The translations under genes and the position numbers were made by a program. A DNA stretch of 64,000 nt from a virus, in the IMG/VR virus record IMGVR_UViG_3300030616_000016, positions 167,648-231,647 of that record; one strand, 5' to 3'. Positions 1-64,000 of the stretch are shown in pieces. Numbering within the stretch: the stretch's first letter is position 1; each line of letters starts with the position of its first letter. Under the pieces are notes generated by a model. The model saw only the letters and a program-made list of their open reading frames with translations. It ran no database searches and was not told the DNA's origin.

Positions 1-1
1 G

Positions 2-814
2 ACTGAAGAAATCATTCGTTATTCTCAGTTTGACATTATGAACCTGCACATCCGTGCTTGCGGTCGTGCTCTTGCACGTCACAAAGAAACAAAGGTTGCT
101 AATCACATTCGTAGTCTCGGTGTGACATCCTTTGATAACTCGGACAATGCCTATCAGAACACAAGTGGTCGTGATACGGCAGGCGCAGCCAATGGTGCTT
201 TCACCCTTGACGACCTGCTAACAATGTACGGTCAGCTTGTAAACGCCGGCTTTGTTCCCAATACCCTTATCATGAATCCTCTCGCATGGCTGATCTTTGC
301 TAAAGATCCTGTTATGCGTCATATGTTCATGACAGGTAATGGTGGACAGTTCTTCCAGAACTTCCAGGGTGGCGTTGGTTATGTATCTGAGTTCGAGAAC
401 AAGTCTTTTGGTGCCGGCAATGTTGGCCATAGCGCAGGTCTTGGCAAAAACGTTGCTACAACATACACCAATGTTCCGACTCTGGTTGGTGTTCCTTTTA
501 ACATCGTTGTTAGCCCTGCAATTCCGTACAACACAAGCGATAATACGACAGATATTATTATGTGTGATCGGAATAACCTGGGTCTCATGATTGTTGACGA
601 AACAGTTCAGTCCGACCGTTGGAATGATCCGTCATTTGATATCATGAAGATCAAGTTCCGCGAAAGATACGCTATCGCGATTCTTAACCAGGGACAGGCA
701 GTCCGCGTTGCTAAGAATGTTAAGGTCACGAAACATTATGACCTTGAAAACATGCTTACATGGCAGGCTGGATCTGGCGAGCTGGCAGACCCTGGAACAA
801 CAGCTCTGTACTAA
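2..814 (+). CDS. major capsid protein, 3' part (HK97-fold type)
   Basis: The reading frame is open from the first complete codon at position 2, so the true start lies upstream; the ATG at 38 is internal. The 270 residues present look like the C-terminal two thirds of an HK97-type major capsid protein: a GAFTLDDLLTMYGQLVNAGF segment followed by PNTLIMNPLAWLIFAKDP, and a C-terminal strand region with FDIMKIKFRERYAIAILNQG. Such proteins form the icosahedral shell. The frame ends just before a strong terminator, as expected for the most abundant virion protein. Family identity is inferred from these recognisable segments and from the neighbouring tail genes, not from a search. Confidence 0.85.
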   Translation, partial: TEEIIRYSQFDIMNLHIRACGRALARHKETKVANHIRSLGVTSFDNSDNAYQNTSGRDTAGAANGAFTLDDLLTMYGQLVNAGFVPNTLIMNPLAWLIFAKDPVMRHMFMTGNGGQFFQNFQGGVGYVSEFENKSFGAGNVGHSAGLGKNVATTYTNVPTLVGVPFNIVVSPAIPYNTSDNTTDIIMCDRNNLGLMIVDETVQSDRWNDPSFDIMKIKFRERYAIAILNQGQAVRVAKNVKVTKHYDLENMLTWQAGSGELADPGTTALY

Positions 815-835
815 TCATTTGATTGGTGCCTCAAT

Positions 836-871
836 AGCCCGCCCGCCAAACGGCGGGTGGGCTTTCTTTTT
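836..871 (+). terminator. Rho-independent terminator after the capsid gene
   Basis: A 12-bp GC-rich stem (836-847 with 852-863, one G-T pair) closes a 4-base loop and is followed at once by a T-rich run (864-871, interrupted by one C). It sits 22 bases after the capsid stop codon and should end or attenuate the capsid transcript before the neck genes. Confidence 0.9.
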
Positions 872-895
872 GTCAACAGATTGGAGCTATCTAAT

Positions 896-1321
896 ATGAA
901 CAGCAATGAAAATGAAATTCCGATTAGCGACATTGATCCAACGCCATATTTTCAACAAACTATGAATGTTTCAGATGTTCTCGCTTTACCTTTGGTTCAT
1001 TTTATAGATGCAGTGAATGATGGGAATTGGACAGACTTTGCATTGTCGAGATTAAAAGAAGAAGAGATTTCTAATCAGAATAGAGAAAGATACATTAATA
1101 TTATTAATGAAAGAATAAAAACCACTCAGTCAGATGAGGGTCCTACTGAGGCTTATGATGAAGCTTCTGATGAGCTTTTACTTAAGGATGGCAAGGCCTT
1201 TATAAAGAAAGACGGTGAATTGGTTCCGTATACTACTCCTGGTCTTCAAAAGAGAATGGAGAGCCTGGAAGAGGAACTGAACTGTGAAGAAAGAAAACGC
1301 AGAGCTATGGAGCTTCTATAA
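896..1321 (+). CDS. hypothetical acidic head/neck protein, 141 aa
   Basis: I do not recognise this family. I chose the ATG at 896, preceded by TTGGAG about 9 bases upstream, because the longer frame opening at 857 begins inside the terminator hairpin. The 141-residue protein is acidic in its first half. Its C-terminal 50 residues are charged and probably helical (GLQKRMESLEEELNCEERKR), consistent with a short coiled coil. It is the first gene after the capsid terminator and its stop codon directly abuts the next ATG, so the two are probably translated together. A head-completion or scaffold-like role is only a guess from position. Confidence 0.75.
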   Translation: MNSNENEIPISDIDPTPYFQQTMNVSDVLALPLVHFIDAVNDGNWTDFALSRLKEEEISNQNRERYINIINERIKTTQSDEGPTEAYDEASDELLLKDGKAFIKKDGELVPYTTPGLQKRMESLEEELNCEERKRRAMELL

Positions 1322-2830
1322 ATGGATATAATAAGATCTGTACCCAGCAATGGTTCTAATGATGTTTCTCCTAACATAACTCTTTATGTATCATTAAGTA
1401 AGAACCTTGATTCTTCTACGGTTAACGCTGGTACGGTTCTGCTCACTAATCTTGATACCAATGAAGTTCTTAGGTCAGAAATAACACTTAATAAAAATAC
1501 TATCAGCATTCTTCCGTCCATTGTCATGGACGAATTTACATCATATCGTTTGGATCTTATAGGAGCGGATGCAGATTCTCCAGGTGGTTGTATAGTAGCT
1601 GCAGATTCTACATACTTGGATGAAACTCTTTCTATATCCTTCCAGACATCTGAATATGTAGCTTCAGCTCAGACTATTGTTCCAGAGACAACAACGTTTT
1701 CTGGCGGATCCACATCTGGATCTGGTTCAGAATCAAGTGGCTCTGGTTGTTCTTACGCACCAACTGCAACAACTCCTAACAACGACGCAGATGGTGATGG
1801 AGTCACAGATGGTTATCAGGTAGTAGAAGATGCCTCAAATGACATGACATACGCATATGAGAATGATCTTTATGTTGTGGATGCTACTCCTTGTGATGGT
1901 GCTTCTGATATTCTTCCTGAAGATGTTAATGCTGAATCATCTATTGTAATACAGTTTAGTAGACCAATAGATGAAGAGACTGTTGCGTCTGCTTTAACTA
2001 TTAAACAACATCCCATAGGCGGATTAAGGTTTGCAGGCACATCAGAAGAAGATATAGCGGAAAGAGCTGCTTCCACTTCCAATGACCTATTTTGCATTAC
2101 TAATAGGCGGGATTATATCAATCCATCATATGACATATCTGTTTCAAATGAGTATCTGACAATTGATTTGACAGACGATCCTGTTAGACTCAATTCTGAA
2201 GTCAATGTCACAATATCACGTAAGCTTCAGTCTACAGCCGGCGACTCTGGTAATCAGGTATTCTTAAAAGAAACTTCGCACATTGACTTTACGACTGTGT
2301 TATTCCCTCTGTATGTTGATGTTGAAGAAATTAGACTAGAGCTTGCCGAACTAAGCGTTACTGCAACAGATGAAATTATTAATAGGCTTGTTCTTGTTAA
2401 TAGTATTGCTGCATGGAATACAGCATGCCAGGGATTCGAATTCTGCAATCCACCTGGTGCTGCTATCGGCTATGCAAAAGCCAAAACGGCTCTTGACATA
2501 TTTGATATGTCGCAGACTCGTGGTATTATGAACCCAGGTATATCTAAGTCATTAGGTGATTTTAGTATATCCTACAAAGGCAATGCTAGATATAGGACTC
2601 CTAAAGAAGATGAACTTGCACAAGATGTTAAAGATGCAGCTAGCTGGCTTAAAAGGACTTACTGCACTAAACGAGCTAGCAGCACTGCCGTTAAAGGCAG
2701 AACAGCTGCTACAACACAAGGTGATTTTAGACGTAGAACATGGCGCAAGACTGGATGGACGCCCAATAGGGCAAATACTAAATCTGAGAGGCAATATAGA
2801 TTGCCAGGCTCAGGAGACTACTGGTCATAA
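1322..2830 (+). CDS. virion protein with Ig-like domains and a calcium-loop motif
   Basis: This 502-aa protein begins with a bacterial Ig-like (Big_5-type) domain at about residues 1-115, with the hallmark opening RSVPSNGSNDVSPNITLYV. A Gly/Ser linker follows at 126-145, then a calcium-loop-like DADGDGVTDGYQ at 155-166, then a second Ig-like region from about 185 (DILPEDVNAESSIVIQFSRP) to about 335. The C-terminus has a SLGDFSISYKGNA segment and a basic tail rich in Arg, Trp and Gly, possibly a capsid or neck anchor. Ig-like domains on phage heads and necks usually bind glycans at the cell surface. Position after the capsid gene suggests a head decoration or neck protein. Confidence 0.7.
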   Translation: MDIIRSVPSNGSNDVSPNITLYVSLSKNLDSSTVNAGTVLLTNLDTNEVLRSEITLNKNTISILPSIVMDEFTSYRLDLIGADADSPGGCIVAADSTYLDETLSISFQTSEYVASAQTIVPETTTFSGGSTSGSGSESSGSGCSYAPTATTPNNDADGDGVTDGYQVVEDASNDMTYAYENDLYVVDATPCDGASDILPEDVNAESSIVIQFSRPIDEETVASALTIKQHPIGGLRFAGTSEEDIAERAASTSNDLFCITNRRDYINPSYDISVSNEYLTIDLTDDPVRLNSEVNVTISRKLQSTAGDSGNQVFLKETSHIDFTTVLFPLYVDVEEIRLELAELSVTATDEIINRLVLVNSIAAWNTACQGFEFCNPPGAAIGYAKAKTALDIFDMSQTRGIMNPGISKSLGDFSISYKGNARYRTPKEDELAQDVKDAASWLKRTYCTKRASSTAVKGRTAATTQGDFRRRTWRKTGWTPNRANTKSERQYRLPGSGDYWS

Positions 2831-2841
2831 GGAATATTAAT

Positions 2842-3198
2842 ATGAATGATGAAGTTAAGAAAATTGCAGAGCAAAAGCAGCCGGATATGGATATTTATTC
2901 TACACCTGATCTCAATCAGGCAGTTGTCTTAATGGAGAAAGGCCACGCGCTTTTTGACATAGACAAAAAGTCCATAAGACCAAGGAAGACAGCAAGAAAG
3001 GTCCAGAAGTATAAAATCGTATTCTTGTTTGAGAATACTGATAAGCTCAGAAAAGATATCTGCGCATATGTTTCTGGTAACTGTATGATAGACGCTCAGT
3101 CTTTGCTTGGAAGGTTAAGATCCACAAGAGCTATGGTCGAGTCGGCATCGTCCAGTATGATGTCCTTATCGGAGATGGATAATGCAGAAACCAATTGA
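2842..3198 (+). CDS. small conserved phage protein, DUF5659-like
   Basis: This is a 118-aa protein. Residues 18-100 read DIYSTPDLNQAVVLMEKGHA, then a basic stretch, a hydrophobic strand (YKIVFLFENTDKLRKDICAY) and a helix ending LLGRLRSTRAMV. That layout resembles the small DUF5659 family (a recurring xxYSTxDLxxAxxLxxxGxxL pattern followed by FxFxDxxxLxxxxxxY). The function of that family is unknown. It starts 11 bases after the preceding gene and its last 17 bases overlap the next gene, so translation is probably coupled. The resemblance is by eye, so the family assignment is tentative. Confidence 0.65.
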   Translation: MNDEVKKIAEQKQPDMDIYSTPDLNQAVVLMEKGHALFDIDKKSIRPRKTARKVQKYKIVFLFENTDKLRKDICAYVSGNCMIDAQSLLGRLRSTRAMVESASSSMMSLSEMDNAETN

Positions 3199-4234
3199 TG
3201 GATTTGTGCCGACTAGAGTTGGTCGGAAGAACTCTATCGACAATATTCATTTTATAGATACTCCTTTCTATCGCCCTTACTGGAGCCATATAGAAAAGAC
3301 TGGGCCTGCACCAAGAGCCAGAGCTCAAAGACAGGCTACAGTTGATGATTTTCTTGATTTTATTTATATTGGACTCAAGACTTATCAGGGTTATTGGGAA
3401 AGCCATGGTACAAATCCATACATGGTCTACTTTCCTTTTGCTTTATCTCTTGACAAAGGCGATAAAGTGTTTAATATTAAACAGAGATGCAATTATTCAA
3501 ACAGTGACAATATTGTTGCGTATACAATTAAGTCTCTGGTTAGAAGCGCAGGACAAAATGTTGTCTTACTTGATGGCAATGAAGCGCCCCATAAAGATGA
3601 CACTTTGATTCTAGATGAATCCTCGAATAAGATAGCCGACTTTCATGTTGGCTATCCTAATTCTGAGATCGGTCATCAGTATTTTACTGAAGACCAGCTA
3701 AGTGAGAATGCGGCGAATCCTTGGGTCGACACTATCACTTATAGAATCCTTAAAACAGAACCAGCTGGCGCTAGGGATCTGTTTCAAGGAAGACGCGAGT
3801 ATAAACCAAGGGTGATGGAAACTCAATATGAATCATTGCAGGGCAGAAATGTTGAGTATCGTGTCCAGTCATTCGATAGCAATATTCAATTCGATTGCTG
3901 GGCCGAGACTAATGAACGTGCCGAAAACCTCGCGAGTTGGTTCAGGTACTTCATGAATCTGTATATTCCTATCTTCCAGGAGAATGGCGTTATTCAATGC
4001 ATATTCCTTGGAAAGATGGAGGATATACATGTTACAAGATGGCGCGACGACATTATAGCAAGATCTCTTGTATATGGTGTCAGAACCCAAGAAGTAACAG
4101 CTTATGACGTTGGAGTGTTTCATTCACTAAGAGCTGGCTTTGATCTTGGTATTGATGGAAACCTCGAAACTATAAGCATTCTGAAAGACGATCTGCCTTC
4201 GCCATCTAATGAATTAAGTGGAGTAATAATATGA
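3182..4234 (+). CDS. putative tail-completion / neck protein, 350 aa
   Basis: The ATG at 3182 lies within the end of the previous gene and has GGAGA about 5 bases upstream. The protein (350 aa) has a C-terminal section around residues 220-310 (VEYRVQSFDSNIQFDCWAET, then ENLASWFRYFMN and ARSLVYGVRTQEVTA) that resembles the conserved core of phage neck/tail-completion proteins, which join the contractile tail to the portal. No enzyme motif is visible. It is the last gene before the tail sheath, which fits a head-tail joining role. The product name is an inference from position and this weak resemblance. Confidence 0.6.
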   Translation: MQKPIDGFVPTRVGRKNSIDNIHFIDTPFYRPYWSHIEKTGPAPRARAQRQATVDDFLDFIYIGLKTYQGYWESHGTNPYMVYFPFALSLDKGDKVFNIKQRCNYSNSDNIVAYTIKSLVRSAGQNVVLLDGNEAPHKDDTLILDESSNKIADFHVGYPNSEIGHQYFTEDQLSENAANPWVDTITYRILKTEPAGARDLFQGRREYKPRVMETQYESLQGRNVEYRVQSFDSNIQFDCWAETNERAENLASWFRYFMNLYIPIFQENGVIQCIFLGKMEDIHVTRWRDDIIARSLVYGVRTQEVTAYDVGVFHSLRAGFDLGIDGNLETISILKDDLPSPSNELSGVII

Positions 4235-4298
4235 ATATAACCGTGTTCTTAGTGACGCGTGAGTAAAACAACCCTCAAACATACTGGAGGCTAATAAT

Positions 4299-5648
4299 AT
4301 GGCTTTAGAAAATCTTCCAAGGGTTGACGTCACAGTTAATGATGGTGGACTAAGACTTTCAAGACCTATTGCAGGTCCGAAAGTTACTTTACTTGGTGTA
4401 ACAACATCAACCAATCTTGATCTTTTTGAACCTTACCTGGTTCCTGATATCGAGACTGGGTTTACTGCTGCGGCAGAATCTACTGGTCGTCCTTCAGAGC
4501 TTAGTAAAGCTCTTGAGGAAGCCTATGCTGGTGGAGCGCGCGCTGTAGAGCTTGTTAAGATTGCTGATACTTCTAACGAAGCATGCACTCTTGATCAACG
4601 TTATGCAGCTCTTGATAGCGCGTATGATGTTCTTGCTAATACGGAAGTTGACGTAGTTGTTCCGGTTAGTGCTTACATTGACAATCCAGCTGCAAGCGGT
4701 GATTTTGCTTATCAGCTAGCAGATTTCTGCTACAATACTACTGCTGTTAATCGTTCTGCAATTGGCGTTATCGATCATAGAAACGCTGCTCAAATTGCTA
4801 GCGATGAAGATGGTTCTGGTATTGATGTTGACCAAGGTACACCTACACTGACCCAGATTGAAACCTGGGTTTCTGCGCTCGAAAACTTTACGTATTGTTC
4901 GAGCTTTGATGGCGTTACCGACAGCAACAGTGATAACTTGCCTGACGCTTACAAGTACTGGGCTACGACAGATCATCTGCCAGCCCTTTCTGGTGCCGGC
5001 ACAGTTATCACAGATAACAGAAACAACCCGATTGACATCGGTGCTTATATTAGTGTGACAGCTATGAACGCACGCTATTATAACTCTTCTGCTCAATATC
5101 TATATCCATCAACGTCTTATTACAATGGAAATGGTGCTGCGTACTATGCAGGAAAGATTACATCTCTTGTACCACACAGTGCTACAACCAATAAGACGCT
5201 TGAGAATATTCTTGAGCAGAGAACTATGTCCTTAAGTCAGGTGAATAGAATTGTGGGAGCGAGATTCGTTACCACAGCTCTGAAACCTAAGGGCATTGTG
5301 GTAGCTAGAGGCATTACTGGCGCTTATAATATCTCTTCATATGCCAGATCAGACTTTGTTAATCTGACCACTGTACGTATAACTCATGAATCTATACGTG
5401 TAACCAGAGAGACAGCTGATCCGTTCCTTGGCGAACCAAACACAGCTACAAACAGAGCATCGCTTGAACAGGCTCTTGATGTTGCTTATGGTAAGCTACA
5501 GGAAAATGGCGCACTGCAGAGATATCAGTTCAGTCTGACAGCGACACCAAGCCAGCAGGTACTTGGTGAGGCCAGCCTTAGCTTAACTCTTGTTCCTGCA
5601 TTTGAACTGGTCAAGGTTACGACTGTAATCAGCCTTGCACCCGCATAA
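4299..5648 (+). CDS. contractile tail sheath protein
   Basis: This 449-aa protein forms the outer contractile tube of the tail. It shows the usual sheath order: an N-terminal strand region with RPIAGPKVTLLGVTTS, a middle domain in which a long insertion (about residues 130-290) lies between recognisable core elements, and a C-terminal core domain with TTVRITHESIRVTRETADPF followed by NRASLEQALDVAYGKLQ and a final beta-rich region. This C-terminal region makes the sheath-sheath and sheath-tube contacts in known sheaths. An ACTGGAGGC ribosome binding site precedes the ATG. Length is typical (450-700 aa), and the downstream neighbour is a tube protein. Confidence 0.88.
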   Translation: MALENLPRVDVTVNDGGLRLSRPIAGPKVTLLGVTTSTNLDLFEPYLVPDIETGFTAAAESTGRPSELSKALEEAYAGGARAVELVKIADTSNEACTLDQRYAALDSAYDVLANTEVDVVVPVSAYIDNPAASGDFAYQLADFCYNTTAVNRSAIGVIDHRNAAQIASDEDGSGIDVDQGTPTLTQIETWVSALENFTYCSSFDGVTDSNSDNLPDAYKYWATTDHLPALSGAGTVITDNRNNPIDIGAYISVTAMNARYYNSSAQYLYPSTSYYNGNGAAYYAGKITSLVPHSATTNKTLENILEQRTMSLSQVNRIVGARFVTTALKPKGIVVARGITGAYNISSYARSDFVNLTTVRITHESIRVTRETADPFLGEPNTATNRASLEQALDVAYGKLQENGALQRYQFSLTATPSQQVLGEASLSLTLVPAFELVKVTTVISLAPA

Positions 5649-5667
5649 TTCATAGGAGGTAATCAAT

Positions 5668-6360
5668 ATGCCACTTACAGAAGGCAACCTTCCTCGTGAA
5701 AACAGCATCTACACCAGAAGCTATAACAGTTTTGGTGGAGTTGATATGCTGGTAACGTTTGCGGGAAAGGTAATCGGCGAATTACAGGGTATTTCATACT
5801 CTGTAACCAGAGAAAAGGCTCCTCTTTATACTATGGGTAGTGCGGATCCTAGAAGTTTTAGTCGTGGCAAGCGTGGTATTGCTGGCTCACTGATCTTCTT
5901 AGTATTTGACCGCGATGCTCTACAGTGGGGTCTTCGTGAGTCTGGTAAGTTCTTGGCCAATAGATGGGAAGTACAGCAGGCTCAGAGCCTTGCTACTGGT
6001 GAAGGATATTCCTTCTCCAATACAGGCACAGTTGCTGCTGGTCTGAATACCACAAATGATCTGGAATCTGGTCTGTACGACAAGGTTCCGTCAAGAGCAT
6101 GGTATGCTGACCAGGTACCGCCATTTGACATTGTCATCTTGGCGGCCAACGAATATGGTCATCTGGCAAGAATGGAAATCCGTGGTGTTGAAGTTCTTAA
6201 CTCCGGTTCCGGAATGTCAATTGACGATATTACAACTGATCAGAGTTGTACTTTCGTGGCCAGGTCTATCGTTCCTTGGTTTGGTCAGAAGTATGTTAAC
6301 CCAGCCACAGGACAGGTGTCTGAATCTCAGGGTGCAAACCCGAGTTCATTCTCCAATTAA
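5668..6360 (+). CDS. tail tube protein (first of three related copies)
   Basis: This 230-aa protein probably forms the inner tail tube within the sheath. It directly follows the sheath gene with an AGGAGGTAA ribosome binding site and is followed by a strong terminator, as expected for an abundant structural protein. Visible features are a beta-rich core with GELQGISYSVTREKAPLYTM, the loop SRGKRGIAGSLIF near residues 64-77, VPPFDIVILAANEYG near 150, and a C-terminal SIDDITTDQSCTFVARSIVP. The same landmarks recur in the next two genes. The short Ser/Asn-rich C-terminus is probably disordered. Tube identity rests on gene order and fold landmarks. Confidence 0.75.
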   Translation: MPLTEGNLPRENSIYTRSYNSFGGVDMLVTFAGKVIGELQGISYSVTREKAPLYTMGSADPRSFSRGKRGIAGSLIFLVFDRDALQWGLRESGKFLANRWEVQQAQSLATGEGYSFSNTGTVAAGLNTTNDLESGLYDKVPSRAWYADQVPPFDIVILAANEYGHLARMEIRGVEVLNSGSGMSIDDITTDQSCTFVARSIVPWFGQKYVNPATGQVSESQGANPSSFSN

Positions 6361-6370
6361 GATGTATCCT

Positions 6371-6407
6371 TCCATCCGTGGCATATAGCCACGGATGGAT
6401 CCTTTTA
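6371..6407 (+). terminator. Rho-independent terminator after the first tube gene
   Basis: A perfect 12-bp inverted repeat (6371-6382 with 6388-6399) encloses a 5-base loop and is followed by TCCTTTTAT. It begins 10 bases after the tube stop codon and lies inside an otherwise continuous tail operon, so it should lower expression of the following tube paralogs. Confidence 0.85.
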
Positions 6408-6422
6408 TCATGAGTATTGAAT

Positions 6423-7400
6423 ATGGCAAACATAGCTGACTGGATAGCATATAGCGGAAGACCTGGAATAACAGCAGATAGCCAAAGAGCTATAAATCAA
6501 GCTCTTGCAACAGGCAACAATACCCAGTTAAATACCGTCCAAAAGACATTCCTAAGTCCATCTGAATTCTGGGCTGGTTCCGACCACTATAAAATCAACA
6601 CAGAATATAGGCCTGATTGGGCATTGCGCGCAGCAGAAATAAACAATGTTCAAAGGTCAGATACAGTGTCATTTAGTGGGTCAGATATTACCGGTGTCAT
6701 ATGGTTTCCTATATTTGGTCAAGGCGCCGGCTTTGAAATACAAACATTACAGACAGTAACCGTAAATACTTTTAGAGATCTTATTCCTGGCAGAACGCTT
6801 GGGAGAGCTTCTGCTTCTGGCTACGCCAGAGGAACACGTACATGTGCAGGTTCTTTGGTTATGATTATGGCTGAACAAGAACCCTTTGTGCAGTTTGCCC
6901 CAGTTATTGAAGCCAATAGAAATAGTACTGATGCAGGCGACAACCCGATACTGATAGATAGAATTCCTCCATTCTATCTTATCCTGAATGCTACCTCTGA
7001 AGTTCCTCAGGCTTACAACAATAACGGAACTCAAAAAGTTCAGTCAGACGGATCCTATACTGCTCATAGCGGTATCACAGTGCTCAAGAATGTTCACTTT
7101 GTGAGTACCGGCACAACTTACAGCGTCAACGATTTATACACAGAAACAATGTATCAGTTTGTATGTGAAGATGTGATGCCTTTTGCTACTAAAGACGTTG
7201 TTGGTGTTTTGAGAAAGCTTAAGACTAGATTAAACAGCCAGCGCGACAATAATCCAAAAGCATCTCAGAAGGCTAGAGAGGCAATGATTAAACTGCAGGG
7301 CAAAGACAAGATTGATCCTTATTATGAAATAGAAACCTTTTTGACGAGAAATACTGGTGGCCGTGGAGAATTTACTTCTGACGCCGCTAGAGGGTTATAA
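6423..7400 (+). CDS. tail-tube-like structural protein, second copy
   Basis: This protein has 325 aa from the ATG at 6423; a TTG two codons upstream is an alternative start, and neither has a strong ribosome binding site. It shares the landmark pattern of the preceding tube protein: RTLGRASASGYARGTRTCAG near residues 120-139, then SLVMIM, IPPFYLILNATSE near 185, and a C-terminal YSVNDLYTETMYQFVCEDVM. A charged helical extension of about 85 residues follows. Such larger tube-fold paralogs often form the tail tip or baseplate ring on which the tube polymerises. That role is inferred; only the resemblance and position are visible. Confidence 0.65.
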   Translation: MANIADWIAYSGRPGITADSQRAINQALATGNNTQLNTVQKTFLSPSEFWAGSDHYKINTEYRPDWALRAAEINNVQRSDTVSFSGSDITGVIWFPIFGQGAGFEIQTLQTVTVNTFRDLIPGRTLGRASASGYARGTRTCAGSLVMIMAEQEPFVQFAPVIEANRNSTDAGDNPILIDRIPPFYLILNATSEVPQAYNNNGTQKVQSDGSYTAHSGITVLKNVHFVSTGTTYSVNDLYTETMYQFVCEDVMPFATKDVVGVLRKLKTRLNSQRDNNPKASQKAREAMIKLQGKDKIDPYYEIETFLTRNTGGRGEFTSDAARGL

Positions 7401-7402
7401 AT

Positions 7403-8269
7403 ATGTCTCAATATTTTTGTGGTCCTAATTGTAAAGTTATTATGAGCGTTCCTGGTCGCAATGCCAGTTCAATTGAGCTCGACAACGCTTATTCCATAGA
7501 CTACAATAATCAATCAGACAAGCATCCTTTATACGGGTTTAGAGACACAGAATTCTCCGGCATAGCTCTCGGTCGAACCATAGTTACTGGCATGCTAGTT
7601 CTCAATAGAGAATTTAAGAACGAGCTCAGCATTGCTATTAAAGGCGATCTTGGTGCTAATGAAAGACCAGAATCAAGACCTTATGGTAATTATGTTTGGT
7701 TAACTGGGCTTTCCACCGAGCTGCAAAAGGCAAAAGATTTATTGCTCGATCTAAGTTCTACTAATGAGGAAATTAAAAATGAGATAGTGAGTCTTTCTTA
7801 TGCAGCTAAAGAGTTTGGTGTCAATATCAATTTTGCAGATTTCAAATCTATCCTCGCAAGACAACAGCTGGACGAGTTGATAAAAGATATTGAATCTCGC
7901 GATTTAGATGATACAATTAATAATAATACCAATCAGACCGTTAGAGTTATTTCAGAGAAATTAAGGAAAGGATCCTATGGCTTTACTGAAGCCCTTAAGA
8001 ATAAATACTGGAGAAAAGAATCCGACGTAAATAATACTCAAAGGCTAACAAGACCTTCTTCTGAAGATGTTTTTGAATATCTTAGAAAGCATGGTTATGA
8101 TGCTAATCTTGAAATACACTTTGGAGAAGATCAAGAACAATCAAATTATGCTGATCATAAAGAAGTTATTAAAGGCGTTTACTTTACTGGAGACAGAGGC
8201 CAGGCCAACATAGACTCCAGAGAGATAAACAAAGTATATTATTCATTTATTGCTAGAAGCATTGTATAG
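7403..8269 (+). CDS. tail-tube-like structural protein, third copy with helical insertion
   Basis: This is a 288-aa protein beginning 2 bases after the previous stop. The N-terminal part carries the tube-family pattern (KHPLYGFRDTEFSGIALGRT then IVTGMLVLN) and the C-terminal part carries the matching end (DSREINKVYYSFIARSIV, close to the VARSIVP of the first copy). A Lys/Glu/Asn-rich, probably helical segment of about 100 residues at about 105-230 separates the two halves. The function is likely a tail-tip or baseplate ring built on the tube fold, but this is inference. Its stop codon lies inside the very strong ribosome binding site of the next small gene. Confidence 0.62.
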   Translation: MSQYFCGPNCKVIMSVPGRNASSIELDNAYSIDYNNQSDKHPLYGFRDTEFSGIALGRTIVTGMLVLNREFKNELSIAIKGDLGANERPESRPYGNYVWLTGLSTELQKAKDLLLDLSSTNEEIKNEIVSLSYAAKEFGVNINFADFKSILARQQLDELIKDIESRDLDDTINNNTNQTVRVISEKLRKGSYGFTEALKNKYWRKESDVNNTQRLTRPSSEDVFEYLRKHGYDANLEIHFGEDQEQSNYADHKEVIKGVYFTGDRGQANIDSREINKVYYSFIARSIV

Positions 8270-8276
8270 GAGGTGA
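8268..8276 (+). promoter_or_regulatory. near-consensus Shine-Dalgarno site
   Basis: AGGAGGTGA is a 9-base match to the complement of the 16S rRNA 3' end and lies 5 bases before the ATG at 8282. It is the strongest ribosome binding site I found in the window and supports translation of the short gene that follows. Confidence 0.8.
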
Positions 8277-8281
8277 TTAAC

Positions 8282-8401
8282 ATGCCAGGTGGTGATGGAA
8301 GAGGCCCAAGACAAGGCTCATACCAGAGATCTAAAACAGGCAGCAAGGGCAAACGACAGCTTGCTGGACAGAGATGCCCTATGAAGAGCAAGAAGAAGTA
8401 A
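8282..8401 (+). CDS. 39-residue basic protein with MPGGDGRGP start
   Basis: This short gene encodes 39 residues, 12 of them Lys or Arg, ending MKSKKK. The start MPGGDGRGPRQG resembles the N-terminal signature of DUF5320-type small proteins (MPxGDGTGPxG...), whose role is unknown. The rest of that family's pattern is absent, so this is a resemblance only. Translation is supported by the near-perfect Shine-Dalgarno site 5 bases upstream and by placement in the gap between the third tube-like gene and the chaperone pair. Its basic charge suggests binding to nucleic acid or to acidic virion surfaces. It could equally be a small assembly factor. Confidence 0.7.
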   Translation: MPGGDGRGPRQGSYQRSKTGSKGKRQLAGQRCPMKSKKK

Positions 8402-8455
8402 CACAAATATTAATATCCAAATTAAGATGAACAATTATTATTAAGGAGCATCAAG

Positions 8456-9019
8456 ATGGCAGAAAAGCAAGTAGATAAAATTCCAGGTGAAATGCCTCCA
8501 GTCGAAATGCCTGTTCCGGAAGGAACACAGCAGCTTGCAGAAGATGAAGGCACAGGTCTTCCCAAAGGATTTGGCACCCCAGGTGCATCTGGCGCCCCAG
8601 GGGTACATCGGCCAGAACCATCTCTAAACCCAGAAGAAAAACCAGTAGACACACCTGATGTCAGTCGCGGAGATATTCCAGCCGAGATTCTTGGTCTTGA
8701 GCAATTTCTTCCAGCCGGGCTTACTGTAGAAATGGTTTGGCAATATAAACAGCAGTATGGAAATGTTTATATTGTTGAGGTCTGTGATCAGATCTATCTA
8801 TATCGTGCAATGGCCAAGCCTGAATACAAGAGCATCATGCAGATGGAAGGCGCTACAAGAGAAATGCAGGAAGAAAAGATTGCTGAGAAATGCGTTCTCT
8901 TCCCTGCGCTTGGTATTGAAGGCCTTAGAGTTGGACTGGCTGGTTTGGCATCGACTCTCACAGAGTATATTATGAGAGCCAGTGGATTTGGAGCGATGTC
9001 CACACCAACAAAATTATAG
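8456..9019 (+). CDS. tail assembly chaperone-like protein A
   Basis: This 187-aa protein is preceded by AAGGAGCATCAAG. The first 80 residues are rich in Pro, Gly and Glu and probably disordered. The conserved-looking core (about 105-165) contains DQIYLYRAMAKPEYKSIMQM and EKIAEKCVLFP, a pattern found in tail assembly chaperones (a strand, an R-x-[LM]-x-x-x-E-Y-K turn, then a helix ending in C-x-L-x-P). These proteins coat the tape-measure protein before tube polymerisation. The same core recurs in the next gene. Position between tube and giant tape-measure-like genes matches the usual chaperone location. No slippery frameshift site was found at the 3' end. Confidence 0.65.
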   Translation: MAEKQVDKIPGEMPPVEMPVPEGTQQLAEDEGTGLPKGFGTPGASGAPGVHRPEPSLNPEEKPVDTPDVSRGDIPAEILGLEQFLPAGLTVEMVWQYKQQYGNVYIVEVCDQIYLYRAMAKPEYKSIMQMEGATREMQEEKIAEKCVLFPALGIEGLRVGLAGLASTLTEYIMRASGFGAMSTPTKL

Positions 9020-9028
9020 AGGATATAA

Positions 9029-9793
9029 ATGGGAGAATTATGCGAGGCCTATCTAGGTCCAGAATATCTTCCAGGTCCTCTTATATCGGGTGAATATTTA
9101 AAAGGTGAGGTGGCAGAAGATCCAATTTTGTCACCTCATCTTGCACCTTATATCGCCGCTCTATTAAAGAAGTACGACGATATATTTCATGTTAAGTATA
9201 ATGATCAGGATTTTATAATCCGGCCATTGACTTCAAATGAATATAAGATACTGTGTAAGCTTAGGTTATACTTCGATCCTCAATTAGGGTTCGAAAAGAC
9301 AAGGCCTAGGTTTAGTGTTGTAAGCCTAGAAGATATATTTATAGACTGTATTCTTTATCCTGAGAATGTACTTGATATGGATTTAGATGCATATGTTGTT
9401 GATATGCTTATAGAGACTGCAATACAATATTCGGGATGGGATTCACAGGAGGATATATTTGTAACAAAAGCTCAAATGCAAGCTCATGTAACATCAGATC
9501 TATTAGAGGGCATGTTTACATTTATTAGACGAGCACACCCAGGTCTTGGTGATCGCGATCTTGAAAACAAGAATATTATTGATATAATGAAGTTAATAGC
9601 AAGTGCTGAATTGATATTGGATAAGCCATTCGAGATAGTCACCAAAGATGATAAATCAGATGCTTCTAAAATATCAACCGAAGTTATGATCAAAGAAGAC
9701 TTGGCAGGTCTTAATAAGCTTAATATGCAAGGCTTAAATAAGCCGGAGCTAGAATATGCCCGTAACGCCCAGAGAAGAACAGGAAAGAAGTAG
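9029..9793 (+). CDS. tail assembly chaperone-like protein B
   Basis: This 254-aa protein starts 9 bases after the previous gene in the same reading frame, behind GAGGATATAA. Residues 55-115 carry DQDFIIRPLTSNEYKILCKL and EDIFIDCILYP, the same core as chaperone-like protein A. A helical C-terminal half follows with Lys/Asp-rich segments. Two stop codons separate the genes, so a longer product could arise only by readthrough, for which I see no signal. The last 38 bases overlap the giant gene that follows, suggesting coupled translation. The role as tape-measure chaperone is inferred from the core motif and gene order. Confidence 0.62.
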   Translation: MGELCEAYLGPEYLPGPLISGEYLKGEVAEDPILSPHLAPYIAALLKKYDDIFHVKYNDQDFIIRPLTSNEYKILCKLRLYFDPQLGFEKTRPRFSVVSLEDIFIDCILYPENVLDMDLDAYVVDMLIETAIQYSGWDSQEDIFVTKAQMQAHVTSDLLEGMFTFIRRAHPGLGDRDLENKNIIDIMKLIASAELILDKPFEIVTKDDKSDASKISTEVMIKEDLAGLNKLNMQGLNKPELEYARNAQRRTGKK

Positions 9794-12700
9794 TGGATGG
9801 CTTGGTTATGGCGCGGGATCATTAGCTGTTCTAGCTGGCGCATATATGCTTGGGAAGAATCCAAAGACGCTATACGCAATGGGCGAAACTTTGGACACCG
9901 CAGTATCAGCTATATCAGATGTAACCACCTTTGGTAAGCAACACATAGTAGAAAATCTTAGTAGAATCACTGGCAAGTTCGGTTCTTCCATAGAGACAGC
10001 TGCCAGAAGCCCTTCATCTACAAAAGCACTTAATCCAGAAATATTCAATTCCCTGCAAGGCGCTCTAAGCGCCTGGGAATCTGGCGCCGCAACTACACAG
10101 ACACTTAGAGACGCTCTTGCTGCCAAGTTCTCTAACGTAACGACGGTTAGACCGGGTGTACGTAATCTTCAAGTAAAAGAGATAACACAAGCATTCAGTG
10201 ATATCACTCCTGACGACCCTTTCACTTTATTTGGAAGATCTATAGATAAGAAGGGCGCTGGTCTTCTTAAACAGGCTCAAGAGATAGGAATTGTAGACAA
10301 AGACTGGGTTGCTGACAAAGGCATGTTTATTGATGGTCAGAGATTGGTTGACGCCAATATATTCAGGCCTGAGAAGTGGGGAGAATCTCTTGTAAAAACA
10401 TTACGTGGTGCTACTGGCGGATTCCTTACCGACTCATTACTGCCAAGTACCCATCTTCTTCGAGAGATTCCAGATATAGCTGAGATCTCAACAAAAGGGT
10501 TGGGCAAGCATATAAAAGAGGGAACACTAGATAAAGCCTTTAAGATTGGCGATCAACTTGTTGGTATAACAAAAGATAATTTTGTTGTTGACTTGCCTAA
10601 GCTTCGTGTTGGCCCAGTAGGAAATGCTATTTCTAAGGCACACGCTATAAGAAAGGGGCTTGTAAGACATAGAACAGTTGATGAGATGAAGGAGCTTCTC
10701 GCTTCCAGGGGGCAAGATCTTAATCCGCGTCAAGAAAAGCTATATAGAGCATTAGAAAATAGATTCCTTAGCGAGTATGTTGGCATTGGTCCTCAATACG
10801 CAAGTGAAACGGCGCTTCCAAAGATGCTGCATGGCTGGCTGGCAAAGTTCTACCAGACGGACCTTAAGCCAATATCGATGATTCCAGGCAAGTCATTCGA
10901 TGAGGTATGGGAAAATCTAAGCATTGGTCAAAGAGTCAAGGTTATGGCCAAAGGAGATGTTGATAGCGTCGCCTGGGCCAGAACTTCGATTGCTGGCGAT
11001 CAAGACATTCGATCTTTTGAACAGATACAAGAGATAAAAAGAGCTATCCATGGAGAAAGCTGGGAAGCTGCGCTGGATCCGAGTGGTGAAATATCTAAAA
11101 CAACATCGGTGTTTGGAAGAAGATCAGTAACCAATGCAGAGCAGTTTATGGCAGAAATGCTTGATGAAGAATTCAAGCACACTATGTCACACAACTACTA
11201 TGCCTATGATACTGCTGAACTTGCTGGTAACTGGGCACATACTGTCTTCACGACTCCATTTAGAATAGCATCCAACATGTTTGGATTTGGACTCAAGCAT
11301 GACTCGTTAGGAAAGACTGCGCTCAGAGCCACGGTTGGCATTCCTATGGCCGGATATCTCGCATGGCAGGGAGCAAACTATTTAGATTTTCTTACTGAGC
11401 AGACAACGACATTTAGTCCAATCAAAGGTGTTGCCAGAACATATGCAGAAGCTCAGATAGCCAAACAAAGCATGGCTAATCTTATAGGCATATCATATGC
11501 ATCTAAAACAGCAGAAAGTATGATTGGAATAGATATCGATTCTCCTATTTCCGTTGCGCTTAGAAGCATAGGACTGCCTATACTTGGAGCTAAGATTGGA
11601 CAAAAGATAAATCCTGGAATGGGACGACCTGGTATGTATGTCGGTATTGGGCTAGCCGCGCTTACTTTATCAGACGACCTATCTAGAGATGCAGATGAAT
11701 TAAGAGATATATATGAAGGAAGAAAAGAAGTTCCTGTTAGAAAGTCTCGCTGGTGGATGCTTGGATGTTTTGACCCTCACCAAAGCGTAATGCTTGAAGA
11801 TGGAAGCCTTGTCCATGCAGAAGATGTAGACAGTGGAATGGTAGTCATTAACGATATAGGAGAATATACAGAGGTGACTAATGTCTCTGTAAGAATTACC
11901 GATAAAGACGAGGAGCTAATTTCTATTCTGCCTCATGGATTTCCTTATCCAACAAAAATAACAGGCAATCATGAAGTTCTTGTCCACAGACGTCCTTGTA
12001 TCAAGCCATATACATATAAAACTGGATGTCATCCAAGACGAATCACGAATAGTTCGTGTAGATCTTGTCCGAATGCCTCGCCGGATCTTAATCTGTCATA
12101 TGTCAGAGCCGATGAGCTGAGGCCGGACGACTTTCTTATTCTGCCTAGGCTAAAATGCAACACCTCTATTGGGCTTATCGACCTGTCTGATTACCATGAT
12201 CTATTTGTCATCGATAAAGAAAAAATAGCAGCAGGTCAAAGATTGCATGGTGGTGTTCGGCGTGCTCCAAAAAGCAAATATACTAATAGAATTATACATC
12301 CCGATAAAGATCTCGGTATGCTTTTAGGTTGGGTTTTAGCAGAAGGAAGTAAGCATAGCGACAACTCTATTGAATGTGTGTATAATATTAGTGAAAGCGA
12401 TTTTGCCTTGCAAATGGGTAAAATAGCGCATGCCAAGTTTGGAGCTAGTTATAGCCTATCTGAAAGAGATGGTAGTACTGGGAGAATTGTTATAGGTAGT
12501 AAATTTTTACTCGGTTTTTGTACCAGTGTTGGCATACTGCCAAATAAAACTCCGAACATACGCAGAATGCTAGATTATGGTGAGTGTTTTGTTAAAGGGT
12601 TTGTCATAGGTGCTGTATATGGAGATGGAAGCTATACCGACGGCCATTGGAGATTCAAGGCGAAAAGACTACAGACATGTATTTTCTTGAGAGATATGAT

Positions 12701-15194
12701 CCATGCAGTCGGAGGAGCTGCTTCTATATGTCGAAACTCGTCTATGCTTGAAGGCAAGAGGTTTGATGCGTATTCAGTCACAATAATAGAATTAGATTTT
12801 GCTCTTATTAAGCATTATTATAAAGGAATACCAAAAACCAAGCAGTTAAAATCTGCAATTGGCTGTAAAGACTATGTTTTATATACAATCAGAAGCATAG
12901 TCGCCTCCGATCCTCCTGAAATTGTTTATGACTTCCATGTTAGAGACAGGAATAGCATCTGTTTGCCTGGGCATGTTGTTCACAACTCAGATCCCTTTGA
13001 AGGTGGAGACACTGATTATTACAGGCCTCACCTTATAGCCACAATGCTTTCTGATACCTCTGCCATGGAAGCAAAGTATGGTTCCAAGTCCGCATATTGG
13101 TCTCATGGCACAATGTTCCCTACGCCTCATAATGTATTTGGCTTGAGTATACTGGCTGACCCATACTATGTAGAAAGAAAGCATTACTATGATAGGCCGT
13201 ATCCAATAACAGGAAGATCTAATCTTGCAGAATTTCCTATCTGGGGCAACATACTTGATGCTACTCTTGGAGAGGTTATTAAGCCTACCAAGGTAATGCA
13301 TGAAAATGAACTGGCGCATTATATAACTCAAACCCCTGAGTTCTCTGGAGACAAAGGACTGCAGAGTGTAGCTCAGCAGCTGTCTCTAGCACAAATTAGG
13401 CCTGGTAAGGTGCTGCCAAGAGTAGAAGGAACGCAGGATGACATTGGTCATGCAATATATGACATGACTGAATTTGCTGGATTAAAGGGATTTCTATTTA
13501 CGTCTCTCAAGAAGCAAGTCACTGGAAGCCCTGACTTCTCTGACCAAGGCGCAAGATGGGCTAGTGCAGATGATATTTATAATAAATCTGATGCATACTA
13601 TGATCTACAGCTTGGTGGTATGCTAGGTGCAACCGAGTTCTTCAGAAGATTTTTACCACATAGACAAAACCAAATAGACTATGTTAATCCTCTAAGCAAT
13701 GAAGCTCCGGCATGGCTCCCTGGTAAAAGGTCTGTTTTTGGCGATACAGACTTTATAGATTTCCATAGCTCAGATCCATACACTCGTATCAAGGAGGGGT
13801 CTAAGCGTCTTCCAGGTGCTCAGTATGAAGCTATACACGAACTACATTCTGGTAAAAAAGGCGAATATGATGCTTTTGATAGAATGAAGATATTGGCTGA
13901 TGTCAGCCCATATTCTAATGCCTTCAAGTACTATAAGAACATAGTGGATAAGATGGCTCAGGACGGCCAGCTAGACGGCTATTGGATGGATGAATACCTT
14001 GAAATAGACAGGAGAATTAAAGGAGAAGGACTGCCCGACTTTGAAGCAGAGACAGCAAGTAAAGAGCTTGGTATTTCTGGTGCAGCTGCTGGGACTGCTG
14101 GCCTACTAAATAATCACCTTAGAATACCATGGGTAGGTACTAAGTTAATGAGCATGGATCAAGATCCGCTGGTAGACTATCAAGAGAAGATTTCATTCAA
14201 TAATGACTTCAATGATTGGACTAAACCAATAGACACTATGTTGATGCCATACATGCGCGCACAAAGTGCAAGAGGAGCTATCTCTGGAGCTTTTGGTGGT
14301 GCAACACTAGGTGTTCTTAGCTCAGCTGCTGGAGGTTCATACGCCGGTACTGTAGGAGCTATCGGAGCAGGCGTTGGAACAGTGATGGGATTGGCCGGCG
14401 TTAATGCTCCTGAAAATGAAATCAGAAGAAGGTCTATGGAAGAATACTTCGATAGCTTAGAATATCTGAAGTACAATAAACTAGCTGACAAGGCTGGCGA
14501 ACAAGGCAATATTGCTCTTGCAAATAGATTAAGAAGAATGTCTAAGAGAACCATGGTAGGACTCGACTATTCTCAAGACACAACCTCTTTCTATAAAGCA
14601 GCTTACAGCGCTCTCCCAAAACCGGACAGGCAGTATCTGCAGGCTTTTATCCAGGTTGATCCGGGTAAAAGACCTGAAGTCCTTGACAAAGTTCCAGATT
14701 ATATGCAGCCTATTCTTATGCGTCTATGGAAAGATCCAAAGTCCGAAGCTGATGCCGGCAAGCTATCAAGAGTAGACCAAAACAATAGAGCCCATCAGGC
14801 TGCTTTATCGTATGTAAACAGTCACGGCGGCGTCCCAGATGATGATTCTATGGTATGGCATCCAGATATTAGCATTGAAGATGTCAAACTAAAGACCATT
14901 AAAAATCTTGGTGCTGACATACATAACTTTGGGTTTTGGGGAACTGATGAGCGAGATCTTGAAAGAACGCGGCCTTATATCAAACCCCTTCCATTCTCAT
15001 ATAATACAAACACTTACCAATCTAATAGGTTGAATTTTACTAATAATATGTTACAATATGGTTTTAGCAATGTGTATGTTGATTTGATAAGAAATCCTAG
15101 CAGGCAGCCAGAAAATGTATATTCAATTAATATTCAGAGAAATAGACTTGGTGACATTGCAGGGTTTGACAGCAGGTCTGAGGGAAGGTTCTAA
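9756..15194 (+). CDS. giant tail protein (tape-measure region) interrupted by an intein
   Basis: The precursor has 1812 aa; removal of the 407-aa intein at residues 671-1077 leaves 1405 aa. The start at 9756 has CCGGAG upstream and overlaps the chaperone gene. A probable membrane segment lies at about 14-32 and further hydrophobic stretches at about 520-545, 600-640 and near 1510-1550 (Gly/Ala-rich), as in tape-measure and DNA-delivery proteins. The splice site joins RKSRWWMLG to SDPFEGGDTDYYRPH, and DPYTRIKEGSKRLPGAQYEA occurs further on; I recall related motifs in uncharacterised large-phage tail proteins. Placement right after the chaperones supports a tape-measure or internal tail role. 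It ends in EGRF and its stop overlaps the next start (TAATG). Confidence 0.75.
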   Translation: MPVTPREEQERSSGWLGYGAGSLAVLAGAYMLGKNPKTLYAMGETLDTAVSAISDVTTFGKQHIVENLSRITGKFGSSIETAARSPSSTKALNPEIFNSLQGALSAWESGAATTQTLRDALAAKFSNVTTVRPGVRNLQVKEITQAFSDITPDDPFTLFGRSIDKKGAGLLKQAQEIGIVDKDWVADKGMFIDGQRLVDANIFRPEKWGESLVKTLRGATGGFLTDSLLPSTHLLREIPDIAEISTKGLGKHIKEGTLDKAFKIGDQLVGITKDNFVVDLPKLRVGPVGNAISKAHAIRKGLVRHRTVDEMKELLASRGQDLNPRQEKLYRALENRFLSEYVGIGPQYASETALPKMLHGWLAKFYQTDLKPISMIPGKSFDEVWENLSIGQRVKVMAKGDVDSVAWARTSIAGDQDIRSFEQIQEIKRAIHGESWEAALDPSGEISKTTSVFGRRSVTNAEQFMAEMLDEEFKHTMSHNYYAYDTAELAGNWAHTVFTTPFRIASNMFGFGLKHDSLGKTALRATVGIPMAGYLAWQGANYLDFLTEQTTTFSPIKGVARTYAEAQIAKQSMANLIGISYASKTAESMIGIDIDSPISVALRSIGLPILGAKIGQKINPGMGRPGMYVGIGLAALTLSDDLSRDADELRDIYEGRKEVPVRKSRWWMLGCFDPHQSVMLEDGSLVHAEDVDSGMVVINDIGEYTEVTNVSVRITDKDEELISILPHGFPYPTKITGNHEVLVHRRPCIKPYTYKTGCHPRRITNSSCRSCPNASPDLNLSYVRADELRPDDFLILPRLKCNTSIGLIDLSDYHDLFVIDKEKIAAGQRLHGGVRRAPKSKYTNRIIHPDKDLGMLLGWVLAEGSKHSDNSIECVYNISESDFALQMGKIAHAKFGASYSLSERDGSTGRIVIGSKFLLGFCTSVGILPNKTPNIRRMLDYGECFVKGFVIGAVYGDGSYTDGHWRFKAKRLQTCIFLRDMIHAVGGAASICRNSSMLEGKRFDAYSVTIIELDFALIKHYYKGIPKTKQLKSAIGCKDYVLYTIRSIVASDPPEIVYDFHVRDRNSICLPGHVVHNSDPFEGGDTDYYRPHLIATMLSDTSAMEAKYGSKSAYWSHGTMFPTPHNVFGLSILADPYYVERKHYYDRPYPITGRSNLAEFPIWGNILDATLGEVIKPTKVMHENELAHYITQTPEFSGDKGLQSVAQQLSLAQIRPGKVLPRVEGTQDDIGHAIYDMTEFAGLKGFLFTSLKKQVTGSPDFSDQGARWASADDIYNKSDAYYDLQLGGMLGATEFFRRFLPHRQNQIDYVNPLSNEAPAWLPGKRSVFGDTDFIDFHSSDPYTRIKEGSKRLPGAQYEAIHELHSGKKGEYDAFDRMKILADVSPYSNAFKYYKNIVDKMAQDGQLDGYWMDEYLEIDRRIKGEGLPDFEAETASKELGISGAAAGTAGLLNNHLRIPWVGTKLMSMDQDPLVDYQEKISFNNDFNDWTKPIDTMLMPYMRAQSARGAISGAFGGATLGVLSSAAGGSYAGTVGAIGAGVGTVMGLAGVNAPENEIRRRSMEEYFDSLEYLKYNKLADKAGEQGNIALANRLRRMSKRTMVGLDYSQDTTSFYKAAYSALPKPDRQYLQAFIQVDPGKRPEVLDKVPDYMQPILMRLWKDPKSEADAGKLSRVDQNNRAHQAALSYVNSHGGVPDDDSMVWHPDISIEDVKLKTIKNLGADIHNFGFWGTDERDLERTRPYIKPLPFSYNTNTYQSNRLNFTNNMLQYGFSNVYVDLIRNPSRQPENVYSINIQRNRLGDIAGFDSRSEGRF
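11766..12986 (+). mobile_element. intein with LAGLIDADG homing endonuclease, 407 aa
   Basis: The element runs from Cys671 to Asn1077 of the host protein. It has all splicing landmarks: CFDPHQSVMLEDGS at the N-terminus (block A), TGNH at 736-739 (block B), VYDFHVRDRNSI before the end (block F), and GHVVHN followed by Ser1078 as the first C-extein residue (block G). The two endonuclease motifs are LGMLLGWVLAEGS (853-865) and VKGFVIGAVYGDGS (946-959), with the acidic residues E863 and D957 expected to bind metal. Four cysteines at 748, 758, 768 and 771 may form a small zinc site. Both splicing and homing look intact. The insertion keeps the host frame. Confidence 0.95.
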
Positions 15195-18100
15195 TGCCTG
15201 ACAAGCCAGAACAAAGAAGTGGATCAGTAGCGCCTTGGTTGGTTGGCGGAGGGCTATTAGCTTTTGGTGGGTATCAGGGATATAAGCACTTCGGCCAGAA
15301 GCACTTAGGAAATATGGCAAATAATCTAGGCGATGAGATTAAAGCTGTTGTGCCATCAGTAGAACAAACCGAACAAATAATCAAACCAAGTTCTTCCACA
15401 GAATTCTGGCATAAGTTTGACAGAGCAGGAACTCCTGCAGCTGGCATTGGAGCCACAAATTCATTTATGCATGATATAGTTGATGTCGAAGATGCACACT
15501 ATAAAGGATTCGATGAGATTTTAACTCCTAAGAGAGCTGCTGCTTATAACAAAATTGTGACAGCTCAGCTTACCGACTTTCAGTCTGTTATGAATAATAC
15601 ACACGGAACCAATCTTCTTAATATAGAAGCAATCAACGAGTCTATAAATAGTGCAAATACTGGTTTTATTGATGGCATCAGCGAAAGAGCAAAGAGAAAT
15701 ACAGAAACAGCTGGCTTAATAGGAAGGTCTGATGTAGAAGATATATTTTTTGCTCATTATGGAAGAAAGGGTAAAAGAGCTCAAGAGTTCATTGCAAGAG
15801 AGCAGGCTGCTGTATCACAACTGGAAGATATAGCAAGCCGGCTTACAGCATCAACTGGGCATCAAGTTAAAATACAGGCCATTAACCGCAGCGGTGTAGC
15901 TCCAGAAATAGGGCTCAGAGTAGGTGGCGAGTTTATTTCTATGGGCGCCGCCACTGGAACAAGGCTTCAGTTTGGTTCAAATGTATATCAGGGGCCTCAA
16001 GCCATTCTTGGCAGAACAGCTGAAGGCAGGCTAAAGACCATGACCTTTCATGAAGCTTCTGTAAATGTTCTTGAACAAAAAATGGGCGAGCTAAAAGGCA
16101 TCAAGTCTTCAAGTCAGCTTAGATCCAAGATATCCGGTATATTATCCGAGCCTAGAGAGGCCGCAATCTTTTCTAGTCCTGAAGATAAGATGAGAGCTAT
16201 AGCTGGTGTTCCTGGACAACCTATGAGCGCTGCCGATGTCGCTAGAAGTGGTAACATTGTAACTATGCCGAGTATAGTTAAAGAATCAGGCGCACAAGCT
16301 TCAAGAGATGCTGCTGAAACTCTTAGAAGAATAACTGAATGGGCAGGCAAAGAGGATTGGGACGAGACTACTCGCGCAAGAATGTTTCATATAAAACCTG
16401 GACAAAGGATTACTCCAGAGCGCGTGCTAAGGCATTTCGTTACAGCTGTTAAAGGAGATAAGGTAGACAGACTGACTTTCTCTGCTTTTACTTCTTTGAA
16501 AGCTCTTACGGTTGGAGGGATGCTCACTCCGTTTCAAAACATAGCCAAGGAAGGCGGCGAGGAACTACGCACAGGATTGCTTAGAAAATCTCAATCCGCC
16601 AAATATAAATATAATAAGTATTATGGCTATGGAAGGGAAATGAGACGGCAGAATCTTGCTGGGCTTCTTGCAGGTGAGGGTTCTGAGCGTTTGGCTGGAA
16701 GCGTAAGTGGCAAGGTTCATGCTATAGATAAAGTTCAGAAATTAATTGATGGTGAATGGGTAGACGTTCCAGACAAACTAGTTGGCGCGTTAGGTGGTAA
16801 ATTTTCAGGTGGTTCTGGTGTTATGGCTATTAGTGAGGAATTCGGCGATTTATCTCACGAGTCATCTGGAGATTATATGCTCAAAAAGATAAGCGGCTCT
16901 CCTAACAAGAAAATCAAAGATACAATTAATGAACTTGCAAGAAAGGGCAAGCTAGATGTAAGGAATCTAAAAGCAGCGGGTATTACAGTTCGCAAAAAAG
17001 ATGCTCAGGGGCTATTGCGAACTGAAACAGGAAGCCTGGAATTTAGCCAGGCTGCTTTAAAGCAAGCAAGCGAGACAGAAAACTCTCTGGTTATACCCGG
17101 TAAAAGACTTAGAAAAATAAGTGAATCTGGCTATGCTTTTAGGCTTGGGCCTACTAGTGTTTCAGCTACAAGAGGTACTCGATTTATAGGCAAAGGCTCA
17201 GAGGGAGTTCTTGGTGCTTTGTGGTCAACGAATATTAAACCGGAAGTAAGATCTCAAATGGCTTATGCCACAATACAGAGCCTAATGGAAGAATCAGATA
17301 TCAAATATTCTCGCAATTTAGACGAGTTTGCAGCTACTATATCTGGTGAACTAGATAGAGCCGATCCTAATGCCAGATATTTTAAAGGCGTAGAAGGCAA
17401 TCAAAAAAGATGGCAGCAGCTTACAGATCTAATGACTGAAAGAATGCAGAAAGAAGGAGTAGATAAACGTAGCCTGGATAAGTTTAGAGCATCTATGGAA
17501 GGATATGGTCCTGGTAAGACCATAGAATTTGCTGCTGAGGGTCAACACTACAGAGCTAGAGCTACGACACTAACTGGTACTGCGTTTCCTAGAATGTATC
17601 CTCTTGAAGAGGAGACAGCATTGCATGGTACAGTAGGCAGATATAAATCTGAGTATACAAAGAAGCTGGATGATTTTAATAAAGCATTGGCTGGACATGA
17701 GGACCTTCCTGGTGTTCAAAGATTCATGGAAGCTCAAACAAAGAAACATAGTATTCTTGAAGATGTTTTACGCCACGAATCTGTGCCAGATACACTGATA
17801 AGAAACTTCAATGAAGCTGAAACTCAACAGCTAGAGGCCATAAGAGAAATACAAAGAATGGAAGGCGGTCCAATAAAAGGCATAGAGAAGAAGTTTATTG
17901 CACTCAAAACAAGCGAAGAACAGTTTATGTCCAAGCTTACACAGAGAGCGCAAAGTACTCCACGCAGATATAGACCACAAGACTTTATGATGATGGCTAT
18001 AAAAGCTCATGCTGACCCTGAAAACAGAGACACAGGTGTGCTTGAGTATCTGCTTCGCATGCAGGAAGGTAGCCAGGCTCGCCGCAGCTTTCAAAACGTG

Positions 18101-20698
18101 GCTATGGCAGCTGAGCCTTTATTTGGAACAAGTACCAAACAGATTATTGAAGAAGTAGACAAGGGTATTCTATTTGGCAACAAGGCCTTTAGTTTATCAA
18201 ATCCTGATGACGTCGAACAGCTTAAAGTTATTACCAATGTCATGGGTCAGATTAAAGATGCGGCAGATTCTGCAGACGACGAAGTTGTCAATGCCATGTC
18301 CATACAAGACATTCTTAGAAGATCTAAAGGCCAATTTGAAGCTGCTGGATTAGGAGATGTTAATCCAGAAGAGCTTCTAAGTAAAAATCTTGCTATTACA
18401 GGAATGCCAGAAGGCACGTTCATGGATCTGGAAATTGAACAGGCTCTTAAAACAGGTACTGATAAGTTTCTTGTTTCTTCAAAGAATCAAAGAGAAATGA
18501 TACTTCCATCTCTTGGAGCAACAGGAAGGCTGTTTGGCAAAGGTCCTAATGCTGAAATGATATCTTTGAATGAAATGCGCAGGTCTATACTTGGTGCACA
18601 CCATGGGCTGTCTCTTATGTTAGAAGACGGAGAAAACATAGACGCTCTCAGATCCTCATATGCTACATTTCTTAAATCGCTTGCAGAGGAAAGCCATAAA
18701 ACCGGTTTGTTTGGTAGAGCAGGCGAATTGCAGTGGACTAAAAGCGCGTATCCAAACATCAGACAGTTTGATTTCTCAGATATGAGAAGAATGGATTATC
18801 TTCGTCAGGCTAAGGATTGGGCTGGATACCAGGCAGAAGCTGCTACTGTTCATATAAGCAGAGAAATGGCTGAAGAGTTTGGTGCGCTCGACAAGCTTAC
18901 CAAAAAGGGCGCCGATGATCTTTATGCTCATATGCAGTCTTATCCCGGCCTTACTCCTGGAATGCAGAGGACGGTTAAGCTTAGACTAGATGAAAACCTC
19001 AGAGGCAGGCAAATGAAGGTTGGATATGGAATTGCAATAGCCGGAGCCAGAGACTTTGATGCTGACCGTGTTGCTTTGATGTATCTAGGTGATGAGCATG
19101 AAGTTGTTAGAAATCTTTTGAACAACGATCCTAATTTATCCAAAAGCGATGCCAAGGCTATGGCTCGTAAATTTGTTTCTAGCATGAAGCAAGATTTTAG
19201 AGCAGATGCAGAGTCTATAGCATATCTACAACATTCTGAGATGAAGCTTGCACAGCGCGTTGCAGACGCAAACTTTTTATCAGCAACAAACAAGTTACAT
19301 AAAGATGCTAATGTTAATGCTGTTAGAGATATCGTCAATTATATGGGAAGGATTGATGATGTAGAAATTAAGTCTGGTGCTTACGACGATGAGATTCAGC
19401 GAATTCTATCTAAGCACGATATATCTGGTACAGCCGCAGATACGATGATCGACGTATTTAAAAAGAAGCTTGTAGCATCTAAAGAACTTGGTGTAACTAC
19501 AAACAAGCTTATGATGATGCGTAATACTCTTGCCGATAATATGATTAGAGACAAAGGAAGCAGGCAAGCTACTGATTTCGCGATACAATACTTTCATCAA
19601 ATAACACAGTCTCTTATTAGCGCTAGAAAGCATGGAGAAAAAGGTGATGCTTCTAGAGAATTAATCGAACTTCTGCAAGGTAGATCTGTTGATGGTGATT
19701 TCAAGAACCTTACAAGAGCACACAAGGATAAAATAGGCGAGCTGTTAGGAGAATCTCTTGTTGAAGGCGGTCTTGCTGGAGAGGTAAAAGACAGATGGTT
19801 GTGGAGAAGTGTTGATGAAGGCGTGTATGATTCTAACCAAGTTAAGTGGATAATAGATGAGCAAGCACAAAAGCTAAACGTAAAATCATTCAATGAATTA
19901 AAAGAAACCTTTGTTAACTTGGCAGAAGAAAATCTTAGAAGAAGAAATGAATGGGACGAGTCTAATTTCTTGTTTGAAACAACCATGAAGAAGTCTGGGC
20001 TTGGTAGATTTGCAGAGAGAGGTCAATGGTCTGTTAGACAGTTTATTGAACAGGCTCCTAAGCATATGAAGAAGCTTGGTGCCTTTGTTAAGAAGCAAGC
20101 AGATCTTCCTGAGTTTGCTCGTCTTGTTTCTCATATAACTGGAATCAATGCTATTGCAGCTTATGCTGACGACGCATCAAGGGCTACTATAAGAGAGGCT
20201 GAGAAGACAGCTTCAGATGCTTTAAATTATGCAAAGGCTGGCGATGCAGCTGCTGACATAGCAACTTCCAAAGGTAAATCATGGCTTACCAGACTGTTTG
20301 ATAAGTCAGACGAATACTTGGCTGGATCACCAAAAGCTAAGTACGCACTTGCTGGAGCTGCTATAACAGGTGCTGCTGCCTTCACATTTAGAATGTTTAG
20401 CGACCCGACCATGCCAGCTCCAGAAAGACCTGGTCCAGCCGCTCCGCCTGCTATGCCAATGGATCCAAGACAGCGCGGCATAACTCAATATCAAGGCGCT
20501 CCGCCGGCTCCTGTTTCTCCTTCATATGGCCTTGCAGATAGATTCATATCCTCAGGCTTAAGCGCTGCTCCAGAAATAGCTGTTGCAGAAATGACTAATT
20601 CACTGGACGGGCGTGGTTCTTTTGATATAATGGATCAGAGCCTAAGCGATCCACAATTCCAGGAAGAGTACGAATCGGCTCAGAGAGGTAGGTTTTAA
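15194..20698 (+). CDS. giant tail protein with RNA-polymerase-like motifs (candidate)
   Basis: This 1834-aa protein starts inside the preceding stop (TAATG). A probable membrane segment lies at about 13-30 and another at about 1715-1735, followed by a Pro-rich tail and a C-terminal RGRF. The body is charged and mostly helical. Around residues 1275-1300 it reads YGIAIAGARDFDADRVALMY, where DFDAD (1287-1291) resembles the metal-binding DFDGD of two-barrel RNA polymerases. At 1470-1485 ITQSLISARKHGEKGD resembles a trigger-loop region. This raises the possibility of a virion-carried polymerase-like domain, but no search supports it and other core motifs were not located. A second tape-measure-like or injected internal protein is the conservative reading. 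Confidence 0.6.
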   Translation: MPDKPEQRSGSVAPWLVGGGLLAFGGYQGYKHFGQKHLGNMANNLGDEIKAVVPSVEQTEQIIKPSSSTEFWHKFDRAGTPAAGIGATNSFMHDIVDVEDAHYKGFDEILTPKRAAAYNKIVTAQLTDFQSVMNNTHGTNLLNIEAINESINSANTGFIDGISERAKRNTETAGLIGRSDVEDIFFAHYGRKGKRAQEFIAREQAAVSQLEDIASRLTASTGHQVKIQAINRSGVAPEIGLRVGGEFISMGAATGTRLQFGSNVYQGPQAILGRTAEGRLKTMTFHEASVNVLEQKMGELKGIKSSSQLRSKISGILSEPREAAIFSSPEDKMRAIAGVPGQPMSAADVARSGNIVTMPSIVKESGAQASRDAAETLRRITEWAGKEDWDETTRARMFHIKPGQRITPERVLRHFVTAVKGDKVDRLTFSAFTSLKALTVGGMLTPFQNIAKEGGEELRTGLLRKSQSAKYKYNKYYGYGREMRRQNLAGLLAGEGSERLAGSVSGKVHAIDKVQKLIDGEWVDVPDKLVGALGGKFSGGSGVMAISEEFGDLSHESSGDYMLKKISGSPNKKIKDTINELARKGKLDVRNLKAAGITVRKKDAQGLLRTETGSLEFSQAALKQASETENSLVIPGKRLRKISESGYAFRLGPTSVSATRGTRFIGKGSEGVLGALWSTNIKPEVRSQMAYATIQSLMEESDIKYSRNLDEFAATISGELDRADPNARYFKGVEGNQKRWQQLTDLMTERMQKEGVDKRSLDKFRASMEGYGPGKTIEFAAEGQHYRARATTLTGTAFPRMYPLEEETALHGTVGRYKSEYTKKLDDFNKALAGHEDLPGVQRFMEAQTKKHSILEDVLRHESVPDTLIRNFNEAETQQLEAIREIQRMEGGPIKGIEKKFIALKTSEEQFMSKLTQRAQSTPRRYRPQDFMMMAIKAHADPENRDTGVLEYLLRMQEGSQARRSFQNVAMAAEPLFGTSTKQIIEEVDKGILFGNKAFSLSNPDDVEQLKVITNVMGQIKDAADSADDEVVNAMSIQDILRRSKGQFEAAGLGDVNPEELLSKNLAITGMPEGTFMDLEIEQALKTGTDKFLVSSKNQREMILPSLGATGRLFGKGPNAEMISLNEMRRSILGAHHGLSLMLEDGENIDALRSSYATFLKSLAEESHKTGLFGRAGELQWTKSAYPNIRQFDFSDMRRMDYLRQAKDWAGYQAEAATVHISREMAEEFGALDKLTKKGADDLYAHMQSYPGLTPGMQRTVKLRLDENLRGRQMKVGYGIAIAGARDFDADRVALMYLGDEHEVVRNLLNNDPNLSKSDAKAMARKFVSSMKQDFRADAESIAYLQHSEMKLAQRVADANFLSATNKLHKDANVNAVRDIVNYMGRIDDVEIKSGAYDDEIQRILSKHDISGTAADTMIDVFKKKLVASKELGVTTNKLMMMRNTLADNMIRDKGSRQATDFAIQYFHQITQSLISARKHGEKGDASRELIELLQGRSVDGDFKNLTRAHKDKIGELLGESLVEGGLAGEVKDRWLWRSVDEGVYDSNQVKWIIDEQAQKLNVKSFNELKETFVNLAEENLRRRNEWDESNFLFETTMKKSGLGRFAERGQWSVRQFIEQAPKHMKKLGAFVKKQADLPEFARLVSHITGINAIAAYADDASRATIREAEKTASDALNYAKAGDAAADIATSKGKSWLTRLFDKSDEYLAGSPKAKYALAGAAITGAAAFTFRMFSDPTMPAPERPGPAAPPAMPMDPRQRGITQYQGAPPAPVSPSYGLADRFISSGLSAAPEIAVAEMTNSLDGRGSFDIMDQSLSDPQFQEEYESAQRGRF

Positions 20699-23600
20699 TG
20701 AATAAAAATATTAAAATAGGTCCAGTACAATTAAGTGTTGACGCTGATAGCTTTTCTATATCAGATAGAAAGGTTAATACAATGGTGCCTGGTCTTCGAA
20801 GTAATATACCAAAGGTCATCAATACAGGAAAGAGCAGGCTCGAATATTCCTTCAGTGCTATATTCGCAAACGAAGAAGAGATCAACACAAAGCTAAGACC
20901 TATTATTGCCTATTTCAAAGCAGTTCCTTTTATTACTGTAAAATCAGATGTATTGAATAAGCTTCTTGCAACTCGTCTTGTATCAAAAGCTGTTGCGAAT
21001 CAAAGCAGCTCCTATGATAAGCTAGGTTCTAATTTTATACAGAATAAACTTATCAGCGATCTTCGTAATGCAATATACGAACATCTTTTAGATCCTATTG
21101 TTAAGAGCTACATGAATTTGACTGTTATAGATAAAACTATAATAGATCAGTTTATAAAAGAAAAACTTGGTGTGTCATTGGATGATATAAATCGACCAGC
21201 TCTAAGAACTCTTGTGTCAAGATATGTAGAGCTAAATTACTATGTGTCTAAGGCCACAATCCCTATCAAGGGTGGATCTAACGAACAGCAGATACGTGAA
21301 TTAAGAAAGCATATAAGAGAAAAACTCGCTGGCCAGCTAAAAGAAAGAGATGTTATAGACAGAGCAAAAACTGCTGGTATAGTACAGGTTGCTGATGCCT
21401 CTGATGTATATGATGGTGACACTTTTGTTGTTAGTGGAACAACATATCGTTTATTTGGCGTAGATGCATTTGAAACAGTAAGACCAGGAACTCAGCTTGG
21501 TCCAGGTCAAGAAAAGAAACCTGAGAAATCATACGCAGCTTCCGCTAAATCCTTTCTTGTAGACAGACTTGTTGGTCAGAACTTTACTCTATCTGAAGTT
21601 GGAACTAGAACATATAATCGTGTTTTAGGAATATGCGAATCCGTATCTCCAAGCCATGGAGAGAATGCTAATGTTGGTTTAGAGATGGTTAGCCAAGGCA
21701 TAGCGCTTCCATCTGGCGTTGCAAGTATGGGTAGATATGCAACTATAGAAAGCTTGCCATATCTCAAAGCTGCTAAAACTGCTGCAGAATCTGGGTTGGG
21801 GATATGGAGTCAATCTGAAATTCAAGTGCCAGAGCTTTGGAGAAAGTATGCACAAAATATTAACAACTTTGCTAATCCGTCAAGTCCGACTGTTTTAGAT
21901 TCAGACATACAAGAATTGACAATAAAGCCTGCATCTGTTCTTAAACAGCTTATCGATTCTTTAATTGAAGAGCTTGAGGGTCGTACTCCTAATATAGGTA
22001 TTAACTTTGTTGCATCTGCTCAGCCAATCTTAGATGCATATGAGCAGAGCATTGTATCTGAAGACAAGAAAAAAGAGGACGTAGATAGAGTTTCTGAGTT
22101 TATTGGATTCCCAGAAGATCTTATCCCGTCATGCTTTGCTGGTATTTCATATTCAGCAGTGCACGATTTACCACAGGCCATACAGGCACAGTTTCATTTC
22201 TCAGTGTTCAATCATGCTCCTTATGGTCCTACTTTTGGCTTCAAGTCTGACGTAGTTCAGCAAAACGGAGTTTCAGCGGTAGTATCAGATCCAGACATAA
22301 CATATTCACGTTTAGTGCAAGGCTATGTTAGCAAGGAATTTTTGGAGGAGCCAGCATCCAAACAATACCTAACAGCATACACGCCAGCTAAAGACTTTAC
22401 CATACACTATAATGATGTAGACACGATTGTTAAGAAGACATCAAAAGCTAAATTAAGAGAGTCAGATATTAAGACTAGCGAAAGAGTGCAGAAGTCAAAG
22501 GAAATGTTGAACAAGCGCGAATCTGTTGTGTTCATAGGGAAGCGAATTACTATATCTCCTGATTCTGGTGAGATAGAAATATCAATATTGGAGGATGAAG
22601 AAAAGAAACAGTCAACTGTACATAAGCTTAATAATATACAAATTGAATCTGTAAGCTGCAACATAACAAATAACATTGTCCATTTACCTATTGAAGCTGC
22701 CGCTATTCCAACTGCTCAACACATTGGAAGAGGTATAGGTTCTGTGTCGTTAGAGATTTCTTCTACAGATGAGAACTCTATGGCTGTTTTTAGAACTCTT
22801 GAGCATGCTATTCAAAATGCAATGCATATATCCAATCAGTATGGAGCTCCTACTTCTTTCAGAATAACTAATCCAACAATTAATTTGTCTGGAGCCAAAG
22901 ACTTTGTTTTCGATAATATAGTTGTTAGCAATGACAGATCAGCTCCAGGTAAGTATAATATGAGGATTAATCTGGTCGAAAGCTTTAATGCCGAGGAAGA
23001 CACAGAAGAGAAATTGATACCTAAGATTGATTTTGATTTCAAGGATGGCTCTGGTGTCGCAAAGAAAGTAGTAGAGGCATTAAAAGAACACGCTGGTAGT
23101 CCATTTTATGACAAGTTTATGTCTACTTTCTTCCCGATGACAAAGCCTAGTAGGTCTGTTTCTTCTGATATAGAAGAGTATGTAAATACATATCCTCTTA
23201 TGCTTCTATTTGCTCACACCCATAAAGACACGCCAAATCCGGTTCTTTTGGATGCATACGGAGAAAATATAGGATTTATAGAAAGCTTTTCTAATATTGT
23301 AAATAGAGTTAAATATGACAACATAACTCCCAAAGCTGTTAATATGAGAGACAATCTCATTGAAAGATTGTATCAAATTGATCGCGCATGGTTCGTAGAT
23401 ATAGCTAGCTCTCTTCCAATAAACATAAGCACTGCAATAAATGAAAGAAATCCTTTTAGCACAGCGTCTTCAGTACAAGATGATGTAAGAAAGTTTAGCA
23501 ACCAGTCAATAGTATTTGACAAGGATAATTATAATCCAAGCTATTTGATAAAAGGAGGTAAGTGGGTCATTGGCCCATGGGGTAAAGGACCAGGCGCTAC

Positions 23601-26600
23601 TGCAGGATCAACAGATGCCATGTTAAATCGCAGAGACTACTTTTTGCAGTTCTTATCTACAAAAGATTTTACCAAAAAGTATTTGTTAAACTTATCACAA
23701 GGTTGTTTTAGTGCTGCATATTATTTCAGAAATCTTTTTGAAGATGAATTAGATAGCAACGAGCAAGCTAAGAAAGCCTTTTATAATTGCATCTCATTTC
23801 TTCTTAGCGAAGCTCTAGAATCTAGTCCTAATTTTGAAGGCTTCTTTGGTGCTTGGATTACAAGACAGGTAGGCCTTTATTCTGAAGACCTAGATAGAAG
23901 TCTTTTGCCCACAAGACAAGAGCCAACTACATTTAATGATCTTAATCTACCTACATATAGAGATGTATTTGGCAAAACAGACTCAGTAGTAATTGAAGAA
24001 AGAAAGAAGTTGATTTCTGACTTGCGTGCTATTAGCATTTATATTCCAGAGATATCATACAATGTAGATACTATATCTAGTCCGTATCAATTTTATTCCG
24101 ACATTGTTACTCAGTATCATGTTGGCAAGAGTAATATTGGCCTTCATATGATTAGCGGTTCTAATTTATATAGATCCCAAGACAAGGCTCTCGATAATGT
24201 ATATGACACTGCAGTAGAAATTTACTCAAAAGAAACTGAGACGATGAAATCTAGGCTGCCTGTTTCTGATGCAGTACTTCCAAGAAATAAAGAGTTTTGG
24301 TCGCGTTTAGACCCAAATGCAATAGCTCGTTCTCCAGATGATGTCGTTGAGCCTGGGTGGATGTATGATCTTCAGTGGGAAGATGTGTCTGATACGGCAT
24401 CTGTTACAATGAACCATCTTAAAAAGGTGCATTCTAATAATGTTAACAAGATATCGCCAATAACAACTAATGACTTAGAAGACAATGACATACTTAACAA
24501 CTATGAAGATCTAACTGTAGGCGATAATTACATAGAAAAGATAAAAGAAGTATCTAGTAAAAAAAGAATGTTCAAAGGGTCGCAAATAGGCGATATTAAC
24601 TTTGCTGAAGTTCCTTTACAGTCTATATCTTCTGTTGATAAGTCTAAAAAGAAGTATCCGTCAAGCGGGACAAGTACTACGACTAACTTGCCTGGTAGTT
24701 TTTCTACTGACTCTATCGATACTGATAGACATACTAACAGATTAACAAGAGATAGATATAAAGACGACAAGATATCTTCTATTAGAAAAGCTTATCCAGG
24801 ATACGCGATATATTTTCTTGAAGAGGATGCAGAGGACTGGGGTTATCTTGATGATTATTACAGGTACGACTCAGTTATATCTTGGGACGTTGTACAATCC
24901 AAAAAAGATATAGACACTGCAGTAGTTAAATTTACTAACTTTAAGGGCGTGTTAAGCAATCAGTCTCCAAACAAAGATCGCCTAAAAGATGAAGTTGTTA
25001 GTGCAACTGAAACTGTTGATGAAAGTATTTCTGAGCCAGTGGATCCTAACTCTGCTTATGAGGGAGACCTAAGTGGTCTAGAAGGGCTGTTAACAGCCTT
25101 TAAGCTTAGACAAGGAACTAGAATTATTATCAAGTCTGGATTTACAACTAAGATTTCTGAGATGGAGACTATATTTACCGGACAAGTGGTCGAAGTATCC
25201 CCTGGAGATATCATCACTGTTATTTGTCAAGGATATGGATCTCAGCTTATGTCTTCCATGAATAAAGAGTTTATGTGGGATGATCATAACTTCCCAGAAA
25301 TATTATCAACGGTTCTTTATGACACAACTTACTTTGGCAAATGGGAGAGATTTGTTGATAGGCTTCCTGGTCAAAGTAAAATGTATAGCGGAACCGTAGG
25401 ATCAATTATTTCTCACAAGCTTATAGGCGATTATTTTCCTAGCACCGCTGATGATAATATATATAGAATAGCAAAACCTCACGATAATTTCTTTAAGTGG
25501 ATGTGGGATTGGGCGTGGGGAACAAATTGGCAAATTCGAGGACCTATTTGGTCTAATATATTGACAATGACAAGATATGTGCCAAATACGATACTAACAA
25601 TTCGTCCTTACGATGGACGAGCTACGCTGATATGGAATGATTATGATGGCTACTATATTGACACTAACCACATAAGCAGTCTTAGTTCTCAAATCGGCCA
25701 TGCTGCCTCGGATTATTTGCTAAGGTCTGGTCTTAAACAAAACGACAACCAGACCAAATCAGAAATGCTTGGTGAGATTTTATCCAATGATATTTTTACA
25801 TCTAATGGATCATCTAGTCCGTATATGAGAAGCGAACAAAGGCTAAGCGATGCCAGGTCAAATTTATACAACCACGGCATATATGATTTTAATGATAAAA
25901 TAGACTTGATTAATGAGGAGCTGATATTAACCATTTTGTCTGATTGGTTCATGGATAAGTTTCTTAAAAATATAATAATTAGTAGTGAAGAGCTATTTTC
26001 AAATCATGTAGTTAAGCTAAGAATGGATTCTACCGTACCAATCTCTATTGAACCTATTCTGAAGACCATGGAAAGACCTAGTCAAAAATATAGCGAAGCT
26101 GTGCCATTTTCTCCGCTTTCTAAGCCTACTGGAAATAGAAAAGTCGAAAGCAAGTTTTATGTGTCTGATGTTAGCGGAAATATTGCAAGGGGTATTATTC
26201 CCATAGCATACTTACTACCAGAAAACGTAAATATTGCTAAAGACAGAGACAATATAAGAATAGATCAAATTAAAAAAATAGTTAGTGCTGTAGTTAGATA
26301 TGCAGAGAATCATCCTGGCATAGGTATCAATATCAAAGACGGCAAAACTATGGATGCTATTATGCAGTCTTTAGATATGGAGAATATCATACCTGGATAC
26401 TTGGCTATGTATGATAGTCGTAATTTCTTAGCTGCATTTGAAATATATCTTCCAATTAGTCGCGAGGTTGTATCGCAGATATTATCGTATTTACTTCCTG
26501 CGATATATGGATCTGTAGACTATGTCAGCAGGAATCCCGGCACATTTTTATCTGACGTAAACAATAGCGCAGATAAACTAAAAGATCCGTATGTACCTCC

Positions 26601-27549
26601 TAATATGAGACCTATAGTCGAAACACACTCTGCGGTTAGTGGTGTAAATATCATTAAAAACAATATTAGAGCTACAATGTCTGAGTCGGCCAATACTGTT
26701 TCTCTCACTAAAGAGGACTCTAATAGTACTATGGAGCTTTCAGTTTCTCCTGGTTTAACAACCAAGCTTGCCAAGTCAATTGTAGACATAAACTGTGAAG
26801 ATGTTCAGGTGAGAACTCAGGCAATATTTGGTGCCCTACAAGAAGAAATGCAGAAAATGTATAGAGGTCTTCTTATTTTATCTGGCAATCCAAGAATTAA
26901 ACCTTATCATTATATTAGAGTAGACGATTATTATAATAGTATGTTTGGATCTATAGAGGTAGATAAGGTTATTCATTCTTTCAATCATAAGAGCGGATTT
27001 ACATCTTCTATTGTTCCTCATATGATTGTTAGAGCCAGAACAGATCGTGGTTATTATGCTGCTATGATGGCAAATGCCGAGGCTGGTTTTAAGACTATGC
27101 TTGGTTTAGGAGCAGCGTTGGCTCTAGCTATAGGTACGTTTGGCATTGGATGGATTGGAATTATAGCTGGTGTTGGCATAGGTATAGGCACTGGAATAAC
27201 AACTAGTAAGTTTCTAGGTCCTGGAGCAGGTCAGCCAGGATGGTTTCTTGGTATACCATACCCCACGTTTTCTGGCCAGGGCTTATTTGATAAATCTAGG
27301 CTCAATCCTGTCAAAATAGCTCCGCTTATATACAAGGGTGCGCCGTATGTTGTTGGGCTTGAGGGATGGGACAATAAACAATGGACATATTCAGAATATA
27401 AACGAGAGCTTATGCGACTATATGAAGCCGGATGGGACAAATTTCATTCGCAAATCTCAGACGCTAAGAACGCTTTGTGGGATGCTGCTGGTGAAGCATA
27501 TCAGGCAGGCCATCATACCGCAGAACATATTTGGTGGAATAGGAGGTAG
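20698..27549 (+). CDS. giant baseplate hub-like protein with SNase nuclease domain
   Basis: This is a 2283-aa protein starting at TAATG. Residues about 226-372 form a staphylococcal-nuclease-like domain with DGDT at 239-242, R251, D256, E259 and R308 in the positions of the known catalytic and calcium-binding residues, ending in GLGIWS. Further on, LNNIQIESVSCNITNNI near 642 and the region 1473-1515 (RIIIKSGFTTKISEMETIF, then a TGQVVEVSPGDIITVICQG strand pair) resemble the gpD/gp27 hub fold. A long Gly-rich hydrophobic segment lies at about 2134-2168. Position between the tape-measure-like genes and the gp25-like wedge gene fits a hub at the tail tip, which would place a nuclease at the point of entry. 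Confidence 0.72.
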   Translation: MNKNIKIGPVQLSVDADSFSISDRKVNTMVPGLRSNIPKVINTGKSRLEYSFSAIFANEEEINTKLRPIIAYFKAVPFITVKSDVLNKLLATRLVSKAVANQSSSYDKLGSNFIQNKLISDLRNAIYEHLLDPIVKSYMNLTVIDKTIIDQFIKEKLGVSLDDINRPALRTLVSRYVELNYYVSKATIPIKGGSNEQQIRELRKHIREKLAGQLKERDVIDRAKTAGIVQVADASDVYDGDTFVVSGTTYRLFGVDAFETVRPGTQLGPGQEKKPEKSYAASAKSFLVDRLVGQNFTLSEVGTRTYNRVLGICESVSPSHGENANVGLEMVSQGIALPSGVASMGRYATIESLPYLKAAKTAAESGLGIWSQSEIQVPELWRKYAQNINNFANPSSPTVLDSDIQELTIKPASVLKQLIDSLIEELEGRTPNIGINFVASAQPILDAYEQSIVSEDKKKEDVDRVSEFIGFPEDLIPSCFAGISYSAVHDLPQAIQAQFHFSVFNHAPYGPTFGFKSDVVQQNGVSAVVSDPDITYSRLVQGYVSKEFLEEPASKQYLTAYTPAKDFTIHYNDVDTIVKKTSKAKLRESDIKTSERVQKSKEMLNKRESVVFIGKRITISPDSGEIEISILEDEEKKQSTVHKLNNIQIESVSCNITNNIVHLPIEAAAIPTAQHIGRGIGSVSLEISSTDENSMAVFRTLEHAIQNAMHISNQYGAPTSFRITNPTINLSGAKDFVFDNIVVSNDRSAPGKYNMRINLVESFNAEEDTEEKLIPKIDFDFKDGSGVAKKVVEALKEHAGSPFYDKFMSTFFPMTKPSRSVSSDIEEYVNTYPLMLLFAHTHKDTPNPVLLDAYGENIGFIESFSNIVNRVKYDNITPKAVNMRDNLIERLYQIDRAWFVDIASSLPINISTAINERNPFSTASSVQDDVRKFSNQSIVFDKDNYNPSYLIKGGKWVIGPWGKGPGATAGSTDAMLNRRDYFLQFLSTKDFTKKYLLNLSQGCFSAAYYFRNLFEDELDSNEQAKKAFYNCISFLLSEALESSPNFEGFFGAWITRQVGLYSEDLDRSLLPTRQEPTTFNDLNLPTYRDVFGKTDSVVIEERKKLISDLRAISIYIPEISYNVDTISSPYQFYSDIVTQYHVGKSNIGLHMISGSNLYRSQDKALDNVYDTAVEIYSKETETMKSRLPVSDAVLPRNKEFWSRLDPNAIARSPDDVVEPGWMYDLQWEDVSDTASVTMNHLKKVHSNNVNKISPITTNDLEDNDILNNYEDLTVGDNYIEKIKEVSSKKRMFKGSQIGDINFAEVPLQSISSVDKSKKKYPSSGTSTTTNLPGSFSTDSIDTDRHTNRLTRDRYKDDKISSIRKAYPGYAIYFLEEDAEDWGYLDDYYRYDSVISWDVVQSKKDIDTAVVKFTNFKGVLSNQSPNKDRLKDEVVSATETVDESISEPVDPNSAYEGDLSGLEGLLTAFKLRQGTRIIIKSGFTTKISEMETIFTGQVVEVSPGDIITVICQGYGSQLMSSMNKEFMWDDHNFPEILSTVLYDTTYFGKWERFVDRLPGQSKMYSGTVGSIISHKLIGDYFPSTADDNIYRIAKPHDNFFKWMWDWAWGTNWQIRGPIWSNILTMTRYVPNTILTIRPYDGRATLIWNDYDGYYIDTNHISSLSSQIGHAASDYLLRSGLKQNDNQTKSEMLGEILSNDIFTSNGSSSPYMRSEQRLSDARSNLYNHGIYDFNDKIDLINEELILTILSDWFMDKFLKNIIISSEELFSNHVVKLRMDSTVPISIEPILKTMERPSQKYSEAVPFSPLSKPTGNRKVESKFYVSDVSGNIARGIIPIAYLLPENVNIAKDRDNIRIDQIKKIVSAVVRYAENHPGIGINIKDGKTMDAIMQSLDMENIIPGYLAMYDSRNFLAAFEIYLPISREVVSQILSYLLPAIYGSVDYVSRNPGTFLSDVNNSADKLKDPYVPPNMRPIVETHSAVSGVNIIKNNIRATMSESANTVSLTKEDSNSTMELSVSPGLTTKLAKSIVDINCEDVQVRTQAIFGALQEEMQKMYRGLLILSGNPRIKPYHYIRVDDYYNSMFGSIEVDKVIHSFNHKSGFTSSIVPHMIVRARTDRGYYAAMMANAEAGFKTMLGLGAALALAIGTFGIGWIGIIAGVGIGIGTGITTSKFLGPGAGQPGWFLGIPYPTFSGQGLFDKSRLNPVKIAPLIYKGAPYVVGLEGWDNKQWTYSEYKRELMRLYEAGWDKFHSQISDAKNALWDAAGEAYQAGHHTAEHIWWNRR

Positions 27550-27551
27550 TT

Positions 27552-28550
27552 ATGCCAGAGAAAGGTAGGGTAACTGAACCCGTACAACAAGACTCAATAA
27601 AATCCCTTCCTGGGATTGAATCTATATCTGTGGAGTACTATAATATAGTACCAGATTCGCTTACTGTAATAAAGAAGAAGCCTAGGTACGATGCAAGAGG
27701 ATGTATAATCCCAGAACCTCCTACCAAGGATATAAAGATCGATATATATAAAAGCGATAGCAGTCTTGTCCAGACGGTTCGTATTAACTGGCCAACAAAT
27801 GGTATTGTACATCTGAGAGCAAATCCAGATGAATATCGAGTCAAAAGAATCACAAAAGGCTATCATAGACACTATGAGATAGAAGCTAAAGAAAATAGTG
27901 AGAAGGCACAAAAGATAGCGTCTATGCAGGAAGTAGAGCCTATGAGAAGCAGCGGTGTCATGTCTAAGGCCAATGTTGGCGTGGATATTTTTGGCACAAT
28001 AGGCCAGCGAATAGAAAGAATAAAGCGCAAGGTTGAAGGCGCCAGAAGTAATAACATGCTTGACAACGACTACGATGAGACTCGTATGACAAAGGTTGGA
28101 GAGCCTGGTGCCATGATTCGTATGCAGTCTCCTGATCTTTTAGGTGAAACTAAAGGCGATCCGGTTGCTATTGATAATCCCATTGATAAAGGAGTAGTCA
28201 AAGCAGAGATGGCGGTTGGCAACATGTTCAAAATGGTAGGAGACACAACGGGATTTAAAAATGTTAGCAAGATAATTAAGCATGGCATAAACCCACAGGA
28301 GATGCAGTGGTCTGATTGGATTGTCAACCCTATGACCAAGTTTCTGCCTTCTACAGCAGTTAAGCCTGTAAAGACATGGATGAGAGCGCTTCTCCCGTCG
28401 GCTCTTATGTTGGGCATGATAGCTGCGATGAAGCATGCTCTTAAAGACGTTAAGTCGCATATGCCACCACAACCCAATTATACTGGCCAGACCAAAACAA
28501 GTGGTGTATTAGGTCAAATAGAAGACTTTGAGAACGAAATAAGGAGCTAA
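27552..28550 (+). CDS. hypothetical baseplate-region protein, 332 aa
   Basis: I do not recognise this protein. The ATG follows the previous stop by 2 bases, with AGGAGGTAG overlapping that stop. The first 120 residues are beta-rich (SISVEYYNIVPDSLTVIKKK, then IDIYKSDSSLVQTVRIN) and look like one compact domain. The middle is polar and charged and probably flexible. Residues near 280-300 (LLPSALMLGMIAAMKHAL) form a hydrophobic helix that could insert in a membrane or pack in a helical bundle. It lies between the hub and the gp25-like wedge gene, so a role as an internal baseplate or spike-linked component is possible. No enzymatic motif is visible. Confidence 0.65.
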   Translation: MPEKGRVTEPVQQDSIKSLPGIESISVEYYNIVPDSLTVIKKKPRYDARGCIIPEPPTKDIKIDIYKSDSSLVQTVRINWPTNGIVHLRANPDEYRVKRITKGYHRHYEIEAKENSEKAQKIASMQEVEPMRSSGVMSKANVGVDIFGTIGQRIERIKRKVEGARSNNMLDNDYDETRMTKVGEPGAMIRMQSPDLLGETKGDPVAIDNPIDKGVVKAEMAVGNMFKMVGDTTGFKNVSKIIKHGINPQEMQWSDWIVNPMTKFLPSTAVKPVKTWMRALLPSALMLGMIAAMKHALKDVKSHMPPQPNYTGQTKTSGVLGQIEDFENEIRS

Positions 28551-28552
28551 TC

Positions 28553-28981
28553 ATGGCTGTTGTAAATCAACACGATATATATCTTGATAAAGATCACGAT
28601 ATTATTAAAAGCGGCACAGGCGATATTTCTGTAAGCAATAGTTTTAACGGACTCAAAAATATTGTTAAGTTCAGAGTGCAAACCTCTATAGAAGATTGGA
28701 TTTCTGGCGGTGATTTTGTAGCTGATATTGATAGATTTATTGGTCAGCCAAATAATGAGGACACCGCTCAGCGCATGCAAAGACGCGTAGAGCTTTGTTT
28801 GCTAAGGGATGGATTGATAAATTCTTCTGATCTTAGAGTCGAGATTGTTCCTGTGTCTCCAACAGAGGTTGTTATGTTCGTTCTTATTTCAAATATCAAT
28901 ACCGATGATAATTCTGGTGGATATATGGAGTTACAATTCAAAATTGACTTTACATCTGGCTATATTGTGGGTATAATATAG
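28553..28981 (+). CDS. baseplate wedge protein, gp25/gpW-like
   Basis: At 142 aa this is the usual size for the gp25/W family, which forms the inner ring of the baseplate and triggers sheath contraction. The N-terminal half has the typical order: DIYLDKDHDIIKSGTGDI, a short turn, NGLKNIVKFRVQTSIEDW, then an Arg-rich helix (AQRMQRRVELCLLRDGLI) and two beta strands with a characteristic V-P-V-S-P-T-E turn. GGAGCTAATC precedes the ATG. The J-like protein directly downstream is the normal partner of gp25/W, which strengthens the call. Confidence 0.75.
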   Translation: MAVVNQHDIYLDKDHDIIKSGTGDISVSNSFNGLKNIVKFRVQTSIEDWISGGDFVADIDRFIGQPNNEDTAQRMQRRVELCLLRDGLINSSDLRVEIVPVSPTEVVMFVLISNINTDDNSGGYMELQFKIDFTSGYIVGII

Positions 28982-29000
28982 AAAACCTTGGAGTATAATC

Positions 29001-30149
29001 ATGGCAAGAACAATAGATAAAACTGGTTTAATGAACAGAATGTTGCGAAGGCTAAGCAACAGAGGATTTAATTCTCTTAGTACTGGATCGATGGTGCGTA
29101 CTATGGCAGAGATCTGGGCTGAGGAAACTTCGCAAGTTCTTGAAGATATTGACTTTATAACATCTAGATATATGTTGGCTAATGCTACTGGTGGCTTTTT
29201 GGACATTCTTGGTCAACTTGTTGGATTGCAGCGTACACCGCCAATTACTTCTTCTGTAGATGCTGAAGACGAAATTGTAAAATTCTATACAACAACAGGT
29301 GTTTTATCTGATTACCTGCCTGCGTCTGATGTTTCTGGATTTGCAGAAATACCAGCTGGAACAAGAATATCTGATCCTGACAATGTTGTTGTATATGAAG
29401 TAGAACGCACAATTGTTCCTATGGGAGTATCAGAAATATATGTTGGAGCTAGTGCTGTTGAGACTGGGTCTCATACCACAGTTCCAGCTAATAATCTTAC
29501 AAACCATGACTTAAATATATCCAATATAAGTGTTACGAATACAAGTGCGATATCAAATGGAGCGGATTTAGAGAGCGATGAGAATTTCAGGTATAGAATT
29601 TCTAGATCTCGCACGACTGCAGCTAAGGCTAATGAGACTGCTGTCAGACTGGCAGCGCTTCTTGTTCCTGGTATATCTGATGTTAATCTTAAACCAAATG
29701 TATATGGCCCTGGTACTTTTGAAGTATTGCTTGTTCCAGAAGGCAATGTTGTTACAGAATCACAGAGAACTACAGCTGAGATTAGTATAAGAGACGCCGC
29801 ATCTTTTGGCACGACTATATATATTACAGAGCCGACTTATTTGACTATAAATATGGTTGTTCATGTTACAACCCAAAACATGTCGACACAAAACGACAAT
29901 TCCACTTCACAAGAAACTGCTCTAGGAAATGTTCTGTCATATTTAAGCTCAATACCAATTGGCGGATCTTTTAATCCAGCAGTTCTAGAAAGAAGATTGT
30001 TAGATGGAGATCCTAATCTTATCAATGCAGAAGTAATATTACTATGTATTGATGGTAAACCAGTTCCATCTTCTATATATCAGCTTGATGATAATGAATT
30101 ATTTATGCCTGACCCACAACTATCTAATCCGATACAGGTGCTTATATGA
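29001..30149 (+). CDS. baseplate J-like wedge protein
   Basis: This 382-aa protein matches the baseplate-J family, which links the inner baseplate to the fibres. The N-terminus contains a helical region with FLDILGQLVGLQRTPP, a beta domain with IPAGTRISDPDNVVVYEVE, and the family landmark GADLESDENFRYRISRSRT followed by NETAVRLAALLVPGISDVNL. The C-terminus has the usual two-layer domain with LTINMVVHVTT and a GGSFNPAVLERRLLD segment. Length is typical. Its final bases overlap the start of the next gene (ATGA). Gene order hub, gp25, J is the same as in many contractile tails. Confidence 0.88.
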   Translation: MARTIDKTGLMNRMLRRLSNRGFNSLSTGSMVRTMAEIWAEETSQVLEDIDFITSRYMLANATGGFLDILGQLVGLQRTPPITSSVDAEDEIVKFYTTTGVLSDYLPASDVSGFAEIPAGTRISDPDNVVVYEVERTIVPMGVSEIYVGASAVETGSHTTVPANNLTNHDLNISNISVTNTSAISNGADLESDENFRYRISRSRTTAAKANETAVRLAALLVPGISDVNLKPNVYGPGTFEVLLVPEGNVVTESQRTTAEISIRDAASFGTTIYITEPTYLTINMVVHVTTQNMSTQNDNSTSQETALGNVLSYLSSIPIGGSFNPAVLERRLLDGDPNLINAEVILLCIDGKPVPSSIYQLDDNELFMPDPQLSNPIQVLI

Positions 30150-30322
30150 GTAACAATGACAAGATATATGCTAGCGATCTTAATTGTGTTTCATGCGGCA
30201 AACAGGCAGTTGCATTTTGGCCTTGCATTGATCCAGATATAGTTTCTAAACCGTATTGCAGAAAATGTTTAGACGAAATTCAACATGAATTATTAATGAG
30301 AATGATAGATGAAGGAAAGTAG
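30146..30322 (+). CDS. 58-residue zinc-binding miniprotein
   Basis: This short gene starts at the ATGA overlap with the J-like gene and ends 14 bases inside the next gene, so it is embedded in the operon. The product has two CxxC pairs (C14-C17 and C38-C41) plus C27, the pattern of a small zinc ribbon. FWPCIDPD lies between the pairs and a helical C-terminus (LDEIQHELLMRMIDEGK) follows. No function is known. A role as a minor structural or assembly component is suggested by location. A second zinc-ribbon miniprotein sits at 34942. Confidence 0.7.
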   Translation: MSNNDKIYASDLNCVSCGKQAVAFWPCIDPDIVSKPYCRKCLDEIQHELLMRMIDEGK

Positions 30323-31847
30323 CTTTAAATATCTACCTACTGCTTATGACCCAGAGACCACTAGGTTGGCTAATAGACTGCCTTCTTGGCATCCAATGAG
30401 AACTAAGAGGATGTCTAGTGTAGGACATCAGCTTATGAACTCTACAATGGGCTCTGGTATGTCTGATATCAACTACAGATATCTTGAAGGCATAGACAAT
30501 ACCTTCTTAGGTACATGTCGTACAGATCAAGTTGGGCCTGTATACGTTAAGACTACAAGTAAAAGACCGTCCAGAAGCTCGTCTAATACAAGAAATATGT
30601 TATTTAATGCCGGCTTCGAATGGGCTCCCAGAATATCTGATAAAGCATGGCAATGGTATACGGTTACTGAGAAGATATCAGATCAGACTACAGCAACAGA
30701 CGCTATAACGAGAGACCATACAAGCTATTATTATGGCGGAACCTCTTTGAAGGTTACTCTGGAGCAAGGATACCAGGCTTATATCATACAAAGCGTTACA
30801 AGAAGTTTTAAGGCCAACGAAACCATAGGCATAAGCGTTATGTATAAGGGTGAAAATACTTTGGTTGGCGATGATGGAATACGTTTATACCTTACTGGCG
30901 AGAAGCTATATGATGGTAGCACCACTCCTACATCTGTTGTATATGGCGACGCCGACACTGAAAATATATTTACCAGGCTGACTGAAGACGTACATTTTGC
31001 ACATGATGTCAACAATGTAAACTTCGTCATCAAGATAGTCAATTCCTCTTCAGGAACTATGACGTACTATATAGATGCTGCACAGATGGAACTTGCCGGT
31101 TCTTCCGGGTGGCATATAAGATACGATGATCCAGTATGGTTTGTTGATACAGAGAACAATGGTCCTTTTGATGTATTCTATTCAGATACATATAAACGCC
31201 GCGTGATTTATTGTTCAACTACAGATGATTTCATGCTGAGAACAGCTCCAACAAGAGCGATCCTCTCCACACTTAGTAGAAACATTAGCCTTCAAACTTC
31301 AACAAAAACACATTCGCGTAAGATAGAGTTTGATCGTAAGTCATGGACTACTGAGTTTAAGATAGAAAGCAATCAGATAGTAAGATTCAACTCATCTATC
31401 CCAGACGAGGCATTTGCTACATACAACCTATATGAACTAAACGATGATAATACGTGGTCTGTTAATAGCAGTGCGACTCTTCACGACTTTGTAATAATCG
31501 GTGAGCTTTTATACATTATTGCATATGAAGATTCACAATATGTCCTAAAGATTTGCAATCCAGAAATGAATGAGCCGGAAGATTCATATATCTATGTAAT
31601 CAATACCATACCGATTGAAGATGATTATGAGATATTAAATAGCTCAGTTTCTTCCCTGTCAATAGTACAAGCCACTGGTAGAGATAATCTATTTGCTCTT
31701 GATGTTGAATATCAAGATGGAAGCGAAACAGATACAGTAAGATTTGGGGTTACTTTAATGTACGACTATTATATATATGATGATACCTCCAACCAAATTA
31801 TTACCAGAGAAAATTATAATAATTATGGAGGCATTATAATAACATGA
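30309..31847 (+). CDS. baseplate/tail appendage protein with carbohydrate-binding-like jelly roll
   Basis: This is a 512-aa protein. Residues about 95-265 look like a CBM-type jelly roll of the kind found in carbohydrate-binding modules: NMLFNAGFEWAPRISDKAWQ near its start, YYYGGTSLKVTLEQGYQAYI in the middle, and VNFVIKIVNSSSGTMTYYID followed by an AAQMELAG strand at its end. The remainder is beta-rich with no recognised motif. Such modules on baseplates bind surface glycans. It follows the J-like gene, where fibre-connecting proteins are usual, and its stop overlaps the next start (ATGA). The sugar-binding role is inferred from fold resemblance only. Confidence 0.65.
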   Translation: MKESSFKYLPTAYDPETTRLANRLPSWHPMRTKRMSSVGHQLMNSTMGSGMSDINYRYLEGIDNTFLGTCRTDQVGPVYVKTTSKRPSRSSSNTRNMLFNAGFEWAPRISDKAWQWYTVTEKISDQTTATDAITRDHTSYYYGGTSLKVTLEQGYQAYIIQSVTRSFKANETIGISVMYKGENTLVGDDGIRLYLTGEKLYDGSTTPTSVVYGDADTENIFTRLTEDVHFAHDVNNVNFVIKIVNSSSGTMTYYIDAAQMELAGSSGWHIRYDDPVWFVDTENNGPFDVFYSDTYKRRVIYCSTTDDFMLRTAPTRAILSTLSRNISLQTSTKTHSRKIEFDRKSWTTEFKIESNQIVRFNSSIPDEAFATYNLYELNDDNTWSVNSSATLHDFVIIGELLYIIAYEDSQYVLKICNPEMNEPEDSYIYVINTIPIEDDYEILNSSVSSLSIVQATGRDNLFALDVEYQDGSETDTVRFGVTLMYDYYIYDDTSNQIITRENYNNYGGIIIT

Positions 31848-34800
31848 GCGAACTCAGAGATCTATTTACTATTAAAGAACCTGTGGCGCCTCCCAACAGC
31901 CAGACATATTCACTTGGTGGTAAAGTGCACAGTTCTGTTGTAATGATGGAAGTCAATGGCACAAGATTTGGATCTGCCGCTCAGTTTGCTCATAGACCAT
32001 ATGATTCTGATTGGAATCAGTGGGCATATCCAGTCGATATTACTAATGTAGATACTTTTAATGTAGCATGCGCCGTTTCTACTTCCAATGAAGTTACTTT
32101 TATCAGCGAAGATGCTATTTATAATTACTCTGATACAGATATACAAATTGGCCTTGATGAATCTCTATCTAATGAGCTTCAGCTAGCAACTGATATGTAT
32201 AACGCAGGTCAGCTAACTGCAGGCCAGCTTGCATGTGTGTCAAACGAGCTATCTCTTTCGTCTGTTCTTGGTGAATACTCTGCATCAGGAGAATGGATAG
32301 ATACTGATTATCTATCAGATATTCAGCTATCTATAAGAGGATGGAAAGAAGGCAGAGGGCCATTTGGCTATACAAATGCATCTACAGTTGTTACATCTCA
32401 TCCAGACGCAAATACATTCTTAAATAACGCTATGCAGGTAAATAGTCTTGCGAGCAATGATTATATTGAAAGCCTTGTTGCAGATGGGTATACAACTGGA
32501 GATAGGCTGTGGACTCACCTATTTAGATCAGAATTCTCTTTGGGTGAAGACTATATATCCACTACAGATCTCAGTCTTGTACTAGAATATGAAGGCGCTA
32601 TTGAAGTATTCCTCAATGGCGCATCTGTATATAGAGACAATATGAAGTGTAGCTCTACATTCCCATGGGGATTTTCTGAGTACGCAACAGCAAGGTCTGA
32701 CACTACTACAACTGTTGATCTTAGTAGTTATACAAGTCTTGTACAACAGGGAACAAATACCATAGGCATAGCATTAAAGACTGCAAGTAAAACAGACGAT
32801 AGCGCGTTTGTATCTGCAAAGCTCGAAGGCAGTATATGGAAATATCAATGGTCAGACCCAAAACAAGTTACACTAGAGCTTTCTGATGGAACACAAACAG
32901 AGGAGCTTAATTTCAACTCCTTGGATAACTTCGGTCTAATGATTGACATGGAAAGACTTCCAGGAGAGCACAACGTAGATTATAAAGAAAGAATGCTTAA
33001 TAGCTTAGATCCTGAGCTTCCTTCTAATTCTACTATACTTGGGTTATTAAATGGTATTTCTCATAATCTAGGATTGCCAATAGACACCACAGCTATAACC
33101 ATTGAAGCGAACGACTTATCAGAGAAGCCTAACAATAAGATAGTTACTGGTATGACTGTATATACAAGAAATAACTATTTCTATTTTACAGCTGACCAGT
33201 TTATCAAATCAAACGAGCAGCTAACAATTGATTCCAATTATCCTATAGCTACAATATCTAAGACAGTTGATAGGCTTATTAAGATTACTGATGCAGACGG
33301 CAATATAATTAACGATGCTCTTTATACTACATCTCACGATGGAACAGAAATTGAAATTAACAGCGATCTTTCTTCTGAAGTTTTATATGCTACCTATCAG
33401 TATGCTGAGCGTATAGACATGACTGATATATCTATCCAGGATGTTGTATTATTCATCAACTCTATTCTGTTTGGTACGTCTCTTGTAGCAACGGCCACCG
33501 TTAGCGAAGAGTTCTTTCCTGAGATATATCGTGGAACATGTTCAACTGCCGGCACAACTTATATAGATGACAATATAAATGTTGAGAATCTAAACCTTCC
33601 GTCTCCATCATACATCAACCTTGTTGATGCTGAGAAGCGCAGAAAGGTTTCTAGTATATCAGATGAAAGAATATACTTCGAAGGTTCTTCTCTTGGCACT
33701 TATACTGATGTTGAATACACTCTAAACTATTGTCCGAGTGCGTTCTTTATTCCTCGTACCAGATTTGAAGAGAATGACAATAATACATTATACATACCTT
33801 TATATCAAGTAAGATTGGATCGTATAAACAAAGACATGCTTGAGAAATATTCCAACGTATACCAAGGTCAGTTAAATGATGTTGGCGATATGATTCAAAT
33901 GATTAGGGATAGCATGCATGTAACATGGGACGAACAGGTTGTTGACTTTGATATGTGGGATGCCATAGATAACTTCCTAATGTCTAACTCTGAAATACCT
34001 GGGTTGTATGATATGCCTAAGCAGGCATTTACAACAACCACAACAGATATGATGTCTCCAGATGAATTTAGGCTTGTTGGCGATCCTTCTAATGATTATG
34101 TCGCCCACTTCTTTAATTCGAATGACTTTGTATCTGGGGTTGGTAGCATAGATGATTACGATAGTCCTATTAATCACAGAGACGATCTTGCTCTGTCTGA
34201 CATAGTAGTAGAAACTGATGGGTGGAGACCTAAGTTAAAAACAGGTTATTTCTATATCAGAGACAGAGAATATTATCTATTTGATAACAAAGAATGTAAG
34301 TGGATCAATGATCTTACATGGGTGAAAATACCTGTTCCTTACACAACTGCAAACAACGGACAGTCTGTGCAGCCTAAGGTGCAGGCAGTTTCTATAACGC
34401 ACAATCCTACATCTTTTGTTGTACCAAGTACTTATATTCAAATCAAAGATGACTATATATGGCTGAATATGAGCTTTCTTAATCCCGAAGGATCTCCTGG
34501 GTATACGTCAAATCCTTTTAATTGTACTGTAAATATTAATTATACCTATTATGACCTTGTGGGTCAGAGCATGTCACTAAACTCTTCTGGAGTATCTACG
34601 GTTAATCTATTAAACCTAGACCGCGTATATGTCATGGATCCTTTACCTACAGATGGTGCTCCTATAGTCTTAACAGATCTTAATGCAAGTCCTTCCTCTG
34701 ATTATACAGATAGACATCCTCAGTTTTCTGTTGATACAGAAGGCGCAATTGAATTTCTTGACAGTAAAATAGACCATCAAAACGTAGTATTTGAATGGGA

Positions 34801-34945
34801 ATCTGGCTCTGGCGAATACTATATATCTGACAGAGTGGATTATAATCCTGCTAACAATCCAGAATCTACTGGGTTTCTTGCTATAGAAAATGACCAGTCA
34901 AGCCCTATTGGTGAAGAGTTTGACGGGCCTGGAGGTGTATTGTGA
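31844..34945 (+). CDS. large baseplate/tail appendage protein, 1033 aa
   Basis: The family is not recognised as a whole. Residues about 226-335 resemble a galactose-binding-like jelly roll: FSLGEDYISTTDLSLVLEYE, then IEVFLNGASVY, and VQQGTNTIGIALKTAS near the end, an order common in bacterial adhesive proteins. A helical segment near 370-410 (RLPGEHNVDYKERMLNSLDP, then a GLLNGISHNLGL turn) looks like a connector. The first 210 residues contain four SN[ED] tripeptides, with two more near 745-765. The gene is flanked by overlaps on both sides. A role as a baseplate-peripheral or fibre-attachment protein is likely from position. Confidence 0.6.
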   Translation: MSELRDLFTIKEPVAPPNSQTYSLGGKVHSSVVMMEVNGTRFGSAAQFAHRPYDSDWNQWAYPVDITNVDTFNVACAVSTSNEVTFISEDAIYNYSDTDIQIGLDESLSNELQLATDMYNAGQLTAGQLACVSNELSLSSVLGEYSASGEWIDTDYLSDIQLSIRGWKEGRGPFGYTNASTVVTSHPDANTFLNNAMQVNSLASNDYIESLVADGYTTGDRLWTHLFRSEFSLGEDYISTTDLSLVLEYEGAIEVFLNGASVYRDNMKCSSTFPWGFSEYATARSDTTTTVDLSSYTSLVQQGTNTIGIALKTASKTDDSAFVSAKLEGSIWKYQWSDPKQVTLELSDGTQTEELNFNSLDNFGLMIDMERLPGEHNVDYKERMLNSLDPELPSNSTILGLLNGISHNLGLPIDTTAITIEANDLSEKPNNKIVTGMTVYTRNNYFYFTADQFIKSNEQLTIDSNYPIATISKTVDRLIKITDADGNIINDALYTTSHDGTEIEINSDLSSEVLYATYQYAERIDMTDISIQDVVLFINSILFGTSLVATATVSEEFFPEIYRGTCSTAGTTYIDDNINVENLNLPSPSYINLVDAEKRRKVSSISDERIYFEGSSLGTYTDVEYTLNYCPSAFFIPRTRFEENDNNTLYIPLYQVRLDRINKDMLEKYSNVYQGQLNDVGDMIQMIRDSMHVTWDEQVVDFDMWDAIDNFLMSNSEIPGLYDMPKQAFTTTTTDMMSPDEFRLVGDPSNDYVAHFFNSNDFVSGVGSIDDYDSPINHRDDLALSDIVVETDGWRPKLKTGYFYIRDREYYLFDNKECKWINDLTWVKIPVPYTTANNGQSVQPKVQAVSITHNPTSFVVPSTYIQIKDDYIWLNMSFLNPEGSPGYTSNPFNCTVNINYTYYDLVGQSMSLNSSGVSTVNLLNLDRVYVMDPLPTDGAPIVLTDLNASPSSDYTDRHPQFSVDTEGAIEFLDSKIDHQNVVFEWESGSGEYYISDRVDYNPANNPESTGFLAIENDQSSPIGEEFDGPGGVL

Positions 34946-35130
34946 ATAGTAATGAGTATTATAAAGAATCTAAGCCAGCTAAAGAAAGCACATTTAAGTT
35001 TATTGAATGTCCTTCTTGCGGCACAAAGATTGAAATTAAGCCTAAAGACAACTTCAAGGTATGTGTGCATTGTGGAGCTGAATTGTTACCTAATATATAC
35101 TCTAATCAGAATGACATCATAGAGGGTTAA
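34942..35130 (+). CDS. 62-residue zinc-ribbon protein
   Basis: The start is a GTG at 34942 with GGAGGT five bases upstream, overlapping the previous stop. The protein has a classic zinc-ribbon layout: C23-x2-C26 with PSCGTKIEI, then C41-x2-C44 with VHCGAEL, separated by a short beta hairpin. Flanking residues are charged. Zinc ribbons bind nucleic acid or stabilise small structural proteins; no catalytic residues are visible. It lies among tail-appendage genes and resembles in layout, but not in sequence, the miniprotein at 30146. The exact function is unknown. Confidence 0.75.
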   Translation: MNSNEYYKESKPAKESTFKFIECPSCGTKIEIKPKDNFKVCVHCGAELLPNIYSNQNDIIEG

Positions 35131-35132
35131 TC

Positions 35133-35732
35133 ATGGCATATAATGGAACCTTAAGAATAGATCTTGAATCTGATATTCTTGCGCCGACTTCATATCTAGT
35201 CATAAGGGTCATGTTTCTTAGCTCAACTGATCCTACTGTGAGGACAGATGTTACAACTCTTGTATCTCTTTCTACAGCCAATGGTAATGCAATCATATAC
35301 AATTCAACAGACTTAGAAAGACCTCTGCTGTATGGAGTATCAGATGGTTCAGATACTATTACGGCAACTATCGGCGCTGCATCTGGTACCAAGTCTATTA
35401 CCGTGGATAGTAGCTGGGATTATGACATCAATGAAAACTTTGATATGGATGGCGACTCATTTAAAGTTCCATATGCAAAGACATCTGGTTATAATAAAGG
35501 ACGCAAGAGGGTTAATCTAGATACAGAAGAAGATGATCAGACCGACGTTATGAGCAATACTACTACCGATACTAACAAGCCCTATTCTATTGGTGTTATG
35601 CCAGATAGGATAGTGGTTAAGCAGACATTTGATTCATCTACTGTATGGACCACAAAATCTAGTGGTTATGGAAGATGGTATGGAAGAAAATTTGGCGTAG
35701 TCGAAGAGCTCGACAAACTGGGAATCGATTAA
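35133..35732 (+). CDS. virion protein with Ig-like domain, 199 aa
   Basis: Residues 1-92 form a probable bacterial Ig-like (Big_2-type) domain, recognisable by VRTDVTTLVSLSTANGNAII, then a GVSDGSDTITATIGAASGTK and a final SITV strand. A charged, probably flexible region rich in Asp, Lys and Thr follows, and the C-terminus has an aromatic GYGRWYGRKFG segment. Proteins of this kind often serve as small tail or fibre adaptors that touch the cell surface. It follows the zinc-ribbon gene by 2 bases and precedes the first coiled-coil fibre-type gene. The Ig call is by eye. Confidence 0.6.
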   Translation: MAYNGTLRIDLESDILAPTSYLVIRVMFLSSTDPTVRTDVTTLVSLSTANGNAIIYNSTDLERPLLYGVSDGSDTITATIGAASGTKSITVDSSWDYDINENFDMDGDSFKVPYAKTSGYNKGRKRVNLDTEEDDQTDVMSNTTTDTNKPYSIGVMPDRIVVKQTFDSSTVWTTKSSGYGRWYGRKFGVVEELDKLGID

Positions 35733-35747
35733 TTCAGGAGAAGTAAA

Positions 35748-36383
35748 ATGCCATCAGGACAAACAGAACACTTAAAGCTTTCTACCTTTAATAGCGGTGA
35801 AGATGGCTGGGCAGCTGCGATGAATAGAAATCTTCGCGTACTAGACAGCACACTTGCTACTGTATTGAAGGAAACGAATCTAAAAATAGCAGCGGTAGAA
35901 CAGCAAATAGCAAACAGATATATTGATCTTGAGACCTCTCTTCAGACACAGACCGAGGCGTATATTAACAATATATCTAGCGCACAAAGCGCTAGCTATT
36001 CTAATCTTACAGATTATTTTGAAACTGTGATACAGCCTACTCTAGAAACGTTTCTTACTGACATGAATGCTATCACAGCTCAGATACAAGCCGCTCTTAC
36101 TGCTGCAGAAACCACCAGACAAGAAACAAATAGTTCTATATCTGATATGTTTGATCTAATAAACACTCAGTTTGCTGCTGTAAGCGCAGAAATTCAATCT
36201 GAGACAGCTACAGTTAATGCAGCAAAATCTGAGCTGCAGAGCTTACTTGACAGTATAGAATCGGCTTTGAATACACATGTAGATAACCTTAGTAATCCAC
36301 ATGAGGTTGATGCTGACCAAATTGGCGATCTTGGCGATATAATTAAATATCAAGAGCATGAAGACGATGCTGCTTTTCTATAA
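35748..36383 (+). CDS. coiled-coil tail fibre protein, 211 aa
   Basis: The N-terminus carries the fibre-anchor-like pattern LKLSTFNSGEDGWAAAMNRN followed by LRVLD, which recurs in the next gene. Residues about 35-175 are a long heptad-rich helical region rich in Ala, Gln and Thr, expected to form a trimeric coiled-coil shaft. Near the C-terminus HVDNLSNPHEV is a phrase common in phage tail fibres. An AGGAGAAGTAAA ribosome binding site precedes the ATG. The protein ends in an acidic tail. A thin fibre or fibre connector is the likely product. Confidence 0.68.
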   Translation: MPSGQTEHLKLSTFNSGEDGWAAAMNRNLRVLDSTLATVLKETNLKIAAVEQQIANRYIDLETSLQTQTEAYINNISSAQSASYSNLTDYFETVIQPTLETFLTDMNAITAQIQAALTAAETTRQETNSSISDMFDLINTQFAAVSAEIQSETATVNAAKSELQSLLDSIESALNTHVDNLSNPHEVDADQIGDLGDIIKYQEHEDDAAFL

Positions 36384-36392
36384 GAGGTAGAT

Positions 36393-37898
36393 ATGAGCGT
36401 TTTAGGTACTACATCAACACTTGGACTAAAACTGTTTAATCCAGGCACTGCATGGTTGGCATTCAATGACAATCTTGACATATTAGATGCATGGTATAAA
36501 ACAAATGTAATAGACGCCGATCCTAGTGATAGAATATCTGACGCGCATGATCAGGTTAAAAAAGCATCAGATTATGTCACTGCGGATTCCGTTTATGTGG
36601 ATGTCCTACAGGCATGGGATGCCAATATACTTAGCTATGAATCTGCTATTATTGAAGACGGTAGTTTAGCATGGACATACCAAATGATTGCAGAAGATAT
36701 TAATTTTGGCTTAAAAGCATCTAAAACCGGCGGCATATTTTACACCAAAATTCCTACTATAGCCAGTAAAAGCTCGTTACGAGATACGACAAAAGATATA
36801 GATTCATTGCCAACATCTCTTCATTACAATTTTGGTCAAGATTATATATCTACTGATCTTATTAAAGCGTTAAATAGTACTGATGAATATGTTCTAGCAT
36901 ATGAGAGCGCTTCTAGTGATTACCAAGATGCATCTGGATCTCCTACGCCAGTATATTTTGATCCTTCTACCACAACTGTTCCTTCAGGGTATCATGGAAT
37001 ACCAGGTATGCTTTGGGATGGGTTTATTTCTGGCGGAACTGAAACAGTTGCTGCTGCTGTTGAGTCCGACGCTTATTCAAATGAATTTGTACCTGGTATT
37101 TCTGGTATAAATGACTATCTTGATGATACTTGGACAACTGGAATCAATGTTGACTTCATGGGAGAAACAGGAAAGATTAGGCCACCTGGATATCTTGACT
37201 ATAGAACTTTTGGTCAGGATATGTATAATGCTACCCTTATGTATAGAATGGCTGTAGAGTATCATTTTGGCACAACAATGCCTAGCAGGTACGCGGATTT
37301 TAGAGATTCAGTTAGCAATGACTTGTACTATAAAAATGATCAGCTTGACTATCTTGTAGATACTAGAATAAACACCGACGTTTCTAATGAACTAAGCGAC
37401 AATATTAGCGAATTAAATGAATCAATTTCTTCTGACTTGCGTCTGGATGGCAATTTTATTCTAAGTGGTGGATATTACGATGGTTATAAGATTGATGATG
37501 CCATAGACATTCTATCTCAAAAGGTAGCTGCACATGCTAATAATGAAATGATGGTTGAAGTTAAAAACCATGATGGTATAATTGGTTATGCAAGCGTGTT
37601 GGTTGATGAAGGAGATGTTAATGGAGTGCACCAGGTTAGATTCTTAGATGATAATATTGGAACTGTAACCGATTCTGATATAATTCCGTTAGGCGCAGAT
37701 AGGGTAGCGGTAGGCGAAAGTGAATCAATGGTTGTTCCAACCGGATGGCATACTCTGGTTGTTATAAACGATAGTTATATGTATATAAAATTTGAAGCTA
37801 AAAACCCGCATTATGTACACGGAGCTCCTGCAAATGAAGATGACCAGGGTATTGTTGATGGACTTAACATAACATATACTTCTGGTGATTCATCTTAG
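36393..37898 (+). CDS. tail fibre-like protein, 501 aa
   Basis: The N-terminal 40 residues (GLKLFNPGTAWLAFNDNLDI followed by LDAWY) match the anchor pattern of the preceding fibre gene and are a familiar start for fibres that attach to a baseplate. The middle is Tyr/Asp/Ser-rich without a known domain. Residues about 315-375 are polar and probably helical, with ELSDNISELNESISSDL. The C-terminal 120 residues are beta-rich (GYASVLVDEGDVNGVHQVRF) and may form the receptor-facing tip. Three SN[ED] tripeptides occur. No depolymerase motif is visible. The role is inferred from the N-terminal pattern and position. Confidence 0.6.
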   Translation: MSVLGTTSTLGLKLFNPGTAWLAFNDNLDILDAWYKTNVIDADPSDRISDAHDQVKKASDYVTADSVYVDVLQAWDANILSYESAIIEDGSLAWTYQMIAEDINFGLKASKTGGIFYTKIPTIASKSSLRDTTKDIDSLPTSLHYNFGQDYISTDLIKALNSTDEYVLAYESASSDYQDASGSPTPVYFDPSTTTVPSGYHGIPGMLWDGFISGGTETVAAAVESDAYSNEFVPGISGINDYLDDTWTTGINVDFMGETGKIRPPGYLDYRTFGQDMYNATLMYRMAVEYHFGTTMPSRYADFRDSVSNDLYYKNDQLDYLVDTRINTDVSNELSDNISELNESISSDLRLDGNFILSGGYYDGYKIDDAIDILSQKVAAHANNEMMVEVKNHDGIIGYASVLVDEGDVNGVHQVRFLDDNIGTVTDSDIIPLGADRVAVGESESMVVPTGWHTLVVINDSYMYIKFEAKNPHYVHGAPANEDDQGIVDGLNITYTSGDSS

Positions 37899-37918
37899 GG
37901 CTCATCTGGAGAATAAAA

Positions 37919-40018
37919 ATGAGTAATGAGAAATTGATAAAAGGCTCACAAATAGATAGCAACCAGATTGAGTCTGGTCATCTTAAGAACAATTCTGTTA
38001 CAGAACAAAAAATATCAGATGGTTCGGTGACTGCTAATAAAATCGCAGATGGTGGTGTTACCAATTCTAAGATAAATACTGTTAATGGATCCAAGCTAGT
38101 AGACGATTCTGTAACTGAAGCAAAACTTGCTACTGCAGTACAGACTAAACTGAATAGCGCAACAGCTAGCGAGATATCTATGGGCGATGCAACAGAGCTG
38201 TTTGGCGTTGGCAGTTCTATCAAATACAGCGAAAATACATCTGATTTATATACAGATTCTACTCCAGCTAATAACTTCTGGCATCCTTCTTACAGTGTAG
38301 CAGCATTCTCGACGGGATCACAGCCATTAGGATATAATGACGCCGACGTTGTTACAACTCTTACAAACACCACAAACAAACAGTTTTATTTTGTTAAAGA
38401 TATTAACATAACTGCCGCGAATATAAGTAATGCGTATGGAATGTACTTTAACTTCCGTTGTGCTTTCAAGGGCATGATATGGGTCAATGGAACTGAGGCT
38501 TTCAATAACCTTGATGCAAGCGATGATGGAACAAAATATACTACGAAGGCTGGTCATACAATAGTTTGCGTCCAGGGAGCGCAGGATTATATTACAACTG
38601 GAATAGCAAATAGAATAGCAATTGTGTACAAGCAAACATCTGGTCAATCTAGCCTGGATTTTGGTGTTAATTTTGGTATGATTACTGGAGGAACTCAAGT
38701 TGTTGGCCTCGAATCGTTTGGCTTCTCTTTTGATATGGACAATATTCAGCAGGGAAGTGCATATAATAAAATATCAGCTGCAGAATATGCTACATTATCT
38801 AGAATACCTTCGGCTGCCGAAGCTGTATTCCTCACATCTACTAAGTCTTCTTCTTATGCAAATGGTGGTGTTGTTTTTGGCGACGATCTATCATCATATG
38901 CAAGTTTAACCGCATTTGCCGCAGATGGCGGCGCAGCTCTAATTGGATTCGATGATTCAGGCTTTGGATTTTCTGCCTCTACTGTTCAGGCTGCTATTGC
39001 CGGCGTTGTTAATAATATTTCATCAAGTATCACATTTGACAATACAACTCCTAGTATCAAAGGTCTTGATTCTACTCCAACTATGCAACAAGGGTTCAAT
39101 AAACTAGGCTACGCAGCCAATATTAACATAGACTCAACACACTTCACTGCCCTTGGAACAGGAAATTACTATATACAAAATGCTCTGAATTATCTACGAT
39201 ATGCATCTGGAATATCTTTTACGTCTACTGGCTTAGGTATAACTGGAGATCCGGCTACTGTGCAGGCACTTGGTACAGCACTAGCTGATCCTGACAATAT
39301 TTCATATGCATATGCCGGCAAGATGACAGCAACTAAGCTTGGTCCATTTGTAAAAGAATTGCGAGACAAAATGGACGATGCCACAAACATAGGATATAGC
39401 GGTAGTGTTGCTGGTTCAAATGTAAAACATGCATTAGATAATCTATCCGTAACCGCTTCTAATGAAATGTACTCCTACGATGGCAATAATGATTTTAGTG
39501 ATGTTCGAACTGCATTTGGAGCACTAGGAGAAACTTTACCTTCAGATTTTGATTCTACTCAATATGCTTTAAGTGTACCGATTGACTTCTTGATGTCTGC
39601 TATGTATCAAGTTCAGCAAGGTGTTCTACCTCACGCTAAATTTTGTGATACGTACAGCGTTGTTGCTCCAGATTCTGCAGAAGATGTATCCAATGACTAT
39701 ACATCGCCAGGTGAAGCAAGCTGGGGAGAGATAGAGATTGATAATATCTACGATACAAGCAATGAATTATGGGAAAACATATCTGCTGTTCTTGATAGAA
39801 CTACTGGACAGATGGATATAGTACATAAACTGAGTGGTGGATCTGGTGTGGTTGCAGGAATAGTGGAAGGAACAAATGAATATAGCACTTCAGTACATGC
39901 ACCAGAGGACTTTGTTGTATCTGACTTTGTGCTTAAGGTCCTCGATAATCAATTTACAGTTGCTTGTCAAGTAGATCAGGGTAAATCATCTAGAATTAAT
40001 GTGAGGTATGGCCCGTGA
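37919..40018 (+). CDS. tail fibre protein with repeated VTxxKI motif, 699 aa
   Basis: The first 90 residues contain a short repeat typical of phage fibre shafts: SVTEQKISDG, SVTANKIADG, GVTNSKINTV and SVTEAKLATA. The rest is beta-rich, low in charge and rich in Ser, Asn and Ala, with helical stretches near 390-470. SN[ED] tripeptides occur near the start and three times near the C-terminus. The C-terminal 60 residues look like a compact beta domain. No enzymatic motif was seen. The start ATG follows GGAGAATAAA, and the last bases overlap the next start (GTGA). It is likely a long tail fibre or distal fibre segment. Confidence 0.68.
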   Translation: MSNEKLIKGSQIDSNQIESGHLKNNSVTEQKISDGSVTANKIADGGVTNSKINTVNGSKLVDDSVTEAKLATAVQTKLNSATASEISMGDATELFGVGSSIKYSENTSDLYTDSTPANNFWHPSYSVAAFSTGSQPLGYNDADVVTTLTNTTNKQFYFVKDINITAANISNAYGMYFNFRCAFKGMIWVNGTEAFNNLDASDDGTKYTTKAGHTIVCVQGAQDYITTGIANRIAIVYKQTSGQSSLDFGVNFGMITGGTQVVGLESFGFSFDMDNIQQGSAYNKISAAEYATLSRIPSAAEAVFLTSTKSSSYANGGVVFGDDLSSYASLTAFAADGGAALIGFDDSGFGFSASTVQAAIAGVVNNISSSITFDNTTPSIKGLDSTPTMQQGFNKLGYAANINIDSTHFTALGTGNYYIQNALNYLRYASGISFTSTGLGITGDPATVQALGTALADPDNISYAYAGKMTATKLGPFVKELRDKMDDATNIGYSGSVAGSNVKHALDNLSVTASNEMYSYDGNNDFSDVRTAFGALGETLPSDFDSTQYALSVPIDFLMSAMYQVQQGVLPHAKFCDTYSVVAPDSAEDVSNDYTSPGEASWGEIEIDNIYDTSNELWENISAVLDRTTGQMDIVHKLSGGSGVVAGIVEGTNEYSTSVHAPEDFVVSDFVLKVLDNQFTVACQVDQGKSSRINVRYGP

Positions 40019-41034
40019 ACACAAAATTAATATTAAGGATTCATGATAAAGACGGTTCGCCAAGTGAAGGATATCCTATACAAGTATCTTTGTCTAAGCA
40101 TGCCGAAGATTACGATCCAGTTGGTCAAGTGAAAGATAGTGTTACTGGCTATACCAATCAAATGGTAACTGCTTTTACTGATTCTTCTGGTAGGGCGCCT
40201 ATTGAAATACTACCTTTTAATGCATCTACTTTTAAGTCCACAAAGAACTTTGAAACAATAGTGTCTGATGGAGAAGTGGGTGATATTGGATACGAAATGC
40301 CGTTAAGTGCTGAAGTCTTACTTACAGAATCATCTGTGTCTGGTCCTTCTTCTCAATACAAAATAATTAAAATGTCCAATCTATATGCTACAGAAACAAT
40401 TGAAACATCAGGCACTGCTGAAGGATTCTCTGTGTTTGAATTACCAGAAGATAAAAGGCCTTATCCAACAGAGTTTACTTGTGAAGATGTATATAGCGAA
40501 AAGATATATCTATTCCACAATCTTCATCCTGATTATGAGCCAGGCATTAATTTCTTTCCGGGCGATATGTTAAGTGACAGGTTTTTATATAATCTAATGG
40601 CTAATGTTATCTTTATTCCTGATGAGAAAGTTGTTTCAATAGTTGCTAGATATAGAATTAGACCATTTTATGTTGATGGAAATGATCCGACGACGCTAAA
40701 GGTTTACGATCCATCTAGCGATGTTAATTTAGCTCCACAGCAAAATATTTACGACAAGCTTGATAAGTCGATACATAATAATGGCCTGATAAGTAAAGAA
40801 AATGCTCTTAGTTCTATTAGCGTGCAAAGCAAAACAAAGACAGGTGCTTCCTATAGAGATTATGAAGGTAATGAAATAACAGGAAATGTTGATATTTATC
40901 CAGACATAAAACTGTATTTATGGGTAGAATATCCTAACCCAGATGGACCTGCGCCGATAAGAAATGTACATGAAGTATTTCTTCCTGGTCCATTATATGA
41001 CATTAATGAAAGTCAAATATATATGAGAGGTTAA
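40015..41034 (+). CDS. virion appendage protein with a carboxypeptidase-regulatory-like strand domain, 339 aa
   Basis: Translation starts at a GTG overlapping the previous stop. The N-terminal 110 residues (TKLILRIHDKDGSPSEGYPI, then QVSLSKHAED and SSGRAPIEILPF) look like a prealbumin or carboxypeptidase-regulatory-like beta-sandwich, a fold often used as a spacer in extracellular and virion proteins. The remaining region is unrecognised, beta-rich and contains several Pro-rich turns near the C-terminus (VEYPNPDGPAPIRNV). It lies between two fibre-like genes, so a fibre-associated or collar-like role is plausible. The fold call is tentative. Confidence 0.55.
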   Translation: MNTKLILRIHDKDGSPSEGYPIQVSLSKHAEDYDPVGQVKDSVTGYTNQMVTAFTDSSGRAPIEILPFNASTFKSTKNFETIVSDGEVGDIGYEMPLSAEVLLTESSVSGPSSQYKIIKMSNLYATETIETSGTAEGFSVFELPEDKRPYPTEFTCEDVYSEKIYLFHNLHPDYEPGINFFPGDMLSDRFLYNLMANVIFIPDEKVVSIVARYRIRPFYVDGNDPTTLKVYDPSSDVNLAPQQNIYDKLDKSIHNNGLISKENALSSISVQSKTKTGASYRDYEGNEITGNVDIYPDIKLYLWVEYPNPDGPAPIRNVHEVFLPGPLYDINESQIYMRG

Positions 41035-41038
41035 AGAG

Positions 41039-42715
41039 ATGGCATCTGATACTTACACAGTAGCTTTTGGAGCTTTACAACAAACACTAATTAAACCTTA
41101 CAGGCTTAAGTTTAATTGGCATACTATTAACACTAATTACGATGCAATTGCGGCTGAATTTAATCAGCAATATACAACGCTCACGTCTCTTGCTAGTCGT
41201 GTTAGCGCAGTTGAGGCTCCAATAATAACGTCCAATTCATATCCTTTTATGACTGGCACATCATTCCCTATTACTGGCTCGTCTTCAGGTACCGCTCTCG
41301 ATATATCAATTGATTTTATTGATAGACTTTTTGTATTCAATGCCAGTCCTTCACGAGATTATTTTATATCTGAAATACAGGAGATAGTTACTCCCGTTAA
41401 AAGTCTTAAGGTTACAATATCTAGTAAGTACGGTGCTACAACTACTGAAGTATGTTCAGTAACTATTACAAAGACACAAACAGATGCCGGTACTCGCGAA
41501 TTTGCATTCTCTGAAATTAATGATAGCGGCGTATATGGTGGTATTGGAATAGGCGACGATTTTATTACAGCAGTGGGAGCTATAACAGCGTCAAATACAA
41601 CAACATATAGCTATTCAGTATCTAAGATAAATCCTACGTTTGTGCAATATACTTTTGTTGCATCAGAAGAAGCTGAGGCAGGAGTTCATATGCACAGGGT
41701 TCTAGAGCTGCCTGTTGGATCACAGAATGGATCAAATAGGACCTTTACTGCTCCTTACGGTGATGAATGGGAGACAGATTCTATTGCCGTATATCTTAAT
41801 GGCGTAGCATATAGTCCTCTTGAGATAACAAGTAAAACAAGCACAACGTTTACTCTTGGTTCGTCGGTTGGATCCAGTAGATTGCCAGATGCATCCCAAG
41901 CAAGAGAATTAAGAGTGAGTTATATGGTGTGGGTTGGAACGGAAGTTTCTCCTCTTGCTTCTAGCGGACAAAGATTTTACCAACACTTTGCAAGTCTGGC
42001 ATCAAGTGCTACAGAAGATATTTCTCACAAAGCAGATCCTGCCATGCGTAGATTAATTGAAGTATATACATTACACGCTGGCGGAAACTCTGATGGTGTT
42101 ATTAAGGTTGAATTCAATGCTGACACAGCTGACAATTACAATATAGTAGATCCTCCATTCTCAACTTCTACTAATGGAGTTGTTGATGAATATGGTGCTC
42201 ACTTGGCAGATGTTTCTAATGAGTACTATGCAACCGCAGCTGTATCTAATGAACCCATTGATGTTAGTGAAGTGACTAAGATATACGGTGTTAGCGTCGA
42301 CGCGTCTATACCATCATCTACTTATATAAGATGGTTTGCAAGATTCAGCAATAGTGGAGATTTTTATACTCATAATGGAACTAACTGGGCTATTACATCT
42401 ACTGCAGATTGTCAAAACGGTATGACCACCGCAGAACTTGAGGCTCTTTCTCAGTCTGACTGGGAATCTGCTAATGGTTTTAATGCAGGTGTTACCAGCT
42501 ATCTACAATTATTACCATACATGAGCACTAGCAATGATCTATATACGCCTTACCTTCAGAGCTATTCAGTAAGTAACGAGTGGGATGGAACATGGATTAA
42601 AGACGACCAAAGAAATTCTATTAGAGTTTCTATTATTGATGAGGATACCACAAGGATAGCAAATACATCTGCATCCAATGAATACACACTAACCAATATA
42701 TTTATAGCGGAATAA
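41039..42715 (+). CDS. tail fibre-like protein, 558 aa
   Basis: The N-terminus has a conserved-looking anchor (ALQQTLIKPYRLKFNWHTIN followed by TNYDAIAAEFNQQY) and a short coiled coil (LTSLASRVSAVEAP). Residues about 220-300 include a beta domain (FTAPYGDEWETDSIAVYLNG) with LRVSYMVWVG, similar to strands found in phage fibre and baseplate-peripheral proteins. The C-terminal half is beta-rich and contains five SN[ED] tripeptides. A GAGGTTAAAGAG sequence precedes the ATG. No enzyme signature is visible. The protein is likely a fibre or fibre-linked adhesin, by composition and context. Confidence 0.6.
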   Translation: MASDTYTVAFGALQQTLIKPYRLKFNWHTINTNYDAIAAEFNQQYTTLTSLASRVSAVEAPIITSNSYPFMTGTSFPITGSSSGTALDISIDFIDRLFVFNASPSRDYFISEIQEIVTPVKSLKVTISSKYGATTTEVCSVTITKTQTDAGTREFAFSEINDSGVYGGIGIGDDFITAVGAITASNTTTYSYSVSKINPTFVQYTFVASEEAEAGVHMHRVLELPVGSQNGSNRTFTAPYGDEWETDSIAVYLNGVAYSPLEITSKTSTTFTLGSSVGSSRLPDASQARELRVSYMVWVGTEVSPLASSGQRFYQHFASLASSATEDISHKADPAMRRLIEVYTLHAGGNSDGVIKVEFNADTADNYNIVDPPFSTSTNGVVDEYGAHLADVSNEYYATAAVSNEPIDVSEVTKIYGVSVDASIPSSTYIRWFARFSNSGDFYTHNGTNWAITSTADCQNGMTTAELEALSQSDWESANGFNAGVTSYLQLLPYMSTSNDLYTPYLQSYSVSNEWDGTWIKDDQRNSIRVSIIDEDTTRIANTSASNEYTLTNIFIAE

Positions 42716-42718
42716 AAT

Positions 42719-43228
42719 ATGTCTATTCTTTCTAGGTCTTTCAGCAGCATGGAGCCTGATGTTAGGGAGCACGTAAACGTAATATTAAATGGATCTAGCA
42801 CAGAACCAGCAAGAGGTCACTGGGTATTGATTCTACGTCCTATCATGAATCGTCCGTGTTGCTTTAATAAAACATCAGGTAAATGGGATGAACCGGATGC
42901 TACATGTGAAAACTGTGAAGGCATAGGATATATTGTAGACCATGTTTATGCTAAGGCATACAAGAGTTATATGTCAGGGACAGAGAAAGCTGCTGCGCCA
43001 CAGATATATCATCCACATTCGCTTTCTTATTTTGTTCCTCATGACACTTTCGAATCAATAGCACAGGCAGAGATATCCAGGCTGATTGAGATAAGACTTG
43101 ACAATGATGGTAATATTATTGAGCCTGTTATTAGAGATGTATCATACAATATAGAGACTCCTATTCCTTACAGAGAGGGAGCTGGAATCCAGTATTGGAG
43201 ACTCAATGTAACTAAGGAAGAAATATAA
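42719..43228 (+). CDS. small phage structural protein with Cys cluster, 169 aa
   Basis: This protein resembles a small family found beside tail genes of large phages: a basic N-terminus, a LILRPIMNRPCCFN turn, then DATCENCEGIGYIVD. Cysteines at 47, 48, 63 and 66 could bind one zinc ion. The C-xx-C-x-G-x-G part looks like a single DnaJ-type zinc repeat, but only one is present, so it is not a DnaJ protein. The C-terminal half is beta-rich with PIPYREGAGIQYWRLN. It starts 3 bases after the previous stop and its stop abuts the next ATG. Function is unknown; a connector or head-tail accessory is possible. Confidence 0.65.
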   Translation: MSILSRSFSSMEPDVREHVNVILNGSSTEPARGHWVLILRPIMNRPCCFNKTSGKWDEPDATCENCEGIGYIVDHVYAKAYKSYMSGTEKAAAPQIYHPHSLSYFVPHDTFESIAQAEISRLIEIRLDNDGNIIEPVIRDVSYNIETPIPYREGAGIQYWRLNVTKEEI

Positions 43229-44068
43229 ATGCTTAAGCTTGTAAACAGGAATAAGATATCTGATAATGGTGTTGGAATCGCTCTGGTTTCTACCGATAGG
43301 TTTAGCGTACAAAATAATATAAGTACCTTCGATATGTCGTACCAGATTCCAGAAAATAGACTTTCTGGCACTGGCAATCTACGTCTCAATGGTTCAGTTG
43401 AGTACAAGTTTGATCACCAGAGAATAAAGAATATGTTGTTATTAAGCGCAATAGATCTTGAGAGCTCAAATGCTGTTGTGACTAACAAGACTTCTATAAG
43501 AGCAGGATCAGAAAACCCGGCTCCGTTATTTTATAAATACCGTATTGGAAGAGGGTCTAAGTATGTGTTTGTAAGACCTCCAATTGATTCTGATGCCTGG
43601 CGCTCGCTCCTTCTTACTATCAATGATATAGGAGATGGAGATACATTAAGTGCAAGCAACGTGCAGGCATATGCTACTTATATGAAAGATGTTGTATTGA
43701 GCATCAGAGAAAATATAAATATTGTTACAAGAAAGGGCAATCAAACCAATGTGTCTTTTGATATAGGCTTAATCAGACCTGTATATATTGACACTAGCTC
43801 TGAGTATTTTGGTTCTGTGTTTGATGTTACCATATATACATCAGAAAGATGTAACAATGGATTAACATTAATGGTTAATTATCCGGCTTTTATTCCAGAA
43901 AACAATTCAATTAAGACCAATAACCTGGAGGTGTTGAATGCAGAATTGATTCATGAGTTATATGAAGTTTCTTATTCAGATACAGACCAGTTTTATAATG
44001 CAACCTCAGATGATAGTAACACATTCACAAGGAAGCAGTACGCGGTAAAATTTATTATGGATGAATAA
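43229..44068 (+). CDS. hypothetical virion protein, 279 aa
   Basis: I do not recognise this protein. It is beta-rich throughout, with alternating polar and hydrophobic strands such as FDMSYQIPENRLSGTG, NLRLNGSVEYKF and QTNVSFDIGLIRPVYID. A central section (YKYRIGRGSKYVFVRPPIDS) is followed by a helical stretch (VQAYATYMKDVVLSIRENIN). There is no signal peptide or hydrophobic segment. It directly abuts the Cys-cluster protein upstream and lies 2 bases before the 1163-aa protein downstream, so all three are probably translated together as part of one appendage assembly. Confidence 0.6.
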   Translation: MLKLVNRNKISDNGVGIALVSTDRFSVQNNISTFDMSYQIPENRLSGTGNLRLNGSVEYKFDHQRIKNMLLLSAIDLESSNAVVTNKTSIRAGSENPAPLFYKYRIGRGSKYVFVRPPIDSDAWRSLLLTINDIGDGDTLSASNVQAYATYMKDVVLSIRENINIVTRKGNQTNVSFDIGLIRPVYIDTSSEYFGSVFDVTIYTSERCNNGLTLMVNYPAFIPENNSIKTNNLEVLNAELIHELYEVSYSDTDQFYNATSDDSNTFTRKQYAVKFIMDE

Positions 44069-44070
44069 TT

Positions 44071-47000
44071 ATGATTAATATTCCTCTCTTCATGAGAAAG
44101 ATCGACAAATATGGGTATACTCTTGTTGAGTCTGGTCTTATAACCAGTTTCACGGCATCCCCCTACCCGCCCTCTGCTTCTGAAACTAATCAAACTGGAG
44201 TTCTTCTTGAGTTTGATATTCCCACCTCAACTTCCCGCCAAACTATCAGATTGTTTAGAGGGCGGACTTTAATAGCTACGATGAGTTCTGATGACATTGA
44301 CTTAAGCAATACCCAAATTGTTATAGATATTGGCGCGCCATTTGGTCAGTCATTAGAATACCATCTTGAAGTTTTCAAGTATGATACGGATCCAACGTAT
44401 CAATACATGACAATTGGATATACAACGCCATCGGTGGCGCCTGTTGCTCCAACTATATCTTCTGTAACCACTATTAGCGATTCTTCTGACAGCACAACAA
44501 AGACCGTGGAGTTAGAGTGGACATATGATCCGCAGTCCAATCCGGCGAAGAACCCAACTCACTTCTTAATTGAAGTAAAAGACGGATCGAATACTCTGTT
44601 TTCTGCTAAGTCTGATTTCTTTAATTACAGATATCTTTATAGAAGAACAGTAAGCCTTAATATAGATAGTAGCAGCAATTCTATTGATGTTGAAGTAAGC
44701 TCTGTTAGAGGTTCTTTATCTGCTACAGACACCGAGGCAGTTTCAATAAATCAATTTAACCTATTGCCGACTCCTACTATCGTCCTAAGTAATCTTGCTA
44801 CCAAGTTTGAGTATAACGAGATGGAAATACCTCTGCTATCATATAGTTTTGACGTAACCATTTCAATGCCTAGTGGTGTTGGCAGTGTAGATAGTTTTCA
44901 TATTGTACCTACAGCTAGTTCAGTGTATTTTGATCCAGTAGATGTTACACCTACGGCTAATTCATTTAGCTTTTCAGAAGACAATATATCTATTACAACC
45001 TTTCCTAATTATACGGTATATGCTGTTGTTAATGATTCTAAAAGCCCAGAAGTAACTAAGCAGTTCTCTATAGCCGATATTCCAAACATTGCAGATACAC
45101 TGGAAGAGGCAAGAGAGATAATGGATGCATTTGTTGCTAATCAAGAAGAGACAAATAAAATATCGACGTATTCTTATGGTATGCCTGCTTCTTTGGGTAT
45201 GCCTGTTCTTTCTGTTTATTACAATGGTTCTTCTATAAAGGACTGGGTAAACAATCAAACAGATGAATATAAAGTTCCATATCTAAGACAATCTGTAGAG
45301 CAGTTCGACAAGACAGAAAATGATACTCTTATGTGGGAAGAAGAAGAGAATAGTGTGTTCAATTTTATTGCTAATAGAAACTATGATTCTAATCCGATTG
45401 TTTCATATAGTAATTCTACGCCTAATTTTGAATTTGAGATTGGTGGGTCTAAGCTTGCAGCGCAGAGATTCACATGGACTGATGATCCTGAGTCCGCTAC
45501 CAATGCTATCCAATCAGTCCAAGTATATCTTGCATATGTATCTGGTCCTGGCGAAGATATATTTGTAGATATCTATTCTGACGCTACAGAAGGAGGCCAG
45601 CACTATCCTGGAACCAAACTCAACTCAACTACAGGAATTATTTCTGGTCATACGAATGCCGAAGCTCAGTTCTATACTTGTACATTTGAAACTCCTGTTA
45701 CTGTTACATATGATACTGATTATTGGATAGTTGTTTGGGCTGACCCAAGCAGAACTAAGTATAAATGGCTTGGATATACTTCAGAAACTATCTTTAGTAG
45801 CACTCCTGCATATTATTCTGCTGCATCTCAGATCTCTAGTAACAGACTAGTTGTATTTGATGAAGACGATAGAGTGAAATATCAGGGAAAGACTTACAAT
45901 CAGGCTTTGGCTGCTAAGGTAGTCGAGCTGGATTCTACTAACTTTTCTGTCAATGGCGATACTGGGTTGTTAGCCACAGGACTTGACTTGTTTACTAAAT
46001 ATGATATCGTAGAAGATCTTGACACATTTATATCCAGACTATGTCTTGAACTTAATATTGACGACAGATCGTATAGTGGTCCTTGTATTATATTTAAGTC
46101 GTTTCCTTCGACGGAAGTTAGCGTCGATTTCTCTGATATAAATACGTCATTATTATCTTCATTTGTGCGAGTTGGAAGCACTGAGTTTCTATATGGAAGA
46201 AACACGGATACAACGAGAGTTTCAGATGTTTCTTCAAAGATTAACGCAGCTCCAGGATATAAATCTTATGTACTCAGCGATATGATTCTTGATGGCGGCG
46301 AGCTTGAGATAAACTTTGGAACTGTGAAATACTATGACGCCGATGGCGATTCTACTATCGACCTAGATGATATTAATCCAGTGGATTATGATGTAGACGA
46401 TATTAGCGTTGGCGTAGATACTACCACAACAGAAACCCATACTACATATGACAATGGATATATAGTTAGAGGCTCAAAGGTTGTTGGAAGATACCTTGAA
46501 AATACAAAAATACACATTCTTCCTCCTTATGAAAATTCTCCTGACATGCCTTGGTACCCAAGAATAGATACAGGAAGATTTAGTATATATCGTAATGATA
46601 GCGTTTTTGAATATAGCATCGCTGAGTATCCGTTTCAGTCTTGGTCTGAAACAAAAGGTGCTCCATATAAAGATGTATGGGGAGAGACGCCGGCCATTCT
46701 TGATTCTAAGACACTTAGATTGAATAGATCTCCTATCGCTGATATGTCTGATATTCACATCACTGTTAATGGTTCGGTATGGAACAATAATGTATTTGAT
46801 GTAGACAAGCAAAATGGAATTATACTACTCAAATCTAGGCTTCCTTCCAATCCTAATATTCAGGTTGACTATTGCTATGTTGAAAATAGCTATGAGTATC
46901 CATTTATTGATATAAACCCAGCTAAGCATCGCAATAGTTCAATTAGAAATAAATATGTTGGCATATTCCTTACACAAATGTATAATGATATTCCATCTGG

Positions 47001-47562
47001 TGAGACTGACAACAATGATTTCTTTACTGGCACTGATGATAAAACATACTTTGGAAGGAGAAGAACGGTATTCCATAGAGTGTTTGATACTTTTGATGAC
47101 ATTAAATCCTTTGCAGACAGCTCTGACAATTCTTTTGTATATCTTCTTGGTTATTACTATGTTACAGATGGCAATATTGAGAATGTTACCATCAAAGATG
47201 CCAGAAGACAGGGTGGAGGATTAAGCACTGATATTTCTAGCAAAGAAGCCATTCGAAAGAATAGGGGCGCTAGAGGATTCTATGATGTTGGATATTTTGA
47301 TGGCGAGCCTTTCTCTGAGTCTCATGTTATTATTAGGCTTCCAGAATATCTTAAAGAACAGATGGATGAAGATAAGATCATCGAGCTTTCTAAGAAGTAT
47401 CTTGCTTTTGGCGTTATGCCTATTATTACTTTCTACAAAGGAACTAGAATAGATGTTTCTAATCCGGATAGCAGCAGTATATTCCCGCTTCCTGAACAAG
47501 TTCCTAGCAATCAGTTAACTGGATATGGTGTAGAATACGGATCAATTTACGGGATAAAATAA
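44071..47562 (+). CDS. large modular beta-domain protein (Fn3-like, calcium loop), 1163 aa
   Basis: The first 330 residues look like a row of fibronectin-type-III-like domains, with SVAPVAPTISSVTTISDSSD leading a strand pattern ending VELEWTYDP. Residues about 450-590 form another beta domain seen in bacterial surface proteins (AIQSVQVYLAYVSGPGEDIF then VDIYSD, and TPVTV-like strands ending DTDYWIVVWADPS). A calcium-loop motif DADGDSTIDLDD lies at 756-767. The C-terminal 300 residues are unrecognised and end in an acidic helix region. Such proteins reach out from the baseplate and contact the host surface. The domain calls are by eye; overall function is inferred from context. Confidence 0.6.
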   Translation: MINIPLFMRKIDKYGYTLVESGLITSFTASPYPPSASETNQTGVLLEFDIPTSTSRQTIRLFRGRTLIATMSSDDIDLSNTQIVIDIGAPFGQSLEYHLEVFKYDTDPTYQYMTIGYTTPSVAPVAPTISSVTTISDSSDSTTKTVELEWTYDPQSNPAKNPTHFLIEVKDGSNTLFSAKSDFFNYRYLYRRTVSLNIDSSSNSIDVEVSSVRGSLSATDTEAVSINQFNLLPTPTIVLSNLATKFEYNEMEIPLLSYSFDVTISMPSGVGSVDSFHIVPTASSVYFDPVDVTPTANSFSFSEDNISITTFPNYTVYAVVNDSKSPEVTKQFSIADIPNIADTLEEAREIMDAFVANQEETNKISTYSYGMPASLGMPVLSVYYNGSSIKDWVNNQTDEYKVPYLRQSVEQFDKTENDTLMWEEEENSVFNFIANRNYDSNPIVSYSNSTPNFEFEIGGSKLAAQRFTWTDDPESATNAIQSVQVYLAYVSGPGEDIFVDIYSDATEGGQHYPGTKLNSTTGIISGHTNAEAQFYTCTFETPVTVTYDTDYWIVVWADPSRTKYKWLGYTSETIFSSTPAYYSAASQISSNRLVVFDEDDRVKYQGKTYNQALAAKVVELDSTNFSVNGDTGLLATGLDLFTKYDIVEDLDTFISRLCLELNIDDRSYSGPCIIFKSFPSTEVSVDFSDINTSLLSSFVRVGSTEFLYGRNTDTTRVSDVSSKINAAPGYKSYVLSDMILDGGELEINFGTVKYYDADGDSTIDLDDINPVDYDVDDISVGVDTTTTETHTTYDNGYIVRGSKVVGRYLENTKIHILPPYENSPDMPWYPRIDTGRFSIYRNDSVFEYSIAEYPFQSWSETKGAPYKDVWGETPAILDSKTLRLNRSPIADMSDIHITVNGSVWNNNVFDVDKQNGIILLKSRLPSNPNIQVDYCYVENSYEYPFIDINPAKHRNSSIRNKYVGIFLTQMYNDIPSGETDNNDFFTGTDDKTYFGRRRTVFHRVFDTFDDIKSFADSSDNSFVYLLGYYYVTDGNIENVTIKDARRQGGGLSTDISSKEAIRKNRGARGFYDVGYFDGEPFSESHVIIRLPEYLKEQMDEDKIIELSKKYLAFGVMPIITFYKGTRIDVSNPDSSSIFPLPEQVPSNQLTGYGVEYGSIYGIK

Positions 47563-47563
47563 C

Positions 47564-49954
47564 ATGGCTTTTGCATTATCAAAGAAATATTTAGAGATGG
47601 CTAAGCAGGATGCTTTGACTCAGCTTGTAAATCATAGAAATCTTATGGGCAACAAGATGTCCGCTAAGCAGCGCGAAGAACTTGTGCGAAGGATGCGCGA
47701 GCAATATTCTGGTCAACAATCTTTTGCAAGTCGCGTTCAATCCGACAAGATCTCTTCTGTTAATATGAACTCTATGTTTCAGGCCGCCTTTGTTGACTTG
47801 CATGTTATTTATTCCGCATTAAATAGCATGGCTGGATCCAGAGAATATAGATCAAGAGAACTTGATAGTAAATATAACAAGATCAGAGGGCTAGTGTTTC
47901 GCTTATCAGAGGAAATTAAGAGGTTAGATATTATTAGACAGTATCCTGAATATGAGAATGTTACAACCTTTGATTTCAATGTGTCTTCTAATCGTTCTAC
48001 TGCTTTTCGTAAAGCACAGGTAACTGATAGCGGATACCTTAGACTGCAAAATGTTAGTAAAATAGATTTTACTAATGATGATGCATGTTCTGTTTCTGTT
48101 AACTATCTGACCAGCGGCTTGACATCTAATTCCGGTTTCAGTCCTTCTCTTATGGTCGATAACAATATCAACAGTTTTTGGTGTGGTACGGTATTATGTG
48201 ATAAGCCAATCACCAACTTTCCAGTCTCTTTAGAGAAAGACTATGAACTGAATGATCAGAGTGATTACACAGCCGGCGGCGCTGTTATATCTGTAGAGGT
48301 TACTCTAGATGCTGCTAGATGGACCAATAACATTCTTATATCTACCATAGGCAAATATCCCGTGAATATTATTCAGGCATCATATATGCCAGAACCTGAT
48401 AGTACATACAGAGAAGTACCTGGGTTCTCTGCAGTATCTCAAGACAACAATCAAATTGAACTTTTCTTTGAGCCTGTTCCAGTATATAAGATCAAGCTCC
48501 TAATTGAACAAAGAAATTACAACAGAGCAAGATACAATCTTCCTACCTCTGTTATTAGCAATAATGTTTTTTGGCAAGAAGTTTTAGATGCAGAGAGTGG
48601 TACTGGGCTTGTTGATCTGTCTGAAGACGTTAGTTCTCATATGCTATCTAATATACAAGCCATGTTGGAAGAAACGTCATATGACTATTCTAACTTTGAA
48701 ACGTCAGAGGGCGTTGGTAAGTTCCTGGAGATTATAGAATCCACTGTGGCAAAATACTCAAACAAAATAGATCATATATCTAGAGATATTTTGAGTAAGT
48801 ATAAGCACAGTTCTGAGTATGTTGATATATATAAAATTGAATACAATCTTGGTATTAAAGACATACAGATTTGCTCTACAGAATATATGAAGACTGGGTC
48901 ATGGGATAGCAAGGAAATGATTAATGCCGATGGTATACTTCAAGCAGAGATACTATCTACTGAAGTCCATCCTGTTATCTTTGTCAATGGAGAATACAGG
49001 CCAGCTACCAGCATCAATTATGATTTTGACTTTGGCCGCAATGTTGTCATCCCTGTTCTTCCTAAAAACTCTGTAGACAATAATAACGAGCTTATAGTAA
49101 AATCTGAGGTTCTTAGATTTGACAAAAGAAATCTAATTGCTAATACTAGATTTCCTGTTGATCTTGATAAGAATTATTCTGTCTATGCGGATAATGTTAA
49201 AGTAAAGACATTTGGTATAAAAGACAATACTAATTATGCTACAATAAGTATATCAGATGATGAGTTTGACCAGCACAAAACGTACTCAATAACGTACTAC
49301 CCTGGAGATAGAAGTGGCTACCCTGTTAGCAAGGTAAGATTAGATGAGCTACCATCTAAGGCTCTTTCTTCTCCTGTAGTATTTCATAACACTGGAGATA
49401 ATAACACCATACTTCTTCCATCTTTCCCTTATATAGAATACGGTGTTATAAACAGTTCGAAGTTCTTTAATAAACCCAATGAGTATGATGGTGTATGGAT
49501 ATATAGTGCAGCAAAGCCAACAGCCCTTGGCATGGACCAAAATGGCGATTTAGTAGCAGCATCTCAAGCCCAGATACAGTCTGGTACATATAGCAAATAT
49601 TTGATCGATGGCATTCACTATGGAAATATTGATTCATCAACAAGTTCTTATTACGAACCTATAAAGGTAACCATAGATGGATCCAAGGCTTATAACATAA
49701 CAGATTATATCGTTGGTCAAAACAAAATAATGCCTGAGACAACACAGCTGAATAGAAAGTTTCAATTTCTTCACTGGCGTAATAAGCTTATTTTTAATTG
49801 TGCTATATCAGATGCAAACATTGAAGTGCTATACTCGACTAAAGCAGAACATATTAAGCTAAAAGCCACACTCTTTAGCAACACAGGAGGAAGCTATAGC
49901 TTTACGCCATCAATAGACGATGTGTCTGTTCTTGTGAGGAGTAGATTTATATGA
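47564..49954 (+). CDS. appendage protein with discoidin-like domain, 796 aa (family member 1)
   Basis: The N-terminal 130 residues are helical and basic (MSAKQREELVRRMREQYSGQ), perhaps the attachment segment. Residues about 205-330 resemble a discoidin (F5/8 type C) fold: SPSLMVDNNINSFWCGTVLC, then VSVEVTLDAARWTNNILIST and VYKIKLLIEQ. A helical region follows (about 360-420), then beta-rich domains. The end (EHIKLKATLFSNTGG, then TPSIDDVSVLVR) matches the C-termini of two downstream proteins. Discoidin domains bind glycans or protein partners. The start follows the previous stop by one base and the end overlaps the next start (ATGA). Confidence 0.58.
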   Translation: MAFALSKKYLEMAKQDALTQLVNHRNLMGNKMSAKQREELVRRMREQYSGQQSFASRVQSDKISSVNMNSMFQAAFVDLHVIYSALNSMAGSREYRSRELDSKYNKIRGLVFRLSEEIKRLDIIRQYPEYENVTTFDFNVSSNRSTAFRKAQVTDSGYLRLQNVSKIDFTNDDACSVSVNYLTSGLTSNSGFSPSLMVDNNINSFWCGTVLCDKPITNFPVSLEKDYELNDQSDYTAGGAVISVEVTLDAARWTNNILISTIGKYPVNIIQASYMPEPDSTYREVPGFSAVSQDNNQIELFFEPVPVYKIKLLIEQRNYNRARYNLPTSVISNNVFWQEVLDAESGTGLVDLSEDVSSHMLSNIQAMLEETSYDYSNFETSEGVGKFLEIIESTVAKYSNKIDHISRDILSKYKHSSEYVDIYKIEYNLGIKDIQICSTEYMKTGSWDSKEMINADGILQAEILSTEVHPVIFVNGEYRPATSINYDFDFGRNVVIPVLPKNSVDNNNELIVKSEVLRFDKRNLIANTRFPVDLDKNYSVYADNVKVKTFGIKDNTNYATISISDDEFDQHKTYSITYYPGDRSGYPVSKVRLDELPSKALSSPVVFHNTGDNNTILLPSFPYIEYGVINSSKFFNKPNEYDGVWIYSAAKPTALGMDQNGDLVAASQAQIQSGTYSKYLIDGIHYGNIDSSTSSYYEPIKVTIDGSKAYNITDYIVGQNKIMPETTQLNRKFQFLHWRNKLIFNCAISDANIEVLYSTKAEHIKLKATLFSNTGGSYSFTPSIDDVSVLVRSRFI

Positions 49955-51363
49955 ACAAATTATTCTTAGATACAAATTATTCTTTTATAATTCCAAGGCT
50001 TAGTGAGCTTCATAGGTTTATTAGATACAAAGACACGTCTGATGTTAACTCTATGACCGCAGAGGATATATCTAATATTTATCGTCTTATCGGTAAAATG
50101 CAAAAGCCCATGTTTGTTCCTCTAAATTTGAGCTCTATGGATAGACCTACGTCTAAAGACTTCAATGATGAAATGAAACATCTTGAAGGTGACATTGCTG
50201 TGTGCTATCAAGGCATTAAAGACAATACCAAGAATATGAATCTTGAGTTCAACTCCATCTCTACAGATATTGATGATATGATTGAGACAGCTCAAAAAAT
50301 GTTCGAAACGGTAGAGTCCATTAATATAAGCAATGACAAAGACGATGCGGCCACTGTGGTAACTGGTGATGATTTTAATGATGGTAATATGATAGATACC
50401 GAATATGGCTTAGATGCAGACATGTGCCATCTTGATATAGGACAAGGCGGTATTACACTACCATTAAATTCTGAAACTCAGATAAATATAAGCCAAGCCT
50501 CAGTCAAAATAGCTAACGTCAATAAAGACAAAGAAGGTCCTTATGATAAAGGACCTGAGCCTATCAACTTCTTCTATGAAGGTCAGTTTTATGGCAAGAC
50601 CGGAGAAGCTATGCCAGAGGGTGGTTCTTGGGATATAGAAGTTGTTGAGTCAGATGATTCCATACCTTATGACGATAGACTCTTACTTAACACAGTACGC
50701 GGTGACAACAACGACGAAAACCCATCGTTTATAATAGGCTTGCTAAATGGTACGACAATACTAAAAAACAACTCACAGATAACAACACCCAACTTTAGCG
50801 CATCTATTAGTAAACCTCCAGAAGCTAATCTTATGCGATCAAGGATGGCTATGCTAGACAACAATCCTGATACATTCTGGCAGTGCGAGTGGGTTTTTAG
50901 GCCTGGTGTCACAGAGGACGACAATGTTAGGTTAGAGAATATATCTTCAAACTTTCTTGAAGTTACATTGACTATAGACTTAGGTCAGCATTTTAGGATA
51001 AATAAAATCAAGTTAGACCCTGTAGTCTTTGGAGCAAGAGACGATATCGTTATTACTAGAGTAACAACTTCTCGCTCAAGAGATGAATTACCAAAACCTC
51101 TTGATTTTCAAGGGTTTGGTGTTTATAATGAACAGATAACAGATAATAGCAATATCTCTATTGACGATATTGCATATGATGGATCCATATCTCCAGTTGG
51201 GCTAGATAGGAACTGGGGTTGTTCTTGGATATTTGAAATGAGAGAAATTAGATTCATAAACATGACAATAAGACAAAACTCGTTTTATGTTACTCCATAT
51301 CAGACCAAGGAAATTTTCATGTCTAGAACTGCTACTGCCGTTTCTTCACTGGAGGAAGTATGA
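49951..51363 (+). CDS. appendage protein with discoidin-like domain, 470 aa (family member 2)
   Basis: A helical N-terminal region (about 1-130) with DDMIETAQKMFETVESI is followed by an acidic linker. The clearest discoidin-like signature in this group lies at about 285-400: SRMAMLDNNPDTFWQCEWVF, then LEVTLTIDLGQHFRINKIKL and RDDIVITRVTTSRS. The D-xx-x-TFW followed by a DLG strand is the usual arrangement for this fold. The protein ends in a short helix. Both ends overlap neighbours by 4 bases. A binding or scaffold role within the appendage is inferred. Confidence 0.6.
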   Translation: MNKLFLDTNYSFIIPRLSELHRFIRYKDTSDVNSMTAEDISNIYRLIGKMQKPMFVPLNLSSMDRPTSKDFNDEMKHLEGDIAVCYQGIKDNTKNMNLEFNSISTDIDDMIETAQKMFETVESINISNDKDDAATVVTGDDFNDGNMIDTEYGLDADMCHLDIGQGGITLPLNSETQINISQASVKIANVNKDKEGPYDKGPEPINFFYEGQFYGKTGEAMPEGGSWDIEVVESDDSIPYDDRLLLNTVRGDNNDENPSFIIGLLNGTTILKNNSQITTPNFSASISKPPEANLMRSRMAMLDNNPDTFWQCEWVFRPGVTEDDNVRLENISSNFLEVTLTIDLGQHFRINKIKLDPVVFGARDDIVITRVTTSRSRDELPKPLDFQGFGVYNEQITDNSNISIDDIAYDGSISPVGLDRNWGCSWIFEMREIRFINMTIRQNSFYVTPYQTKEIFMSRTATAVSSLEEV

Positions 51364-52040
51364 ATACAAAACAGCAAGTAACCAGAAGTGGCAATAAAAT
51401 AGTAAAGTTCAACTACCTTCAAACTATCGCTGCTTCTTTGGATGACTTTGATCTTAAAGAAAATATAGGCGTAACAGATGGCGGTAATTATTCTCATACT
51501 GTTCATCTTCCTAATCAAGCTCTTGCCAAAACAGGTAAGACGCTGTATAAAGTTATGGGTGCAGCAGATACTGGATGGCAGATAGATAATATTACTGACT
51601 CTATAAGCGAGAATGTCGCAAGATTTCCAATTGGCATAAGAGATATCTATCTTGGCTCTACAAAATATGCGGCCAAAGGCCAGATAGTCACAAAGCCATT
51701 TGAATTCCCTGGTAGTATTGCAAGCGTCCAATTGCATTTAAACTCTTTTATACCATCTGGTTATGATAGAAATTCAAACTGGATTCAGTCTTTTATAATA
51801 GCAGAGTCCAGTAAAATAGAGATAAGACCTGTGAATAGCTTATATGGCTCAGACGAGTCTGTGCCTACCAAGATATATTTTAACAGAGAGCCTGATCAAG
51901 AAGAGAAGCTATCTGAACGAGTAGACACAGAAAGTCCTGTGAACAGGTTACGCGCTGCATTTACTATTTCAAGACCTGGAGATAACGAAAACTCTTCTCC
52001 AATCGTTAAAGGCTTCAGGTTCAAGGTTGAGTTGCTATGA
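51360..52040 (+). CDS. appendage protein related to its neighbours, 226 aa (family member 3)
   Basis: This shorter protein has a beta-rich middle (SIASVQLHLNSFIPSGYDRN) and a C-terminus (NRLRAAFTISRPGDNENSSP followed by IVKGFRFKVELL) that parallels the C-termini of the 796-aa and 1182-aa neighbours. It seems to consist mainly of the terminal domain shared by this family, with only a short N-terminal piece. No hydrophobic segment or enzyme motif is visible. It overlaps both neighbours by 4 bases, which fits fixed-ratio assembly of a multi-protein appendage. Confidence 0.58.
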   Translation: MNTKQQVTRSGNKIVKFNYLQTIAASLDDFDLKENIGVTDGGNYSHTVHLPNQALAKTGKTLYKVMGAADTGWQIDNITDSISENVARFPIGIRDIYLGSTKYAAKGQIVTKPFEFPGSIASVQLHLNSFIPSGYDRNSNWIQSFIIAESSKIEIRPVNSLYGSDESVPTKIYFNREPDQEEKLSERVDTESPVNRLRAAFTISRPGDNENSSPIVKGFRFKVELL

Positions 52041-55000
52041 TCAGTGATACACAATTACAACTTGCTATAAATAAGTCCTACAACGAATTGCTTCCTAAAG
52101 GCAGTGTTCCTCATCCTTATGTTGTGATGAGCAATGCTATGAAGAGGTTTATTGGTGTGCCCAAGTCTTATCCAACAGCCAATCTATTTATGCTAAATAG
52201 AAAGCGTAAGTTTGATAGACAAATGTTTAACAAGTTTATGGATTCTGTAGGATTTGATCTTGAAGTAGCATACTCTGAGATTATATCGTGGTATCAGGAG
52301 GCTATTAACTCTGTACTATCAAGAAATCTGAGCCTGTCATATTTGAGATCTAAGCTTAACGACAACAGAAAATCTATTGATGCTATTCAAAAATCAATTG
52401 CTCATCAGGGTTATGTGCGTGCGTTTGTTGATTCTTTTGATAACACTAACAACATCAATCAAACAGAAACTACAGCAGACACAGACTCAGAACTTGGAAT
52501 TGCTACTCTTGCTGCCAGTCAACAACATACAAATAGAATTAGCATGCGTCATCTGTATAAAGTGTTTTCTCCTAATCTAAAACTAGAGGGCCTTCCTGCC
52601 ACCGCTGTTTTAAGAAATTCTCCGGTTGAGGATCACGGGTTTGACAACGCTCTTATTGATACAGAATCTTCTTGGCTTCAGTCTATTGTTCTTGATTCAT
52701 ACAGCGGGCCAATATCAGCAATTCTTGATATACCTCTAGCAGAAAATGGATCCGTTGATATATCTTTGGTAGAACTTCTGCCAAAAAGAAACAATAAATC
52801 CAGTATAGAAGTTTTTACTAGCGCTGATGGTCAAAACTTTGTACGCTTTGGCCCTGCTTCTTCGTCCAGAGATAGAAGCGTGTCCTTTCATGGCAGTTCT
52901 ACAGCCAGCATATTAAGAATCAAATTTAACAAGCCAAACTATGATTATGCTGGAGATGGTAAGTTCGAATATGTCTTTGGTCTAAAGTATCTTAGAGTTT
53001 TCAATGTTGTATATAGCCAAAATGCTTCTATTGTTTCCAATGCATACACTATTGACGACAATCATAGTATATCCAAGGTGACACTAGAAGCTGATGAGTA
53101 TATTCCACAAGGCACTGATATTGATTATTATATCAAGGTTTTTGGATCAGAAGAGTCTGAATGGTCCAAGATATGCCCTGCTAATAGAAATCAAGAAGAT
53201 GGCCCCAAGGAACTTCTGGTTGGGCCTTCTAGGAATGTAAGTGATTCTATTATAGTAAATTCCGGCGTTATAGAAAGCAACAAGAATGGAATGAAGTTTT
53301 ATAACATTGGAAGTATTCCAGATGATAGGAGCTTGGATTACAAATCGCTTTCTTTATACAGAGGAATAAATGCCTGGAGGCTTGGGTTTGATAAAAACAT
53401 AGCCCACAAGATTGCTAAAGACATATACATAAACTTTAATTATCAAACTCCAGATGGCAAGCAGAGAATCTATGCTTATAGATCAAATGATGCTGATATT
53501 ATTTCAAGCGGCAAACTATTAAATGATAATACTAGACCGCAGGCTGCAATACGCGTTCCTCATAAAATTAACTATAACATGGCTAGTATGACCCTTACAC
53601 CTACAGAAACTAGTCAGCACTTTGTTTATGAGCCTAATTATGCTATAGCCTCTGTTAGAAGACATATGGCTGGGCAAGCAGCCGGCTATTCAACAGACAA
53701 CTCAGAGATACGTGGTAATCGGATGAGATTTGAGTCTAGTGGCCAGGATACATACTTAACAAAGCCTCAAATCAAGCTACTTTCTAATGCCATATCTGAT
53801 GTTATTGACAACAGCATCCCAAACGCTAGCTTTACTCAAACCTCTATTACAAGCCATCTTCAGGTTTATTCATATACAGATTCATCTAATCCAGAACAGA
53901 TAACTGTAATGGAGAAATCATCTGATGGTAGTATTATTGTGGCAGAAAATAGATATAAGGTGCTTGGAACATATTCTGTGACAGATAATGGCGCCATTAA
54001 ATATCCATCTACGTCAGAATTTATAGAAGAGAATGGTCACCAAATATTGAAGGTTGTTGATCCTACATCTACTCCAGAACTTCCATCTGGTCAATCAAGT
54101 ATTGTAAGCGACTGGGCCGCGTTCACAGCTCATTTCTCATCTGCCTCTTCTGACATCTATGTGTTATATGCCAGTCTTGCTTCTAATCCTACAGCTACTC
54201 TCGCTGCTTCTGTGTCCGATGGGTTTATTCTTGTACCAAACTTTCAGCATTCGCAAGTCGATCCAACTATGTTTCAAGATATGAATTTCCCCGTGTCTGT
54301 ATATATCAATACAGCAGACGGAGTTATAGATGATAATTTTACAGCCACTGGAGTTACTAAGGCCACTATTAGCAAAACACTTACTGATGGATCCACGGAG
54401 ATTGGCTATGTAGATGCTCTGATTATTAACAGAAGCGGAGCAAAATCTAGTATTCCGCCAATACAGTCTTCTAATATTAAGACATGGTATATTCTATCAT
54501 CTGATATAACCAATTACGTTGAAAGAATTAATAATGATATTATCACATTCAAAACTGGTCTAGAATTTGATTATGATGACGAGGTCATTGTTAACTATCG
54601 CGCACAGTTTGGTGACAAACTAAAGGTTATTGAGGATAGCGTTGTTCTCAAACCTGAGCCTGGTAGCAGTGTAGTATATCAGCTTGATAAGGATTATAGA
54701 ATAGACCCAGATGAAGGAACTATAAGCATGGTTTCCAGCGGTGCAATTAATAGAGGAAACGTTGGAAAGGTTTATTTATCAATGAATTACACAGAAGAGT
54801 TCAATGACCTTTACATATATGCATCATGGATGCACTCACCTAAAAGCTCTACGATTGATATAAATAGATTTGGAGGATATGTGTCAGAAAACGCATCTGA
54901 TTCTGACAAGGCCGCTGTTAATATAGACATCAATTATGATTCTGGTGAAGTTATCATAATCGATAATAAACAGATAGACAAAAGCTCTTCTGTTGACTTA

Positions 55001-55585
55001 GAAGAAGGCTGGCATAAGATTATCATCAAGACTCCAGATGTAAGTAGAGCAAAGAAGATTATGACGGCTGTTGATTCAGAAGGTAGTTATATCTTCTTTG
55101 CTGGCAAATACTTTGACCAGGCCAGAGCATATAAAGATCCACTGAGATATCTTAGCCCTGATGTATTTTATGATGCCAATAGACTAGGCAATCCAAAGTA
55201 TTTCACAATCGAATCTGATAACTCTATCATTATCTCTTTTAATCCAGGAGATAATGCTATTACTAACAACAAGTTATACAAGGTTTACAAAGGTGAACTG
55301 ACTTCAGGTATGTTTTCTGGAAATCTTATTACAAATCCTGAAAATATTCCTATCATTTTTGAACAATTTATGATACAATATAAGTATCTACCAACTGTAG
55401 CTGGATTCGCTGCAGATGTTGCTGTTGACGCTAGTACTTACAGCACAAATGGCTTTTTACCAGCCACCAGAAATAGATACGTTATTGACAAGGTTTATAT
55501 TAAGGCGGAACTCAATAGATTAAATGGACAGCCGGCAAATAAAACCCCGGTTCTTTTCGGATATAAATTAATGGCAGAGGGTTAA
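52037..55585 (+). CDS. large appendage protein with discoidin-like region, 1182 aa (family member 4)
   Basis: A helical N-terminal region (1-130, with LSLSYLRSKLNDNRKSIDAI) is followed at about 195-330 by a beta domain with DNALIDTESSWLQSIVLDSY, then SVDISLVELLPKRNNKSSIE and a RIKFNKPNYDYAG strand. The order again resembles discoidin-type domains, though the TFW core is changed to SSW. Several further beta domains follow. The end (VYIKAELNRLNGQPANKTPV then LFGYKLMAEG) matches the other family members. No catalytic signature is seen. The gene is joined by overlap to the previous one and lies 2 bases before the next. Confidence 0.58.
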   Translation: MISDTQLQLAINKSYNELLPKGSVPHPYVVMSNAMKRFIGVPKSYPTANLFMLNRKRKFDRQMFNKFMDSVGFDLEVAYSEIISWYQEAINSVLSRNLSLSYLRSKLNDNRKSIDAIQKSIAHQGYVRAFVDSFDNTNNINQTETTADTDSELGIATLAASQQHTNRISMRHLYKVFSPNLKLEGLPATAVLRNSPVEDHGFDNALIDTESSWLQSIVLDSYSGPISAILDIPLAENGSVDISLVELLPKRNNKSSIEVFTSADGQNFVRFGPASSSRDRSVSFHGSSTASILRIKFNKPNYDYAGDGKFEYVFGLKYLRVFNVVYSQNASIVSNAYTIDDNHSISKVTLEADEYIPQGTDIDYYIKVFGSEESEWSKICPANRNQEDGPKELLVGPSRNVSDSIIVNSGVIESNKNGMKFYNIGSIPDDRSLDYKSLSLYRGINAWRLGFDKNIAHKIAKDIYINFNYQTPDGKQRIYAYRSNDADIISSGKLLNDNTRPQAAIRVPHKINYNMASMTLTPTETSQHFVYEPNYAIASVRRHMAGQAAGYSTDNSEIRGNRMRFESSGQDTYLTKPQIKLLSNAISDVIDNSIPNASFTQTSITSHLQVYSYTDSSNPEQITVMEKSSDGSIIVAENRYKVLGTYSVTDNGAIKYPSTSEFIEENGHQILKVVDPTSTPELPSGQSSIVSDWAAFTAHFSSASSDIYVLYASLASNPTATLAASVSDGFILVPNFQHSQVDPTMFQDMNFPVSVYINTADGVIDDNFTATGVTKATISKTLTDGSTEIGYVDALIINRSGAKSSIPPIQSSNIKTWYILSSDITNYVERINNDIITFKTGLEFDYDDEVIVNYRAQFGDKLKVIEDSVVLKPEPGSSVVYQLDKDYRIDPDEGTISMVSSGAINRGNVGKVYLSMNYTEEFNDLYIYASWMHSPKSSTIDINRFGGYVSENASDSDKAAVNIDINYDSGEVIIIDNKQIDKSSSVDLEEGWHKIIIKTPDVSRAKKIMTAVDSEGSYIFFAGKYFDQARAYKDPLRYLSPDVFYDANRLGNPKYFTIESDNSIIISFNPGDNAITNNKLYKVYKGELTSGMFSGNLITNPENIPIIFEQFMIQYKYLPTVAGFAADVAVDASTYSTNGFLPATRNRYVIDKVYIKAELNRLNGQPANKTPVLFGYKLMAEG

Positions 55586-55587
55586 TT

Positions 55588-56883
55588 ATGGCAACTGTAA
55601 CAAAAAGAGCTATACCTTTTAGAGGACAAAACAAATCATCAACCCATAGAGATTTCCAAGATGAGGTTGTTAATGATATAATAGCAGCTGAGGCCGATAG
55701 AGCTGCAAACGCTTCTGCTATCAATAATGTTCTTACCGTTTTATCTAAAGAGATGTCTGCTGTTAAGGCATATCTTGCTGAAATGGATGAGAAAGACACT
55801 TATTTCAGAAATCTTTCAACAAATACTGAGCTTGAATATACATATGGATTTAACAGCTCTAAAGATGTGATTTATCATGATGATACCCCAAATGCTAGGA
55901 GATGTATACTCGATGCTGAGTTTGGCGAGCTGCTTCCTCCTAGAAATAATATCGAGAATATGTTCTATAAAGCGTCGCTAGATATGGATGGCGTTGTATA
56001 CCCTAGAAATATATCTTATAGTCTTACTACCGATGAGCCCGCAAGTGCTGAGGTTGATATAGGCGATGTACGCAATGCCTTCAATGGCAACAATATGTCT
56101 CATTGGATTAGAAAGGTTACTCTTCCTATTGAGTCCGACGTTACAAGCGTATCTATGACTCTCACTGTATCAGTGCCTTCAGGTCAGGTGTTTCAACCAA
56201 ATGAAATGTATGTTCTTCCGTTCCCATATAAGGATGTTGAGATAACCAATCTTGAATACGCCACTGATCTGACAGACAATTTTAGAAGTGCTGGAGAACT
56301 TGATAATAGATATGGCAGAAGTGCTGGCGATGGCACAGTTGAGTTTATTCCTATGTATGGCGCTTCTCCATTCATGCTACACTTTTCACCAACTAATATA
56401 GCTCAAATACGCATAACAATAAAACAAGACCATTGGAAAGAAGAGAATGGATACAAGGTGTTTTGTTATGGCGCCCAAGAAATAGGCCTTAGATTTGTAG
56501 ACTATGACAAGACAGACGATCCTGATACGTTTAATCACGAATCAAATAACAATGCGATAATCAAAGTCAATGCTCCGTCTGGATACTATTTCAATCAGCT
56601 TACTTATCTCAAGGCAGAGCCCTGGGATTCAAGTTTTGAGAGCGTCAGATGGCAGGTTGCTACAGACGAAGATTTTACTAATGTTATTTGGAATAATACA
56701 ATGACATTACCACAGGCTAGCTCAGCATCTATTGTTAGTATATCAACAGCTTCTTCTAGTCTATATGTTAAAGTATTGCCTCTTTTTATTAGTGGGTCTC
56801 CTTCAGCGTCCTCGCCATTCTATCCAAACTCACCATCATTTGTAGATATTTTTGCTATGCGATATACACTTAGAAATGCATAG
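55588..56883 (+). CDS. appendage protein, 431 aa (possible family member 5)
   Basis: The N-terminus has a helical region (EVVNDIIAAEADRAANASAI, then a coiled-coil-like VLSKEMSAVKAYLAEMDEKD). The middle is beta-rich (VTSVSMTLTVSVPSGQVFQP and AQIRITIKQDHWKEENGYKV), followed by GAQEIGLRFVDYD. The C-terminal 90 residues resemble an Fn3-like strand set (SFESVRWQVATDEDFTNVIW). The general plan of a helical N-terminus followed by beta domains matches the preceding four proteins. Membership in the same family is inferred from layout, not from a clear shared motif. The next gene is 32 bases away. Confidence 0.55.
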   Translation: MATVTKRAIPFRGQNKSSTHRDFQDEVVNDIIAAEADRAANASAINNVLTVLSKEMSAVKAYLAEMDEKDTYFRNLSTNTELEYTYGFNSSKDVIYHDDTPNARRCILDAEFGELLPPRNNIENMFYKASLDMDGVVYPRNISYSLTTDEPASAEVDIGDVRNAFNGNNMSHWIRKVTLPIESDVTSVSMTLTVSVPSGQVFQPNEMYVLPFPYKDVEITNLEYATDLTDNFRSAGELDNRYGRSAGDGTVEFIPMYGASPFMLHFSPTNIAQIRITIKQDHWKEENGYKVFCYGAQEIGLRFVDYDKTDDPDTFNHESNNNAIIKVNAPSGYYFNQLTYLKAEPWDSSFESVRWQVATDEDFTNVIWNNTMTLPQASSASIVSISTASSSLYVKVLPLFISGSPSASSPFYPNSPSFVDIFAMRYTLRNA

Positions 56884-56915
56884 TTATTTATAATTTTTAT
56901 TTATGGAGTAATATC

Positions 56916-57443
56916 ATGACAAAGGCAGAACTTTTAGCGGATCTTGCTACACAGTGCAAGACCATTCTTAGTACTGAATGCGTTGAGACTATTGGAGATG
57001 TAAATCGTTATATTTCTAATGTCTTTACCCTCGGGCAAGATACGAATGGACAACCAATAGCACAGAAGCGTAATGTTAATTGGTATGTGTATGATGAGGG
57101 CGGCGCAGGTGAAGAAGCTGCATATGGCGATAAAGATTTTGTTAATCCGGAAGATAAGAATCCAACCGGTTCAGATTTGATGGATATCAATGGTATTTAT
57201 AATAATGCCGATCTACGCAAGAGAGTTACTGGCGTTATTTGTAAGAATATTCGTACTACAGAAGATGATGCCGTCAGTACAGCATGGACAGAAAAGAGCA
57301 GCGGTATTTTAGATTTGTTCATGGCATGGGTTGCCTCTAATGCAACCATTCAGGCTAATGGTGGATCGGCAAGTGATAGTGACCTTGAGTATGTTGTTAT
57401 TACAGAGGCATGGTCCAATGTAGTAACGGCATTAGGGAGCTAA
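56916..57443 (+). CDS. hypothetical virion-region protein, 175 aa
   Basis: I do not recognise this protein. It has a helical N-terminus (MTKAELLADLATQCKTILST), a central polar region rich in Asp, Asn and Gly, and a helical C-terminal third (GILDLFMAWVASNATIQANG). A TATGGAGTAATATC sequence precedes the ATG. The small upstream gap is AT-rich but has no clear promoter or hairpin. It lies just before the large LamG/polyserine gene and could be its chaperone or adaptor, but that is only a guess from position. Confidence 0.6.
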   Translation: MTKAELLADLATQCKTILSTECVETIGDVNRYISNVFTLGQDTNGQPIAQKRNVNWYVYDEGGAGEEAAYGDKDFVNPEDKNPTGSDLMDINGIYNNADLRKRVTGVICKNIRTTEDDAVSTAWTEKSSGILDLFMAWVASNATIQANGGSASDSDLEYVVITEAWSNVVTALGS

Positions 57444-57466
57444 GGCAACTACTTGAGGGTTGTTAG

Positions 57467-60400
57467 ATGGCTTACCCAAGAGCATTATATAAAATACCCA
57501 TAACCATCGATCATACGAAAATCGATGAAGACTTGACAGATTGGACTCTTGTATTCGATCAGAGCTTTGCAGGTGTTCTTACTTCTGAGAATGGACCATT
57601 AGATCAAGACGGAAGAAGGTCTATCTTATCAGATGGTGGCGATATCAGGTTTACAAGCGACTCCGCTGGTTCAACTAGATTACCTGTTGATGTTCGCAAT
57701 GTCTCTCTTGATAATGATCCAGCTAACTCAGAATTAGAAATCGCTGTAAAATGCTCTCCCAGCTCTTCCACAGATACTACAATCTACATGTGGTGGGGTG
57801 ATGCTGACGCCACCCTTCCAGCCGCAAATGACACTTACGGGCAGTACAACGCTTATGATTCTGGTTTCATCGGTGTATGGTCGCTGAGTGAAGACCCCGG
57901 TCCCGGCGGTGCGGGGGACATGAAGGACAGAACAAGTAATCAACTCAACGGGACAGCCCACTCTGACTTTACCGATGCCGACTCAGTTGATGCTAAAGTC
58001 GGGAAAGGCGTCAGATTCCAGGCCGGAAATGACGCCATAACTGTTCCTGATTCAGCAATCTTAAATCCGGGGAGTGAAGTTACTGTAAGCTGTTGTGTCA
58101 ACCATGCATCTATAGTTCCCGGTGTGGGTTTGATTATACATGACTACTCTAACTATAAGTATTTGCTGTACAGTACTACTGGAGGCGTGTACTTCTATAT
58201 CAGAACTGCATCGGGAGTTTCGGTCACTCCCGCACGTGGAGTGGCTACAAGCACTTGGTATCACTTGTGCGGGACATTCGATCGATCATTGAGTAGTGAG
58301 CGTCTCAAGCTGTATGTGAATGGTTCTAAGGAACGCTCAGCTACTGGTTACGATCAAGATATTCAGGCTGGTGATCAAGGTCTCCGTTTCGGAGAATGGT
58401 CCGGCCACTTAAACGGAACGCTTGATGAGGTAAGAGTAAGTAGTGTTGCTCGTTCTGCAGCTTGGATGAAAGCTGATTATAATAATCAGTTCAACATATC
58501 CGGCTTTCAGACTTTTGGACCTATCGAAGACCTTCGTGATCATTCAAGTAAGTCTTCTAAGTCTTCTAAGTCCAGTCGTTCGGGAAGCAGTAAATCTTCC
58601 AAGTCAAGTAAATCAAGTTGGAGCAGTGGAAGTTCAATTAGTTCTGTTTCCTCGGTATCGAGTTCAAGTTCAGGGGAATCCAGTTCAAGTTCTGTATCCA
58701 GTTCGGTTTCAAGTTCTTCGTCTACAAGTAGTTCAAGCGTCAGTTCTTCTTCAAAGAGCAGTTCTTCTTCACAGTCTTCAAGCTCTTCTGATTTTTCTTC
58801 ATCAAGTAGTGTTAGTAGTTCATCAAGCAGTGAATCAAGCAGCTCCAGCTCTTCACAATCTTCAAGTTCAGCAAGTAGTGAGTCTTCGAGTTCAAGTGTT
58901 TCTTCTTCAAGTACCAGCTCTTCAAGCAAGTCCAGTGAATCGAGTTCGTCTTCGGTTAGCAGCAGTAGCTCGTCTTCAATTAGTAGCAGTTCAACTAGTT
59001 CGCAAAGTTCGAGTTCTCAGTCTTCTTCGAGTCAGAGTTCTTCATCTTCTGGTAGTAGCGACAGTTCATCATCTTCTTCGGAATATTCTAGTTCGTCATC
59101 TGATAGTAGTAGTTCCAGTAGCGGGTCTAGCGTATCAAGTTCGAGTCAGTCTTCTTCCAGTTCTGCGTCTTCTGGATCTTCAAGTTCGTCTACAAGCAGT
59201 TCTTCAAAAAGCAGTAGTAGTGGAAGTTCAGAATCAAGCTCGTCTTCAACAAGCAGCTCTTCGGTCAGTTCGAGTAGTGCAAGTAGTGAATCAAGTTCAT
59301 CTTCGGATAGTTCTGGATCTTCTGTTTCCAGTAGTAGTGTCAGTTCTAGTTCGCAAAGCAGTGGATCGTCTTCAAGTTCTAAGAGTAGCAGTAGTCAGTC
59401 TTCATCTAGCGTTTCTAGCGATTCGTCTTCAAGTTCTAAGAGTAGTGAATCCAGTAGTTCGACAAGTTCGTCAAGCATATCGTCACAATCATCAAGCAGC
59501 TCTACTTCCTCTTCGAGTCAGTCTTCGTCAAGTGACAGCTCAAGTTCTATTTCTTCATCTTCGCAAAGCTCGCAATCAAGTTCATCTTCTGTGAGTAGCG
59601 AGTCTAGCAGTTCACAGTCAAGTTCTTCTGTTTCAAGTGAATCAAGTAGTTCCAGTGCGTCAAGTAAAAGCTCATCTAGCCAGAGCTCCTCCTCTGAAAG
59701 CTCTCAATCTTCAAGTTCTTCAGATTCATCAGAGAGTTCAAGCTCTAAGAGTTCGTCTTCTAGAAGTAGTGAAAGCTCCTCTTCTTCATCTGATTTTTCT
59801 TCATCTAGTAGTTCAACCAGTTCTGAGAGTAGCGGATCTTCACAATCGTCTAGTTCTCAATCTTCAGATTCTAGTAGCTCGAAGAGCAGCTCTTCAGTAA
59901 GCAGCTCCTCTTCTGAAAGTTCATCTTCTATAAGTTCTTCTTCAGTTTCTTCTGAGTCGTCTTCTAGCTCAGCAAGCAGCGATTCATCAAGCTCAAGCAC
60001 CTCTTCTTCTTCAAGGTCTTCATCAAGTACAAGCTCAGAGAGTTCAGAATCATCTTCTAGCTCCGATAGCAGCAGCTCTTCTGTTTCCAGCAGTAGTCAA
60101 AGTTCTAGTTCAGAAAGTAGTGAGTCTTCAAGTTCATCTAAAAGCAGTAGCTCATCTTCGATGAGCAGTTCATCAACTAGTAGCCAGTCTTCTTCCAGTA
60201 TTTCTAGCGAATCATCTTCTAGCTCTGTTAGCAGCGAAAGTTCATCTAGTCAATCGTCTTCGAGTCAGTCTTCATCGAGTAGCATTAGTAGCGAGTCCAG
60301 TTCTTCTTCAATAAGTTCTGAATCGAGCACATCTTCTTCAAGTACTTCTTCTTCGAGCAGTGAATCAAGCTCCAGTTATTCTTCTGAATCCAGCGAAAGT

Positions 60401-61084
60401 TCATCCTCGGTTAGCTCTGATTCATCTTCTTCTCAGTCCAGCGTAAGTTCCAGTTCATCTAGGTCTTCATCAAGTGTATCTTCCTCAAGCTCTAGAAGCA
60501 GCAGTTCAAGATCATCTGAGTCTTCTTCTAGTATAAGCTCATCTATAAGCAGTTCTTCAGTCTCAAGTCAATCTAGCTCCAGTAGTCGTTCATCTGGTTC
60601 CAGCACGAGCTCTTCAAGTAGATCAAGCAGCAGTCAGAGCAGTAGAAGTTCAACATCGTCCTCCAGTCATAGTTCATCTGTAAGCAGTAGCTCCAGAAGC
60701 TCTGAGAGTAGCAGCTCGACAAGCAGCTCTTCAACAAGTAGCACAAGCTCATCCAGCCAATCAAGTAGTTCTTCTGTTTCTTCCAGTTCTACAAGTAGTA
60801 GTAGTACGTCTTCTGGTAGCTCTGAGTCTAGTTCATCTTCAACGAGCAGTAGTTCAACTAGTAGTAGTCAGTCCTCTTCTAGTGTTGTTTCAAGCTCGTC
60901 AATGTCATCTGCTTCTAGTACAAGCTCAAGCTCAGCATCAAGCAGAAGCTCATCCTCTTCGCCAAAAGCTATTGATATTCCTAGCAAACCTGATATACTT
61001 ACATGTGCAGAGAGAAGGCAAACTCCAAGTAAACCAGATGTGCTTGGAATAGATTTTAGACCAAGCCAACCAAAAGTCTTATAG
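57467..61084 (+). CDS. LamG adhesin with 806-residue serine-rich region
   Basis: This 1205-aa protein starts with a DUF2341-like domain (about 8-125; GGDIRFTSDSAGSTRLPVDV, ending in an IYMWWGD strand). A LamG-type concanavalin-like domain follows (about 134-345; YNAYDSGFIGVWSLSED, WYHLCGTFDRS, LKLYVNGS and LNGTLDEVRVSSVARS). These two domains commonly occur together in bacterial surface proteins and bind sugars. Residues 360-1165 are almost entirely serine with isolated other residues. A short C-terminus with repeated SKPD motifs (PSKPDILT, PSKPDVLG) ends the protein. The LamG part is clearly richer in G+C than its surroundings, suggesting acquisition from another genome. It is a probable host-binding spike or fibre. 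Confidence 0.72.
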   Translation: MAYPRALYKIPITIDHTKIDEDLTDWTLVFDQSFAGVLTSENGPLDQDGRRSILSDGGDIRFTSDSAGSTRLPVDVRNVSLDNDPANSELEIAVKCSPSSSTDTTIYMWWGDADATLPAANDTYGQYNAYDSGFIGVWSLSEDPGPGGAGDMKDRTSNQLNGTAHSDFTDADSVDAKVGKGVRFQAGNDAITVPDSAILNPGSEVTVSCCVNHASIVPGVGLIIHDYSNYKYLLYSTTGGVYFYIRTASGVSVTPARGVATSTWYHLCGTFDRSLSSERLKLYVNGSKERSATGYDQDIQAGDQGLRFGEWSGHLNGTLDEVRVSSVARSAAWMKADYNNQFNISGFQTFGPIEDLRDHSSKSSKSSKSSRSGSSKSSKSSKSSWSSGSSISSVSSVSSSSSGESSSSSVSSSVSSSSSTSSSSVSSSSKSSSSSQSSSSSDFSSSSSVSSSSSSESSSSSSSQSSSSASSESSSSSVSSSSTSSSSKSSESSSSSVSSSSSSSISSSSTSSQSSSSQSSSSQSSSSSGSSDSSSSSSEYSSSSSDSSSSSSGSSVSSSSQSSSSSASSGSSSSSTSSSSKSSSSGSSESSSSSTSSSSVSSSSASSESSSSSDSSGSSVSSSSVSSSSQSSGSSSSSKSSSSQSSSSVSSDSSSSSKSSESSSSTSSSSISSQSSSSSTSSSSQSSSSDSSSSISSSSQSSQSSSSSVSSESSSSQSSSSVSSESSSSSASSKSSSSQSSSSESSQSSSSSDSSESSSSKSSSSRSSESSSSSSDFSSSSSSTSSESSGSSQSSSSQSSDSSSSKSSSSVSSSSSESSSSISSSSVSSESSSSSASSDSSSSSTSSSSRSSSSTSSESSESSSSSDSSSSSVSSSSQSSSSESSESSSSSKSSSSSSMSSSSTSSQSSSSISSESSSSSVSSESSSSQSSSSQSSSSSISSESSSSSISSESSTSSSSTSSSSSESSSSYSSESSESSSSVSSDSSSSQSSVSSSSSRSSSSVSSSSSRSSSSRSSESSSSISSSISSSSVSSQSSSSSRSSGSSTSSSSRSSSSQSSRSSTSSSSHSSSVSSSSRSSESSSSTSSSSTSSTSSSSQSSSSSVSSSSTSSSSTSSGSSESSSSSTSSSSTSSSQSSSSVVSSSSMSSASSTSSSSASSRSSSSSPKAIDIPSKPDILTCAERRQTPSKPDVLGIDFRPSQPKVL
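58544..60961 (+). repeat. serine-rich low-complexity coding tract, 806 codons
   Basis: The tract encodes serine at most positions, with single K, V, Q, E, T, D, G, I, A or R residues between, often 3, 5 or 6 residues apart. All six serine codons are mixed, so the DNA is not a simple tandem repeat even though the protein is. The opposite strand and other frames stay open over hundreds of bases because of this composition; those are not genes. Confidence 0.9.
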
Positions 61085-61096
61085 AGGTGATATATC

Positions 61097-61591
61097 ATGG
61101 ATTTAACATTTAGTTTTGCGGCGCCATCAACACAACCAGGAAGCGATGATGTCACTACCATAAAAATATGGGAAAGTACAGACGCCATTGCTTTTACTCT
61201 TGTAAAGACGGACAGCCTTAGTCCTTCTGACACCACATATACATACACAGATGGATATGTGGACAGATTTTATAGGCTTACGTTTGTTGATGACGATGGT
61301 CTTGAAAGCCCATATTCTGATACAATGTATGGAACCGCGCTGATTAGCAACACAACACTCACAAGTATAGATACTGTAAACACTCAGTTGGCTGAGCTTT
61401 TAGCACTAATTAATGCAAGACCAACAAGAAGAGAAATGACATCTGCTGTAGATGCTTATGGTGATATGCTGAATGAATTGGCCGCGCAGGTTAATACTCT
61501 AAAGAATAACGTGGAAACGCTTCAGAGATCCGTTACTTCTCTTGGACAGACGTTTGCAAATTGGGTAGAGAATCCGCCTTGCCCGCAGTAG
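61097..61591 (+). CDS. Fn3-like / coiled-coil appendage protein, 164 aa
   Basis: The N-terminal 85 residues look like a fibronectin-type-III-like strand domain (VTTIKIWESTDAIAFTLVKT then YVDRFYRLTFVDDDGLESPY, the usual final strands). Residues 90-155 form a helical, heptad-like segment (LAELLALINARPTRREMTSA, then LAAQVNTLKNNVETLQRSVT), expected to be a coiled coil. The protein ends in a short Pro/Cys tail (ENPPCPQ). A strong AGGTGATATATC ribosome binding site precedes the ATG. It sits between the LamG adhesin and an HxH fibre, so an oligomeric connector between the two is plausible. Confidence 0.65.
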   Translation: MDLTFSFAAPSTQPGSDDVTTIKIWESTDAIAFTLVKTDSLSPSDTTYTYTDGYVDRFYRLTFVDDDGLESPYSDTMYGTALISNTTLTSIDTVNTQLAELLALINARPTRREMTSAVDAYGDMLNELAAQVNTLKNNVETLQRSVTSLGQTFANWVENPPCPQ

Positions 61592-61600
61592 GAGGTAATC

Positions 61601-62929
61601 ATGGCTATTACATTATGGCAACCAGGAACAACTGGATACCCTGAAGTATCTGACTATGCTAGCTCTAGTGACAGAACAATTGAGACCAAATGGTCTTTTA
61701 TAAGTGATGTTTTATCAGACGAACCATTCGCAGAAGTCGGCCAGGCTATAAATACTTACCATATTAATGCGTTACGTCGCTGTATTGAAATATTAGAAAC
61801 TCACGTACACACTTTTCATCCTTGCTTCGATCAAGCTTTTGGCAATACCGCACAGCAAACATTCCCTGTCTCAATTTCTCAAGACTATCCTAGCTCTACA
61901 TGGACTGGTAAGCACTATGTTGTTTTAGATGATAGCGGTACAGAAATAAGTGCTCCATCCAAAGATGGCACTGATTCAGATGGAAACTATAATCGTAATA
62001 CCACAAGATATGTAAGTCGTGTTGTTCCTGATCTATATACTCCAACTGTTGGTTGTCCCGCAAGCCAAAAGATTAATTACAGACAGTCTGGTACGTACCT
62101 AACCCCCAACTCTACTTATGCTGCCTCTTCTACTCCTGTCGTTACTGCTGACTCTATAAATGCAGATCACATAAATCAATTGCGTCGTGCTGTTGAAAGT
62201 TTAATGAATCATACTCACGACTTTAGATTCAGATTATATCAAGACCCACCTAGTGTCTCTACCAATTTTAGACAATATCTTAACATCATAGGCTCTTTAG
62301 GTGCTCCTGCTCCTCCTTATCCGATTAGCATAGGCAATCCGTCGTCTAACTGGTTCGGTGGTGGTATTAGTAATTCTTCTATCGCTTTGCAGAATAACAC
62401 AGATGAGCCAACAGCTGCTCATGTCAATCATATAAAAGAAGTACTGTTTTATTTATTGAAACATAGACACAAGGACAGTTCGTATTCTACATATGACCCG
62501 AGCTATTGGTTCACAACTGGTGCATGGAGGGCTGTTCAGTATGGCGGTTCTCCGTATTGGTACAAAGCAGGAGCTGGGTCTGGTGGTAACTGGCCTATGA
62601 ATATCTGGCTTCCTGCAGGTAGATATTTGCTTGTATATAAAGACGGACAAATTTATAATACCAGAGGAAACCAATATCCTACAAGAATAAATTATCTACA
62701 AGGTTACCAATTTCCTTCTAGCGTAAGCAATGTTTTGAGTCAAAGCTTTGTCGATGTTGTTTCTCCATTATATTTGAGTTTACAAACAGATGGCTATGTA
62801 TCATTATGGGAATATGATCAGGCAGGAGAAACAGGCGATAACACCGGCCAAATAAATTTCTGGTTATATAAAGAAAGCACATGGCCTAATATACCAGAAG
62901 ACACTGGTGGATTTTATGAGTACATCTAA
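61601..62929 (+). CDS. tail fibre/tip protein with three HxH motifs, 442 aa
   Basis: A repeated helical-histidine pattern occurs three times: INTYHINALRRCIEILETHV ending H68-V-H70, INADHINQLRRAVESLMNHT ending H204-T-H206, and AAHVNHIKEVLFYLLKHRHK with H288-R-H290. In T4 the long-fibre tip (gp37) uses HxH motifs from three chains to bind iron, so these could bind metal between trimer chains. The C-terminal 150 residues are Gly/Tyr/Trp-rich and beta-like (SPYWYKAGAGSGGNWPMNIW), as in receptor-binding tips. AGGAGGTAATC precedes the ATG. The fibre role is well supported by composition; metal binding is an inference. Confidence 0.65.
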   Translation: MAITLWQPGTTGYPEVSDYASSSDRTIETKWSFISDVLSDEPFAEVGQAINTYHINALRRCIEILETHVHTFHPCFDQAFGNTAQQTFPVSISQDYPSSTWTGKHYVVLDDSGTEISAPSKDGTDSDGNYNRNTTRYVSRVVPDLYTPTVGCPASQKINYRQSGTYLTPNSTYAASSTPVVTADSINADHINQLRRAVESLMNHTHDFRFRLYQDPPSVSTNFRQYLNIIGSLGAPAPPYPISIGNPSSNWFGGGISNSSIALQNNTDEPTAAHVNHIKEVLFYLLKHRHKDSSYSTYDPSYWFTTGAWRAVQYGGSPYWYKAGAGSGGNWPMNIWLPAGRYLLVYKDGQIYNTRGNQYPTRINYLQGYQFPSSVSNVLSQSFVDVVSPLYLSLQTDGYVSLWEYDQAGETGDNTGQINFWLYKESTWPNIPEDTGGFYEYI

Positions 62930-63234
62930 TGGTATATGTTAATAAGTTCGATATCAACAAGAATTCTAATGCTAGAGAACTACAACAGTTCCTTTCTGAA
63001 AACAGCATCAGCTCTGGTAAGATACTTAAAATAGAAAGCATTCCCAGGAACGATGACTTTCTTAGTATTATAATATTCTGGACTGATGAAGATATAAGCA
63101 GCTCTATAGAAGTTGCATTTGAAGAGACAGAGTCACAGGCTACCAGAGCTGTTATAGATGCACGCATAGGCACTGAGAATGACGGTGCTAATAATGGAAA
63201 ATTAATATTAAGAACCGGAATTATTCCGCAATGA
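62929..63234 (+). CDS. small virion protein sharing a domain with the next gene, 101 aa
   Basis: The first 55 residues (VNKFDINKNSNARELQQFLS, then GKILKIESIPRNDDF and LSIIIFWTDED) match the start of the following collagen-like protein position for position in pattern (KFDI..NS.A..[IL]Q.F, K[IL].[DK][IV]E.I.R.D, [VI]IIF). This looks like a small alpha/beta assembly domain. The remainder is acidic with no known motif. It starts at a TAATG overlap with the fibre gene and overlaps the next start by 4 bases (ATGA). It may cap or anchor the fibre encoded next. Confidence 0.62.
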   Translation: MVYVNKFDINKNSNARELQQFLSENSISSGKILKIESIPRNDDFLSIIIFWTDEDISSSIEVAFEETESQATRAVIDARIGTENDGANNGKLILRTGIIPQ

Positions 63235-63995
63235 GCTTAAACCAGATCGTTAAATCAGCCAAGTTTGATATTCCGTCAAACAGCGATGCTGCTAATATCC
63301 AGGACTTTATGAAGGCCAATGATATTACAGCATCCAAGCTTGTTGATGTTGAATGTATATATAGAAGCGATAACATGCAGACTGTTATTATCTTTTATAT
63401 TGATGGTGAGCTTGAGGATCTAGTTCAACCAAGAGGCCCTCAGGGACCACAAGGAAAACCTGGCGCTCAAGGTCCAAAAGGAGAGCGTGGAAGATCAGGG
63501 ACTGATGGCGATATATATATGGAGGCAGTCTGTGTATATTACTACAGAAAGATTGATGGATCTCCCGATTATGACTCTGATCCTAACCATGTTTGCTGTA
63601 AATATTTAGATGAGCCGCTAACATTCCCTGATTTCTCTGAAGAAGTAGACGATTGGGAGCCTGGTCAGTATTACGAGACAGACGAGTGGGTGGCTTATTC
63701 AAGCGTTAGGCAATGCGATCCTAACTCTCCATTCGATAACCCATGCTGTCCTCCATGTAAGCCGTGCTTTTCTTCTTATTCGTCATACAGTAGCAACTCA
63801 AGTTCTAACTCATCTTCTTCGAGTATATCTTCGTCAAGCAAAAGCTCTTCTAGCTTTAGCTCGTCAGTTAGCTCTAGCAATTCTTCAAGTAGTAGTTCAT
63901 CTAATTCTTCAAGTAGTAGTTCATCTAATTCTTCAAGTAGTAGTTCATCTAATTCTTCAAGTAGTAGTTCATCTAATTCTTCAAGTAGTAGTTAA
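63231..63995 (+). CDS. collagen-like protein with serine-rich repeat end, 254 aa
   Basis: Residues 1-65 share a domain with the preceding protein. Residues 69-92 are eight Gly-x-y triplets (GPQGPQGKPGAQGPKGERG then RSGTD), a short collagen-like helix that would trimerise. A Cys-rich region follows (about 97-185, ending CCPPCKPCF), then a Ser-rich tail with N-S7 repeats. The stop at 63993 arises where a TCA serine codon of the repeat reads TAA, and the repeat continues beyond it to the window edge, so the gene may be truncated or normally longer. It is a likely thin fibre or spike. Confidence 0.68.
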   Translation: MSLNQIVKSAKFDIPSNSDAANIQDFMKANDITASKLVDVECIYRSDNMQTVIIFYIDGELEDLVQPRGPQGPQGKPGAQGPKGERGRSGTDGDIYMEAVCVYYYRKIDGSPDYDSDPNHVCCKYLDEPLTFPDFSEEVDDWEPGQYYETDEWVAYSSVRQCDPNSPFDNPCCPPCKPCFSSYSSYSSNSSSNSSSSSISSSSKSSSSFSSSVSSSNSSSSSSSNSSSSSSSNSSSSSSSNSSSSSSSNSSSSS

Positions 63996-64000
63996 TCTAA
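63879..64000 (+). repeat. 24-bp tandem repeat, five copies and the start of a sixth
   Basis: The unit AATTCTTCAAGTAGTAGTTC plus ATCT encodes NSSSSSSS. Copies begin at 63879, 63903, 63927, 63951 and 63975. The first four are identical; the fifth differs by one base (A for C at 63994), which creates the TAA stop. The first two bases of a sixth copy reach the window end. Confidence 0.95.

Follow-up and report, generated by a model that had tools for sequence, protein, structure and literature searches.

An intein in a large virion protein of a 0305phi8-36-like phage and recurrent inteins in related tail proteins

A large virion protein of the phage described here very probably carries, in the motif RWWxxG/S..EGG (a slash marks an insertion point throughout), a mobile class 1-type intein that includes a LAGLIDADG homing endonuclease. 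The host phages are 0305phi8-36-like and long-tailed, and the motif is a highly conserved loop. The intein is no isolated oddity: the orf145-type tail protein, a designation explained below, has been repeatedly invaded by inteins. We base this explanation on the anatomy of the element, its fold, empty sites in homologues, recurrence among relatives and a conflict of trees among related alleles, and we infer from them that the copy in the window would splice, cleave and home.

Anatomy, fold and empty sites of the intein

The window, that is, the whole stretch of DNA analysed, is the last 64 kb of a 231,647-base IMG/VR phage record. The interrupted gene is an ORF at 9756-15194 (+) that encodes 1812 aa with no stop inside the frame. 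The intein spans nt 11766-12986 (+), corresponding to 407 in-frame codons and to residues 671-1077 of the precursor counted from the ATG. Its first residue is Cys (TGT at 11766), its last two are His-Asn, and the residue that follows (+1) is Ser. The features of the gene were as follows, identities being to the intein-free IMG/VR relative L002:

9756..11765 (+): N-extein of the large virion protein, 670 aa, 45% identical
11766..12986 (+): intein, 407 aa, predicted Hint splicing domain and LAGLIDADG endonuclease (motifs, model, structure matches)
11766..11768 (+): Cys1, first nucleophile, block A (sequence, family alignment)
11961..11972 (+): TGNH, block B, TxxH (sequence, family alignment)
12321..12350 (+): LLGWVLAEGS, first LAGLIDADG motif, with Glu (sequence)
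12600..12632 (+): FVIGAVYGDGS, holding GAVYGDGS, second LAGLIDADG motif, with Asp (sequence)
12921..12986 (+): blocks F and G, IVYDFHV...HVVHN, with Asn in place of the block-F His (sequence)
12921..12941 (+): block F, IVYDFHV
12972..12986 (+): block G, HVVHN
12987..15194 (+): C-extein, 735 aa and stop, +1 residue Ser, 60% identical

The window intein possesses the Cys1 nucleophile, the block B TxxH and the HN followed by Ser of class 1 inteins. Cys1 was invariant in all 15 inteins of the family described below, as were T66 and H69 of block B (TGNH, intein residues 66-69). The usual block-F His, 11 residues ahead of the terminal Asn, is Asn in the window intein and Glu in that of the relative L087; His was found at or beside this place in 13 of the 15. 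The role of this His is to assist Asn cyclisation; as inteins can do without it, it is no strict defining feature of the class. The original prediction that all splicing blocks are intact thus stands for Cys1, TxxH, VYDFHV and HN+Ser, and fails for the block-F His. Its two LAGLIDADG motifs with acidic residues were confirmed: LAEG and YGDG each contain one acidic metal ligand.

Sequence searches with the window intein returned little. The Pfam family PF14890 scored 24.5 bits, under its cut-off of 35.8, and PF14528 was not matched. A phmmer search of the PDB yielded no intein; its matches were T-cell receptors, with E-values no better than 0.067. PHROGs returned nothing, NCBIfam gave chance-level matches only, and a viral scan using the window intein alone found no relative. 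Similarly, single-intein scans with the inteins of L024 and L019 each recovered only the query. Among named phages, one record was retrieved: Enterococcus phage vB_Efa29212_3e (OP559178), whose intein is 24% identical over 95% of the window intein and lies in a different host protein, probably a ribonucleotide reductase.

An AlphaFold2 model of the intein, built on a 15-row alignment, had a pLDDT of 83.0 and a pTM of 0.83. Its best PDB match was the TliVMA intein with its endonuclease (Foldseek E 1.2e-17; Z 28.3, rmsd 3.4 Å, 317 aligned residues), and the match ran the whole length. PI-SceI and PI-PfuI came next in the ranking, and the endonuclease fold also matched I-DmoI. The Hint fold was recovered in the match to the splicing domain of the Mtu RecA intein (Z 18.3, rmsd 1.7, 132 aligned). 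The two-domain architecture is common to TliVMA, PhoVMA, PI-SceI and the window intein at full length (Z 28.3, 24.3 and about 22, respectively), at sequence identities of only 15-18%. The VMA inteins reside in a V-ATPase subunit, unlike the virion protein of the window. Thus, identification as an intein is weak by sequence profiles alone, and the predicted structure settles the question.

Intein-free homologues continue straight across the predicted junction. L002, 53% identical over 1398 columns, reads RKSRGWMLG-TDPYEGG at this site. The uninterrupted sites of Moorella phage MTATph1, Bacillus phage KLEB27-3 and Acinetobacter phage ME3 read RRGRYWLFG-SRTPWWG, RKGRFWGIG-SGTPWQGG and KANRWWVMG-GNSWEG, respectively. 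Around the junction the DNA of the window and L002 is 69% identical (29/42 nt), compared with 56% gene-wide; given this junction identity, the L002 site may not be a cleavable target. Overall, 115 of the 124 distinct relatives, a number that includes the window, lack an intein at this site, designated a; L156 (IMGVR_UViG_641201006_000001, 218,948 b) is one of them. The intein is therefore dispensable for tail function. The original prediction had proposed a complete intein with the boundaries given above and a search for intein-free homologues bearing the motif RWW...SDPFEGG. Intein-free homologues exist: they keep RWW..G..EGG, lack the segment and join at the predicted junction, in agreement with the motifs, the model and the structure matches.

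The host protein and its neighbours

The ORFs neighbouring the interrupted gene were:

9029..9793 (+): upstream ORF near the tail-chaperonin position of 0305phi8-36-like phages, by position only
15194..20698 (+): 1834-aa ORF in the tape-measure place by synteny (gene order)
20698..27549 (+): 2283-aa ORF in the baseplate-hub position, with endolysin-type and SNase domains

The only PHROG match of the upstream ORF was weak, to a family of unknown function; the PHROG search with the 1834-aa ORF gave no match. In Acinetobacter phage ME3, which has the same gene order as the window, ME3_35 is a member of the host family (E 2e-13) whose annotation names a virion structural protein of Bacillus phage 0305phi8-36 (YP_001429636) as its homologue; the annotation of ME3_37 does likewise for the 0305phi8-36 baseplate hub. 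In 0305phi8-36 itself, the tape measure is orf146, the hub is gp147, and the chaperonin genes are one gene distant from the tape measure (PMC2147016). Based on this order, the intein host is probably the orf145-type virion protein, the number being assigned from gene order; the text of PMC2147016 makes no mention of orf145. Synteny likewise suggests that the ORF at 15194-20698, and not the intein host, is probably the tape measure, as it is the one gene that lies between the host and the hub-position gene. The host had been predicted to be a giant tail protein of the tape-measure region; it is a large virion protein, and one that probably adjoins the tape measure rather than being the tape measure itself.

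We modelled an intein-free, full-length member of the family (L010 4900-8289, 1130 aa) on a 41-row alignment. The model was mostly helical, with a pLDDT of 84.7 and a pTM of 0.82. In the PDB, no structure matched it at E 0.001 or reached a Z of 8; in BFVD it had four clear matches, all viral proteins without known function. The window's insertion site maps to a loop between short predicted strands, residues 354-357 and 374-378. The family is thus an uncharacterised large virion protein that is confidently folded in the model. An SNase-type domain (PF00565) was observed both in the hub-position ORF of the window (20698-27549) and in the tail protein of the relative L094 (2542-8046).

Inteins across the family and within single phages

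We gathered 123 relatives besides the window from extein-based scans, one intein-based scan and named phages, counting relatives as distinct by 60 residues at the end of the site match. The extein scans took the best 80 of 251 and the best 80 of 355 relatives, so the sample is no census. Among the 124 distinct relatives, window included, 15 inteins were found in 11 proteins at six positions. They were located using profile splits and intein profiles, a procedure that may miss other intein types in the remaining relatives. L215, L216 and L217 were found by the intein-based scan only; in the extein-based sample, 7 of 120 relatives carried an intein, window excluded. The positions and their occupants were:

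Site a1, directly behind WWxxG: 407 aa in the window, 340 aa in L087
Site a2, one codon further on, following WWxxG[RK]: L024, L052, L215, L216 and L217 (375-399 aa); mini-inteins in L019 and L046
Site b, GGALGA/SEPVRR: L216
Site c, RLPGxGY/SALHPE: L083 and L215
Site d, DWxGW/SPxVD: L083 and L216
Site e, VQTMG/SDMHEY: L054

The mini-inteins at a2 have no endonuclease (151 aa in L019, 166 aa in L046). L216 contains three inteins in one 2618-aa frame (6001-7125, 7753-9123 and 10675-11835). At the same codon as the window, the L087 intein has degenerate endonuclease motifs, ANG and ESG. The window intein was 18-26% identical to the other inteins of the family and had no close relative among them. 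We rejected the possibility that a1 and a2 are one allele shifted by alignment, as the exteins of the window and L024 align gap-free by eye; the inteins of these two are 22-23% identical. In a 113-extein alignment, local conservation at all six insertion sites falls within the 79th-95th percentile. This set, also used for the large tree, comprised the window and 112 of the 123 relatives; the eleven others were split or incomplete at one end.

Other interruptions of the gene were evaluated separately. Pfam found no intein domain in five long relatives (L094, L114, L018, L190 and L144). Frameshifts apparently split the relatives L025, L038, L079, L201 and L206, and these were left out of the intron count. 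Rfam at gathering thresholds detected no intron at seven loci. The KLEB27-3 homologue (L004 9051-10081, gp031-gp033) is broken by ORF gp032 in the conserved MPxW/LPG motif, and a group I intron is matched there below threshold (19.6 bits, E 0.028); judged from these features, the interruption is probably an intron in the same tail gene. In L034 (7194-8350), and also in L039, L186 and L187, the protein is interrupted at LHPDETGK / YGAFDKF, with a 303-aa ORF within the gap.

In the host tree, the nearest neighbours of most carriers were intein-free, the exception being L215, L046, L216 and L217, all carriers. In the intein tree, alleles a2, c and d each formed their own clade with 100% bootstrap. 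Within a2, the two trees disagreed. As hosts, L216 and L217 pair as sisters (99/98), and their a2 inteins do not; forcing this pair together in the intein tree cost 71 log-likelihood units (AU p 2e-41). The host clade of L215, L216, L217 and L046 was likewise rejected for the inteins (AU p 3e-4), as was the intein pair of L215 and L216 in the extein tree (AU p 0.0045). This conflict points to intein exchange between phages and indicates horizontal movement for the a2 alleles, not for the a1 intein of the window. For a1, a single ancestral allele in the window and L087 gave an AU p of 0.25, with long branches meeting.

The window phage contains inteins in at least five genes besides that of the tail protein. 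The following were observed, the portal-like, radical SAM and polymerase names being read from sequence. An intein in the terminase large subunit (L131, C1 at about 157 kb) has the junctions EHEI/C..N/CAEF, and one in a portal-like protein (L129, C1 at about 163 kb) has NRS/C..HGN/TATV. A Volactin-like actin carries an intein ending ..HN/CGAG (L125, C1 at about 45 kb), and a radical SAM protein carries one inside its CxxxCxxC motif, CEY/C..KN/CAG (L128, C1 at about 9.5 kb). Outside the window, on the minus strand, DNA polymerase III alpha is apparently split inside an intein (L126, L132 and L133; C1 at about 63.6-64.6 kb): the N-half ends ..DMLQVI and a stop, followed by a free 296-aa LAGLIDADG-like ORF and then a C-intein, ..GLISKN/SHSVSYAYL. 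This apparent layout, with its split intein, recalls a "fractured gene".

Intein or LAGLIDADG matches were likewise present in the records of the ten other carriers, in several cases in further frames beyond the tail protein. With inteins in so many genes, these phages are generally intein-rich, and the tail protein is one host among several. Outside the tail family, L220 has intein-like N and C blocks in two ORFs, of 1162 and 938 aa, and an unannotated gene of a 595-kb phage (LR756511; L124 6001-7146) has an intein-like match.

Mobility, alternative readings and significance

Class 1 inteins of this kind splice after translation and home by means of their endonuclease in co-infections. In the window phage, the Hint domain would excise itself from the translated precursor by an acyl shift at Cys1, transfer to Ser+1 and cyclisation of Asn407, joining precursor residues 670 and 1078 to give the tail protein in its normal 1405-aa form. 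In a co-infecting relative, an intein-free copy of the gene would be cut by the endonuclease, and repair would then copy the intein into it. The motif would be favoured because its coding sequence is not free to change and a leftover insert would be lethal. Counting against this explanation are the block-F Asn, the PF14890 score below cut-off, the lack of a close relative of the window intein and the 69% junction identity to the empty L002 site.

The first of these points bears on an unlikely alternative, that the intein is degraded, having lost splicing or endonuclease activity, and that the precursor or its cleaved halves are used. Decay does occur, as the endonuclease motifs of L087 at the same exact position attest. 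However, the window retains every other splicing residue and the two acidic residues of the endonuclease, the 1812 codons are open and the model is confident; moreover, loss of tail function would be the expected outcome if 407 aa stayed inserted in so highly conserved a motif.

Slightly less probable still is a composite reading, in which the tail protein is an intein nest, with several barely related lineages competing for conserved loops at up to three per chain, and splicing has been recruited in some phages. If true, the tail protein would be competent only under the right conditions or with the right partners, coupling splicing to tail assembly.

That conditional splicing times or checks tail assembly as a general function of the intein, as originally suggested, is improbable and found no support. 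In L019 and L046 the site has kept mini-inteins that lack an endonuclease, and late genes of the window phage (terminase, portal-like and tail) all contain inteins, as such a role might predict. However, site a is empty in 115 of 124 distinct relatives, and the alleles differ, are barely related and show the tree conflict typical of homing. Rarity of precise deletion would also account for the persistence of mini-inteins. Scattered and at odds with the host tree, the inteins are distributed like a mobile parasite; together with the decayed L087 endonuclease and the mini-inteins, the sporadic spread fits a cycle of invasion, decay and loss that needs no timing role. Finally, that the segment is a normal domain of the tail protein can be practically dismissed: nothing was found in its favour, homologues lack the segment exactly, from Cys1 to the Asn before Ser+1, and the predicted fold is Hint plus LAGLIDADG.

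The closest parallel for the paired sites is provided by the mycobacteriophage TerL1-a and TerL1-b inteins, which, like a1 and a2, lie one residue apart in a conserved host motif; their host is a packaging ATPase, whereas that of the window is a tail protein (PMC5050341). According to that survey, every intein-bearing phage protein in its set binds nucleic acid; its table includes portal proteins, with no tail protein noticed in the portion available, and "tail" occurs 0 times in the main text. The mycobacteriophage portal-protein inteins (PMC5050341) and an intein in a minor head protein (PMC7468147) are also in virion structural proteins, but of the head, not the tail. The ICP1 tape measure gene is a tail gene with a mobile element too, but the element is an intron endonuclease and is spliced as RNA (PMC10448857). 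A terminase intein occurs in BtI1, a relative of 0305phi8-36 (PMC2147016), and zeta crAss-like phages have up to 3 inteins per genome (PMC7886860). In the accessible parts of the open-access literature searched, we identified no intein in a tail protein. The mechanism and kind of intein are already known; by these searches, the tail-protein host and the multiplicity are new.

The news lies in the recurrent pattern, not in the single element. It has a bearing on annotation, where intein-bearing tail proteins resemble anomalous fusions, and on virion proteomics. The family also offers a test system: sites separated by a single codon, an allele that exists in full and mini forms, a three-intein chain and intein-free relatives. 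Inteins are usually tied to enzymes acting on nucleic acid and ATP; the host here is structural, a tail protein in which no catalytic fold is recognised. For a gene to become an intein host, it may suffice that its coding sequence is conserved and that leftovers are not tolerated.

Follow-up and report, generated by a model that had tools for sequence, protein, structure and literature searches.

The window, by which the whole stretch of DNA analysed is meant, comprises the final 64 kb of a virus record of 231,647 bp and harbours a cluster of tail genes. The tail sheath is encoded at positions 4299-5648, upstream of a gene for a giant tail protein of 1812 amino acids (9756..15194, plus strand), which is followed on the same strand by an open reading frame (15194..20698) for a second giant tail protein of 1834 amino acids. 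Downstream of it lies the gene of a baseplate hub protein of 2283 amino acids (20698..27549, plus strand). Genes at tube positions are located upstream of the 1834 amino acid reading frame, and baseplate and fibre genes beyond the hub. The hub protein contains a staphylococcal-nuclease domain at residues 251-372, which is likewise found in the BtI1 homolog of the hub, and the 1812 amino acid protein contains an intein.

Sheath and hub of the window match only Bacillus phage KLEB27-3, Acinetobacter phage ME3, and Moorella phage MTATph1, and the ME3 genes carry the deposited label 'related to 0305phi8-36'. In all three phages the order is sheath, tube, further genes, a homolog of the 1812 amino acid protein, a counterpart of the 1834 amino acid protein, and hub, the first of the two giant tail genes being a conserved partner of the second. 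In Bacillus phage 0305phi8-36, which belongs to the same phage lineage, orf146 ('TMP') adjoins the hub gene orf147, which places the window gene in the tape-measure slot of this lineage. The expectation of an earlier note on this DNA that such a gene would be annotated as tape measure is therefore met by position, between giant tail gene and hub. The product of orf146, gp146, was called a tape measure protein mainly on tail length, and the part of that source which was available makes no mention of a polymerase.

The 1834 amino acid protein carries the sequence DFDAD at residues 1287-1291 (19052..19066), exactly where the earlier note had located it, in the context YGIAIAGARDFDADRVALMY. A magnesium binding aspartate triad as in two-barrel RNA polymerases is proposed here. 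The triad lies in a region assigned to the second, beta-prime-like double-psi barrel (barrel B, residues 1213-1330, 18830..19183) by model confidence, fold comparison, and family profile, and in the family alignment S1249-Y-P1251 (18938..18946) occupies the place of the 'NRxPT' motif known from beta-prime. A probable first double-psi barrel (barrel A) was assigned from alignment columns to residues 790-850 (17561..17743), where the evidence in the window protein itself is weak. A bridge-helix-like segment is inferred around LGVTTNKLMMMRNTLADNMIR (residues 1431-1452, 19484..19549) from a block which is conserved in relatives and precedes the trigger loop. The trigger-loop-like block ITQSLISARKHGEKGD (19601..19648) starts at residue 1470, about 185 residues past DFDAD, and displays the family columns Q1472-xx-I1475-xxx-K1479/H1480. 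Hydropathy scans according to Kyte and Doolittle yielded a hydrophobic segment near the N-terminus (residues 9-27, 15218..15274), possibly an anchor in a membrane or in the tail lumen, with comparable segments in most family members, and a hydrophobic helix near the C-terminus (residues 1718-1736, 20345..20401), which is found in essentially all of them. All these features are on the plus strand.

A bare DxDxD was present in 30% of 5000 shuffles of the 1834 amino acid protein, so that the motif alone is weak evidence; the stricter pattern [GAVILMFR]D[FYLK]D[AG]D occurred in 0.6% of them. Searches of the window protein alone against Pfam, PHROGs, and PDB gave no match. Both observations would fit a tape-measure or other structural protein which is unrelated to polymerases and contains DxDxD merely by chance. 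What raises DFDAD above chance is its conservation in proteins encoded in the same slot.

The window protein has no close relative in the phage collection. Its 1812 amino acid partner was used as bait and retrieved 14, then 80 virus contigs. In one clade of these the next large gene encodes a protein of 1388-2345 amino acids with a late DxDxD, located about 70-80% along the protein, and an [R/K]xP ahead of it. About 30 distinct same-slot proteins with this [R/K]xP ... DxDxD arrangement were found in virus contigs, KLEB27-3, ME3, and plasmid-prophages. The closest relative, L028, is 28% identical across the entire protein (E=1e-155) and keeps DFDAD. A separate scan by the trigger-loop pattern independently added further members, five of which (L103-L106 and L112) are also encoded between a homolog of the 1812 amino acid protein and the hub. 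The domain occurs in addition in plasmid-prophages of Cytobacillus, Bacillus velezensis, B. licheniformis, and Paenibacillus, where the motifs are textbook-like, for example HRNPSINTSTLQ...EDYDGD; Pfam yielded no RNA polymerase match for four of these plasmid-prophage homologs. When contigs of bacterial genomes were scanned for the partner gene, no relatives emerged. The polymerase part is not universal in this slot among tail relatives. It is missing from the slot in L016 and Moorella MT27, and no matching domain was detectable in the slot of a neighbouring clade (L019-L023, L046, L049-L098). In Moorella MT27 a transposase gene adjoins the slot.

When 23 proteins from the slot were aligned across some 1100 residues, the mean column identity was 19% and the only invariant columns were Pro1251 and Asp1287, Asp1289, and Asp1291. 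Conservation of the three aspartates in homologs, named in the earlier note as a test, is thus found in 23 of 23 aligned proteins, in the DFDAD of L028, and in four plasmid-prophage homologs besides the aligned set. As the rows had been picked partly for having DxDxD, the invariance of the triad is partly built in. Independent of this choice are Pro1251, the trigger-loop block, a comparison with masked triad described below, and the retrieval by trigger-loop pattern. In the trigger-loop block, Q or E at 1472 and I or L at 1475 are present in all 23 rows, and H or K at 1479 in 22. The resemblance of the second motif to a trigger loop, also claimed before, can be upheld in part: it overlaps this conserved Q/E-xx-I/L-xxx-H/K block, but the His/Lys of the window protein is absent in L028. 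Two lysines of the barrel A region are present in 20 of 22 rows; their counterparts in the window protein are K823 and K830, and L028 retains both. The nearby K851 aligns with a lysine kept in 21 of 22. The arginine of the NRxP motif is found in 19 of 23 rows and is replaced by Ser1249 in the window protein.

This serine, DFDAD in place of DFDGD, and the lack in L028 of the trigger-loop His/Lys leave room for a decayed or repurposed polymerase, the fold of which would have been retained as a structural element of the tail while RNA synthesis was lost. The total absence of the domain in some relatives points in the same direction, as the tail is evidently functional there. However, neither the strict retention of three aspartates at so low a mean identity nor that of the barrel A lysines would be expected if the fold served structure alone, and decay is considered an unlikely explanation.

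Among single proteins, KLEB34 matched PF00623 over the motif (E=0.015) and AR9 beta-prime as top PDB entry (E=0.26), which is not significant alone, and a profile of eight full-length proteins gave only a chance match in PDB. A profile of barrel B built from 17 members yielded 118 PDB matches, the best 60 of which were all largest subunits or catalytic chains of RNA polymerases, headed by RPA190 of yeast Pol I (E=1.2e-6) and followed by the non-virion RNA polymerases of AR9 and PhiKZ. Comparison of the window protein plus L028 with the rest of the family by hhalign gave P=1.5e-6, in register on DFDAD, and still P=1.5e-4 at the same place when the triad was masked; controls with the partner protein, the hub, the reversed sequence, slot proteins of the other clade, and L016 ranged from 0.04 to 0.63. 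With HMMER and the family profile the window protein was not reported at E<=1.

The AlphaFold model of the window protein has a mean pLDDT of 48, with barrel B mostly at 60-84; the first-barrel region is of low pLDDT and no barrel was modelled there. The best 50 PDB matches of this partial model in Foldseek are all RNA polymerase largest subunits of the beta-prime/Rpb1 type, with the beta-prime subunit of the AR9 non-virion polymerase leading (E=6.6e-4). The relative L034 gave a model with a pLDDT of 67, a pTM of 0.63, and barrel B mostly at 85-94, which has strands at the barrel A lysine region and the best 50 matches of which are again RNA polymerases without exception; among them is QDE-1, aligned over about 580 columns. 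TM-scores were low, so that the overall architecture, including first barrel and clamp, is not established. Of the two double-psi barrels anticipated, barrel B does match RNA polymerase largest subunits, whereas the first barrel is only weakly supported in the window protein.

Family profile, hhalign, and Foldseek all point to RNA polymerase, and a chance motif in a protein unrelated to polymerases was rejected as scarcely credible. A two-barrel DNA polymerase similar to PolD, or some other double-psi-barrel enzyme, deserves mention since PolD has the same two-barrel active site (PMC10770324). No PolD is present among the best 50 Foldseek matches of the models or the best 60 of the 118 PDB profile matches, and a trigger-loop-like Q-xx-I/L-xxx-H block is present; this candidate was rejected as well and is hardly conceivable. 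The proposal of an RNA polymerase-like two-barrel protein in the tail is supported by the fold matches, the best 50 of which comprise RNA polymerases only, and by the conserved aspartates, so that neither of the two findings named in the earlier note as refuting it was obtained, and there is very little doubt that the family belongs to the two-barrel RNA polymerase superfamily. This membership has been shown computationally by means of barrel B, the three aspartates, and the position of the gene in the slot, while first barrel and trigger loop of the 1834 amino acid protein are only partly shown.

Location of the protein in the virion is inferred from the position of its gene and from the KLEB27-3 homolog, which was deposited by the submitter as 'structural protein'; mass spectrometry does not form part of this basis. 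In the absence of virion proteomics for this phage, a real RNA polymerase might instead act in the cell after late expression without being packaged or injected, and two-barrel RNA polymerases are indeed expressed from non-structural genes by some phages, such as gp99 of 0305phi8-36. Such an intracellular role is, however, very improbable: in the relatives examined the gene stands within the tail cluster, flanked by genes for tail and hub, the KLEB27-3 homolog bears the label just mentioned, and an apparent non-virion polymerase is encoded separately in this genome. This consists of two adjacent genes on the minus strand, one for a beta-like subunit (genome positions 104448-106118, PF00562 with E=2.4e-13) and one for a beta-prime-like subunit with the motif GADSDGD (106108-107634, PDB match with E=1.4e-4), which probably form a second, non-virion polymerase. 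A division of labour between an injected and a later-made enzyme, inferred by analogy to P23-45 and PhiKZ, is plausible. PF00562 was not found in the records of ten relatives. For a third candidate polymerase gene (763 amino acids, TSSDCDGD) no supporting match was obtained. PF00940 (T7-like RNA_pol), the domain expected of an N4-type virion polymerase, had no match in the genome, nor in control genomes, which deprives this negative of weight. No promoter-like motif emerged when intergenic gaps were screened in a simple way for repeated 10-mers.

The family has its nearest precedent in Thermus phage P23-45, the gp96 of which combines a two-barrel virion RNA polymerase and the tape measure of the tail in one polypeptide (Chaban et al. 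2024, PMC10770324). This protein of 5002 amino acids, from a phage with an extremely long tail, carries the polymerase at its N-terminus with DFDGD at 779-783, and polymerases of its type have a flat structure without clamp. In both cases a two-barrel polymerase with DxDxD is part of a giant protein with hydrophobic segments in the tape-measure slot, the genome encodes a second, non-virion RNA polymerase, and the fused polymerase is absent in some relatives. Unlike P23-45, the present lineage consists of jumbo phages with contractile tails, the triad stands late in the protein rather than in an N-terminal polymerase, and the second polymerase is made of separate beta and beta-prime genes.

Virion RNA polymerases of crAss-like phages (phi14:2 gp66, crAss001 gp50) are also single-chain two-barrel enzymes with giant neighbouring virion proteins, and their motifs YRxPxxGxxS ... 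G[SA]DFDxD and QYNLGVGH are spaced as in the window family; the spacing of the trigger loop of the window protein, Q+3+7, is that of QYNLGVGH in phi14:2 gp66. The tail genes are different, however, the crAss-like proteins are larger, and profile similarity is weak. Comparison by hhalign gave P=0.013 over about 63 columns, in register only around the triad, so that the family is not placed in the crAss-like clade. PhiKZ and AR9 are likewise jumbo phages with RNA polymerases related to cellular ones, and the beta-prime chains of their non-virion enzymes belong to the best matches of the window family in fold and profile comparison. Their enzymes are composed of several beta and beta-prime chains, whereas the window protein is a single tail polypeptide, which rules out a multisubunit virion polymerase of the PhiKZ type. 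In 0305phi8-36 the YonO-like RNA polymerase gp99, which has already been reported, is the product of a separate, non-structural gene, and a review of 224 jumbo phages gives only this YonO-like enzyme for the phage. In the open-access literature no tape-measure-fused two-barrel polymerase other than P23-45 gp96 and no paper on a polymerase in the tail gene of this lineage was found. A tail-fused virion RNA polymerase is thus a known kind of protein; the family and the lineage appear to be new.

In this jumbo bacterial virus a giant tail protein very probably includes an RNA polymerase of the two-barrel type found in cells, its activity being inferred, and the same applies to the matching tail proteins of about 30 related viruses. 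What is proposed is a single-chain polymerase with two double-psi barrels as an integral part of the protein in tape-measure position, in a phage with contractile tail which is related to 0305phi8-36. The protein would be assembled in the tail above the hub and, upon tail contraction, be ejected through the hub; its hydrophobic ends may anchor in the host envelope while the central domain would transcribe the first phage genes during entry of the DNA. As a possible consequence the second polymerase (beta/beta-prime, 104448-107634) would be made and take over later transcription. Packaging, ejection, activity, and the transcription cascade are all inferred; that the protein is an active, packaged, and injected tail polymerase in this phage is nevertheless regarded as likely. 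With more reserve, but still with a fair balance in its favour, the picture can be extended to a family of virion RNA polymerases which is widespread and has not been described before: single-chain two-barrel enzymes located in the tail and encoded in the 'tape measure' slot of jumbo myoviruses similar to 0305phi8-36, the plasmid-prophages of Bacillus, Cytobacillus, and Paenibacillus being counted among these viruses. The polymerase would have been lost from the slot or never acquired in the neighbouring clade, would here start a cascade via the second, two-gene polymerase, and may share its polypeptide with an exonuclease-like domain in KLEB27-3, Moorella MTATph1, and B. licheniformis.

If this holds true, tail-fused virion RNA polymerases are no longer confined to one Thermus phage group but occur also in a large lineage of jumbo phages with contractile tails, which diverged long ago and includes cultured members, and the reason why the tape-measure-slot gene has resisted annotation becomes apparent. 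Members are directly testable, as the phages ME3 and KLEB27-3 have been isolated and the plasmid-prophages of Bacillus reside in cultured strains. The questions how a polymerase passes down the tail tube, and whether or not tape-measure proteins have acquired enzymes repeatedly, are thereby made concrete. This virus and its about 30 relatives with matching tail proteins probably inject a ready-made polymerase together with their DNA, which would hint at a way in which the first genes of such phages are expressed without recourse to the host polymerase.

The giant tail protein of 1812 aa contains an insert of 407 aa (residues 671-1077, window 11766-12986, + strand) which, judged from its sequence, is an intein. 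It starts with CFDPHQSVMLEDGS and ends with VVHN followed by a serine, and the homolog in the closest relative (L028, 54% identity) lacks precisely this segment, showing the uninterrupted junction WMLG/TDPYEGG; the Pfam intein match is weak. An intein also interrupts the actin-like 'Volactin' gene of the same virus (G000:C1:43593-45647 in whole-record numbering, = L004:3593-5647, + strand), where it carries a LAGLIDADG endonuclease and terminates in PGCCIHN/C. In the L034 counterpart of the 1812-aa protein (L034:8402-13282) an insertion of about 345 aa was observed at a different site (residues ~1196-1540), which is absent from the homologs of L103-L106 and L112 and is possibly another intein.

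A second clade of relatives (L019-L023, L046, L049-L098) has the gene for the 1812-aa protein in common with the window lineage. No polymerase domain was seen when it was looked for in the proteins occupying the tape measure position of this clade, which are frequently divided between two genes. Proteins in this position which contain or align to an exonuclease-like domain are found in the Moorella element (L013:15513-19442), KLEB27-3 (L011:15004-22308) and B. licheniformis (L129:11656-18522), with matches among them to RNase_T (E=5e-5), phrog_192 (E=5e-11) and RNase_H_2 (E=0.0012). A transposase gene lies immediately downstream of the Moorella gene.

Adjoining beta-like and beta-prime-like RNA polymerase genes (G000:C1:104448-107634, - strand) probably constitute a non-virion polymerase; a PF00562 search of ten relatives gave no match. 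A 763-aa reading frame (G000:C1:144041-146332, - strand) contains ERWTSSDCDGDTLTLHV, possibly a third polymerase-like motif by its residues alone, and searches with this frame gave no match supporting polymerase identity.

The tail gene order of the phage is also present on plasmids of 200-240 kb from Cytobacillus (L127), Paenibacillus (L128), B. licheniformis (L129) and B. velezensis (L130), which look like plasmid-prophages.
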